Source: a virus | IMG/VR virus record: IMGVR_UViG_3300036981_000351 | Coordinates: 1-36,136 of that record | Strand: one strand, 5' to 3' | Length of the DNA stretch: 36,136 nucleotides | Shown here: positions 1 through 36,136 of the stretch, piece by piece | Position numbering within the stretch: position 1 is the stretch's first letter | Layout of the letters: each line of letters begins with the position of its first letter | Made by a program: the position numbers and the translations under genes | The notes under the pieces: model-generated | Seen by the model: the letters and a program-made list of their open reading frames with translations, nothing else | Told to the model about the DNA's origin: nothing | Database searches by the model: none

Positions 1-227
1 TGGATGCGTTCAATTCGAGACCGGCGCACCCGCCCGCCCGCCGTCGGCGCGTCTTCGACCTTCGACACGGCGGCGACAAAGCGCCGCCGTGCTCGTGGGC
101 GCGTTTATCCCGGCTCCGATGTATCCCGGAGGCTGACGTGAGGATCAGGGACGGCACCATTTTACGGCTTCGCCATCGTGCCCAGTCTTGCGGCCCAGCG
201 GATGCTCTTTGTATGTTGCATCCAGCT
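1..227. other. Left flank outside the prophage; no gene supported
   Basis: This stretch lies outside the inferred left prophage end. No reading frame here has a start, ribosome site and protein-like composition that I would call a gene. The minus strand gives a short plausible C-terminal tail ending in a stop near 147, but it cannot be joined to anything on the right flank. It contains a strong GC-rich hairpin (66..91), so it may be an intergenic or terminator region of a host chromosome. Confidence 0.4.
66..91. terminator. GC-rich perfect hairpin, terminator-like
   Basis: A 10-bp perfect stem CACGGCGGCG / CGCCGCCGTG encloses a 6-nt loop. No T-run follows on either strand, so it could be a weak bidirectional terminator or another intergenic repeat rather than a canonical intrinsic terminator. 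Confidence 0.4.
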
Positions 228-262
228 TGAGGAGGAATTGCAATAGGTTGAGGGAAACTCAG
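228..262. repeat. Left prophage end with transposase-site-like motif
   Basis: The inferred end starts with TGAGGA at 228. Positions 236..253 read AATTGCAATAGGTTGAGG, the exact reverse complement of 35436..35453. After a short variable spacer both copies are followed (read in the same sense) by TCAGAAC, so the similarity extends past the 18-bp core. Such motifs repeated at opposite ends of a Mu-class element are expected to be MuA-type binding sites. Binding itself is inferred. Confidence 0.65.
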
Positions 263-272
263 AACTGAGAAA

Positions 273-309
273 CCAAAAAACAGCCCGCTTGCACAGACTA
301 TGCAAGGGC
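273..309 (-). terminator. Intrinsic terminator of the late operon
   Basis: Read on the minus strand, GCCC and TTGCA segments form a bulged stem with their complements around a 7-nt loop and are followed by TGTTTTTTGG. The loop contains the TAG stop codon (298..300) of the last late gene. Hairpin plus T-run makes a Rho-independent terminator, placed just inside the left prophage end. Confidence 0.75.
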
Positions 310-666
310 CTGGAAACTGTCGATGACGTAACGCTGCAGCTTGCGAATGCGGCAGGACGTACACCCAGCGCCAACTGGCGCCGATTGGGTACGGTAGATG
401 GCATCCTCCTGGCGAATCAATAAGAGCTTGATGGACGTCCAGGGGGGACGGTCAGGGGCTATGCGAATGGCCGCAGCGACGCGAGCGAAGTCGGGGATTG
501 GACGAGCCCATTTACGCTGCAGCGCCGTGTAGGTGGGCAACGGGAGGTGGAGCTGGTCGCCAATCACCTGTCCGGACAGAACAACCTCGGCAAAGTAAGC
601 CGCCGGACGGGTGTCCGCTGCACGACAAAGTCGCGACAGTGAGATTATGGCGGTTCCTGAGCGCAT
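298..666 (-). CDS. Hypothetical protein, last gene of the late operon
   Basis: This is a 122-residue basic protein I cannot assign to a family. Its C-terminus carries a CxxC pair (about residues 103..106: C-T-S-C) followed by a basic tail. Small proteins ending in a Cys pair plus basic helix are common as the last gene of phage tail clusters, but that is only an analogy. The ATG at 666 overlaps the end of the upstream gene by 22 nt and lacks a clear Shine-Dalgarno sequence, so the true start could be further in. The stop lies inside the terminator loop. Confidence 0.5.
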   Translation of the reverse strand: MRSGTAIISLSRLCRAADTRPAAYFAEVVLSGQVIGDQLHLPLPTYTALQRKWARPIPDFARVAAAIRIAPDRPPWTSIKLLLIRQEDAIYRTQSAPVGAGCTSCRIRKLQRYVIDSFQALA

Positions 667-1046
667 GTGATGCTTAGATCCCAGGCCGTGCTGTGGTAAT
701 CAGGATGCATGTCTACCTCTACTCGAACCCACGTCGTCCCCGCTGGAACAGCAACCACGGCGGATACCTCAGAAGGTTGATGGATAGCCGTGCCAATGTA
801 TCCGCTGTCGTAAAGGATTCCCCCAGAGCCAAACAGCCGGCATCTGTCCGGAACACTGAAGGCTGAGAACGTGACCAGAAGGTCCCCGCCGGCAAGCTCA
901 AAAGACGGACTGGCATACGTCTGAGAAAAGCCAGCATCGCCACCAGAGGCAGAGACAGCCAGGTCGCAAATGTCCTCTCCGGCGCACGGGTCGGATCCAC
1001 AATCTGAACAGCCCTGCACGCCGGGCGTTGGAAGGTAGACGATCAT
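645..1046 (-). CDS. Putative virion-associated beta-sandwich protein
   Basis: A 133-residue protein whose start overlaps the stop of the hub gene by one base (TGATG), implying translational coupling. The first 30 residues contain four cysteines (C-S-D-C and two more), a possible metal or disulfide knot. The remainder reads as alternating beta strands with a PDRCRLF...DSGYIGT...VPAGTTWVRVEV pattern, reminiscent of prepeptidase/calcium-binding beta-sandwich domains used for attachment in secreted proteins. Position after the hub suggests a tail-tip or adhesion role. Function is inferred from fold-like pattern and position only. Confidence 0.55.
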   Translation of the reverse strand: MIVYLPTPGVQGCSDCGSDPCAGEDICDLAVSASGGDAGFSQTYASPSFELAGGDLLVTFSAFSVPDRCRLFGSGGILYDSGYIGTAIHQPSEVSAVVAVPAGTTWVRVEVDMHPDYHSTAWDLSITCAQEPP

Positions 1047-2824
1047 CAGTAGGGCAGCGACATCAGGAAGGTGACTTTTTTGGGGTACCCATCCACGCAG
1101 ACAACCATCTCGCGTGGTTGGATATCAGCCCCAGCGTGCGGACACAGCAACGGATCCAGGCTGATCTTGTTCCCACCGTCGGCCAACGTCAGATTGTGGA
1201 GGATCTCCCGGGCCTGGGATGGCTCGTTCTTTGCAATCTGGCCAATGCCCCCATTGCCAGTATCAGCGTCGCTCGACACCTCCCCCGTTTCAGGCTCCCT
1301 ATAATGGTAGGAGAACCCTCGCTTTCTGAAACTGCTCAACAGGCTGATCAGGTCGGCGATATCGATCTGTTTGGCGGGGCCAAACGTAATCTCGGTTTCG
1401 CCGGCGTCCACCAATTCGGAGACTTGTTGCACCAGGGCATCCATGCTGGCCCATGCCGGCAGACCCCCGGAAATGCGCAGAACACTACCCATGCGCCCCG
1501 AAACCTCCAAACCCTTCAAAGTAATCTGGCCATCATACTGAAGCGGCGCCCAGGCGGCATATAGGGCGGCCGCCACGCCGACTGGCACGGGTTCGGCCGC
1601 CTCGTAAGATGACGTCCGCATGTAGGTTTTGACGTCACCCGTGCCCTTGTAATCCACCGTAGTGGCCCGAAAACTGACCGTGCGCTTGCTTTTCTTCTTG
1701 TTCCCCTGTTCGTCGTAGACCTCGCTCGTCACGTCGACGAAAAACTCCTCATCGCGGGCCTTCACAGGCATCCACGACTGCACGGACCCCTTGGTCAGTA
1801 TCTTGGGGTAATCGGAGGGCGAAGCGCCGGTGCGGCTAGGATTTGAGAACACCAGCGCCGGGCGGCCCTCCTTGTCGAGTGCCGGGATGTGCTTTATCCA
1901 CCAGTCAACGTTGCGCAGATCGGATGGAATGTCCTCCATTTCGATCTCCTGGGCGAATATCGTCTGGCGCGATCCGGCCAGTTCAATGGTGCTATGGATG
2001 GTCGCCAGTGCCTCGGGATTGCCGGCAGCGTCCTCCACCACCGTATTGTAGACGGTTTCCCTGGCGCGGGATGGTCCATCGCCATCCGGATCGGCAACAG
2101 ACCTGGTGTGGGTCTGTTCGTAACGCAGCACCACCCCGGGGATTTGTAGATCGGGCCGAGGCGTGATTTGAACGAATTCGGGGCCCGGAATGGTGACCAA
2201 AAAGGGCGTCAGGTTTGCTTTGTGGCGGCAATGGAACGTAGCCGGAATTGTGCTGTAATCGAAAAAGCAGACACAGTCCGGAGACCAGCGCAGCATCTTT
2301 ATGATCACCTCCGAACAGGTGATATCGACTTGTTCGTCGTAGGGCAGATTGATGGCTGGATCGACCAAGCCCAATTGCATCGGTGCGCCTCGGGAGATCG
2401 CCCAGGAAACGGCAGCGGCGAGCTGAGCCCCGTTGGTGATGTGCGTCGTACCGGTACCCTTGCCCAAAATCACCCTGCTCTTGGTGATGCTCACCAGTGA
2501 GTCCAAAACCGTATTCCACACCTGCCAGGTCTGCTGATACACGCACTTCTCCAGATGCCACCAGGGGCCGCTCACCTGGTAGGCGATGCCCTCCGTGTCC
2601 GGACCCCCCTCTATAGGAGTAGACGTGATCACCCCTGAAAACCACGGGGCGCCATCCTTGGTGATCGCCACAGCCTGGCCGTAGGAAAAAAGGGGGGTGG
2701 AATCAATCCGTGCCCCGGTAGCCGTGAAGCTCACGGTATCCACCGACTGGGAAACCAGTGTCCGCCGCAGACCCCCCAGACGCAGGGCGCTGAAGGTCTG
2801 CCCGTTGATCTTCCACACGCTCAT
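1046..2824 (-). CDS. Tail hub/baseplate-like protein
   Basis: A 592-residue protein following the tape measure with a 4-nt ATGA overlap. The N-terminal part (MSVWKINGQTFSALRLGGL...) and mid-region (W-F-S-G-V-I-T, then SGPWWHLEK, residues about 60..90) match the general pattern of phage tail hub proteins (gpD/gp27-like) that cap the tail tube and bind the tail tip. The middle has an acidic loop (DPDGDG). No peptidoglycan hydrolase motif is visible. The family assignment comes from pattern and gene order (tape measure, then hub). Confidence 0.6.
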   Translation of the reverse strand: MSVWKINGQTFSALRLGGLRRTLVSQSVDTVSFTATGARIDSTPLFSYGQAVAITKDGAPWFSGVITSTPIEGGPDTEGIAYQVSGPWWHLEKCVYQQTWQVWNTVLDSLVSITKSRVILGKGTGTTHITNGAQLAAAVSWAISRGAPMQLGLVDPAINLPYDEQVDITCSEVIIKMLRWSPDCVCFFDYSTIPATFHCRHKANLTPFLVTIPGPEFVQITPRPDLQIPGVVLRYEQTHTRSVADPDGDGPSRARETVYNTVVEDAAGNPEALATIHSTIELAGSRQTIFAQEIEMEDIPSDLRNVDWWIKHIPALDKEGRPALVFSNPSRTGASPSDYPKILTKGSVQSWMPVKARDEEFFVDVTSEVYDEQGNKKKSKRTVSFRATTVDYKGTGDVKTYMRTSSYEAAEPVPVGVAAALYAAWAPLQYDGQITLKGLEVSGRMGSVLRISGGLPAWASMDALVQQVSELVDAGETEITFGPAKQIDIADLISLLSSFRKRGFSYHYREPETGEVSSDADTGNGGIGQIAKNEPSQAREILHNLTLADGGNKISLDPLLCPHAGADIQPREMVVCVDGYPKKVTFLMSLPY

Positions 2825-4386
2825 GACCGGCTGGCCTTTGACTGCCGCTCCAGCGCCTGGATTCGCTGGGCAAAGGTCGCCATGTTACGCTTCGACTCGC
2901 CGAATAGTGCCAGCAACGACTCCATAGTGCCGCCGTTGTTCTTCATGTAATCGGCAATCACGTCCAGGAGTTTCGGGCCTGTCTTGCTCAGAGCCGTGGC
3001 CATGCCTGCCGCCAGATCAGCCTCACCCTTTTCCTTGGCCTGCACTGCCGGCGAATCCTTGTTCGACACCGCTGAATTGAACTCGCCAAGCTCCTTATTC
3101 GCCATCCCTGCGGCCAGTCCGCGCACCAGTCCGGCATCACTTTGCAGTGCGATCTTCCCAATGCGCCGTCCGGACTTGTCCACCTGCCCGGTCTGATATT
3201 GGCCGGCGGGAGCCTCAATCTGGTGCGAGTTATAGACGACATTCCCCTGCTCATCCTTCACCAACTGACCTGTATTGTCGCGCCGTGGCGTCTCCACCGT
3301 GACCAGGGCTTTCTTCTGCGCGTCCCAGGCCTGTTGCTTCGGCAACGCCTCTGCATCGGCTTTACGATATGCCCCTTTTTCTGTGTACTTGCTCACCTCC
3401 GCGGTAGACCTGGCCTCGCCCAGGCCGGCGGCAACGTCTTCAGCCTGCATCTGCAAATCGAAATCTCGTTTTTTGGCTTCGGCATTGAAGTCCGTCTTAC
3501 GTTGGCTAGTTTGGTCACGAAGATCACGTGCATTGGCAAGCTCTACAGGACTGTGCGGCCCACTCTTTACTCGTTCAAATTCAGCGTTGGCCTGATCTGC
3601 TTCGTCCTTAAGTTGCCGTTTCTTGTCAATCAGGGCCTGCTGTTGATCCGCAATAGTTTTCAACATCGATGCGGCATACTTCTCCTCAACGTCGGCCACC
3701 ATGGAGTTGGCGCGCGCTTTGCGCTCGGCCACGGCCTTGTCGCGATCAGGACCGGGAGTGCCCTCTGCCTCCATGCGTGCGACATCACGTGCTTCGTCCG
3801 CGCGAATTCCGACAATAGCTTTGCGTTTCTTGACCTGCTCCAAACGCTGGGAGTTACTGAGTACCTGGTCTAACTCACTTAGTTCATTCTTCAATGCTTC
3901 GAATTTCACCGAGGCCATGTCCTTAAGCGCTTGCTCGGACAGACGCGCAGCTAACTCCGCTTCTGTGAGAGGATCCTTCAGCTCCGCAACCGCCTGGCCC
4001 ATTGTGCTGAGGCGACCCGCTGCGGCGCCTCCCATCTCGGCGAGCTCTTTGAGCGCCACTACGACCATCGAGGCAATACCGAGTTTCCCCAGGGCGGCGC
4101 TCGCGCTGTTGGAAAGACCACCAACCTGCCGCAATGCGCCTGAAAGGTTGCCACTCAATGCCTGATCAAGGGCTTGGGAAATGTTCCTAGCATCCGCCAA
4201 CTGGCTACGCATCTTTGATGTCGCCGAGGAAAGCCCGTTTACTGAGGAAGTAGCGCCCATGACGCCGCCACTGACGTTTTTCGTTGTCGCGTCCAGACCA
4301 TTGATTGCCTCTTTGGCCTGCTGGATGGCCAGTTTGTCCAGCGTGGTCTTGATCAGGATTGAGAGTTCGGCAGCATCGTCACTCAT
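2821..4386 (-). CDS. Tail tape measure protein
   Basis: This 521-residue protein is predicted to be almost entirely helical, with long charged coiled coils (about residues 150..340, rich in K/E/A/R/D) and a short hydrophobic segment near residues 100..125 (SAALGKLGIASMVVVAL). The N-terminus (ILIKTTLDKLAIQQAKEAIN) is typical of tape measure starts. At about 0.15 nm per residue it would set a tail of roughly 80 nm, short for a siphophage. AAAGGGG lies at good spacing before ATG 4386, and the start overlaps the upstream stop by 4 nt. It lies far from the tail tube gene (10 kb upstream in the operon), which is unusual. Confidence 0.7.
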   Translation of the reverse strand: MSDDAAELSILIKTTLDKLAIQQAKEAINGLDATTKNVSGGVMGATSSVNGLSSATSKMRSQLADARNISQALDQALSGNLSGALRQVGGLSNSASAALGKLGIASMVVVALKELAEMGGAAAGRLSTMGQAVAELKDPLTEAELAARLSEQALKDMASVKFEALKNELSELDQVLSNSQRLEQVKKRKAIVGIRADEARDVARMEAEGTPGPDRDKAVAERKARANSMVADVEEKYAASMLKTIADQQQALIDKKRQLKDEADQANAEFERVKSGPHSPVELANARDLRDQTSQRKTDFNAEAKKRDFDLQMQAEDVAAGLGEARSTAEVSKYTEKGAYRKADAEALPKQQAWDAQKKALVTVETPRRDNTGQLVKDEQGNVVYNSHQIEAPAGQYQTGQVDKSGRRIGKIALQSDAGLVRGLAAGMANKELGEFNSAVSNKDSPAVQAKEKGEADLAAGMATALSKTGPKLLDVIADYMKNNGGTMESLLALFGESKRNMATFAQRIQALERQSKASRS

Positions 4387-5021
4387 GGTCTGTCCCCTTT
4401 GAGTCCTTGGAGGTACACGACCAATGCGCTGCGCACGTCGCGGTAGAGCTTTGATTCGGGGGGCAGGACGTTGGGGTCGGCCTTCTGTTTTGCCTCTGGC
4501 ACCAGCCAGAACATGATTCGGCCACCGAGCTTCTTGCCGCGCTTGATCCCGCGCGAGCCATCCTTGCGCTTGGGGCCCAACGCGATCGCGTCGCTCTGCC
4601 GCTCCACCAGGGCCAGGAACCCATTTTTGCGGCTGCCCACCAATTCAAGGTTGTTGAACTCGCCGGCGCGACGGCCGTAGGCGTCCGGGTTCGCGGGTAT
4701 CGTCAGCAGCTTGGAGTTGACCGGCTTGATCGTTCCGCCGAAGAACCGCTGGGCAATCCCGGTGTGATCGATTCCGATCTCGACCCCGCCCGCAATCGTC
4801 CGGTATTCGACCTTGCGCGCTGCGTTCGCATAGAAATGCGTCCGGCGGCCACCCAGTTTGTTCGCCTTGGCGTCGTCGTAGTCCACCAGGTGCTGTTTAA
4901 TGGTGTTGCGCGCCGTGCGGCCGATGACTTTTCCGACATTCTCGTCCGCCAGACTGACCTCCAGATTGCGCAGCAACTGGCGCACCTGGCGGTCATCCAC
5001 CGTAATTGACATGCCGTACAT
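4383..5021 (-). CDS. Mu gpG-like virion morphogenesis/tail completion protein
   Basis: A 212-residue basic protein. The N-terminal pattern (ITVDDRQVRQLLRNLEVSL, then GRTARNTIKQHL) and the GIDHTGIAQRFFGGTIKPVNSK segment around residues 90..110 match the virion morphogenesis (gpG / tail-completion) family, where the 'HxGG.I.P..aK.LtIP' stretch is diagnostic. It follows the gpF-like gene as in Mu. A second in-frame ATG three codons downstream is an alternative start. The C-terminal MFWLVPEAKQKADPN segment is also seen in this family. Confidence 0.75.
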   Translation of the reverse strand: MYGMSITVDDRQVRQLLRNLEVSLADENVGKVIGRTARNTIKQHLVDYDDAKANKLGGRRTHFYANAARKVEYRTIAGGVEIGIDHTGIAQRFFGGTIKPVNSKLLTIPANPDAYGRRAGEFNNLELVGSRKNGFLALVERQSDAIALGPKRKDGSRGIKRGKKLGGRIMFWLVPEAKQKADPNVLPPESKLYRDVRSALVVYLQGLKGDRP

Positions 5022-5041
5022 GTTGCCAAATCCCTAGCGAT

Positions 5042-5905
5042 TTACGCCCGAGGCTGGGGAAGGAGCCTGATGGCACCCCTGCCAATATCGATCAGGTCGC
5101 CGAATGCGCGCATTAACTCGTCGATGAACATTGCGGGCGTGTTATCGTCGAATGCTGCCTCTAATCCGTCATTAAACCCCCGCACGTCGGGCTCAATCGT
5201 GTCACCCGCCTCAATTACCCCCAGGCGCTCGGCCTCGTCGCGGCGGACGTCGCGCACGCCCATGCCGGAGCCAAAGTCGAACGGCGGATAGGGCAGGCCG
5301 AAGGCGCTGATGTCCGTCCAGATCTGCTCATCCTTGCGGGCGATCATGCGGCCCTCGAAGATCTCGCCGCCGGCGCCCTGCCAGCGCGATTGCCAATCCC
5401 TGGGCCGTTCGCGGCTTTCCTCGCGGTAAAGCTCCTGGCAGGGATAAAGGTCCAGCACCGCCTCATTCTGCCCCTGGGCATAGCCCCCGTACTCCGCCGC
5501 CATGCGCACGTTGGTATCGAAGATCACATTCCCGCGCTGTTCGGAGCCCAGATCGCGCAGCGTGCCCTGCGCGCCTTCTGGCGGCGTATAGCCCACAGCA
5601 CGCAGGGTTTTGGCGAGTTCCAGGCGGAAGGTGGCGGCATCCATGTACTCACCGGGCCGGGCGGGCCGCCGAGCGCCGGTGTCCGGATCCAGCACCGTGG
5701 ACGGCGCCACGGCGCGCTTGATCATCGCATCCATGCGGCTCAGCACGTCCAGATTCGTCACGGCTGCCGAAAAGCGGGCCCGCGCGCGAATCTCGGCCGG
5801 GATGAACTGAGTCAGCTCGCGCGAACTCGCGGCCGTGGGCATCAGGCGCTTGACCAGCTCGTAGTCCAGCGCCTCCTTAAACGGCGTTGGCTTAGAAAAA
5901 AGCAT
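5042..5905 (-). CDS. Mu gpF-like minor head protein
   Basis: This 287-residue protein has the phage head morphogenesis (gpF) signature: QRGNVIFDTNVRMAAEYGGY around residues 120..140, then RPRDWQSRW, and a C-terminal FGSGMGVRDV region. These proteins are packaged as minor head components next to the portal. In Mu the gene sits between portal and gpG. Here gpF and gpG keep their order but have moved together about 14 kb downstream, beyond the tail fibre block. The start overlaps the preceding stop (TAATG). Confidence 0.75.
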   Translation of the reverse strand: MLFSKPTPFKEALDYELVKRLMPTAASSRELTQFIPAEIRARARFSAAVTNLDVLSRMDAMIKRAVAPSTVLDPDTGARRPARPGEYMDAATFRLELAKTLRAVGYTPPEGAQGTLRDLGSEQRGNVIFDTNVRMAAEYGGYAQGQNEAVLDLYPCQELYREESRERPRDWQSRWQGAGGEIFEGRMIARKDEQIWTDISAFGLPYPPFDFGSGMGVRDVRRDEAERLGVIEAGDTIEPDVRGFNDGLEAAFDDNTPAMFIDELMRAFGDLIDIGRGAIRLLPQPRA

Positions 5906-6441
5906 TAGGGTGTCTCAGCCGCCGGCGCCGCGTTGTCCCCGTTGACGACAATCGTGTTGCCGTCCCCGGTCACGACTATCGACGTACCCCCAGGGGGCGC
6001 CGTACTTGACGCGCTGGTGCTGCCCGCGGCCGTGTCTGCGCTTGCAGCCGACGTATCGGCCCCTGAGTCCGGATCATCGGATCCGGCATGGAACAGATTG
6101 TCCAGGTCGTCATCCAATTTGCCCTGTGCAGCGCGCACGCCGGCGTAGGTCACGAGCGCGTAGGCCAGCGTTTCGCCTGGATCATGCACGATCTGCGCGC
6201 CGATGGACTTGAAAATCCCGCCGCCGGCCAGCATATCAGCACACATGCGCACGTCGCCGTTTTCGTCGACGCCGAAGCGGACTGCAGGCGGCTCCCGGGA
6301 TGGCACGGCCATCTGCACCGGCGCCACCTCTGCGGCCGCCAGCGCGGTGGGGCTGTTCGTCGGCGGCTCGTCAGCCATCGCCAACCCCACCAACGCCATA
6401 GCCAACACCGCTCCAAACAAGATTTGCTTCACGTTCTTCAC
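5905..6441 (-). CDS. Small secreted protein, unknown function
   Basis: A 178-residue protein with a clear Sec signal peptide (ILFGAVLAMALVGLAMA, cleavage before DEPP). The mature part has a central region with one cysteine, an Asp/Ser/Ala-rich low-complexity linker (about 118..150) and a C-terminal beta-hairpin-like repeat (IVVTGDGNTIVVNGDN). GTG at 6441 or GTG at 6432 could be the start; AAAGG spacing favours the second. It follows the papain-like gene and may belong to the lysis/export block. I recognise no family. Confidence 0.6.
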   Translation of the reverse strand: MKNVKQILFGAVLAMALVGLAMADEPPTNSPTALAAAEVAPVQMAVPSREPPAVRFGVDENGDVRMCADMLAGGGIFKSIGAQIVHDPGETLAYALVTYAGVRAAQGKLDDDLDNLFHAGSDDPDSGADTSAASADTAAGSTSASSTAPPGGTSIVVTGDGNTIVVNGDNAAPAAETP

Positions 6442-6475
6442 AGCCTTTCTACCGCTGTTGCGTCCATCGACACAT

Positions 6476-7111
6476 CTACTGGATCACCCACAACTCGCGA
6501 CACAATTGCCGATGCAGGCTCTCGGCCATCACGCCGATCCCTTTCCAGCCCCACTCGCGCCCCCAGGAGTTTTCGATGTATACCCAGGGGCCGGCTTCGA
6601 CATCGTGCAACTGGCCGTGCGCCACGATCACCACGGCATGAGATCCACGCGCCGCGCCGTTGGCGCTGTGATCCAGGCAGCCGGCCAGATTGGGCTGATC
6701 GAAGGCGCCCGTGACACTGTACCCAGCCAGGACCGGTTGCACAGGCAGTGCCGTGAGATTGCCGACGCTTTGCAAGCCCCGACAACCCGGCAGCCATCCG
6801 GCGCCTTTAGCCGCCTCAAACCCCTCCTGGAACGACATTCCGCCGCCCACCCGTCCCAGCCCCTGCAGCGTTTGGCGCCACAGCCAGATACAGGCGGTAT
6901 CGGGGATCTCGTGGCCATGCACAATTTCCGACCAGGATGCGAAGGAGAAGAGCACGCAGGCGGACGACTCTCCCTGGTCATCGCCTACGCGGCAGCGCGG
7001 CAACCAGGAGACATCGGCCCCAGCCCGCAGCGGCGCCTCGCCGGCGACGAGGGCTGCAGAGCCGGAAAGCAGTAAACCGCCGCCACGTCGGATGCTCCTA
7101 TCAGCGGACAT
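6476..7111 (-). CDS. Papain-like (C1-type) cysteine peptidase
   Basis: This 211-residue protein carries the full papain-type active site in order. Gln46 and Cys52 have exactly the Gln19/Cys25 spacing of papain (QGESSAC), His158 sits in GSHAVVIVAHG, and Asn181 in the ENSWGREWGWKGIG block that defines C1 peptidases. A hydrophobic stretch after basic residues at the N-terminus (about 11..25) could be a weak export signal. GAGGAGG sits 6 nt before ATG 7111, and the ATG overlaps the preceding lipoprotein gene by 11 nt. Its place directly after a coiled-coil/lipoprotein pair suggests a lysis role. It could instead be a virion maturation protease or act on host surface protein. The substrate is unknown. 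Confidence 0.75.
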   Translation of the reverse strand: MSADRSIRRGGGLLLSGSAALVAGEAPLRAGADVSWLPRCRVGDDQGESSACVLFSFASWSEIVHGHEIPDTACIWLWRQTLQGLGRVGGGMSFQEGFEAAKGAGWLPGCRGLQSVGNLTALPVQPVLAGYSVTGAFDQPNLAGCLDHSANGAARGSHAVVIVAHGQLHDVEAGPWVYIENSWGREWGWKGIGVMAESLHRQLCRELWVIQ

Positions 7112-7238
7112 TGGGCACCTCCTCAGTCACCGGATCGAGCATGGTCTGGATCGGGTAGCGGTCTGCCTGGGGACCGAGCGCACGGCAGCCGCTGGTGACG
7201 CTGATGGCCACCAAAATGATCAGGCACGCGATTCGCAT
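7101..7238 (-). CDS. Small lipoprotein, o-spanin-like candidate
   Basis: A 45-residue protein starting MRIACLIILVAISVTSGC: a type II signal peptide with a lipobox (V-T-S-G-C) predicting lipid-anchored Cys18 and a mature part of only 28 residues. AGGGGAG lies 8 nt before the ATG. It sits between a coiled-coil exported protein and the papain-like enzyme, the arrangement expected for an Rz/Rz1-type spanin pair that fuses inner and outer membranes during lysis. The mature part has two prolines, fewer than classic Rz1, so the role is an inference. Confidence 0.65.
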   Translation of the reverse strand: MRIACLIILVAISVTSGCRALGPQADRYPIQTMLDPVTEEVPNVR

Positions 7239-7239
7239 G

Positions 7240-7611
7240 TTACTTACTCCCCTGGGCCCCCGCCCTGATTTCTTCGGTTTTTTGAATCTTCCGCACCATT
7301 TTGCTGTCCGCCTGCTCCAGATTCTTGACCGCCTGCTTCAGCGATTGCAGCGCGGACTTGATATCCTGAATTTCAGCCCTTTGGGGGGCGGTCCACTGAC
7401 TGGGATCAATCGTACTCAGGTCGATCGCGTCAATTGCCTGCGACACCTGCAGCAGATCATTGGTGACGGTCGACCAGGACACGCCCGCTTTGGGGTCCTT
7501 GGCGATTGCCTTCTCCGCCATAATCGACCTCATGCGCTCGGGATTCTCAAAATTACCGCCGAACGCCACGGCCGCACCGCACAACGCGAGCAGGACAAAC
7601 ATGCGTTTCAT
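7240..7611 (-). CDS. Exported/membrane-anchored coiled-coil protein, i-spanin-like candidate
   Basis: This 123-residue protein has an N-terminal hydrophobic segment (MKRMFVLLALCGAAVAFGG) followed by a mostly helical body. The last 50 residues (DIKSALQSLKQAVKNLEQAD...) form a strong heptad-like coiled coil. An N-terminal membrane segment plus periplasmic coiled coil adjacent to a small lipoprotein is the i-spanin architecture. However, AVA-FG could be a signal peptidase I site, which would make it soluble in the periplasm. The start overlaps the stop of the LamG fibre gene by 4 nt. Confidence 0.6.
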   Translation of the reverse strand: MKRMFVLLALCGAAVAFGGNFENPERMRSIMAEKAIAKDPKAGVSWSTVTNDLLQVSQAIDAIDLSTIDPSQWTAPQRAEIQDIKSALQSLKQAVKNLEQADSKMVRKIQKTEEIRAGAQGSK

Positions 7612-10280
7612 TGGACCCCCACGCCGACGCTCCGGAACACGAAGTTCTGCACGTCATTGGTGACGACGATTCGCCACATCCGGTTAGTTCCGGCCGCAAG
7701 TCCGTTCGTAAAGCCATACCATGAACGCGTCCTGCCGCTCAGAAGCCCCTTGTCCTGCATCGGCACACGGGTCCATGTGTTGCTCCCGTCCAGCGATGCC
7801 TGCAGCGTCCAGTTGGTGAGATCACCCGCCGCAATGCCCTCCGTGAACGCCCAGGCGCTGATGGCTGTCGCGGGGGTGGTCAGCACCACGTTGCTCCCGG
7901 TGATGATGGGGGTTACCCCAACAGTGATGAGCTCAGCCTCGGTTGGCGCGGACCACATCGCGGCAGCTTCTGACAGGCTGATCACGCGATTCGTCCACAA
8001 CCGGAAGTCATCAAACTGTGCCCCTACTCCACGATACGCAGAAGCAGCAGGCGATCCCCCAAGTGCGAAAACTTTCGAGATGATAGGGTATATCGTTGTC
8101 GCAATCGCCCGATCCAGCGGCCAGTTTCCATTGGTCTGCCCATCGAGGTACGAGTACGTGCGCCCCTCGGTGATGTCGAGGACGGTGGTCAGGTGATGCC
8201 AAGTTGAGGTTCCATCGGCAAAGATGCCCATGCCAGTCCAGGGCCATCCGGCATAGCTGGTATCGGTATGGGACATCGAATTTCCGTTATATTCATACCA
8301 CACGCAGGACCAAGTCCCTGTGCCTCCGGTCGTGAGGCGATTTCCAATGACGTATGTACCATTCCCTCCGAAGTCGTCCATGCCGTCGAAACTGCAGATC
8401 GCAGTTTGCTGTCCATCAAGCAGACGAAACCAGTACGACCAAGACAATCCCTTCCGATTTTTGATGAAATCGTCGATCCCGTTGTTAGCTTGTCCGGTTT
8501 CGGGTCCAACAGTTGACACCTCCGACATGCTGAGAAAATAATTGGTTCCGTCTGCAGGATTTCCCGTGACCAAGTTCGGTATTTCCAGGGCCGCACCAAT
8601 CTTGCCTGCCACCGAACGCGGAGCCGTGTTGTTCGACGTGCTTTGTCGGTACAACATGCCATTCACCCAGCCCGTCACATTCGTTACTTTGGCGACCAAG
8701 TTGGATTCATTCAGCGGAAAGTGAAAAAGTTGGTTTCGCGCCAGATCGACATCGGCAGACAACAGAATCCCATCTGGGTTCAGGCTCCACGACACGCCGT
8801 TGGTCGTCACCATGCCAATCGGGTTCTCCCCCGCAACAGTGCGATTGAACGAATAGGAATCCGCTGACGTCAGCGGCGTGCTCAAAATGCCAGCGCGGAT
8901 CTCATCGGCCATGGCGTTGGCCAGAATGTCTGCGGCCAACGTCTTGTCCGCCAGTTCCCGATAGGTCTGCTCATTATTGATCGACGGGATTGACGCATTG
9001 ACGATTTCACGCCCCGCAAAATCCCATTTCCCCGCCGTGGTCATCTTCAAGGCCGGGTTGTACGCTTGATCGACTATCTCCACTACGCCGCCTTGGTTTG
9101 TGCCGGGCCATATCATGACGCCACCGCCCGACACCGTAATGCCGCCGTTCTGGCAATTCGTGTTGCCACCGGTCATGTAGAGCTGCTGGTTGTCTTCGTA
9201 GATCCTTCCACCGTCGTCGTTGAACACGAATTCATGGATATTGGTGATACGCGTAGCCTCAATGGTCGCCGCGGCTATGGCCTCACTCGCCCACCGTTCC
9301 GTTGCGATGGGCCACCAAATCGCACCGGACTGGTTAGTGTTCACGCAGAACTTGCCTGCCTTGGCGTTGACCTGCAGGCGCAGTTTAGAACTCACGTCAC
9401 GCCACCAGAATTCAACCGGGTGCGACGGGGCAAACGATCCCAGACTGCCGGTTTCGATGACCATGGAGGGCACCCCCTCATCGCCTCCATCCAGCACAAT
9501 GGTGTTGGTCGTGCTCCCGCCACGCCTGGTTGCCGTATCCAGCGTGTACAGCTCGTCGGTCAGGTAGGCCCCCACCGGCTGAAACGTCCCCGTGGCCCAT
9601 GATCGCAACCCATTCGTGGCAGCCACCAGATTGTTGGACACCACATTCAATCGATTCGACTCCGCCACGTCGTTGAGTCCGTTCACAGCCAATCCGTTCG
9701 TATCGCCGGATCCCCCCAGCCCAAACGGCGCCGAGGCGAGATTACTGTTTTCCACGGCTGCCCAATCGATGCTGGTCAGCGCGCGGAGCGGATTCGTGGT
9801 CGTCCCGCTGACGCTGCCAACAAGCTTGATCAGGCCGAGACCTCGCAGGGAGTTGCCGTTGGTGGTCGTGGCCGCGATCGTGTAGCCATAGGACGTGGCC
9901 GCGGCCTCCTGAGCCGGGGTCCACACCACCCGGATGCGACCCTCGGATGCACTTAACACGCTGCCGGTGGCGGCGTAATAGAGCCCCTCCGCCAGGGAGG
10001 AATCGCGATAGCGCAGCACGACGGCCACGACATTGGTCAGGGTCAGCGGCTCGCCATACGACAAATACTGGGGCTCCAGGTAGACCGTTTCGCCCCGCAC
10101 CAGTTGCAGCGCTTGCTGGGTTACACGCGACGTCTCAATCTCCCAGCGGATCGACGGGATCCCATCCGCCCTTGCAGTGGACAGGCACAGGCGCAGCAAT
10201 ACGGTCCAAAACAGCAGGCAGAATCCAACCATGCACATCCAGACGATCAACTGCTTCATCCTGGCCAAATACCTTTTCAT
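7608..10280 (-). CDS. Large exported fibre-like protein with LamG-type domain
   Basis: An 890-residue protein with an N-terminal basic/hydrophobic signal (residues 1..38, ending STARA-DG). The middle (about 180..480) has fibre-shaft-like Asn/Thr-rich repeats (TNGLAVNGLNDVAESNRLN, then GAYLTDELYTLD). Residues about 520..760 form a LamG/concanavalin-like jelly roll (FHFPLNES...GLSWSYWFRL...WHHLTTVLD...YLDGQTNG...FDDFRLWTNRVIS). A C-terminal discoidin-like beta region follows. LamG domains bind carbohydrate or protein ligands. It looks like a tail fibre by position and shaft, yet carries a Sec signal, so it may act at the host surface or in the periplasm. ATG 10280 overlaps the upstream stop. 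Confidence 0.65.
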   Translation of the reverse strand: MKRYLARMKQLIVWMCMVGFCLLFWTVLLRLCLSTARADGIPSIRWEIETSRVTQQALQLVRGETVYLEPQYLSYGEPLTLTNVVAVVLRYRDSSLAEGLYYAATGSVLSASEGRIRVVWTPAQEAAATSYGYTIAATTTNGNSLRGLGLIKLVGSVSGTTTNPLRALTSIDWAAVENSNLASAPFGLGGSGDTNGLAVNGLNDVAESNRLNVVSNNLVAATNGLRSWATGTFQPVGAYLTDELYTLDTATRRGGSTTNTIVLDGGDEGVPSMVIETGSLGSFAPSHPVEFWWRDVSSKLRLQVNAKAGKFCVNTNQSGAIWWPIATERWASEAIAAATIEATRITNIHEFVFNDDGGRIYEDNQQLYMTGGNTNCQNGGITVSGGGVMIWPGTNQGGVVEIVDQAYNPALKMTTAGKWDFAGREIVNASIPSINNEQTYRELADKTLAADILANAMADEIRAGILSTPLTSADSYSFNRTVAGENPIGMVTTNGVSWSLNPDGILLSADVDLARNQLFHFPLNESNLVAKVTNVTGWVNGMLYRQSTSNNTAPRSVAGKIGAALEIPNLVTGNPADGTNYFLSMSEVSTVGPETGQANNGIDDFIKNRKGLSWSYWFRLLDGQQTAICSFDGMDDFGGNGTYVIGNRLTTGGTGTWSCVWYEYNGNSMSHTDTSYAGWPWTGMGIFADGTSTWHHLTTVLDITEGRTYSYLDGQTNGNWPLDRAIATTIYPIISKVFALGGSPAASAYRGVGAQFDDFRLWTNRVISLSEAAAMWSAPTEAELITVGVTPIITGSNVVLTTPATAISAWAFTEGIAAGDLTNWTLQASLDGSNTWTRVPMQDKGLLSGRTRSWYGFTNGLAAGTNRMWRIVVTNDVQNFVFRSVGVGVQ

Positions 10281-11716
10281 GGAATCCTCACGCAGCGGAA
10301 CCCCGTGCAGACCCGGCGCACGTCCGGCCGCTGGAAGCCCCGGTGATACACCGTACAGCGGTCAGCGGTATTCCCAAACGAGCCACCCCGGATCACGCGG
10401 TGCGTGCCCTGCGCTGGTCCCGACCAGTTATTGGTGGCGGCCGGTGGCGCGTAGCGGTGCCAGTCCGTACACCATTCCCAGACGTTGCCGGCCATATCCA
10501 CCAGCCCCCACCCATTGGCCGGATAGACCTCCACGTAGGTCTCCCAGTAGGAGGTCGTCAGCTCACCCCCCTCGGAATCAAAATCGGGCGGCATGTCCAC
10601 CAAATACACCGCCTGAATATCGGCATGGCCGCCGGCGGGCGTGATCAGAAAAGTTAGAAATTCGGACAAATCTCCGGAGTCCTTACAGTTCATTTCACCA
10701 TTGGTCGAGGTGGTGGAATCGCCGCCCCAGGGGAAATACGCATTGGCCAAAAACCCGCGAGCGCCGCGCTCCCATTCTAGTTCAGTCGGCAGCCGATAGC
10801 CGGGAACGGAGAGCGCCGCCTGGTACAGGGTCGTGGTGGCTGATGCAGAGAACGCGTTGCGGAAAGCATTGGATAGTGCCGGATCGAGAAAATAATGCGG
10901 AGAAAGGCCCGCCATTTCGGACCGCGCGTTGCACCAGGCCGCCGCGTCAAACCAGGTGACATCGGTTACCGGGTACTCAGGCGCCAGGGTGCCCAGCTCG
11001 CCGCCCAGCCGCGGCAGGTCGTAACCGTTCGTTACGGCCCAATCGTACACCGCCAGCCAGATCGCTTCCGTCACCTCGGTCCGGTCCATGTAGTATCCGG
11101 ACAGCGTAACACTGCGGGTGGCGGAGGGCGGACCTGCCGCAAACGTTCCATCAAAGATCCACGACATACCCTCTATCGCCGCCGGCGCGTTGGTCGACAG
11201 GAGCCGCAGGCGCAACGTCCCGGGCAGGTACGCCGTCTGCTGGGTGTCCGTAGCGGAGATGTTGCCCAGGCTGTTCCAGGAGCGCACCCAGTTGGTCCCC
11301 GACAGCCAGTCGATCGCATAGCGCTGACCCGGATCCACATTGGGAAAGCTGCCCGCCGCAAAGGAAACGGCATAATCCACCTCGTCGGTGCCAATTGCCT
11401 GGACCGCCTCCGGCGTCCAGGCGTTGGTAGCGTGGGCCACCCGGAAGTAGGCCGGCAGCGCCACATAAACCAGGGCATTGCTGGATCCGAACGACCAGAA
11501 GTTGCTCCAACTGGCGCACCAGGCAAAGTCCGGGCGCGCCGGGATCACCGCCGGCGACCACTCCACCCGGTAGTAGCCGCCGGTGCTGTCGCTGCTCCAC
11601 GTCAGCGAGGACCGGTCAAAGGCTGTGATCCGCACTTCGGCGCGGCTGGACAAGGCGGATGACAGCAGGATCAGACAAAACAAGACGACTGATAGGGTCT
11701 TGGGCATCACGTTCAT
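10277..11716 (-). CDS. Exported formylglycine-enzyme-fold (C-type-lectin-like) protein
   Basis: This 479-residue protein has a signal peptide (VVLFCLILLSSALSSRA, cleavage before EV), a beta-rich N-terminal part, and from about residue 175 a complete FGE-sulfatase/SUMF1-type domain: DRTEVTEAIWLAVYDW, YPVTDVTWFDAAAWCNARS, YRLPTELEWERGARG, WGLVDMAGNVWEWCTDW, RVIRGGSF and the terminal TGFRCVRIP. The fold is shared by sulfatase-activating enzymes and by C-type-lectin tail receptor-binding proteins. In this context receptor or glycan binding is more likely than sulfatase activation, but a cysteine pair near the end (C-T-G-F-R-C) leaves an enzymatic role possible. ATG 11716 overlaps the upstream stop (CCATGA). 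Confidence 0.75.
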   Translation of the reverse strand: MNVMPKTLSVVLFCLILLSSALSSRAEVRITAFDRSSLTWSSDSTGGYYRVEWSPAVIPARPDFAWCASWSNFWSFGSSNALVYVALPAYFRVAHATNAWTPEAVQAIGTDEVDYAVSFAAGSFPNVDPGQRYAIDWLSGTNWVRSWNSLGNISATDTQQTAYLPGTLRLRLLSTNAPAAIEGMSWIFDGTFAAGPPSATRSVTLSGYYMDRTEVTEAIWLAVYDWAVTNGYDLPRLGGELGTLAPEYPVTDVTWFDAAAWCNARSEMAGLSPHYFLDPALSNAFRNAFSASATTTLYQAALSVPGYRLPTELEWERGARGFLANAYFPWGGDSTTSTNGEMNCKDSGDLSEFLTFLITPAGGHADIQAVYLVDMPPDFDSEGGELTTSYWETYVEVYPANGWGLVDMAGNVWEWCTDWHRYAPPAATNNWSGPAQGTHRVIRGGSFGNTADRCTVYHRGFQRPDVRRVCTGFRCVRIP

Positions 11717-13512
11717 GGCGACCAATCCGTATAGATTCCATTGATTGGACTGCCTTCAATCCGTCCATCTGACGACACGTCGTACAGGAATGACTGAAAC
11801 CCGGCTGGATGCATCGCCGACGTGCCGAACACGTTCCAATCCTGTTCGCACACATACGTGCGATTAGTCACCGTCAAACCCAGGACCACTGGAGCACCAG
11901 AGACTGACATATTACGAGTGGCCCACCGTTTCTGCAGCGCACCGCCAAGATCCGAAGACCGCCACCCCTGCCAGTGGATTCCAGCGGTTATATTTACCAT
12001 CGGGAACGTGACGGTCTGGGCCTGATTGAGCGTCAGCGTGATGCCGGTCGTGGCGGTCTGTCCTAACGCGATCGCATGCGGTTCGTCTTTGCGCAGCGTG
12101 GGCGAGTTGACCAAATCGGTGCCCATGACGCCATTCAGTACGCCGTTCCCATCCGTATCGTGCCAAGCCGCCCACCAGGTCTGGCCGGAATACTGTGCAG
12201 GCAGACGGAACGTGAAATTGGTGCCGCCATAGAGGTACACGTTCGGGCGCACGGTGCTCCAGAGCGGGTAGCCCTGCATGAATCGGTTATTGTAGGCTTC
12301 CACGTGTAGGGTCCCGAGGTTGTAGGTGCCGCTGTAGGTGAAGGCCAGGGTGATATCCTGGTCGGTGCTGGCGATCGTCACCGCCTGCGTGCCGGTGCCA
12401 ATGATGCCGCCACTGGCGTAGGCCGCCGTGATTTGCACGACCGTGTCCGTGCCGACGGCGCCGACCGTCAACAGGTTGGTCACAAAAGCGGTTCCGCTGG
12501 GTGGCGCCGAGACGAATCCCCAGGCGGCCAGGGTGCTCACATCATTGCTGACGCCGTCGCTGTACCGTGCCCAGGCGCTATATGCGGCGCTGCCGCCCTC
12601 GTTGATCCGATTGGTTCCCACCACGCTCACCGCGCTCAGCACGGGCGGATTGGTGTCGGCCAGCGTCACCAGGTGCGTGTCGCTACGCGTCACGCCACGG
12701 TGGCTGTATTGTGCCTGCAGGGTGACGACCGAGTCGTACCGCAGATCCCCCACTTCCAGCAGATTCTCGGTCAGGACCGTGCCCGTGGGCGGCGGGGCGA
12801 CAAACGACCACGCGGCGTCAGACGACACGTTGGAGCTGCTGCCGTCGCTGAACGTGGCCGTAAGCGTATAGGTCTCGTCGGTGTTCTCATACGCCAGGTT
12901 GGCGCCGGCAATCGTGACGCTTGCCAGCATCCCGGTCGCGGTGGGCGGCATGTAGTTGGTACTGCTGATAATGAGTTGCTCCAGGTACGCCAGGCGCGAA
13001 TCGATCGAAATCAGGTGCTGTTCCACGTTGGCTGCCGCGGGCGTATATTCACTGGGCGTGAACGCCACGGGGATTTGGGCGGCGCTGGGCGGAGCGCCCG
13101 TCGACGTGCTGTAGTAGTTATTCACCACGCTCACCGTGCCCGTCCCGGATCCGCTCAGAGCATCCAGTTCTTCGATGGCCTGCTGCACGGTGTAGCCAAA
13201 GACGTGAGACAGATTGGTATGGCTCAGGGATATTTCGCTGGCGTAAATCACGCTGGCGATGTGGCGATAGCGCGTGTCGGACTGGCTTTTCAGGTAATAA
13301 TCGTCCAGGTAGTCTGGCATCATCGTGTCAAAGGTGCCTTCGGCGATGTCGTGCATCATCGTTTCGCCTTCGTACCCCCAAAAATTCGTGGGAAACACCA
13401 CCACCCACTGGTTTGCGGTATTGGTATCGACCATGACGGTGCGACCGGCCTGGGCCGTCATGGTCCCGGCCAGGAACAGGCACAGCGCAAGATGTTTGCA
13501 AAGGCGTTTCAC
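11713..13512 (-). CDS. Exported fibre/adhesin-like protein with Ig-like repeats
   Basis: A 599-residue protein starting at GTG 13512 (GTGA overlap with the upstream stop) with a signal peptide ending TAQA-GR. Residues about 75..110 contain a tail-fibre-like stretch (YLKSQSDTRYRHI, then TVQQAIEELDALSG). Two tandem bacterial Ig-like repeats follow at about 190..380. Each runs from 'SVTIAGANLAYENTDETYTL'-type to 'DAAWSFVAPPPTGTVLTENLL'-type motifs, and the second copy is SVVGTNRINEGGSAAYSAWA...LAAWGFVSAPPSGTAFVTNLL. A C-terminal beta domain includes a DTDGNGVLNG acidic loop, likely calcium binding. Probable adhesion protein, with signal peptide and phage fibre features in the same chain. Confidence 0.65.
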   Translation of the reverse strand: MKRLCKHLALCLFLAGTMTAQAGRTVMVDTNTANQWVVVFPTNFWGYEGETMMHDIAEGTFDTMMPDYLDDYYLKSQSDTRYRHIASVIYASEISLSHTNLSHVFGYTVQQAIEELDALSGSGTGTVSVVNNYYSTSTGAPPSAAQIPVAFTPSEYTPAAANVEQHLISIDSRLAYLEQLIISSTNYMPPTATGMLASVTIAGANLAYENTDETYTLTATFSDGSSSNVSSDAAWSFVAPPPTGTVLTENLLEVGDLRYDSVVTLQAQYSHRGVTRSDTHLVTLADTNPPVLSAVSVVGTNRINEGGSAAYSAWARYSDGVSNDVSTLAAWGFVSAPPSGTAFVTNLLTVGAVGTDTVVQITAAYASGGIIGTGTQAVTIASTDQDITLAFTYSGTYNLGTLHVEAYNNRFMQGYPLWSTVRPNVYLYGGTNFTFRLPAQYSGQTWWAAWHDTDGNGVLNGVMGTDLVNSPTLRKDEPHAIALGQTATTGITLTLNQAQTVTFPMVNITAGIHWQGWRSSDLGGALQKRWATRNMSVSGAPVVLGLTVTNRTYVCEQDWNVFGTSAMHPAGFQSFLYDVSSDGRIEGSPINGIYTDWSP

Positions 13513-14120
13513 AGCGGCACCCCCGGGAGCACTTCGAGTTGCGGATTATCGACCGGTCCCCGCACGCGCACGGTATGCGTGTAGGCCGGATTGTCGGTGT
13601 TCTGGATCTGGAACGAGTAGGCCCCGGGATTGAGCGTCGCCAATCCAATCTGCGCGCCATCCTCTTCCACTTCCAGATTGGTGGCCCCGTAGGTCGTGTA
13701 GTAGCCGGCGGTGGTTTCCGCATGCACCACCAGCCAGAATTGCTTCTTGTTCTGGGTGTGGCCGGTCATGTCGAAATTGGTTTCGAGCCGCGTCAACGTA
13801 AACACCCCGTGGGCTTTTTCCGCCGTCCCGCCCGCCCATTGCTCCAGGGTCAGGCTGTTCAAGAGCGAGGCATAAGCCAGCGTCTTGCTCACCAGCGGGG
13901 CGCCCGCGCGTGCATCGCCTTCGTGAATATCCAGGCGCAAATTCGCAATGTTGGTGATGGTGTCGGTCAGCGTCTCGCCCCAGAACAGGGCAATCTCGAT
14001 CTGGACGTCCGTGCCGCGCCAGATCTTGGGCTGGGACAACTGGATCTTGCAGGCCATGGGCGTGTGGTCGAGCGCATTAGCGGCCATCCGGATGCGATAG
14101 CGCGTGAGGGTCAGACTCAT
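13509..14120 (-). CDS. Tail/baseplate-associated protein, unknown
   Basis: This 203-residue protein starts at ATG 14120, overlapping the upstream TGA (ATGA) with GGAG 8 nt before it. The sequence is beta-rich (QPKIWRGTDVQIEIALFWGE, then LRLDIHEGD). The 'granted-domain' N-terminal pattern resembles upper-baseplate or receptor-binding adaptor proteins that hold fibres. No signal peptide is present, unlike the next three large genes, so it may be the cytoplasmically assembled part linking exported fibres to the tail. The role is inferred. Confidence 0.5.
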   Translation of the reverse strand: MSLTLTRYRIRMAANALDHTPMACKIQLSQPKIWRGTDVQIEIALFWGETLTDTITNIANLRLDIHEGDARAGAPLVSKTLAYASLLNSLTLEQWAGGTAEKAHGVFTLTRLETNFDMTGHTQNKKQFWLVVHAETTAGYYTTYGATNLEVEEDGAQIGLATLNPGAYSFQIQNTDNPAYTHTVRVRGPVDNPQLEVLPGVPL

Positions 14121-14527
14121 GATTCCACTCCCGTATAAGTCCAGGTGTAGGCGAGCCTCAGTTCGACGCCCATCGGCTGCGCCTGGATCGGACCCAGGGC
14201 GCCTCCCGTCAGTTTGAGCACGTTCCCGCCCTCCACGATGTGCAGGCGGCTGGTGCGACGCACCTGCAGCATGTGCTTGGCCAGCCAGGTCTGGGCCGCC
14301 AGCGTGCTGGTGAATTCGCGCAGCGCCGTGAACGCGCAGCGGCACACCAGGTTGCCCCGGTCGAAGACGGAGGCCGTCGGCGCGCGCAGATAACGCGCCA
14401 CCTCGATCGACGGCTCGTCCTCGAACGTGATCTCGCCGATCGGGCCGGAAGCGTAGTTCGCCGCCGCGCGGACCGGTCCATGGACCAGCACGTCGTGCCC
14501 CGAGTCGTTGAAGATCGAAATCTGCAT
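14117..14527 (-). CDS. Hypothetical tail protein
   Basis: A 136-residue protein with an alternating beta pattern (MQISIFNDSGHDVLVHGPVR at the start) and a short basic stretch (QVRRTSRLHIVEGG) near the middle. It lies between tail tube and a putative baseplate protein and overlaps the latter by 4 nt. I recognise no family. Gene order suggests a tail assembly or distal-tail component. Confidence 0.5.
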   Translation of the reverse strand: MQISIFNDSGHDVLVHGPVRAAANYASGPIGEITFEDEPSIEVARYLRAPTASVFDRGNLVCRCAFTALREFTSTLAAQTWLAKHMLQVRRTSRLHIVEGGNVLKLTGGALGPIQAQPMGVELRLAYTWTYTGVES

Positions 14528-14555
14528 TGTCTACCCGTCTGCCCGTCTGGAAACG

Positions 14556-15479
14556 TTACGCCGCGAGGGTGATGGCAAAGAGCGCGGCCAGGTCTCCGCC
14601 CGAAATCAGGCGCGACGCCTCGAAGCCGATTTCGCCCACGTTCAGGCGGGTCTTGCCCCACTGGCAGGGACCTTGCATCAGCACGGCGTCATACAGCGTG
14701 ACGATCAGTCCGCCGCTGGCCCCCGTGATCACCAGATTCTGGGTCTGCCGCATGTTGGCGCCGAGAGCAAGTCCCTGGGGACGCATGAAACCCAAGAGCG
14801 CGCCGGCCGTGATGTTGACGGGCTTGCAGGAGGCCCGCACCGTCAGGCTCTTGAATTTATGATCGATGGTGCCGATGCCATCGACGTAGCGCGGCTCCAG
14901 CCCAAGGTCGAAGGCAACCTTCCACCCATCCTCGGTGTAGAACGTCTGGCTGTTCCAGACTCCCGTATACGGCACACAGATGATCTCGCTTTCCGGAAAC
15001 ACTTCGCTCCAGGCCAGATCGGCGGCGACGTAAAGCGAACTGGCGGCGGTGCGCTCCAGTCCGTTGCCGATGACCGCGTTCAGCTTCACGCTGCCAATGG
15101 CCGTCTGGGCGGGGGACAACGTCAACTCGGGCAAGGATCCGAGCGCCGTGCTCGTGAACGTGACCTTCTTGCCGGCGGTCGAGTGGATGATGGTGGCCAC
15201 ATCGGCGGCCCCATGCATGCTCGTGTTGATCGTCGGACTGCGCAACGCGGTCGGATAGAGCGCATCGATGATGCCCTGGGTGATGCGTCCGGTGGGTTTG
15301 AAGGTGATTTCCCCGGTGGCATCCTTCAACCGCGGGCCGGCATCGCCATGGGTGGCGATCGACGGGCGCCAGGTATCCAGCTTCACGACGGCATCGATAT
15401 TGTCTTCCGCGTGCAGTTTCAGTGCTCCAAAAGTTACGGTCCCCGGACCATCGATCACGGATTGTCTGGTAATCGCCAT
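14556..15479 (-). CDS. Putative tail tube protein
   Basis: A 307-residue protein starting at ATG 15479, with AAAGGAA well placed upstream. It is beta-rich with the composition of long-tail tube proteins (GEITFKPTGRITQGIIDALY, then SSLYVAADLAWSEVFPESEI). It follows a tail-terminator candidate and connector genes, where the major tail tube gene is expected. No neighbouring sheath gene of about 400..500 residues exists, so the tail is probably non-contractile. Assignment rests on order and general pattern. Confidence 0.55.
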   Translation of the reverse strand: MAITRQSVIDGPGTVTFGALKLHAEDNIDAVVKLDTWRPSIATHGDAGPRLKDATGEITFKPTGRITQGIIDALYPTALRSPTINTSMHGAADVATIIHSTAGKKVTFTSTALGSLPELTLSPAQTAIGSVKLNAVIGNGLERTAASSLYVAADLAWSEVFPESEIICVPYTGVWNSQTFYTEDGWKVAFDLGLEPRYVDGIGTIDHKFKSLTVRASCKPVNITAGALLGFMRPQGLALGANMRQTQNLVITGASGGLIVTLYDAVLMQGPCQWGKTRLNVGEIGFEASRLISGGDLAALFAITLAA

Positions 15480-15496
15480 GACTGCATTTCCTTTCG

Positions 15497-15937
15497 TTAC
15501 AACTTCGCCAACAGGCATCCGGTCTCAAACGTCACCCGGTGAATCACCAGCGTTTCGCTGGGCACTTCCGCCACATCCTTGCAAATCAGCGTCTTGCCCG
15601 GCATCCACACCTGGTAATGCAAGTGGGCACAAATCTGTTCGGCCACCTCGTTGCACCCGAGCTGGGTTCCGTTCGCGCTGGTATTGATGATCACGTTTTC
15701 CACCACATCGATCGCCAACTGGACCGACAGATGGACATCGGGCGCGCCAGGCTGCGTGTTCTTGCCGAAGGGCGTCGTCACCAGGATTGCGATGCCCTTC
15801 AACGTGTTCACGGCCTTGGCGATTTCATTCGCCACGTTCTTCTGCCGCTCATAAAGCACCGGCACGGGGGTAAAGTACGGCTGGGCCGTGATCAACTTCA
15901 CCGCCACCGCCTGCAAGTTCTCCAGGGCCGACATCAT
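15497..15937 (-). CDS. Mu gp37-like (DUF1834-type) tail terminator candidate
   Basis: This 146-residue alpha/beta protein has the gp37-like N-terminus (ENLQAVAVKLITAQPYF...VPVLYERQKNVANEI) and a central IAILVTTPFGKNTQ strand. That layout is typical of tail terminator/minor tail proteins, which stop tube growth and join the tail to the head. It lies directly before the tail tube gene, as in many siphophages and Mu-like phages. Confidence 0.55.
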   Translation of the reverse strand: MMSALENLQAVAVKLITAQPYFTPVPVLYERQKNVANEIAKAVNTLKGIAILVTTPFGKNTQPGAPDVHLSVQLAIDVVENVIINTSANGTQLGCNEVAEQICAHLHYQVWMPGKTLICKDVAEVPSETLVIHRVTFETGCLLAKL

Positions 15938-15946
15938 GATGCGGTC

Positions 15947-16255
15947 TTAACCCTTTGCTTTCGGAGCCGCTGGCTCGCGGGTCTTGATTTCGGCGAGGGC
16001 GTCCACCACGGCCACAAACCCTCCGGCCAAATTAGCGAGCACGCGCACCTTTGGATTCGCCAGTTCCAGGAGCTGGCTCACCTTATTCGCGTCCTCAATC
16101 AGATTTTCGTCCTGGTGACCCAGTAGCGTGAGCTGCACGCTCCCGGTTTGGAACCCGGCGTGTAACTGCGCCGTCTTAAACCCATGCTTGGTCGCGGCGG
16201 CCTGCACTGTCGACAGATCGATCGAGGGCACTGCGGGTATTCTCTCTGGGCTCAT
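15947..16255 (-). CDS. Small hypothetical structural-cluster protein
   Basis: A 102-residue protein starting at ATG 16255 with a near-perfect Shine-Dalgarno (AAAGGAG, 4 nt before ATG). The helical middle (NLIEDANKVSQLLELANPK) and an Ala/Lys-rich tail give no clear family. Position between a gp36-like and a gp37-like gene suggests a head-tail connector or small assembly factor. Confidence 0.55.
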   Translation of the reverse strand: MSPERIPAVPSIDLSTVQAAATKHGFKTAQLHAGFQTGSVQLTLLGHQDENLIEDANKVSQLLELANPKVRVLANLAGGFVAVVDALAEIKTREPAAPKAKG

Positions 16256-16265
16256 GTGGCTCCTT

Positions 16266-16706
16266 TCAAATTCCGTCCTGGTCAGTTTGGCTGAAGGCGT
16301 GGGGACGCGATGTAATGCTCGGCGCGGGCGTGCTCTCATCCCCGGAGGTGGGATCCTCGATGGCAAAATTGCAGGCGGCGACGTCGCGCATCAGTCGGCG
16401 GGCGTCTTCCAGCGCGGAAATCTTCTTGGCGTCCAGCTCGTAGCCCGGCACGCGGCCAATGATCACCGCCACAATCATGGCGCAGGCGGCGCGCGACAGC
16501 CGGTCCGGCACCAGGGTGTTATCGGTGGAGAGCGTATTCTGGCGACAGGCGGCGATGTAGCCGCGAATCTCCTGGGTGATCTGGCTGATGCTGGGCCCCA
16601 CCGGATCCACCTGGCCATCCGCCAGCGCGGCCGCCCGCAGCGCCTCCAGCTCCGCGCCGGAGAGGTGCTGCAGCAGATGGGCTTCCGTTATGGCAATCCA
16701 GCTCAT
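16266..16706 (-). CDS. Mu gp36-like (DUF1320-type) head-tail connector
   Basis: A 146-residue protein starting MSWIAITEAHLLQHLSGAEL. This opening, followed by DPVGPSISQITQEIRGYIAAC and a helical bundle with RDVAACNFAIEDP, matches the DUF1320/gp36 family of head-tail adaptor proteins. No Shine-Dalgarno is visible at ATG 16706, but the in-frame family-typical start makes it the best choice. Confidence 0.65.
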   Translation of the reverse strand: MSWIAITEAHLLQHLSGAELEALRAAALADGQVDPVGPSISQITQEIRGYIAACRQNTLSTDNTLVPDRLSRAACAMIVAVIIGRVPGYELDAKKISALEDARRLMRDVAACNFAIEDPTSGDESTPAPSITSRPHAFSQTDQDGI

Positions 16707-16762
16707 GGTAAAGGATGGGGCCTGGCCGAAGAAGGGAGAAACTTGCGGCCAGGCCCCGCGGA

Positions 16763-17197
16763 CTAATGCTGTTGGACTTCGTACTCGACCATGGTGTTGA
16801 AGTTGCTGGTGGCCAGGCCCGTATGCACGAGCAGGTCGCCAGGCTTCAGGCACGACGCGGTGAAGCTCGTCGTATTTCCGGAACCGCTCGTACACACCAC
16901 CGATCCGACCGCCTGGGTTGTCATGTAGGCCGCCCCTGCTGTGTCGGTACCGCTGATCACGCGGGTGACCGTCACGGTGTTGCCGGGAATCACCGCGCCG
17001 GTGATCCAGATGTTCTTCAACAGGATTGCCGACAGGGGGACGTTGTTCGTCCACCGGGCGACGCCGGCGGTCGCGCTCGTGATGACCGTCCGGTCATACA
17101 CCGAACCGGCCTGTGCCGCCTTCGGTGCCGCAAGCACGAGGCTCAGCCCCACGCCCGCGATCGCCAACAAACTCGGAATAAAAGAGAACCGCTTCAT
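16763..17197 (-). CDS. Small exported beta-rich protein within the head genes
   Basis: A 144-residue protein starting at ATG 17197 (AAGGA 8 nt upstream). It has a textbook signal peptide (residues 1..30, ending KAAQA-GS). The mature part is Thr/Ser/Val-rich and beta-like, with two cysteines (SVVCTSGS and TASCLKPG) that could form a disulfide. It stands between major capsid and connector genes, where Mu encodes non-exported gp35-like proteins. A secreted protein here is unusual. Possibilities are a capsid decoration acquired from a secreted host protein, or a periplasmic effector expressed late. Confidence 0.65.
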   Translation of the reverse strand: MKRFSFIPSLLAIAGVGLSLVLAAPKAAQAGSVYDRTVITSATAGVARWTNNVPLSAILLKNIWITGAVIPGNTVTVTRVISGTDTAGAAYMTTQAVGSVVCTSGSGNTTSFTASCLKPGDLLVHTGLATSNFNTMVEYEVQQH

Positions 17198-17244
17198 GAT
17201 GCTTGTCCTTAGACTTGGATGTTCACTCTGGGCTTCGGTCGGTA

Positions 17245-17278
17245 GGTTGGCGCCGGCGCTCATCGGCCGGCGCCAACC
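17245..17278 (-). terminator. Strong hairpin after the major capsid gene
   Basis: A perfect 13-bp stem (GGTTGGCGCCGGC and its complement) closes an 8-nt loop 33 nt after the capsid stop codon. There is no T-run on the minus strand, so it is more likely a partial terminator or an RNA-stabilising/processing element that raises capsid mRNA relative to downstream genes than a full stop. Confidence 0.5.
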
Positions 17279-17310
17279 CGTCATGTCAGTTTTCCTTGTG
17301 CGCTTCGCGC

Positions 17311-18261
17311 CTAGTCGTTGGCGCCGGCCACGTCGATGCGCTTGGCGAGCCCGCTGGACACGACCTGGGGGTCAACCGTCCAATCGTTCTCGAACCAGTC
17401 CAAATGCGGCTCTTCGCGGTACTGGTACACGTCCGTGAAGAGGTTCGCATTCGGGGCGAACGACTTCATGAACGACGGGTTGTAGGCGTCCGCCAGCGGG
17501 CTGGAGTTGAACACCAGCACGGAACCTCCGAGGATTCCAACCTTGGTCGCGCCCGTGTTACCCAGGCCGCCGCCGGTCAGCACCGAGGTATCCACGATTT
17601 CGACCTTCATGGACGGGTTCACCAGCATGCGCTGGATGCGGTCCGGACTCACCTGCGCCACGTCCGCGCCGGGCATGCGCCCCGCGATCTTCGGGTGGCC
17701 GGAGAACACGGCCCAGGCCCCAAAGTCGAACATGACCGTGTTGGGCACCATCCCGGTGGCCTTCCACACGGCCTTGATCGCGTTGTTCAGCTCAACGATC
17801 GGGTCGACGTTGGGGTTGCCCCACGCCCCGGCGCCGGCCGTTGCGGAAACGGCGGCCTTGGCGGCCGTCACCACGGCATTCAGGTACGCCACCGCGCAGT
17901 TGATCTGCAGCGTGCGGACCTTGGCCTGCTCCAGGAGAGCCGTGGCCTCGCCGGCGTTGGTGCGCTCCGTGCCATCAACCGAGATGCGCAACCCGTAGGG
18001 CTTCGCATTGTAGTTGGCGGTGGTCGAGAGCAACGTGATGGCGTTGGCATGCCCGCCAATCGCCCGTGCGGCCACCAGCGCCGCATAGGCCTTGAAGGCC
18101 TGCGTCTCGTCGAACTTGTTGAAGAGCCCGCTGGTGCCGCCGGTCGGTACAACGGGCGAGATCAGATTGGCAATGCGCAAAACAGCGGCCAGATCCTGCA
18201 TCAGGCCGGCGGCGTACTGCGTCAGATCCGCGCGTGCGATCACATTATTCGGCTTACCCAT
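17311..18261 (-). CDS. Major capsid protein
   Basis: This 316-residue protein is preceded by AAGGAGA at ideal spacing. It lies immediately after protease/scaffold and decoration genes, the invariant place of a Mu-like major head subunit. Sequence features fit an HK97-type fold: a helical N-arm (residues 1..35), a long spine-helix-like region (ALLEQAKVRTLQINCAVAYL, about 108..127) and a C-terminal A-domain with GGSVLVFNSSPLADAY and DVYQYREEPHLDWFEND strands. The NTVMFDFGAWAVFSGHPKI segment is typical of this capsid family. Neighbouring hairpin and strong ribosome site fit high expression. Confidence 0.8.
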   Translation of the reverse strand: MGKPNNVIARADLTQYAAGLMQDLAAVLRIANLISPVVPTGGTSGLFNKFDETQAFKAYAALVAARAIGGHANAITLLSTTANYNAKPYGLRISVDGTERTNAGEATALLEQAKVRTLQINCAVAYLNAVVTAAKAAVSATAGAGAWGNPNVDPIVELNNAIKAVWKATGMVPNTVMFDFGAWAVFSGHPKIAGRMPGADVAQVSPDRIQRMLVNPSMKVEIVDTSVLTGGGLGNTGATKVGILGGSVLVFNSSPLADAYNPSFMKSFAPNANLFTDVYQYREEPHLDWFENDWTVDPQVVSSGLAKRIDVAGAND

Positions 18262-18322
18262 GACTGCTATCTCCTTCTACGAACTGAACTTTCGATTCTG
18301 CGGACGTTGTCGAGCCTCGAAC

Positions 18323-18682
18323 TTACGAACCCACCGTCTTGGCGGCGCCAATCACCAGCACGTTCACCATGTCACCGGCGACGCCGTCTTCCAGCGCCAG
18401 GCCAAACTCCTGCGAGCTCGCCGCCGTGTTCTTCACGGTGCCGTCCGTGTGCGGAATCACGAACTTGCCGCGCGTCACCGTGCCGCCGGCGACCGCCAGC
18501 ACTTCGCCCGCCACGGCCACTTCCGAGGACGTCGTGCCGCCCTTGGTGACGATGCCGACCGTCTGATCGGTGATGGCGCTGCAGCAGGCTACGCCATCGG
18601 TGTCGAACTTCACGGCGTAGCCTTCCTTGCCAGTGAGGTCGACGTTGGTCTTGTTTGCGAACGTTACGATCCGGGTATTCAT
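18323..18682 (-). CDS. Capsid decoration protein (DUF2190-like)
   Basis: A 119-residue all-beta protein with the pattern of small head-decoration proteins (KEGYAVKFDTDGVACCSAITDQ..., GIVTKGG, then GKFVIPHTDGTVKN and GLALEDGVAGDMVNVLVIG). Such proteins trimerise on the capsid surface. AAGGAG lies 7 nt before ATG 18682. Placement between protease/scaffold and capsid agrees. Confidence 0.75.
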   Translation of the reverse strand: MNTRIVTFANKTNVDLTGKEGYAVKFDTDGVACCSAITDQTVGIVTKGGTTSSEVAVAGEVLAVAGGTVTRGKFVIPHTDGTVKNTAASSQEFGLALEDGVAGDMVNVLVIGAAKTVGS

Positions 18683-18745
18683 CGATTTACTCCTTCGTGA
18701 TCATTTCTGTTTCTGTTGCCCAACATCGCGCGTTAGAACCGTGGC

Positions 18746-19882
18746 CTACTTCCCGGCCGTCGCCTCCTCCCGGAAGAGCTCCGGCTTCAGCGAAGCAGCC
18801 ACCGACCAGGCTGCCGCGTTCGTCGCCAGTCGGTTTTCTGATTTCACCTTGGCGATGAAGTCTTCGCGCTCTCGGTTGCGCGTCGTGATGCGCTCCTGGT
18901 CCGTATCCGTCACCCCGCTCGCCGGCGGCTTGCCGTCAGCGCGGTTCAAGGTTCGGACCGGGGCGGGCTCCGCCGCCGGCTTCAGGCCGGCGAACAGGGT
19001 CTCGGTGCCCTTGCGGTCGGCAATGAACTGCGCCCGCACCGCCGCCGGATTCAGAATCACGGCCTTGTTGCGCGACACGAACGTGTCGGCATCGGCTTCG
19101 AGCTGCGCGGTCTCGATCGACAGCAGTTTGCCCTCGGCGGCCGTCGCCCGGCACATGGCCGCGGTCTTTTCTTCGCCGGCCGTCTTGCCGGCCTTCAGCG
19201 CGCCTTCCAGGGCCGCCACCACGCCGTCTTCGTCTGCGCCATCCGCCAGGGCGATTCCGTTCGCCGTGCAGAGCGCCTTCAGTTTCTCCAGCATTGTCGT
19301 CTCCTCCGTATTGCCGGCCCGGTTCATGGCCGGCACCAGTGTTTTGAACTGCGGCTTGTTCGTGAGTCCGAAATCGTCGATCGCCACCATGCGCAGGCGC
19401 TCGCCGGGTTTCGGGGGATTGGCTTTGCCCAGCGGGCTATCGTCCAGACGCGCCAGGGCAAATACGGGTGAAAAGAACTTGTAGACGCTGCCGATCACGC
19501 TTTCGCCCAAAGAAGTCTTCTCGACCGCCACATAGATCCCGCGCTCGCGTTCCGGGATGGCCGGGTCGTTGCGAACTTCCAATTTGCGGGCCCACCCGAA
19601 GGCTTCACTGTTTCCGTCCGATTCCTGGGCGTAGTGTTCCCGACCCACCAGGTAACCCGGCCACAACGGGTCGGCGCTTTTTTTGCGGAAGTCCGCCTCG
19701 ATCCGCGCCATCGCCACGGTGTCCATCACCTGGATGATCGGCACCTCCGTCCCGTCGCGCATGATCGCCTTGCCGGGGAGCTCGCCGATTGGGGTCACGT
19801 GGTACCAGCCATCCGTACCGCTACCCACCGGCCGGCTTTCGTCCATCCAACCCCGGTTCTGAGCTAAAATCACCTCGCGCAT
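18746..19882 (-). CDS. Mu gpI-like capsid protease/scaffold
   Basis: This 378-residue protein starts at ATG 19882 (GGGGGGA 6..7 nt upstream; ATG 19897 is possible). Residues 1..190 resemble the Mu I-type head maturation protease: GWYHVTPIGELPGKAI, MDTVAMARIEADFRKK, PLWPGYLVGREH (candidate His). A helical, charged C-terminal half (about 220..378) serves as scaffold, with a possible internal re-start at MLEKLKALCTANGIALADGA that would yield a separate Z-like scaffold as in Mu. That internal ATG (19293) is preceded by a GGAGG-containing stretch. Confidence 0.8.
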   Translation of the reverse strand: MREVILAQNRGWMDESRPVGSGTDGWYHVTPIGELPGKAIMRDGTEVPIIQVMDTVAMARIEADFRKKSADPLWPGYLVGREHYAQESDGNSEAFGWARKLEVRNDPAIPERERGIYVAVEKTSLGESVIGSVYKFFSPVFALARLDDSPLGKANPPKPGERLRMVAIDDFGLTNKPQFKTLVPAMNRAGNTEETTMLEKLKALCTANGIALADGADEDGVVAALEGALKAGKTAGEEKTAAMCRATAAEGKLLSIETAQLEADADTFVSRNKAVILNPAAVRAQFIADRKGTETLFAGLKPAAEPAPVRTLNRADGKPPASGVTDTDQERITTRNREREDFIAKVKSENRLATNAAAWSVAASLKPELFREEATAGK

Positions 19883-20556
19883 GACCAATCCCCCCATTTG
19901 ACGGACCAGCTTCCGCCCCCTATGTCTTGCAAAACGGCGGAAACCCATTGCAAAACGGTTTTCTCCCCTTGCCCCTGCACTGGGACCGTCCTGTCCGCCG
20001 CGCCAAACGTCGGGCATCGTGGCGCGTCCGAGGCTCGCAGGCGGATGGTCGCGTCCGATCCGGACGCCGGGGGAAGCTTGGAGGTGTGAAAATGCCGCAC
20101 ATATTGCAGCAGCGGGCTCCAGGCCAGGTGTCCAGGGGCGACGCGGTCTGAATTGACCCGGAACAGAAGTGGCCGCCCGGCCTGGTAAAACGCCTGGTCA
20201 ACGTATTCCGAACAGAACAGCTTCGCCCTGGGATCGTGGGTCGACCGCCGGCTGATGAAGCGCAGCACGCCGAGGTAGTCATACCCACGCCCCATTTGCT
20301 GCTCGGCATAGCGCCGCAAGCGCGTTTCTTCCGTGGGCGTCAGATCCGGCACGATTTTGAAAACGTCCACCTGTGTTCCGGGCGTGTGATAGTCCCCGGC
20401 ACCGTGCGGACCCTGCACGCCAACACGCGCCCACGCCTCCCAGACCTGGTTCGTGCCCAGGTCGATCAGCGCCGCGTGCGAGTAGACACTGCACGTCTGC
20501 CAGCGGATCAGCCGGGAAAGCGGCGACACCCCGCGATATAGCGCCACGCCGATCAT
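19870..20556 (-). CDS. Permuted NlpC/P60-type (YiiX-like) cysteine hydrolase
   Basis: A 228-residue protein with the circularly permuted papain-like order: His27 in YSHAALIDLG comes first and Cys115 in AKLFCSEYVDQAF later. GRGYDYLGVLRFI precedes the Cys, as in YiiX/YebB-like NlpC/P60 proteins. These cleave peptide or acyl bonds, often in cell-wall peptides or lipids. The gene overlaps portal and protease genes at both ends, so it is part of the packaging/head operon. It may be a virion-borne cell-wall enzyme for entry, or a lysin. It occupies the place where Mu has gpF and gpG. Confidence 0.75.
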   Translation of the reverse strand: MIGVALYRGVSPLSRLIRWQTCSVYSHAALIDLGTNQVWEAWARVGVQGPHGAGDYHTPGTQVDVFKIVPDLTPTEETRLRRYAEQQMGRGYDYLGVLRFISRRSTHDPRAKLFCSEYVDQAFYQAGRPLLFRVNSDRVAPGHLAWSPLLQYVRHFHTSKLPPASGSDATIRLRASDAPRCPTFGAADRTVPVQGQGEKTVLQWVSAVLQDIGGGSWSVKWGDWSCAR

Positions 20557-22139
20557 ACCCGTCCAGCCTCCCGCGTCACGACCGCCTCCGCAAACCCATT
20601 GAACAGCGCCGCCGTCAAACTGTTTTCGAGCACGTCGGCCGTCTCAGAGCGGTTCAGGATCTGCGCATAGATCCGTGGCAGATCCCGCTGCAGCCCCTGC
20701 AGCGTGGCGATCGCGGCATCCATCTGGTCTTGATCGGCTGAGTTCAGGGCCTGCACCAGAACGTCGGTGATAGGCTTGAAGTCCCCGGCCTGCGCCTTGG
20801 CGAGCGACTCCTCGCCATTGGCCAGGAGCTGCAGCATCTTCCGATCGCCCAGCTCCGCGGCCGCCGTCGCCCGGTTCCGGCTCTTCACTTCCGCCTCTGC
20901 GTTCTTTGCGATCTTGGTGTTCAAACTCCGAATCCGATTCGCTCCGAACGCCTGCCCGAATGGTGTCGGCGCCACTGGCGCCTTGACGCCCAGGATCTTG
21001 TACCCCGTGCGCTCCGTCACCTCCGCCGGATCCAGCTCGAAGTACTGCGAGAGCGTCGCCACGTGCGTGACGATGGCGCTGATGTCTTTCTCCTCCTCAG
21101 CCGCCAGGTCGAAGTACGCCAGCACTGGCTTGCCCGGAAAAGCCTTGGCCAGCTTGCGCTTGTCGATGGTGCTCTGGAACAACTCCGAAAGCTTCGCGCC
21201 CCGCGAGCGGGCGATCATGCGGAACGCCTCCATGTGCGCCCCGCCGGCCAGTGTGCCGCTGCCGCTCTCCGCCAGCACCGTCAGCAGGCCGCCCGTGGCC
21301 ACCATCACCAGCTTCTTCGTCAGGTGATCCAGGCGCAGGTCGAACGGCTGCGTTCCGCGGGGACTATCGGCCGCCTTCGCGTCCGAGCCGTTCGGCAGCG
21401 ATCCTCCCCCGCCGCCGGCGATGCGTTCCGCCGCCTCGCGGAATTCCGCTTCCTTGCCGGCGGCCACGTTGGGCGGGTCGATAATGATCCAACTCGGGAT
21501 GCCATAGATCTCGATGTACCCGTCCCAGTCCTTTTCGGACATGTTGCCACGGATGAACTTGATCAGGCCCACGCGGTCAATCGGCCGGCGCACCTCGTGG
21601 ACGATGATCTCGTCCGCGCCCAGGCGATTCGCCGCCGGCAGATTCTGGCCCGCCACGTTCTTGGCCTCGGGATTCCAGAACCAATCGCCCGCCCGTCCCT
21701 CCCTGGCAAAGTTCCAATGGTCGAACAGTTCCAGGTGGATCACGTCGCCGGCGCCGTCCAGGTGCGGCTGCCCGATGGAGAAGCCCCGGAAGGCCGCCAG
21801 CTCAAAGTGGTCGATCGCTTCATAGAGGTTGTCAATGCGCCCGTACTCCTCGCGCAGCGCCTCGGCCTGGGCATCGGCCAGGGCCTGGTCGAAGCCGGCG
21901 GACTTGGGATCCACCGTCTTGATGAAGTAGTCCATCTCCGCGATCGCGGCCGTGCGCCGTTCCACCAGGGTCACCAGGTCGGCGTCCGTCTGCTCGATGA
22001 ACTCGTAGGTCCATTGCAGATCCGCCAGCGCCCCGCGCTGCGACGACTCCAACAGCGACACCGCCCGCTGAATCGTGAGCCCGCGCAAGGGATTCAGCGT
22101 GTCGCGCCAGGCATTCGTCTTGGCAACCAGGTCTCTCAC
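20553..22139 (-). CDS. Portal protein (DUF935, Mu gp29-like)
   Basis: A 528-residue protein starting at GTG 22139, coupled to the terminase stop by a GTGA overlap with AGGAG 9 nt upstream. DUF935 features include DADLVTLVERRTAAIAEMDY in the N-terminal wing, the AFRGFSIGQPHL block, GLIKFIRGNMSEKDWDGYIE and GIPSWIIIDPPN. The long helical C-terminal domain carries the clip/crown. It forms the dodecameric DNA gate at the capsid vertex. A Gly-rich insert (GGGGGS) lies near residue 285. Confidence 0.9.
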   Translation of the reverse strand: MRDLVAKTNAWRDTLNPLRGLTIQRAVSLLESSQRGALADLQWTYEFIEQTDADLVTLVERRTAAIAEMDYFIKTVDPKSAGFDQALADAQAEALREEYGRIDNLYEAIDHFELAAFRGFSIGQPHLDGAGDVIHLELFDHWNFAREGRAGDWFWNPEAKNVAGQNLPAANRLGADEIIVHEVRRPIDRVGLIKFIRGNMSEKDWDGYIEIYGIPSWIIIDPPNVAAGKEAEFREAAERIAGGGGGSLPNGSDAKAADSPRGTQPFDLRLDHLTKKLVMVATGGLLTVLAESGSGTLAGGAHMEAFRMIARSRGAKLSELFQSTIDKRKLAKAFPGKPVLAYFDLAAEEEKDISAIVTHVATLSQYFELDPAEVTERTGYKILGVKAPVAPTPFGQAFGANRIRSLNTKIAKNAEAEVKSRNRATAAAELGDRKMLQLLANGEESLAKAQAGDFKPITDVLVQALNSADQDQMDAAIATLQGLQRDLPRIYAQILNRSETADVLENSLTAALFNGFAEAVVTREAGRV

Positions 22140-23533
22140 GCCAGCACGCTCCTGTCTCGCCGCGCCGCCAGCGCCTGGACCACGCGGCCGCTGTCGAACG
22201 CGTGGGGCATGCTGGCCTCGCCGGACGATTTGCCGGCATGTTGCGCGAGGGCCTTGGCCCAGAAACGATCCGAGTGGCCGTTCTTGCCGCGATCGGCGGT
22301 AAAGCGGATGTTGCCGGAGGCCGTCGTTTCCTTCTTGATCGCGCGGAAGTCGGCCCGGATCCTGGCATCGCTGGGGATCCGCAGGCTCTTGTCCTCGCAC
22401 GCGGCGCGCACCGGGTAGGCCAGCTCCTCCTTCACCGGGCCGGTGAAGGTGACCGCCTCGACCTTGTAGGCGCCGAAGCGCTGCTGGGCCCGCTCCGCGA
22501 ATTGGCGCCCGATGCCGGTGTTGTCGATGCAGCAGCGCCGCACCTGGGGCAGCTCCAGGATGGCGTAGAGTTCCGCCTCCTGGGCCTCGAAGGTCTGGGC
22601 CTGCAGGCAGATCACCTTGCGGGTCAGCATCACGCCGCCGACCTTCTCGTCCACCCAGATCACCGTCAGGTCATGCTCGCGGCCTACGTCCACGCCGACA
22701 TAAAGCGGGTTCTTGATGTCGTCGAGCGGCTTTTCCCAGACTTCTCCCGGGGCATATTCACAGCCGATGATCAGGTCGTAGGAGAGAAACGCCGCGTTGT
22801 CGTCGGACGGCACGCACATGTACTCCTGGAGGAAGGTCTCCTCGTCGGCGCAGCCGGAGCGGATGAAGTCGAAATAGGCGGCGTTGTCCATCGCCTGGCG
22901 CGCGTCCTCGGGCGGCAGCTTGGCCTTGAGCTTGTCCAGGAACCCTTGTTCCAGCGCGTCCTGCAGCGTCACCCGGTGCAGCGAAAAACCCTTGGGGTTT
23001 CCCTTTTCCCGCACCTCGTTGACCAGGTCGTTGAAGAAGTTGGCGCTGCCCCGGTGCGTCGAGATGATCGCCAGCGACCCGCCCCAGGTGATGCCGGGGT
23101 ATGCGATGGCGTACAGCTTGCGCGGGTCCGGGTGCAGCGCGAACTCGTCCAGCTTGCGGTGGCCGCGCTTGCCCGCCTGCGCGTCCGGGTTGCTGCTCAT
23201 GGAGTTGATGCGCTTGCCGTTGTCGAACTCGATCACGTAGGAGCTGTTGCGCGCCTCGTCGATCACGCGTTCGCCCAGGTCCTTGGCGGCCACGTGCAGG
23301 ATGCCTGCAAAGCTCTTGCAGTCCTCCAGGTACAGCCGCGCCTGGATATCGTCGCGGGACGAAACCCACGTATCCGACCGCGCCCCCTTGGGGGCCGTGT
23401 TAGAAACGTCCTCATAGGCTGATGCCCATGAAATCCCAATCTGCCGGGCCTTCTCCATGATCTTCAGGCGCGCCTTGTCCTTGATCCAGGAAGCCTGGTA
23501 CGGCAGAAAGAAGTTTTTCGGGGCGGCGCTCAT
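22136..23533 (-). CDS. Terminase large subunit (Mu gp28-like)
   Basis: A 465-residue DNA-packaging motor. The ATPase half has a Walker A-like EKARQIGISW (27..36), the variant typical of gp28 terminases, and a Walker B RKLDEF (127..131, Asp129-Glu130). The RNase H-like nuclease half begins with YVGVDVGREHDLTVIW (catalytic Asp about 282) and has later acidic residues (CCIDNTGIG). The start overlaps the small-terminase stop by 4 nt. Length and motif order are normal, so it should be functional. Confidence 0.92.
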   Translation of the reverse strand: MSAAPKNFFLPYQASWIKDKARLKIMEKARQIGISWASAYEDVSNTAPKGARSDTWVSSRDDIQARLYLEDCKSFAGILHVAAKDLGERVIDEARNSSYVIEFDNGKRINSMSSNPDAQAGKRGHRKLDEFALHPDPRKLYAIAYPGITWGGSLAIISTHRGSANFFNDLVNEVREKGNPKGFSLHRVTLQDALEQGFLDKLKAKLPPEDARQAMDNAAYFDFIRSGCADEETFLQEYMCVPSDDNAAFLSYDLIIGCEYAPGEVWEKPLDDIKNPLYVGVDVGREHDLTVIWVDEKVGGVMLTRKVICLQAQTFEAQEAELYAILELPQVRRCCIDNTGIGRQFAERAQQRFGAYKVEAVTFTGPVKEELAYPVRAACEDKSLRIPSDARIRADFRAIKKETTASGNIRFTADRGKNGHSDRFWAKALAQHAGKSSGEASMPHAFDSGRVVQALAARRDRSVLA

Positions 23534-24084
23534 AGCAGATTCAGTTGGTCCTCGATCGTCTTCAGCGTTTCCGGCGTGATGCCGCCCTCGGCCTGGGCCT
23601 TGGTCAGCGTGGCCTGCGCGGCGCGAATCTTGTCCTGGTACTCCGAGATGCGTTGCTCCAGCTTCGCCCGCTCGATCAGCACCTTGTCCTCGTCGAGCTC
23701 CTGCGCCCGGACCTTCACGAGCAACATGAACAGCGCCTTCACATCCCGCGGGTCGCTGTTCGGCTGCACCGCCAGCGCGAAGGCACGCTGCTTCAGCGCG
23801 TCGATCGTGGCCGCGTCGAAACGCCCCGGCTGCTTCTCCGCCTCCGCCGCCACCTCGTCGGCCAGCGTCACAGCTTTCTGCCGCTTTAGGATCAGCGCGG
23901 CGCCACAGTTTTCTTCCCAGAACGCGGACAACGTGGAGTCGCTTTTTACTTCGATCTGGAATTCATCCCGCAACCGCTGCTTGACCACGCTGTAAGGCAT
24001 CCCGCCCAAAAGCCACTGCACCAGCTCGTGGTGTACAGGGTTCGGCAGGTTCCCCAGGATCGAATCTGAGCGCGGCTTCTTCAC
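23530..24084 (-). CDS. Small terminase subunit (DUF3486, Mu gp27-like)
   Basis: A 184-residue protein starting at GTG 24084 (GAGAGGA upstream). The family-typical opening KKPRSDSILGNLP is followed by an HTH-like region (PYSVVKQRLRDEFQIEVKSDSTLSAFW, with the first 20 residues recognisable) and a long C-terminal helix bundle with coiled coil (ERAKLEQRISEYQDKIRAAQ). Small terminases recognise the packaging site and load the motor. An upstream GTG at 24198 would add a low-complexity arm and lacks a ribosome site, so I chose the inner start. Confidence 0.85.
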   Translation of the reverse strand: MKKPRSDSILGNLPNPVHHELVQWLLGGMPYSVVKQRLRDEFQIEVKSDSTLSAFWEENCGAALILKRQKAVTLADEVAAEAEKQPGRFDAATIDALKQRAFALAVQPNSDPRDVKALFMLLVKVRAQELDEDKVLIERAKLEQRISEYQDKIRAAQATLTKAQAEGGITPETLKTIEDQLNLL

Positions 24085-24217
24085 CTTCCGGTCCTCTCTG
24101 CTGCCTCTACGATCCGAGATCTGCGCAGTGGCCCGCTCCCGAGTCGGGATTCCCCCGCCGGGGCCGTATCGGACCTCAGGCCGCGGCGCGCGACCCACAA
24201 CAAATCCAGACGGTTAC

Positions 24218-24472
24218 TCATAGCTGGAGCCGACCCTCATCGGTCAGCGCCCACTTGCGCGGCTCGCCCAGGCGCGACGTGGTGCCCTTCACGAAGCCCT
24301 GCCCCTCCAGCCACAGAATGGTCCGCTCGCATTCGGAGCGCGTCGGGCGGCTCGCCAGCGAAACCTGCATCGAGTCGATCAGCAGGTGTTCCGGCAACGC
24401 GTACTTACCGCATTCGTCCAGAACCTGCAGGGCCTTGCGCCGGACCTGCCACACTTGCTCGTCGACGTTCAC
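24218..24472 (-). CDS. Mu gp26-like small winged-helix protein
   Basis: This 84-residue protein starts at GTG 24472, overlapping the preceding stop (ACGTGA), with GGAAGG 8 nt upstream. Its pattern (VRRKALQVLDECGKYALPEH, then RSECERTILWLEGQGFVKG and ending RKWALTDEGRLQL) is a winged-helix of the type found in the gp26 slot of Mu-like packaging operons. Gene order gp25-gp26-gp27 agrees. Exact role in packaging or late regulation is unknown. Confidence 0.7.
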   Translation of the reverse strand: MNVDEQVWQVRRKALQVLDECGKYALPEHLLIDSMQVSLASRPTRSECERTILWLEGQGFVKGTTSRLGEPRKWALTDEGRLQL

Positions 24473-24852
24473 GTTGACCGCCTTCCCATTTGCTTGATCT
24501 CGCCGCGCATCTCCGCCACTGCGGTCATCACATCGCGGCTGTGGGCGATGATTGAATTCTGCACCGTATCGATCCTGGAATTGGTGGCGTCGCGGTCCTC
24601 CCGTATCTCCTGCCGCAGGCAACTGATCGCTTCGCCGATGTTGTCGCGTAGCCCCGACACGCGCCCATGCAACGTGCGCGACTCGCTTTCCATCTTCCCC
24701 GTGAACTCCTTGCGCAAGGACTCCACCGCACTGCTGATGTCCACTTCGATCGGCGGCTTGCGCCGCAACTGGTTCAACCCCACCGCGACTGAAAGCAGGC
24801 CCATGCAGAACACCACCGCCATCCCGATGAACCAGTACGGCAGACTGCCCAT
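24469..24852 (-). CDS. DUF2730-like membrane coiled-coil protein (Mu gp25-like)
   Basis: A 127-residue protein with one N-terminal transmembrane helix (about residues 4..26, YWFIGMAVVFCMGLLSVAVG) and a long cytoplasmic or periplasmic coiled coil. AAGGAG lies 8 nt before ATG 24852. It matches the size and topology of Mu gp25 (DUF2730), whose function is unknown. It is the first of the conserved gp25-gp29 series. Confidence 0.75.
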   Translation of the reverse strand: MGSLPYWFIGMAVVFCMGLLSVAVGLNQLRRKPPIEVDISSAVESLRKEFTGKMESESRTLHGRVSGLRDNIGEAISCLRQEIREDRDATNSRIDTVQNSIIAHSRDVMTAVAEMRGEIKQMGRRST

Positions 24853-24992
24853 CACTCGCGCTCCTTGAAAAGGTGGGTGACACGGACAAGCGTTTCGTGG
24901 AAAAGGGCCGGGCCGCCCGAGGAAACACAACTAACCTCGATCGGCCCAGCGGGGGACGCAGCGCACGAATCGTTGGGCAACACTTCGTTCAT
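24852..24992 (-). CDS. Small ORF upstream of the packaging operon
   Basis: A 46-residue ORF whose TGA overlaps the DUF2730 ATG (TGATG). It ends in a charged helix (THLFKERE) that also encodes the Shine-Dalgarno of the next gene. An AGGA lies 10 nt before the ATG, inside a palindrome (24995..25013). It could be a leader peptide coupling regulation to gp25 translation, or a real small protein. No family is recognised. The 130 bases between it and the next gene upstream hold no other ORF I can support. Confidence 0.4.
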   Translation of the reverse strand: MNEVLPNDSCAASPAGPIEVSCVSSGGPALFHETLVRVTHLFKERE

Positions 24993-24994
24993 TG

Positions 24995-25013
24995 CGTGTG
25001 CATCCTGCACACG
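24995..25013. promoter_or_regulatory. 8-3-8 palindrome upstream of the late packaging genes
   Basis: The perfect inverted repeat CGTGTGCA-tcc-TGCACACG begins 2 nt upstream of the small ORF start. It has the same arm length and spacing, and the same GTGT/ACAC outer core, as the palindrome between the two RHH genes. It may therefore be a second operator for one of those regulators, or an RNA hairpin masking the ribosome site. Confidence 0.5.
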
Positions 25014-25119
25014 TAACGAGGAAAAGCGTCAGGGCTGCATCGGGTGTATCGGTTACAGCGGAGGGAAAGAAGCGGAGCGCATGGGGTCTAACCCCCAGGC
25101 GGCCTGCGCACGCGGGCCT

Positions 25120-25323
25120 TCAGTTTCGTCGGCAGCCGACGAAACTCAGGCAGATGAAGGCCACGCCGCCGAACAACAGGAACGCGATCCCGCCGGCGGC
25201 ATTCGGATCAGTCGTGGTGCGCATGGCCAGCACACCCCCGGCGAAAATCAGCAAGCCCACAAAAATCCCAACATAGCCCACAGCGGTCAGGCGGGGATGG
25301 GAGGGGTGGGAATCTGGGTTCAT
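25120..25323 (-). CDS. Small two-helix membrane protein
   Basis: A 67-residue protein from ATG 25323, coupled to the upstream gene by ATGA, with AAGGTGG before it. It has two clear transmembrane segments (VGYVGIFVGLLIFAGGVLAM and GGIAFLLFGGVAFICLSFVG) joined by a short loop, and a basic tail C-R-R-N. Size and topology allow a holin or an inner-membrane accessory role, but its place beside regulators rather than the lysis genes argues for caution. Confidence 0.6.
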   Translation of the reverse strand: MNPDSHPSHPRLTAVGYVGIFVGLLIFAGGVLAMRTTTDPNAAGGIAFLLFGGVAFICLSFVGCRRN

Positions 25324-25736
25324 TCGAAATCCACCTTGAAGCCATTGCCGCACGCCTGACAGGTATTCATTCCGGACCGCAGAGTGCTTATTAGAATCGG
25401 ATGACGACACGATGGGCACGGCTGGGTCTTGGCGGCAGCGGATGTACGGCGGTCCCAATCATCTACCGGATCAAGCACAGCGGCTTTACGGAGCGGTGGA
25501 GCCTCTCTGATGATTCCACGACAATGCGGGCAAATTGAAGCTTCAGGCTGGATCGCCTCCGCGCAGTGCGGACATTTCAGTCTGGCGTCTTTCAGACAAA
25601 ACGCAATCAGGCATCCAATAGGCCCAAGCAGGAATCCGAACAATGCTCCCGCGCCTGGTCGCTCGCGACGGCTACCGATCAATGCACCGAAAAGCGTCCA
25701 CAGTGTGCACCAGAACACATAAATAACCGCATTCAT
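25320..25736 (-). CDS. Membrane protein with two zinc ribbons
   Basis: This 138-residue protein starts at ATG 25736, overlapping the RHH stop. Two N-terminal transmembrane helices (AVIYVFWCTLWTLFGALIGS and GALFGFLLGPIGCLIAF) are followed by a zinc ribbon of the double-CxxC form (CPHC...CPHC, about residues 56..74) and a second ribbon (CPSC...CQAC, about 108..130). Such tethered zinc-ribbon proteins are widespread and of unknown function. It forms a three-gene unit with the RHH regulator and the small membrane protein. Confidence 0.65.
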   Translation of the reverse strand: MNAVIYVFWCTLWTLFGALIGSRRERPGAGALFGFLLGPIGCLIAFCLKDARLKCPHCAEAIQPEASICPHCRGIIREAPPLRKAAVLDPVDDWDRRTSAAAKTQPCPSCRHPILISTLRSGMNTCQACGNGFKVDFE

Positions 25737-26029
25737 TCGGTTTCTACTTCCGTCTTGTTCTTTCGCTTCTGCCCAATTCTCGCTCGCGGCTCTGGTTTTT
25801 CTGGTCGCTGGCTCGCATACCGATGTGTGCGGCCATCCATATCCTTTACGATCTCTTTCCAATTCAGGGGTAGACCTGACGCTCCATGCTGGCGGAGATG
25901 CGATAGGAAGCTCCGCACGCATAACTTGATTACGTCGCTACGGTTTTCAAGTCCTAGGCGCTGAGCCGCTGCTTCCATTTCTCCGATCATTTCCGTACTG
26001 AAGCGCACCGGTATGTTTCGGCTACTCAT
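25733..26029 (-). CDS. Ribbon-helix-helix regulator, leftward
   Basis: A 98-residue protein with an N-terminal RHH (CopG/Arc-like) DNA-binding fold: strand NIPVRFS, helix EMIGEMEAAAQRLGL, turn ENRS, helix DVIKLCVRSFLSHL (residues 4..45). A basic tail of about 50 residues follows. It is homologous to the divergent gene at 26114 (shared pattern IP-[VI]-RF, GL, RS, IKL-VR). The GGGACGGG run before ATG 26029 is an acceptable ribosome site. It is the first leftward gene, next to a palindromic operator, so autoregulation and control of the lysogenic/late side are likely. Confidence 0.75.
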   Translation of the reverse strand: MSSRNIPVRFSTEMIGEMEAAAQRLGLENRSDVIKLCVRSFLSHLRQHGASGLPLNWKEIVKDMDGRTHRYASQRPEKPEPRARIGQKRKNKTEVETE

Positions 26030-26113
26030 CCCGTCCCTACTGTATAGCGCCTATTCAAAAAGAGACATAATTTTCTTGTTGCCTTTTGTGTAGCGATGCT
26101 ACACAGTAGCCCC
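26030..26113. promoter_or_regulatory. Divergent control region with palindromic operator
   Basis: An 84-bp intergenic region between two divergently transcribed RHH genes. It contains the perfect palindrome TGTGTAGC-gat-GCTACACA at 26087..26105, close to the rightward ATG, and a related half-site TGTATAGC at 26041..26048 next to the leftward start. AT-rich DNA in between could hold back-to-back promoters; TATACA near 26040 on the minus strand is a possible -10. RHH dimers bind such palindromes in pairs. Confidence 0.65.
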
Positions 26114-26335
26114 ATGGTAAGCAAATCGATACCCATTCGCTTCGACCAGGCGAGCATCGATGAGATCGACACAATCTCCGCAATGTTCGGACTGACCAGG
26201 TCGGCACTAATCAAGCTGTCGGTACGCCTGCAGGTTCGTAGTTTGCGATCCGGTCACACAGACCTGCAGTCCCTGATACAGGGAGTGAGGATTGGAAATG
26301 GTTCTGGCTCATTGGACAAGAGAGGTGCCCGATGA
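26114..26335 (+). CDS. Ribbon-helix-helix regulator, rightward
   Basis: This 73-residue protein starts at ATG 26114 (MVSKSIPIRFDQ). The RHH core is strand SIPIRFD, helix ASIDEIDTISAMFGL, turn TRS, helix ALIKLSVRLQVRSL, clearly related to the leftward RHH protein. It is the first gene of the early rightward operon and overlaps the next gene by 4 nt. No cI-, c- or Ner-like repressor is visible in the element, so this pair is the best candidate for the lysogeny switch. Confidence 0.75.
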   Translation: MVSKSIPIRFDQASIDEIDTISAMFGLTRSALIKLSVRLQVRSLRSGHTDLQSLIQGVRIGNGSGSLDKRGAR

Positions 26336-26769
26336 CCCTCACCGCCCCAGAATCCCCGCGTCAGGACTCCCAGGGCGGCGGGATGGGTATGAGCAGGAAC
26401 ACGACGGCGCAGGCCTCCTCGGCAATGGTACCGGGCGTGACGGGTCCCCTGGAGAATACGAGCGCGACGAGTATCCCCCAACCGCAGCAGCGCGCCAGCA
26501 AGACGGTTCCGATCCACCGCCACCTGGATCGCCTGTTTGTGGTGTTGATCGTGCTTACGGGTTGCTGCGGCGTCGTTGTGCTGGCCTGCGCTCTTTTCCA
26601 GAGCCTTTTGACCCAAAGCACGAAACCGATACAGGCCGCCGCAGCCACCATCGTGGATTTGATGGCATCGCCCATCATGCTGATGCTCTGGCAGATCTTG
26701 GAAAAAGTTTCCAGCACGTCCCCCTCCGCAGGCTCCGACGCTATCAAACCCCCGGAGGCCCGGCAATGA
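26332..26769 (+). CDS. Small membrane protein of the early operon
   Basis: This 145-residue protein starts at ATG 26332 (AGAGGTG 5 nt before; ATGA overlap). The first 60 residues are Pro/Ser/Thr-rich and disordered. One strong transmembrane helix follows (about 67..90, LFVVLIVLTGCCGVVVLACA), then a helical region (TIVDLMASPIMLMLWQILEK) that may be a second membrane segment. A minus-strand frame with hydrophobic segments exists over the same bases, but the coupled start favours this one. Function is unknown. Confidence 0.55.
   Translation: MTLTAPESPRQDSQGGGMGMSRNTTAQASSAMVPGVTGPLENTSATSIPQPQQRASKTVPIHRHLDRLFVVLIVLTGCCGVVVLACALFQSLLTQSTKPIQAAAATIVDLMASPIMLMLWQILEKVSSTSPSAGSDAIKPPEARQ
26749..26769 (+). 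repeat. 21-bp direct repeat, copy 1
   Basis: Identical to 27318..27338. It covers the end of the small membrane protein gene, a GGAGG-containing ribosome site and a TGA/ATG junction. The two copies bound the 26770..27317 segment that carries an opposite-strand gene. Confidence 0.85.
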
Positions 26770-26816
26770 CCCGCGCCCCCAAATCCCCGTCTGCCGATCC
26801 GCGGGTAGGTTCGCGC

Positions 26817-27194
26817 CTAACGCCGGTGATCGTCTTCGTGTTTCTGTTTGGCGGCCTCTCGGATGGTCTTGGTGAAGTCCCGAAGTTCTGCCATGCGCCG
26901 CGCAGTCTCCTGGGCGCTCAATCCTGGCGTGGATACGATGTCCATGAACTTCACGCCATCAATGACAAACGCCTCGAAAGGTGGAATCTCCTGAAACTTT
27001 CCGGTGGCGTCGGCAAGCTGCTGGGCGAACTTCGAGCATTCCTCGAACTTCGTGAGCGCGACCTTCAAGCCAAGCTCCCGGAAATGCTTCCGCTCCTCAA
27101 TGCGTGCTGTCCTGGCTGCAACTGCGTAACTGATCCACCCACCAACCGCAGTGCCGGCGAGGGTGAAAATGCCGACGATGTACGCGTCTGTCAT
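26817..27194 (-). CDS. Opposite-strand membrane protein, moron candidate
   Basis: A 125-residue protein with a protein-like sequence: one N-terminal transmembrane helix (AYIVGIFTLAGTAVGGWISY) followed by a charged cytosolic helical domain (ARIEERKHFRELGLKVALTK...). It runs against the early operon and lies between the 21-bp direct repeats, as expected of a lysogeny-expressed moron. No strong Shine-Dalgarno precedes ATG 27194. Anchored single-helix proteins of this type can be superinfection-exclusion factors, but no family is recognised and the function is open. Confidence 0.6.
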   Translation of the reverse strand: MTDAYIVGIFTLAGTAVGGWISYAVAARTARIEERKHFRELGLKVALTKFEECSKFAQQLADATGKFQEIPPFEAFVIDGVKFMDIVSTPGLSAQETARRMAELRDFTKTIREAAKQKHEDDHRR

Positions 27195-27338
27195 GAAATA
27201 ATCGCTGGGCTGTCTTGTCTGCTCGCAGTTGCACTTGGGGGATGCGCCTTGCTATCCCGACCGCTGCCCGACTACAGCATGTGGAGCACACCCCCCTCAC
27301 GCGCCAAATCTACCACCCCCCCGGAGGCCCGGCAATGA
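27193..27338 (+). pseudogene. Lipoprotein gene with apparent 1-nt deletion
   Basis: From about 27196 the plus strand encodes a lipoprotein-like sequence, IIAGLSCLLAVALGGC (lipobox ALGGC), followed by a Pro/Ser/Thr-rich tail ending PPEARQ at 27338. No start codon is in frame. The only well-placed ATG (27193) is followed by three A's and hits TAA at once; one extra A would give MKIIAGLS... in frame. This suggests a single-base deletion in an A-run, or a sequencing/assembly error. The intact product would resemble a small Rz1-like or other lipoprotein of about 48 residues. Confidence 0.45.
27318..27338 (+). repeat. 21-bp direct repeat, copy 2
   Basis: Exact copy of 26749..26769. It supplies the ribosome site and CAATGA junction for the helix-turn-helix gene that starts at 27335. 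The duplicated junction suggests insertion of the intervening DNA into a contiguous early operon. Confidence 0.85.
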
Positions 27339-27640
27339 AGGCCTCCATCTTCGATCCGCCTCCAGCACCAGCCGCCAAGCTCTCCCCCCTGGATCCACCC
27401 ACCCAGCTTCAGCTCTTCGACAAGGACATCAGCCTGCCATGGTCAAAGGCCTTCCTCCGGGTGGGGGAGGTGGCCCAGTTCCTGGACGTTTCCGAGGACC
27501 AGGTCTTCCGCCTGATCGAGGCGGGCGAGCTGGAGACCATTTCGATTTCCGCCAACGTCGCCACCGCCGAGCGCCAGCACCCGCGCGTCTCCGGCCGCAG
27601 CCTCCACGCCATGGTCAACCGCCGCCGAAAGCTTTCGTAG
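27335..27640 (+). CDS. Helix-turn-helix (excisionase/MerR-like) protein
   Basis: This 101-residue protein starts at ATG 27335, where GGAGG from the direct repeat gives a good ribosome site. Residues 41..72 form a classic excisionase-type winged HTH: FLRVGEVAQFLDVSEDQVFR then LIEAGELETIS. The N-terminal 35 residues are Pro/Ala-rich and the C-terminus is basic (NRRRKLS). It is probably a DNA-binding regulator or architectural factor of the early region. No integrase is present, so a classical excisionase role is unlikely. Confidence 0.7.
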   Translation: MKASIFDPPPAPAAKLSPLDPPTQLQLFDKDISLPWSKAFLRVGEVAQFLDVSEDQVFRLIEAGELETISISANVATAERQHPRVSGRSLHAMVNRRRKLS

Positions 27641-27669
27641 TAGTCCGCAAAACACAAAGGAAAAACACA

Positions 27670-28038
27670 ATGACGACACGGGCAACGATCGCAGCGGCTG
27701 CGCGGGACGCAGTCTCCGCCCTGATGGATGCGCAGCGCGCACGCCGCACGCTGGACCAAGTGATCAAAGGACTCGAAGCGGCCACCCCGCACGTGGACCC
27801 CGCCAGCGCAGACGGCAAGACGCTGGCCTGCCTGCTGCGCACTGCCAGCCGCTGCCGCGACGAGATCCACGTCGCCATCACCCGCGTCCCCGAAAACGCC
27901 TGGCGCCACTGGCTGAGCGAAGACTGCTACGCCGGCGTCGTCGAAACCGCAGAGTCTCTGGAACCACAGCGGCTTACCGGACATGCGTCCGACCCGCTGA
28001 TCGGCCGGCGGCACACAGCGGCAAAGGTGGCGGCGTGA
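27670..28038 (+). CDS. Hypothetical early protein
   Basis: A 122-residue, Ala/Arg-rich, largely helical protein (RDAVSALMDAQRARRTLDQV...). AAAGGA lies 8 nt before ATG 27670. I recognise no family. Gene order in the early operon is the only clue. It ends directly against the stop of a convergent gene. Confidence 0.55.
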   Translation: MTTRATIAAAARDAVSALMDAQRARRTLDQVIKGLEAATPHVDPASADGKTLACLLRTASRCRDEIHVAITRVPENAWRHWLSEDCYAGVVETAESLEPQRLTGHASDPLIGRRHTAAKVAA

Positions 28039-28410
28039 CTAGTTCTTCTGCCCATACCGCGCCGTGGCCCATTGGATGGATTGATCCATCCAAAAATCAA
28101 CCAGCCCCAGTTCCAACATATCTGCCTGGGGAAGATCGCACTTCCGTCCTCGGGCGTGTTCCGTCCGAAACAAGTCCAGCGCCAGTTCAATCCGCAGATG
28201 AACTTGCGCGCGGATGTTGTCCGCCATCGGCGGCCAGCTTCCTCGCTCGATATACGCCCGGCAAGCTTCGGTCGCGGCGCATATTTCGCGAAATGGTATC
28301 GCGCCTATCCAGCCAGGGATTCCTGCTGGAAAAACAGGGGCTGGACTATTCGCTACCTCATGGCTGGCTGATGCCAGCAGCGTCAACAGCCTCGCATACG
28401 TTGTGTTCAT
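28039..28410 (-). CDS. Opposite-strand hypothetical, second moron candidate
   Basis: This 123-residue protein has a strong ribosome site (GGGAGG 5 nt before ATG 28410). It is mainly helical with four cysteines and a charged C-terminal part (RIELALDLFRTEHARGRKC, then ELGLVDFWMDQSIQWATARY). A short apolar stretch at the N-terminus (ARLLTLLASAS) is too weak for a sure signal peptide. It is tail-to-tail with the preceding early gene and divergent from the next, leaving only 37 bp for a promoter. An opposite plus-strand frame over the same bases is low-complexity and not credible. Confidence 0.6.
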   Translation of the reverse strand: MNTTYARLLTLLASASHEVANSPAPVFPAGIPGWIGAIPFREICAATEACRAYIERGSWPPMADNIRAQVHLRIELALDLFRTEHARGRKCDLPQADMLELGLVDFWMDQSIQWATARYGQKN

Positions 28411-28447
28411 CGAGACCTCCCACGGCAGCTAATCAGGAGCTCCGCTA

Positions 28448-29182
28448 ATGAGCAAGCCCTCCGTTCATACGCCCGAAGTCCTCCCCCCCGCGCGCAAGGG
28501 CAAGAGCACGGCCGTCGCGGTCGTGACGCCAGCCGACGAGTACGCCGCCCGGGTGGTGGCTTTCGAGGTGTCCGCCGAGCAGCACGCCAGCGCGGCGGTC
28601 TACTGCGCGGCCGCGGCCGGCGCCGTGATGATCCAGAAGAAGGCCGTGGCGGCGCATGGGGAGTTCCTGCCCTGGCTGGAAAAGCTGCGCCTGCCGGATG
28701 GCCGTTACATCCAGGTGCGAACCGCTCAGAATTACATGCGTCTGGCCGAAGAAATGGCGGAACGCATCCTCTCCATGCCAAATACGAAACGCGTTTCGTA
28801 TTTGGGCAAGGGGGACACCGACGGCAAGACATCGGTGCTGGAATTGCTGGCCAAACTGGACTCCAGCAAGGCCGACGAACTGCACCGGTCGGCCATTGCT
28901 GAGGCCGTTCGGGAGATCACGAGCGAGTCCAACCTGCGCCAGCTCTATTTCGACTGGGGCATCTGCAAGAAGCCCAAAACCCTCGGCGGCGCCCGCCCCG
29001 GACCGTCCCCCGACATCGACAAGGCTCAGGTCTACGGCGCCTGGTGGGCCGAGAAGATCAGCGAGCTGTATGGGTACGCCGTCACCGCCAAAACGCAGGT
29101 CCACTTGAAGCAGATCCAGATCAAGGAAATGCACGGCCTGCTGGTCGATATCACCGCCGCCTTCAAGGAGCTTATTCAATGA
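28448..29182 (+). CDS. DUF3102-like protein upstream of the transposase
   Basis: This 244-residue protein has CAGGAG 8 nt before ATG 28448. The core HGEFLPWLEKLRLPDGRYIQ followed by VRTAQNYMRLAEEM is the hallmark of DUF3102-type proteins, which occur on phages and plasmids and are thought to be replication or partition accessories. The C-terminal 60 residues form a helical region. A perfect 28-bp palindrome lies inside the gene at 28778..28805. The stop overlaps the transposase ATG (ATGA), so the two are coupled. Confidence 0.65.
   Translation: MSKPSVHTPEVLPPARKGKSTAVAVVTPADEYAARVVAFEVSAEQHASAAVYCAAAAGAVMIQKKAVAAHGEFLPWLEKLRLPDGRYIQVRTAQNYMRLAEEMAERILSMPNTKRVSYLGKGDTDGKTSVLELLAKLDSSKADELHRSAIAEAVREITSESNLRQLYFDWGICKKPKTLGGARPGPSPDIDKAQVYGAWWAEKISELYGYAVTAKTQVHLKQIQIKEMHGLLVDITAAFKELIQ
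28778..28805. promoter_or_regulatory. Perfect 28-bp palindrome inside a coding sequence
   Basis: The arm CCAAATACGAAACG is followed without any spacer by its exact reverse complement. The ACGAAAC core also occurs in the transposase-site pair at the right prophage end (GCACGAAAC). It sits about 375 bp before the transposase start. It may be an internal transposase/repressor site comparable in position to the Mu internal activating sequence, or an operator. Confidence 0.55.
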
Positions 29183-31254
29183 TCGCTCCCGTCTTCTTGC
29201 TGGTACCGGGCACGGATGACCTCGTCGAGTTTGGCAAGCTGCCCGACGTGCTCAAGTCCGAGTTCGACCTATGGGAAAACGTGATGAAGCGGCTGTTCGC
29301 ATCCGAAAGGCCGGCCCGCGAGATTAAGATAGTGGCGCACGAAATGCGCGGCGTTCTGGGCTTCTCCGCCGAATCGATCGAGCGCAAATACTACGCGGTC
29401 AAGAACGGCGGCTCCTGGCGCGTGCTCGTCAATCGCAACAAGTTGACGGGCCGCCGGGCGGATAGCGGCATGACGGCGGCCGTGGTGCAGGCCTGGCACG
29501 AGACGCTGGCGCGCCACCAGCGCAAGTGCAAGCCGGCCTATCGCGAAATTCTGCGGCGGTACCGGGCCGGCGAAACGATTGGCGACGTGGGCTGGCAAAA
29601 GGTCTGGAAGCAGCGCCACCCGCACACAGAGCTGCCCAGCGCCTGCCCACCGGACATGCCCCTGCCGGATGGCTGGAGCTACGACAGCTTCATGCGCAAG
29701 CAGCCCAAGCGCGCCGACCTGGTGGCCGTCCGGATCGGAGAAAAGGCCGCGCAGCAATACCGCTACCAGGTCCACACCACGCGCAATGGGATCCACGTGG
29801 GCGAGGCCTACGTGTTCGATGATATGTGGCACGACCTCAAACTCAACTTCGTGGGGCAGACGGCCAGCGTGAGGCCGTTGGAATTGGGCGGCGCGGATGT
29901 CTTCAGTGGCTACAAGTTTGACCCAGGCTTCCGCCCGCGCCGCGAGCGCCAGGACGGTACGCGCGACGGCCTGGGCGAGCGCGACATGCGGCTCTATCTG
30001 GCGCACGTGCTTTGCAACATCGGCTACTACAAGGGCGGCTGCACGCTCTACGTGGAACACGGCACGGCCGCGATCGCCAAGCACCTGGACGCCGTTCTCG
30101 ATAAATTCTCCGGCGGCATGATCAAGGTCCAGCGCTCAGGCATCGAGGGCGTCAAGCAATACGCCCAGCTCTATTCCGGCAAGGGCGCCGGAAACCCGCG
30201 CCTCAAGGCCGGTTACGAATCCCTGCACAACCTGGTGCACAACGAGGTCGACGCGCTCCCCGCCCAGACCGGCATGGACCGGGCTCACACGCCCGAGTCG
30301 CTGTATGGTCGAGACGCGATCAACACCAAGCTGCTGGTCGCGTGCTACGCGCTCACGCCCGCCCGCGCCAGTTTGCTGCGCTTCCCGGTGATGGAGTGGG
30401 GCGTTGGCATCGACGCGATCATGCACGCCTATTACAACATGAACCGCCGCACGGACCACGAGCTGGAGGGCTGGATCACGGCCAAGCTGGTGAAGCATCA
30501 GTTTCGCCTCGGCCCCGCGTTCCCCTGGCAGGATCACCGCGAGCTGGATCTGCTGGACGATGCGCATCGCGGCGCCGTAGAAGCCATCATCACCCTGCCG
30601 GATTATCACCAGATCATTCGCATGTCCCCCTTTGACGTGTGGTCCGCCGGCCAAACCGACTTGGTCAAGTTGCCCCTGCATGTGCTGCCGCTAATTTGCG
30701 GCGAGGATCTGTCAACGGTCCGCACCTGCCCGCCTTCCGACCAGATCGATTTCATGGATATCTCCGTTAGCCCGGATCCGATGTACTTCGAAACCCGCGT
30801 CACCACCGCCGAGGGTTTCGACAAGCGCCTGCAGGAGGGACGCGAGTACCGCTGGCTGATCAACCCCTTCGACTCCCGGCAGTGCTTCGTCAGCGAAACC
30901 AACGGCTCCTACCTTGGCACCGCGCGGCGCTGCAATGTGCCCTGCAAGACTGATGCAGACGCCCTGCACCGCGAGATGGGCGTCGCCGCGAAGCACGAGA
31001 AAGAGGCCGCCCTGCGCCTCACCGCCATGAATCGCCCCGAGATCAAGCGCCGCATCGCCGAAGCGGAGCACAACGCCGCGCTGATGAATGGCGACCCGAT
31101 GCTCGCCGAAGAAATTGCCGAGCTGAACGACCGCAAGGCGCGCCACGCGGCCACCGAGGGCGACTACCGCGACCTGGCCTCCACGCTCGTGCGCGCCCCC
31201 GGTTCCGCTGACTCCGCCTATGGCGTGAGCATGGACGAACTCCGCGATCTCTGA
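29179..31254 (+). CDS. MuA-like DDE transposase
   Basis: A 691-residue transposase, close to MuA length (663). The N-terminal 100 residues include an HTH-like site-binding part (FSAESIERKYYAVKNGGSWR). The catalytic RNase H-like core starts near residue 207. Candidate catalytic acids are Asp214/215 (YVFDDMWHD), Glu293 in YVEHGTA where the family usually has Asp-Asn/His-Gly-Thr, and Glu347 (GYESLHNLVHNEV). A beta-barrel-like domain and a charged helical tail follow, matching MuB-contact regions. It performs strand transfer for replication and integration. ATG 29179 is coupled to the upstream stop. Confidence 0.88.
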   Translation: MIAPVFLLVPGTDDLVEFGKLPDVLKSEFDLWENVMKRLFASERPAREIKIVAHEMRGVLGFSAESIERKYYAVKNGGSWRVLVNRNKLTGRRADSGMTAAVVQAWHETLARHQRKCKPAYREILRRYRAGETIGDVGWQKVWKQRHPHTELPSACPPDMPLPDGWSYDSFMRKQPKRADLVAVRIGEKAAQQYRYQVHTTRNGIHVGEAYVFDDMWHDLKLNFVGQTASVRPLELGGADVFSGYKFDPGFRPRRERQDGTRDGLGERDMRLYLAHVLCNIGYYKGGCTLYVEHGTAAIAKHLDAVLDKFSGGMIKVQRSGIEGVKQYAQLYSGKGAGNPRLKAGYESLHNLVHNEVDALPAQTGMDRAHTPESLYGRDAINTKLLVACYALTPARASLLRFPVMEWGVGIDAIMHAYYNMNRRTDHELEGWITAKLVKHQFRLGPAFPWQDHRELDLLDDAHRGAVEAIITLPDYHQIIRMSPFDVWSAGQTDLVKLPLHVLPLICGEDLSTVRTCPPSDQIDFMDISVSPDPMYFETRVTTAEGFDKRLQEGREYRWLINPFDSRQCFVSETNGSYLGTARRCNVPCKTDADALHREMGVAAKHEKEAALRLTAMNRPEIKRRIAEAEHNAALMNGDPMLAEEIAELNDRKARHAATEGDYRDLASTLVRAPGSADSAYGVSMDELRDL

Positions 31255-31282
31255 CCGAAAACACAGCAATACAAAGGGCAAC

Positions 31283-32389
31283 ATGGAACAACACACAGAG
31301 CCGTCGGCTGCCGATATCGAAGCCTTGGACCGCGAAGCGGAAGGCACGAACGGCGTCAACATCAGCCGGCAGACCGTCACCAAGCACACTGAGCACCTGC
31401 CCGAAGAACAGAAGCTCCTGTTGCGCTGGTGGTACACGATCGCGCGCGATAACCGCTGGCGCCCAAATGATCTGGCCACGTTCAGCGGGCTCGACTACAC
31501 CACGCTGCATCGCGTTTGGCACGACCGTTACGTCAACAACGCCACCGGCGAGCGCGTACCGCTCACCAGCCTATGCAAGAAGCTGGAGGCGGCCAAGAAG
31601 ACCTACCTTCAGGATCACCCGGCGGCCCGGATAGGCGATCACCCCTTTGTCAATACCTCCGTCTGGGACCGCATCGACTGGCTCTGCAAGAAGGTGGCGA
31701 AGCGCAAGAAGATCGGCTTCATCTATGGTGAGAGCCACATCGGCAAGACCGAGTGCCTGCTGAATTATCAGCGCCATAACAACCACGGCATGACCGCCTA
31801 CTTCGAGCTGCCCCCCTCGGGCGGCGTCCAGTTCATGACCCGCCGCCTGGCCAAGTCTCTGTACGTCGGCGGCAACCAGTCCTTCGACAAGACCCTCGAA
31901 GGCATCGTCGCGGCCGTGGACAGCGACATGCTGATCATCGGCGACCAGGTGCACCGGATCTTCTACAGCTACCAGCACAGCTCGGTCATGCGCTGCCTGG
32001 ACACGCTGATGTACATCCACGACCAGACGCACTGCCCAATGGTGCTCTGTGGCACCAACGTCTGGCGCGACGAGCTGCGCGAGGGAAAACTCAAGCAGTA
32101 CCTCAAACAGCTCCGCCGGCGTGGCCTCTACGAGATCCAGCTCCCCGCCGCGGCCCCCTTCGATGACCTCGTCCTGATCGCGAAGGAGTACGGCCTCGAC
32201 GCCCCCGAGGGCGAGGCCCTGAACCTCGCCAGCGCCATCGCCCGCAATGACGGTCTGGCGATGTACTTCACCCGCCTGCAGGACGCTCAGGAGATGGCCG
32301 AGAAGAAGTCCACCAGCCTCACCTGGGACCACTTCGCCAAGGCCGTCACCATCGCCGAAAAAATGGCCAACGGGCCGGATAGAAAATAG
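31283..32389 (+). CDS. MuB-like transposition target-selector AAA+ ATPase
   Basis: This 368-residue protein is preceded by AAAGGG. The N-terminus has an HTH (RPNDLATFSGLDYTTLHRVW, about 60..79) as in MuB. AAA+ motifs are Walker A GESHIGKT (149..156), Walker B MLIIGDQ (216..222, with Gln in place of the usual catalytic Glu) and a sensor-like CGTN (about 256..259). MuB binds DNA non-specifically, delivers targets to MuA and protects the element from self-insertion. The DQ variant could lower ATP turnover. Confidence 0.85.
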   Translation: MEQHTEPSAADIEALDREAEGTNGVNISRQTVTKHTEHLPEEQKLLLRWWYTIARDNRWRPNDLATFSGLDYTTLHRVWHDRYVNNATGERVPLTSLCKKLEAAKKTYLQDHPAARIGDHPFVNTSVWDRIDWLCKKVAKRKKIGFIYGESHIGKTECLLNYQRHNNHGMTAYFELPPSGGVQFMTRRLAKSLYVGGNQSFDKTLEGIVAAVDSDMLIIGDQVHRIFYSYQHSSVMRCLDTLMYIHDQTHCPMVLCGTNVWRDELREGKLKQYLKQLRRRGLYEIQLPAAAPFDDLVLIAKEYGLDAPEGEALNLASAIARNDGLAMYFTRLQDAQEMAEKKSTSLTWDHFAKAVTIAEKMANGPDRK

Positions 32390-32397
32390 TTCCAATC

Positions 32398-32847
32398 ATG
32401 ATCGCCGTCGACACAGACTTCTATTTCCCGGCCATCCGTGAGCTGCTGAGGAACGCCTACGGCCAGGCGCGCGCCCTCACCCTTGACCAGCTCACGGAGG
32501 CCGTCTGTGCCCCCTGCCGGCGCATCACGGAGCAAACCATCGAAGCGCATCTGTCCGAGTTCGGGTTCGCCCTGGTCGCTGGCTGTCACGGCTACTGGCG
32601 TCCCATGAAGGCCGACGAACTCAACCAGTACGTCAGCAGCCTTCACAGCCGCCACCGCCGCATGCAACTCCGCGAGCAGACCATCATCCGCCTGGCGTTG
32701 CAGGAAGGCTTCACTCTGGATGGCGAACTTTTCGTCGACGCCCCCACCCGTCAAATAGAAATGCCCCTGCTGGATCCACGCGCCCGCTTTCCAGCAGACG
32801 TCTCCAACTCCGAATCAGAGAAACACAACAAAGGAACCCGCCCATGA
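32398..32847 (+). CDS. Hypothetical early protein, winged-helix-like
   Basis: A 149-residue protein with a helical N-terminal half (PAIRELLRNAYGQARALTLD then RRITEQTIEAHLSEFGF) followed by YWRP and basic helices. The pattern could be a winged helix, fitting an early regulatory or replication accessory role. No Shine-Dalgarno is visible before ATG 32398, 8 nt after the ATPase gene, so translation may depend on coupling. It overlaps the DUF3164 gene by 4 nt. Confidence 0.55.
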   Translation: MIAVDTDFYFPAIRELLRNAYGQARALTLDQLTEAVCAPCRRITEQTIEAHLSEFGFALVAGCHGYWRPMKADELNQYVSSLHSRHRRMQLREQTIIRLALQEGFTLDGELFVDAPTRQIEMPLLDPRARFPADVSNSESEKHNKGTRP

Positions 32848-33437
32848 TCACCGACAACATGCTCAAAGACAGCCGCGGCCGCCTCGTCCCCGTGGACCAG
32901 GTCCGACCCATCGACCTCGAACGAGACGACCTCGTCCGCCGCATCACCGCCCGCTTCGAACTCGTCCGCAGGGTCTGCACGGAGTTCCGCACCTGGGCCG
33001 ATCAGGAAATCGACGCCTTCCTGCAGATTTCCCAGGAGCGCTACGGGATCAAGTCCGGCGGCCAGGTCGGCAACCTGACGTTGACGACCTACGACGGTGA
33101 AATCCGCATCCTGCGCGCCGTCCAGAAGCAGCTCGCCTTCACCGACGAGATTCATGCTGCCAAGCGCTTGATCGACGAATGCCTGGTCGAATGGTGCCAG
33201 GGCGCGAAGCCCGAGCTGAAGGCTTTGGTGGACGACGCCTTCAAGACCGACACCAAGGGCGACCTGGCCGCGGACCGCGTCCTCGGCCTGCGCCGCCTCA
33301 AGATAGAGGATCCGCGCTGGAAGTTGGCCATGGAAGCCATCGCCGACAGCATCCAGGTCACCGCCACCCGCGCCTACATCCGCTTTTACCGGCGGCAAGC
33401 CGATGGCTCCTATAACCACGTGCCGGCGGGGGTCTGA
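32844..33437 (+). CDS. DUF3164 family protein
   Basis: A 197-residue protein with AAAGGA 8 nt before ATG 32844. The opening (MLKDSRGRLVPVDQVRPIDLERD), here in two parts of the family pattern, is followed by GGQVGNLTLTTYDGEIRILR, KLIDECLVEWCQGAKPELK-like helices, and a terminal RFYRRQADGSYNHVP, all diagnostic of DUF3164. The family is a constant companion of MuA/MuB in Mu-like phages. Its role is unknown but probably in replicative transposition or early host takeover. Confidence 0.85.
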   Translation: MITDNMLKDSRGRLVPVDQVRPIDLERDDLVRRITARFELVRRVCTEFRTWADQEIDAFLQISQERYGIKSGGQVGNLTLTTYDGEIRILRAVQKQLAFTDEIHAAKRLIDECLVEWCQGAKPELKALVDDAFKTDTKGDLAADRVLGLRRLKIEDPRWKLAMEAIADSIQVTATRAYIRFYRRQADGSYNHVPAGV

Positions 33438-33440
33438 GCC

Positions 33441-33833
33441 ATGAAAACCCTCTGCATCGCCCTTGCAGCGCTCCTGTCCATAGGCTCCGCAGCCCACGCC
33501 GGCGACATTAAGCTGGCCTGGGACGCCCCCACGAACAACGTAGACGGCTCGCCGTTGATCGACCTGGCCGGATACCGGGTCCGCTACGTGCCCGTCGTGG
33601 TTGCGTACAGCGAGGCCACGAACGGCGTCATCACCTGGATGGTGGTCAGCACCAGCGCGGCCCCCACGACGGTCTGGACCACCAACACGAGCCTCGCGCT
33701 CACGATCCCATCGACGGTCTACAGCTTCACCGTCGCGGCCGTGGCCGGCCTGGGAGTCGAGAGTGCCCCCTCCAGCAACGTCCTCTCCCGCGTGGGCTCC
33801 CCCACCACACTGAAACTGCAGCGGGTGAAATAG
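33441..33833 (+). CDS. Secreted fibronectin-III-like protein
   Basis: A 130-residue protein with a textbook signal peptide (LCIALAALLSIGSAAHA, cleavage before GD). It then carries one Fn3-like domain: IKLAWDAPTN, GYRVRYVPV, and a final TVYSFTVAAVAGLGVESAPS strand pattern. A secreted single-Fn3 protein in an early operon is unexpected. It could modify the lysogen or infected cell surface, or bind incoming phage or neighbours. It follows DUF3164 by 3 nt and overlaps the next start by one base. Confidence 0.7.
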   Translation: MKTLCIALAALLSIGSAAHAGDIKLAWDAPTNNVDGSPLIDLAGYRVRYVPVVVAYSEATNGVITWMVVSTSAAPTTVWTTNTSLALTIPSTVYSFTVAAVAGLGVESAPSSNVLSRVGSPTTLKLQRVK

Positions 33834-34408
33834 TGGAAACCACCACGACCAAGCCGCGCTACCCGCTGGCCGATGCCTTGGCCATTGCGAACAGCCTTGT
33901 TGGCCTGCTGGAGACCTGGTGCGAGCGGATCATCATTGCCGGGTCAATCCGCCGACGAAAGGCAACCGTGGGCGACATCGAGCTCGTCTACGTACCCAAG
34001 ATGGCTGACATCCAGGACCCCGACAACATGTTTATGAAGATCCCGGCGCCCACGATTGATCTGGTCATTCGCGGTCTGGAGTCGCAAGGCATCCTCGGTC
34101 GCCGCCTCAACATCAAAGGGTCGGAAACCTACGGCCCGCGCAACAAGCTGATGCGGCACATCCGTTCCGGGATCGGCGTCGACCTGTTCGCCACTACTGA
34201 GGCGTGCTGGTTCAATTACCTCGTATGCCGCACCGGCGGGTCCGTCAGCAACATCGCAATCGCCAGCGCCGCCCAGCGCCTGGGCTTTCGCTGGAACCCC
34301 TACGGCCCCGGCTTCTCCCGCTACGGCGACATTCGCCCCATGCCGACCGAAGAAGCCGTCTTCGCCTTCGTCGGCCTCCCCTACAAAGAGCCCTGGGAAC
34401 GCGAGTAA
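33833..34408 (+). CDS. Minimal DNA polymerase X-like nucleotidyltransferase
   Basis: This 191-residue protein starts at GTG 33833, sharing the G of the upstream TAG. It has the family-X palm signature IAGSIRRRKATVGDIELVYV (about 35..54), with metal ligands Asp48 and Glu50 (usually two Asp), and a third acid in GVDLFAT (Asp117). The polX thumb pattern follows: RTGGSVSNIAIASAAQRLGF, WNPYGPG, then TEEAVFAFVGLPYKEPWERE. The 8-kDa and fingers domains of full polX are missing. It may fill gaps left by Mu-type strand transfer, or add nucleotides to DNA ends. Catalysis is unproven. Confidence 0.75.
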   Translation: METTTTKPRYPLADALAIANSLVGLLETWCERIIIAGSIRRRKATVGDIELVYVPKMADIQDPDNMFMKIPAPTIDLVIRGLESQGILGRRLNIKGSETYGPRNKLMRHIRSGIGVDLFATTEACWFNYLVCRTGGSVSNIAIASAAQRLGFRWNPYGPGFSRYGDIRPMPTEEAVFAFVGLPYKEPWERE

Positions 34409-34412
34409 CGCC

Positions 34413-34721
34413 ATGAACAACCAATTACTTGAATGCCTGCTCGCGGTTTTTTGTTTCTTCCCCGTGGTGGTCGTCGTCATCTGCGCAGCCGCCGGCATCT
34501 GCCTGCGCCGCCTCGGCCTGCGCCGCCTCGGCCGGCGCCGCCTCGGCCGGCGCCGCCTCGGCCGGCGACACCCACAAGCCCGCACCTGCCGGCAATGCGG
34601 ATGCACGGACACTGACTGCAGCGGCTGCGTCTAAAAGACAGGCATGCCCTGTTACTGGGTCGAGGCCGACCTGTGCTCAGCCTGCGCGTTCGGATTAGTC
34701 GCGGCCAACAGGAATAACTGA
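34413..34721 (+). pseudogene. Zinc-binding Cys-rich protein split by in-frame TAA
   Basis: ATG 34413 opens a frame with a hydrophobic helix (LLAVFCFFPVVVVVICAAAG), an Arg/Leu/Gly repeat, and the Cys-rich block RTCRQCGCTDTDCSGCV, then TAA at 34632..34634. Directly downstream in the same frame continues KTGMPCYWVEADLCSACA to TGA at 34719. Together these make the familiar phage Cys-rich motif in which a Glu normally stands at the stop position, so GAA to TAA is the simplest explanation. Alternatives are stop readthrough or an assembly error. A re-start at ATG 34644 would make only 25 residues. Confidence 0.6.
34506..34565 (+). repeat. 15-bp tandem repeat, four copies
   Basis: Four head-to-tail units of CGCCGCCTCGGCCGG; the first has one difference (ending CTG). 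The array encodes RRLGR-type pentapeptide repeats in the Cys-rich gene. A 15-bp unit preserves frame whatever the copy number, so length can vary by slippage. Confidence 0.9.
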
Positions 34722-34731
34722 AAGGGGCACC

Positions 34732-35283
34732 ATGAAACCGCGCCAAACACAACACGGTCTCAGCGTCCCGCAGCAGATCAAGTTCCGCCCACTGGTACGC
34801 GCCGGTTGGCTGCGCCACTGCCTGCTAAACGACGTCGACCACCATGCCCGCGCCACCGAGCGCGAATGGTACGAGAACGCTCTTCTCGACGCCGTCAAGG
34901 TCGCCAGCACGCGGGACCTGGTTGTCACTGCGGACGTGTTTCACGACCTCATGCTGCACTTCGCCATCCTCGCCCAGGACACCGAATGGATCACGCGCCT
35001 GGCCACCGAAGCCGAGCGCCGCGTCCGCTGGCTGATCCAGCAGCGCCTCGACGAACTCTCCTACCTGGAGAACCGCCACGTCCCCTGGGAATACGCGGTC
35101 CAGACCTACGCCACGATGAAGTTCCCGCTTACCCTGGAAGAAACCCCGGTCGAATACCTATCGCCCTGCTTCATGGCCCTCGATACCGCCGTCCGCCGGA
35201 AACTCCACGATCGCGGCATGAAGCGCTTCGAACTCGTCGCCGCCGTCAAAGCCATGTCCGCCCTGGAGGCCAAGTACGCGTGA
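34732..35283 (+). CDS. Hypothetical early protein, last gene before the right end
   Basis: A 183-residue protein with AAAGGGG 4 nt before ATG 34732. It is predominantly helical with many Trp/His/Arg (VRAGWLRHCLLNDVDHHARA, then DVFHDLMLHFAILAQD). I recognise no family. Position next to the transposase end sites may hint at a role in transposition or repression, but nothing in the sequence shows it. Confidence 0.6.
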   Translation: MKPRQTQHGLSVPQQIKFRPLVRAGWLRHCLLNDVDHHARATEREWYENALLDAVKVASTRDLVVTADVFHDLMLHFAILAQDTEWITRLATEAERRVRWLIQQRLDELSYLENRHVPWEYAVQTYATMKFPLTLEETPVEYLSPCFMALDTAVRRKLHDRGMKRFELVAAVKAMSALEAKYA

Positions 35284-35383
35284 GCTCCAGTATACGGCAC
35301 TGTAACGGCCGTCAGGCCGCCGCCGGTCGCGCGACAATCCGGCAGGAAATCCTGGTTTCAAACTACTGACCTGCATGCCCCCT

Positions 35384-35417
35384 GCGGCCGCCCTGCAATT
35401 TGACTGCAAGCGGCCGC
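35384..35417. terminator. GC-rich hairpin downstream of the early operon
   Basis: GCGGCCGC...TGCA at left pairs with TGCA...GCGGCCGC at right, with a small internal bulge, to form an interrupted 12-bp stem. No T-run follows. It lies about 100 bp after the last early gene and could end early transcripts before they reach the end sites. Confidence 0.4.
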
Positions 35418-35435
35418 GGCGGTTCTGAAAACATA

Positions 35436-35453
35436 CCTCAACCTATTGCAATT
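35436..35453. repeat. Right copy of the 18-bp end inverted repeat
   Basis: Reads CCTCAACCTATTGCAATT, the exact reverse complement of 236..253. A diverged sibling follows at 35471..35489. Together they look like a family of transposase binding sites. Confidence 0.75.
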
Positions 35454-35541
35454 TCTGGCCGTTAGGCCCGGAAACGTCCTCAACCTGGCAACACTAACCC
35501 GACGCAGCGGTTTGAGGATATAAAACCCCCGCCGTTCGGGC

Positions 35542-35577
35542 AGTTTCGTGCTTTCTCGCCCTGTTTCGTGCTTCCTC
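35542..35577. repeat. Tandem Mu-end-like transposase sites at the terminus
   Basis: Two copies of a 16-bp site start 20 bp apart (35542 and 35562). Read inward from the terminus they give GAGGAAGCACGAAAC and GAGAAAGCACGAAAC. The Mu right end and the MuA site consensus contain the same [AG]CGAAA-type core, and 20 bp is about two helical turns, placing both sites on one face of the DNA. Confidence 0.7.
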
Positions 35578-35578
35578 A

Positions 35579-36106
35579 AGCTGCTTGCGGCGGGTGTTTA
35601 CCGAGGAGCGCTACCTCGAGGCCGGCGACAAGGTGCCGGTGTCGAGCCACGGCGTCATCATGGTCCGGCAGCCCGATCAGATGACGCTCGAATGGATCGG
35701 GGAGTTGCGTGACCAGCGGGTGGACTACAACGGGAAGTCGGTGACGGTGACCGAGCATCAAACCGCCAAGTCCCTCAGCCTTGAGGCCCCGCCGCGGCTG
35801 GAAGACATGCTCCCCAAATTCAAGGCGCAGCATGACCTGCACATGCCATTTGGCGACTTGCTCCAGCGCGACGCGTTCGACGTGCTTTCGCTAGGCCTGA
35901 AGTCGGCGGAATACGTCGGCCTGCGCAAGGTCAACGGCGTGGATTGCCACCAGCTGGCCTTTGCGCAGGACGATCTTGACTGGGCGCTCTGGGTTCAGGC
36001 GGGCAGCCAGCCGCTGCCGATGAAGATCACCATTGACTACAAGACGGCGACGCAGAATCCGCGCTACCGTTGGGAATGCCGCAAGTGGGAAGTTGCGGCC
36101 CCGTAG
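35579..36106 (+). pseudogene. 5'-truncated DUF2092-family periplasmic protein gene
   Basis: From the prophage junction an open frame continues to TAG at 36106. It matches the DUF2092 family (predicted periplasmic lipid/outer-membrane-related proteins): VIMVRQPDQMTLEWIGELRD, VDYNGKSVTVTEHQ, LEAPPRLEDML, SAEYVGLRKVNGVDCHQLAF, DWALWVQAGSQPLPMKI. The signal peptide and first 50..70 residues expected of the family are absent. TTG 35585 could start translation but lacks a ribosome site. The C-terminus also stops early, at WEVAAP, where relatives usually continue about 25 residues. This is most simply host DNA interrupted by the prophage. Confidence 0.65.
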
Positions 36107-36136
36107 CAACCAGACAGGGCTCGAAAATGGGTGACG

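Follow-up and report, generated by a model that had tools for sequence, protein, structure and literature searches.

Introduction

Textbook tailed phages finish their assembly in the cytoplasm, and the attachment of phage T4 fibres is normally cytoplasmic as well. On the baseplates of siphophages, fibres are docked by BppU. Phages also encode envelope proteins, examples of which are T5 Llp and lambda Lom and Bor. Exported endolysins, including fOg44 Lys44 and the SAR endolysins, are known (PMC6116005), and T4 fibres can attach to fibreless particles (PMC3004832). Fibres, BppU-type docking, and Sec signals are each known; their combination is undescribed in the open-licence papers that we searched, and an exact-word search of open-licence PubMed Central returned no report of signal peptides on the tail fibres of tailed phages. 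The chronic phages of Lentisphaerae (PMC11361711) were considered as a possible pointer to non-lytic release among these bacteria and were set aside because they are filamentous; the structures in that paper are of filamentous phages, and signal peptides are not mentioned.

This study analyzed a virus record of 36,136 bases (hereafter the window) carrying a Mu-like phage of Verrucomicrobiota-type bacteria. A preliminary description had pointed to a run of exported, fibre-like proteins in its virion operon and had offered three uses for them, namely display on the lysogen, attachment to virions outside the cell, and secretion as adhesins or decoys. We judge the chances to be evenly balanced that this late-operon block encodes virion tail fibres with cleavable Sec signals, which would be exported to the periplasm and mounted at lysis.

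Results and Discussion

Virion operon of the window

The virion operon lies on the minus strand and runs from approximately 24 kb down to 0.6 kb. The window has a head and packaging module in common with Mu-like phages, comprising a Mu-type portal (Portal_Mu, Pfam PF06074, 1.5e-26), a Mu-type head protease (Mu-like_Pro, Pfam PF10123, 2.4e-9), and a MuF-like minor head protein (5042..5905, minus strand; phrog_220, 1.5e-7) that flanks the exported block. The major capsid protein (17311..18261, minus strand; phrog_1005, E 5.9e-26) has a signal-less N-terminus. The window differs from Mu in its siphophage-like tail gene order, and no sheath gene was recognised in its tail region. By position, the gene at 14556-15479 is presumed to encode the tail tube and that at 2821..4386 (minus strand) the tape measure protein; an Akkermansia phage protein encoded at the same place gave a 24% match to the latter (E 3e-4). 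In the search for a MuA-type transposase, Pfam gave no match to the product of 29044-31254, a gene followed by that of an AAA/TniB-like partner (31283-32389).

Signal-bearing proteins of the block

Three large proteins with Sec-type signal peptides had been reported at the fibre position, together with signals on a coiled-coil protein, a lipoprotein, and a 178-residue protein, and all six N-termini were found as first described. The exported Ig-repeat tail protein of 599 aa (11713..13512, minus strand) begins at a GTG overlapping the preceding stop (GTGA), and its N-terminus reads MKRLCKHLALCLFLAGTMTAQA up to the inferred cut, which precedes GR. The exported FGE/C-type-lectin-fold protein of 479 aa (10277..11716, minus strand) is better started from the ATG at 11716, which lies in an ATGA overlap; its N-terminus is MNVMPKTLSVVLFCLILLSSALSSRA, with the putative cut before EV. 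In the exported LamG-like fibre of 890 aa (7608..10280, minus strand), a predicted BppU-N-like docking domain stands directly after the signal, which would end in LLRLCLSTARA before DG; this N-terminus is atypical in being long and having two hydrophobic runs. The smaller members are a 123-aa coiled-coil protein with a signal or anchor at its N-terminus (7240..7611, minus strand), to which Pfam and PHROGs gave weak coiled-coil matches only, a 45-aa lipoprotein with the lipobox SVTSGC (7101..7238, minus strand), and the 178-aa protein (5905..6441, minus strand), which carries a signal call, starts with a GTG at 6441 or 6432, and has no family match in Pfam or PHROGs.

The run extends beyond the members originally named, by 16763-17197, 6476-7111, and 33441-33833. 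The first of these (16763..17197, minus strand) is a 144-aa protein with a signal call, encoded directly after the major capsid gene; it has a homologue (31%) in the Kiritimatiellae prophage L050 and no PHROG match. L141 and L031 encode signal-bearing proteins at the corresponding position, that of L031 with fibre-type motifs, and the window protein is possibly a small surface appendage. The last (33441..33833, plus strand) lies in the early region and has a signal call and an fn3 domain (PF00041, 5.9e-5, just under Pfam's cut-off).

Signal peptide calls and controls

Signals were called by a home-made rule comprising a basic start, a hydrophobic core of 8-13 residues, and a small-x-small cut site. 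Run across the window products, the rule called 8 of the 26 virion genes, compared with 3 of 416 genes of conserved virion families in relatives (binomial p ~1e-11, indicative only, as related phages were treated as independent). The exported proteins have the basic n-region, core, and cut site of Sec signal peptides, the LamG-like protein being judged by eye only; read from its second in-frame start, this protein fails the rule. By eye, Ala or Gly precedes the inferred cut in nearly all fibre N-termini.

Among the controls, lambda Lom, Bor, and Rz1 were called, and the rule called none of Mu S and S', lambda J, the side-tail-fibre (stf) pieces, and the D3112 late tail and virion proteins. The signal-bearing fibres of the window accordingly contrast with the signal-less S and S' fibres of Mu, and the departure from classical phages first proposed is upheld by the Mu, lambda, and D3112 controls. 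Lambda Rz, a membrane anchor, was also called, which indicates that a cleaved signal and an anchor are indistinguishable by the rule alone.

Wrong starts or a loose caller could make ordinary fibres look signal-bearing, and the home-made rule, the Rz call, and a few capsid calls that are possibly start errors (for example, in L041) favour such an artefact. Shuffled N-termini passed the rule in 12.7% of cases, compared with 26 of 27 real ones. In the window, exact 4-bp start/stop overlaps (GTGA or ATGA) occur at 13509-14120, 11713-13512, 10277-11716, 7608-10280, and 7240-7611; because these starts overlap the preceding stops, the N-termini are unlikely to result from miscalled genes, and the start-codon explanation was rejected. 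The low rate of calls among other virion genes, the behaviour of the fibre and secreted-protein controls, and the repetition of the pattern in approximately 20 divergent phages also argue against an artefact, which we regard as highly improbable. The export signals are very probably real, and it is very likely that they are cut and the proteins exported.

Signal-bearing fibres in related phages

A terminase search identified 16 relatives in genome contigs, all in Verrucomicrobiota or Kiritimatiellae MAGs, and 351 in viral contigs, from which 80 were taken; the capsid and FGE proteins used as queries against viral contigs returned no matches. The virion region was read in approximately 53 relative records. 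We defined same-order phages as those with the 14556-family gene, the 14117-family gene, the fibre slot, and the tape measure. Of 16 such phages, the window counted in, 14 have a signal on the large protein of the slot (the window, L036, L038, L046, L050, L051, L141, L147, L148, L150, L152, L153, L174, and L177, the last when read from a start that lies upstream of the called start); in L054 and L170 the order is the same and the slot protein has no signal. The exported block suggested by the window thus recurs at the same slot in its relatives. Signal-bearing fibre-like proteins also occur under other gene orders, in L034, L041, L048, L143, L151, L157, L167, and L169. Of the large ORFs in the fibre slot, 21 of 28 were called, and 3 more were called with an alternative in-frame start; compared with the 3 of 416 background genes, the former count gave a Fisher value of 5e-27, with related phages again treated as independent. 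By our own reading, 22 of the 53 sampled records have a signal-bearing fibre and approximately 30 have none that we saw, so this feature is common and not universal among the sampled relatives.

The proteins that carry the signals have different bodies in different relatives, and several can be recognised clearly as fibres or spikes. In the L048 protein, matches to two tail-fibre families (phrog_35419 and phrog_24919, 'tail fiber protein') begin at residue 38-41, directly after the signal, where a pectin-lyase family also matches. In L151, a signal-bearing protein contains GGTNATTAAAARTNLGV repeats, a common tail-fibre type, and an 868-aa protein combines LamG with beta-helix domains, as in a spike. 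Searches with the L048 and L150 fibres against named phages returned no relatives or a short internal match only. The Kiritimatiellae MAG STCSWMC_75 contains two prophages with signal-bearing slot proteins; one carries the Ig and FGE proteins of the window at approximately 40% identity, in the same order and with the same signals, and the other has a different signal-bearing set at the same slot. The Ig protein has a 42% homologue in the Kiritimatiellae MAG, and the FGE protein a 41% homologue with a signal in L050.

Membrane-associated assembly is the main rival explanation for these N-termini. The signals would then be membrane anchors that hold the fibres, and in some relatives capsid and cement-like proteins as well, at the inner membrane during the assembly of particles at that site, the N-terminus being later trimmed or kept. 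Hydrophobic N-termini are indeed found on the major capsid proteins of L036, L048, L144, L147, L148, L152, L165, L169, L174, and L177 and on the decoration-like proteins of L039, L145, L160, L176, and L046, often as two stretches with no clear AxA site, and in this clade a hydrophobic N-terminus may in some cases serve assembly at the membrane instead. The fibre N-termini differ, however, in having one short hydrophobic run followed by a cut site of small residues, in which Ala or Gly precedes the cut, and the capsid protein of the window itself has no hydrophobic segment. We consider an anchoring role for the fibre signals unlikely.

Identity of the fibre-type proteins

The FGE-fold and Ig-repeat identities proposed initially were borne out, the former by PF03781 (1.4e-38) and the latter by a match of the Ig protein to the tail protein family phrog_14098 (4.7e-23). 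The Ig protein resembles tail proteins of Erwinia jumbo phages; homology to tail or tail-fibre families was thus found through this protein and through L048, and the FGE and LamG-like proteins had no fibre-family match of their own. The 'LamG' protein stands as a signal-bearing protein at the fibre position, whereas its LamG label is a motif reading only: Pfam was blank even for the sub-range, and searches with LamG and Ig sub-ranges returned nothing above the cut-off. True FGE enzymes carry two catalytic cysteines close to the C-terminus, spaced five residues apart. This pair is missing from the window protein (DRCTVYHRG), and at this position the L050 homologue lacks cysteine altogether, which suggests that the FGE-fold protein is probably lectin-like and not catalytic. 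The possibility that a diversity-generating retroelement acts on the FGE protein was also considered and was rejected, as the window contains no second copy of the 3' end of its gene.

Predicted docking domain behind the signal

Directly upstream of the Ig gene, a signal-less 203-aa protein (13509..14120, minus strand) was predicted by AlphaFold to be a BppU-N-like beta-sandwich (pLDDT 67), as were residues 36-190 of the LamG-like protein (pLDDT 64); the models were built from 3-4 sequences each and are of modest confidence. In VIA-align, the best rows for the 203-aa protein were phage fibre-docking or neck domains, namely 9c39_J (Z 10.7, rmsd 4.6 over 115), 9mt4_H (Z 10.6, rmsd 3.2 over 112), 4v96_AL (Z 9.0), 6v8i_AJ (Z 8.8), and 3uh8 (Z 8.3, rmsd 3.2 over 111), the last of which is the N-terminal domain of TP901-1 ORF48 (BppU). 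For LamG-like residues 36-190, the first nine rows were phage tail or neck domains, including 4v96_AL (Z 9.3, rmsd 3.5 over 115), 3uh8 (Z 9.2, rmsd 2.5 over 105), and 6v8i_AJ (Z 8.7), and unrelated Ig folds scored below them (Z <=6.1). Both modest-confidence models thus have the fold of the ORF48 N-terminal domain, and Pfam gave no BppU-type match to either protein. These models point to a BppU-N-like docking domain within residues 36-160 of the LamG-like protein.

A profile of the stand-alone docking proteins matched the start of signal-less fibres in L054, L058, and L059 and, in L148, residues 24-173 of a 1169-aa fibre, right after its signal (1.5e-13). The domain therefore occurs in three settings, namely alone, fused to a signal-less fibre, and placed between signal and fibre in one chain; we regard this as the strongest evidence that the exported proteins are destined for virions. 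The predicted fold and the docking-domain/fibre architecture are shared with TP901-1 BppU and the 80alpha upper fibre protein; BppU-type fibres are cytoplasmic, whereas in these phages the domain lies behind a signal or alone beside exported fibres.

A role off the virion is the second rival. The exported proteins would be receptor decoys or blockers, secreted or released at lysis, or superinfection-exclusion or adhesin proteins. Their export signals are in keeping with such a role, for which lambda Lom and Bor and T5 Llp provide precedents as phage-encoded exported proteins; in the lambda annotation, lom adjoins fibre genes, as do the exported genes of the window. Lom, Bor, and Llp, however, are lysogenic-conversion or exclusion proteins without fibre-docking domains, unlike the window proteins. 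The signals are followed by a BppU-like docking fold and by tail-fibre repeats, the genes are coupled to tail genes, and anchors are lacking; together these features make a role off the virion improbable. We consider it highly probable that the exported proteins are virion fibres.

Proposed export and mounting of the fibres

Of the three uses first offered, attachment to virions, here outside the cytoplasm, fits best because the LamG-like protein starts with a BppU-like fold and the L148 fibre combines signal, docking domain, and fibre in one chain. Display on the lysogen surface is disfavoured, since the 4-bp overlaps inside the late operon leave no room for separate promoters and no lipobox, hydrophobic C-terminus, or obvious surface-sorting tail that could serve as a cell-surface anchor was found on the exported fibres (a lipobox is ambiguous in the relative L046). 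With neither a hydrophobic C-terminus nor a lipobox, the fibres would be soluble in the periplasm if Sec-exported alone. The fibres may fold and wait there, while DNA-filled, fibreless tails would be built in the cytoplasm. Once the holin opens the inner membrane, particles and mature fibres could meet before or as the outer membrane fails, and docking might proceed through the BppU-like domain of the fibre itself or, alternatively, via the 203-aa BppU-like protein, which would be cytoplasmic and already attached to the tail. Late mounting is feasible because T4 fibres, like those proposed for the window, can join otherwise complete particles (PMC3004832); the fibres of T4 differ from those of the window in having no signal peptides. 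Against export and mounting at lysis stand the sampled relatives without a signal-bearing fibre (approximately 30 of 53) and the major capsid proteins of some relatives, whose N-termini are hydrophobic too and which are not easily exported. We place the mounting of fibres outside the cytoplasm at an even chance.

Tentatively, and with somewhat less confidence, we extend this reading to a Verrucomicrobiota tailed-phage clade in which fibres, and in some members cement-like or head-appendage proteins, would be Sec-exported and mounted from the periplasm at lysis, so that assembly would be split across two compartments. If this is true, the last step of tailed-phage assembly is possible in another compartment, and should extracytoplasmic mounting hold, a categorically new assembly route is possible. 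Export could let fibres fold with periplasmic chaperones and could prevent their premature ligand binding, and exported fibres could block receptors on the dying cell. Pipelines that treat signal-bearing prophage genes as cargo or host adhesins would miss real virion proteins.

Small neighbours of the fibre genes

The coiled-coil protein and the lipoprotein, at first counted in the fibre-like run, and with them the papain-like protein at 6476-7111, fit a possible group of spanin/lysis or envelope genes better than a set of fibres. From its sequence, the coiled coil at 7240-7611 is possibly an inner-membrane spanin, and the adjoining short lipoprotein at 7101-7238 is a candidate Rz1-like outer-membrane spanin; this arrangement fits the two-component spanin architecture, and the family match of the lipoprotein, to the Rz-like spanin family phrog_8971, is weak (E 0.049). 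Beside them lies a papain-like cysteine protease (6476..7111, minus strand; PF00112, 7.8e-5; phrog_16701 peptidase, 2.6e-9), in which the papain triad (C, H, and N) is readable and whose N-terminus has RR and a weakly hydrophobic segment (Tat- or SAR-like).

The region 5905-7611 may be a separate lysis or envelope cassette beside the fibres, with a spanin pair and an exported papain-like endolysin, a reading that complements fibre export and that we hold to be evenly poised. The 45-aa lipoprotein adjoining the coiled coil, the Rz-like match, a 45-aa lipoprotein that also follows the fibre genes of L152, and the existing precedent of exported endolysins (PMC6116005) favour this cassette; the weakness of the family matches and the 178-aa protein, which has none, count against it. 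As lysis genes, these small neighbours would be ordinary. Exported endolysins have in common with the window that a late protein of a tailed phage uses the host Sec system (PMC6116005), and they differ in being lysis enzymes, whereas the window fibres are putative virion structural proteins.

Additional observations on the window and its relatives

Hydrophobic N-termini were observed on the major capsid proteins of many related phage records (L036, L048, L144, L147, L148, L152, L165, L169, L174, and L177), and those of other relatives lacked them. This hydrophobic segment, which precedes the delta-type coil, was frequently double, comprising two stretches. Cement/decoration-like proteins with signal peptides were encoded on the minus strands of L151 (11144-11644) and L172 (8520-9449), and the L151 protein weakly matched Phage_cement_2 in Pfam (E 0.0016, under the cut-off).

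Two relatives, L038 (1732-4455) and L146 (9712-12744), carried apparent diversity-generating retroelements, each comprising a reverse transcriptase ORF and a repeat resembling a template. The C-type-lectin-like target lacked a signal in both.

The Pfam search returned no match for two further proteins that were examined by eye. The 285-residue lipoprotein of the relative L051 (2697-3554, minus strand), encoded close to the slot equivalent to that of the window's papain-like protein, looks caspase-like. The 228-residue product of window positions 19870-20556 (minus strand), encoded between the portal and protease genes, resembles a permuted NlpC/P60 (YiiX-like) hydrolase. By-eye likeness to a host DUF2092-type periplasmic protein was also noted for the window ORF at 35594-36106 (plus strand), and the prophage may end upstream of this ORF.

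Follow-up and report, generated by a model that had tools for sequence, protein, structure and literature searches.

Our analysis makes it probable that a Mu-like phage uses a divergent pair of ribbon-helix-helix (RHH) genes in this DNA as its lysogeny switch; the two regulators would read the same operators in the manner of c/Ner or CI/Cro. Lysis-lysogeny switches are textbook cases of gene regulation and the best known of them rest on helix-turn-helix (HTH) proteins. An initial annotation had proposed a candidate switch with CI/Cro-like logic built on RHH folds. Comparison across related loci supports that proposal: the pair replaces HTH regulators and does not occur together with them, four homologues of the protein on the late side carry a Peptidase_S24 (S24) domain, the partners share recognition residues and operator repeats are found in a subset of the loci.

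The window, by which we mean the whole stretch of DNA analysed, is the complete IMG/VR record of 36,136 bases. Its G+C content is 62% and its gene set, according to Pfam and PHROG matches, is Mu-like. The plus strand carries a DUF3102-like early gene (28448-29182), a MuA-like transposase (29173-31254; phrog_310), a MuB-like AAA protein (31283-32389; phrog_296, TniB) and a DUF3164 protein (32844-33437). On the minus strand lie the morphogenesis genes and the terminase large subunit (22136-23533), presumably Mu gp28-like, which served as the anchor for finding syntenic relatives. RHH_R (E; 26114-26335, plus strand, 73 amino acids) is the first gene of the transposition operon and stands in the position of Ner or Cro. 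RHH_L (L; 25733-26029, minus strand, 98 amino acids) heads the opposite unit in the position of c or CI and is the proposed repressor. The gene after E (26332-26769, plus strand) overlaps the E stop codon (ATGA) and encodes a 145-residue protein with a hydrophobic segment, seen by eye; neither Pfam nor PHROG places it in a family with confidence. A Pfam scan of 20 window proteins, which very divergent examples may escape, brought up no HTH repressor of the c/cI type; the initial annotation had named the two RHH proteins as the only visible candidates at the divergence of the two transcription units. An HTH_17 excisionase-like early gene (27335-27640, plus strand) was considered and is unlikely to be the switch repressor, because homologues, or genes similar by eye, are present in RHH and HTH loci alike.

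RHH_L and RHH_R are 41% identical over 46 residues (E = 3e-8 for the pair and 1.5e-4 when the whole record is searched), and the initial description of two homologous RHH genes diverging over 84 bp was also right in its coordinates. Neither of the two proteins matches Pfam alone, and all ten of the relatives scanned from the syntenic position match RHH_1 (E = 5e-8 to 0.023), as do six of ten in a further scan of relatives. An RHH sequence profile finds ORF56, RelB, ParG, CopG and PutA. The model of RHH_L, built from a 12-sequence alignment, has an extended N-terminus followed by two helices, with a core pLDDT of about 95. In the PDB it most resembles NikR, PutA and CopG (Foldseek probability 0.89-0.99, E = 0.27-0.6), the weak E-values being usual for a 40-residue domain. 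These proteins resemble ours in the fold of the DNA-binding domain, although they are not phage switches and have other accessory domains. On the RHH_1 matches of the relatives and the predicted RHH_L monomer, we assign RHH_L and RHH_R to the RHH (MetJ/Arc) superfamily. An alternative in-frame ATG for RHH_R at 26096 lies inside the palindrome described next; the homologues fit the start at 26114.

We propose that the 84 bp between the genes (26030-26113, 45% G+C) contain the two promoters and the two operators. The candidate operator O_E (26087-26105), 8 bp before the E start codon, is a perfect palindrome, TGTGTAGC-gat-GCTACACA (in full TGTGTAGCgatGCTACACA), with an extended half-site on the minus strand at 26098-26109. 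Beside the L start lies a second candidate, O_L (26041-26057), a degenerate palindrome TGTATAG-cgc-CTATTCA. Its extended half-site on the plus strand (26037-26048) repeats that of O_E in inverted orientation, with one mismatch. The A+T-rich spacer between the two (26049-26086, 31.6% G+C) is the proposed promoter region; a sigma-70 scan of the gap returned no promoter. The best palindrome in the gap beats dinucleotide shuffles (p = 0.014), and a search of the window for TGTGTAGCgatGCTACACA with up to three mismatches gave one occurrence, where 0.08 would be expected. A palindrome and a diverged half-site had been noted at the outset; the sequence was given correctly, and the diverged copy, CTACTGTATAGC against CTACTGTGTAGC on the other strand, is itself significant (p = 0.013). 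With up to two mismatches the whole window has three copies of the half-site motif, all within the 84 bp gap, a count that is unremarkable by itself since 13 of 100 shuffles gave at least three.

Relatives were gathered with the terminase. The terminase query gave 13 relatives and a terminase alignment gave 80 loci from each of two collections, viral and genome contigs. Transposase, DUF3164 and RHH_R patterns in viral contigs yielded nothing useful, nor did transposase, RHH_R and RHH_L queries in the phage collection; an A6 query in viral contigs gave no result. From 169 loci we retained 22, in addition to the window, in which the transposase diverges from the terminase; the other 147, with no detectable Tnp(-)/Ter(+) layout, were left unclassified. 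The 23 syntenic loci comprise nine with a divergent RHH pair, 11 with an HTH regulator, three in which neither was recognised and none with both. RHH homologues are present in exactly those nine intervals, always as a divergent pair in the orientation of the window (18 of 18 matches). These homologues were first detected by phmmer seeded with proteins read from these loci, and the E-values of the RHH profiles used for the syntenic and census scans are not independent because the profiles were built partly from the same proteins. In L008 and L082 the HTH-seed matches fall within over-long ORFs, and these two loci were given no class; the overlap is still zero if they are counted as HTH. The mutual exclusion has a hypergeometric probability of 2.7e-4 with kinship ignored, and on the terminase tree the RHH and HTH states need six changes, at least three of them forced by well supported branches. 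L003, the nearest relative (terminase 75% identical), likewise has an RHH pair, whose late-side member bears the C-terminal motif of RHH_L. In one further Mu-like locus, L210, a third RHH gene (9744-10028) lies directly 3' of the E gene.

A census was chosen independently of the RHH genes: a transposase alignment run against 384 genomes of a single class matched 39, which provided 40 upstream regions. Divergent RHH pairs were found in seven and HTH or S24 matches in 18 (one of these, L343, is doubtful), both together in none and neither in 15. Four of the last group are shorter than 2.5 kb, and another, L326, has an L-type RHH protein with no detected divergent partner. The initial annotation had proposed a search for the same pair in related prophages; RHH pairs are present in 9 of 23 loci, the window included, and in 7 of 40.

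The late-side proteins of several relatives carry the domain found in the CI and LexA repressors. In L038, a Mu-like locus, this protein combines RHH_1 with S24 (2.8e-12) and its C-terminal half matches LexA structures; a single-sequence model of the protein reached a pLDDT of 33. The census supplied a second RHH-S24 fusion, in the Mu-like prophage L319 (3.9e-12), and in two integrase-type prophages, L260 and L259, such a fusion stands opposite a small RHH gene. The RHH part of L259 rests on a custom profile, not on Pfam, and the integrase of L260 was assigned by eye with no Pfam match. At the place of L, the syntenic locus L009 has an HTH protein with S24 (1.4e-12). In Mu-like phages HTH-S24 c repressors are reported to accompany mitomycin induction (PMC8541194). 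Given the RHH-S24 fusions, the HTH-S24 protein of L009 and this link to mitomycin, we take the repressor role to belong most likely to the late-side protein, whose DNA-binding head varies in fold. The window's own RHH_L has no Peptidase_S24 domain in Pfam, so that it must be induced in another way than its counterparts in L038 and L319. Akkermansia phage Chambord was considered as an isolated RHH-S24 phage and was not counted; its repressor starts with an HTH-like segment. Akkermansia-type S24 repressors with an HTH-like start and a middle part that looks RHH-like by eye are encoded in that phage (L261, 5770-6570) and in L235-L240 and L277-L282. Separately, L284/L223 (G321) has a protein of L type that closely resembles the RHH segment of L260 and ends with no S24 domain, possibly through domain loss.

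An indication that the two proteins would read the same DNA comes from the recognition strand, of which we take positions 1, 3 and 5 to face the DNA, after the CopG and Arc structures. Over 12 pairs (L066, a near-copy of L065, was omitted) these positions are more alike between cognate than between mismatched partners, with BLOSUM62 scores of 2.25 versus -0.15 (p = 1e-5). The seven independent census pairs gave 1.71 versus -0.75 (excess 2.46, exact p = 0.0014), compared with 0.32 (p = 0.19) at buried strand positions and 0.42 (p = 0.0012) in the helices. Strand registers were first set by hand and the MAFFT register gave the same result. Two classes of pair are to be distinguished. In the class of the window the helices also show some cognate excess, and we take recent common descent to explain part of the partner similarity there because of it. 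In the other class, of six pairs, the helices have E-E, L-L and cognate scores of 2.05, 1.79 and 1.18, respectively, with no cognate excess (0.02, p = 0.42). E and L are here old separate lineages and the recognition strand alone tracks the partner, the contacts still matching with an excess of 1.68 (p = 0.0028). The duplication suggested by the initial annotation fits the window's class, where the partners are alike in their helices too, and is less well supported for the other class.

Similar RHH pairs also occur in bacterial chromosomes away from phage genes. Among 19 further regions, four with a transposase match beside the pair (L210, L212, L219 and L221) were kept as Mu-like and seven (L211, L213, L214, L216, L217, L218 and L220) formed a control set; in the other six the profile detected no complete divergent pair, and these were set aside. 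The seven divergent pairs from non-phage chromosomal settings show no contact sharing (-0.52, p = 0.17). The last two of the 19 regions, L222 and L223, were joined with L259 and L260 as an extra phage or S24 class. In these four pairs the excess has p = 0.21; L260 and L223 do not share contact residues, which limits the rule of cognate contact sharing. In L260 the operator is repeated exactly though the contact residues differ between the partners. Among the chromosomal pairs, those of L213, L214, L216 and L220, from Verrucomicrobiota genomes, have no phage genes around them and mismatched strands; those of L216 and L220 adjoin response-regulator-like genes.

The candidate operators were examined across the same loci. 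In seven of the 12 loci the E start has beside it, at a distance of 0-12 bp, a palindrome that exceeds shuffles at p < 0.05, and such a palindrome does so in three of the seven census loci; the combined p-values are 4e-8 and 0.005. Recurrence of the E-side element at the L side reaches p < 0.05 in four of 12 (the window, L003, L014 and L118) and in four of seven (L308, L324, L335 and L342), with Fisher combined values of 0.0027 and 8e-5; in the other eight and three loci, respectively, the repeat is not significant. Other RHH proteins use tandem sites. Some of our pairs may do the same, or their start codons may have been wrongly chosen, because no palindrome stands out in five of the 12 and four of the seven loci.

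Our model of the switch is as follows. L, in the role of c or CI, would bind O_E and O_L and so keep the early promoter closed. E, in the role of Ner or Cro, would bind the same operators, shut L and tune the early operon once transposition has started. As the recognition strands match, we infer that the paralogues compete for the operators; both would read the same half-site, and their relative level and affinity would decide the outcome. The S24 domain on L of some relatives would allow the repressor to be cleaved after DNA damage, and L of the window would be inactivated in some other way, as is Mu c. The arrangement resembles Mu c/Ner in position, in divergence, in setting the first early gene against an opposing repressor and in having operators, here predicted, between them; it differs in using RHH proteins where Mu c/Ner and the HTH-S24 c repressors of Mu-like phages are HTH proteins. 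With lambda CI/Cro it would share the logic of two regulators with a common fold that contend for the same operators, and S24 in some L proteins. It differs from lambda in fold and in having two operators that flank the promoters rather than OR1-3, and these phages are no relatives of lambda.

We considered whether each RHH protein might act only on its own operon through its own operator, with neither competition nor a switch. RHH proteins are commonly autoregulators and several loci have no shared operator. Against this, near-identical operators are predicted at both starts in the window, L014, L118, L260, L324 and L335, and cognate partners share recognition residues with no similarity in the helices in one class, a sharing replicated in seven pairs. 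On this evidence two independent autoregulators are unlikely. Antitoxins or partition proteins of the ParG, RelB or CopG type, forming an addiction or maintenance module, would account for the weak Pfam matches that some relatives have to RelB, ParG and CopG antitoxin. Two opposed RHH genes are not what such a module predicts, HTH regulators replace the pair in synteny, and neither a toxin nor a ParA family was recognised by Pfam or PHROG among the scanned neighbours; a toxin-antitoxin identity was rejected for want of a recognised adjacent toxin family, and we regard the whole explanation as very improbable.

A closer parallel is phage P22, in which the Arc/Mnt pair controls an antirepressor in a second immunity region, immI, and the Arc and Mnt operators differ. 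By analogy, the pair here might control an accessory gene such as an antirepressor or a moron, the true repressor lying elsewhere, and the gene after E (26332-26769), with no confident family, would be a candidate. The pair nevertheless takes the place of HTH regulators where the primary c/Ner genes would lie, co-occurs with them in none of the 23 and 40 loci, has E at the head of the transposase operon and an L that can carry S24, and is accompanied by no c/cI-like HTH repressor in the Pfam scan of window proteins. A secondary module of this type is thus quite unlikely. Arc and Mnt are described as homologous RHH repressors of phage immunity (PMC7549136), with a secondary immunity region under their control (PMC7549136, PMC8022706), and SP-beta YosL, a predicted RHH protein, is discussed beside them (PMC10516654). 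Arc/Mnt is a partial precedent for an RHH pair in phage immunity. Like ours it is a homologous RHH repressor pair; unlike it, our pair stands at the proposed primary switch, with E opening the transposition operon and with recognition residues common to both partners, and some of its relatives carry S24. In the partly accessible literature searched, with subscription journals mostly outside it, we found no recognised account of an RHH pair as primary lysogeny switch or of an RHH-S24 repressor.

Returning to the switch, we favour, with moderate confidence, a wider reading at the level of the phylum, in which Verrucomicrobiota phages, Mu-like and integrase-type alike, would take CI/Cro-type decisions with two RHH paralogues whose strands co-evolve with drifting shared operators. 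These would include RHH-S24 repressors (in effect CI on an RHH head, probably SOS-cleavable), and HTH and RHH modules would have been exchanged repeatedly at one position. An unrelated fold in both switch roles at the same locus, exchanged back and forth, would be a natural replicate of switch evolution. The pairs would also illustrate partner co-evolution cleanly, in that paralogues of long standing keep matched DNA-contact residues as the rest diverges. In practice, the finding can guide the search for repressors in phages of Verrucomicrobiota; annotation that relies on HTH domains would miss those of the RHH type.

Three other features of the window were observed. A gene in the opposite orientation within the early operon (28039-28410, minus strand) recurs in L014 (2376-2804) and L006 (4265-4702) and is possibly a moron. 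The early region also encodes a protein resembling the thumb and palm of DNA polymerase beta (33833-34408). At the very end of the record lies a gene for a DUF2092 predicted periplasmic protein (35585-36106; 6.6e-39), possibly in flanking host DNA.
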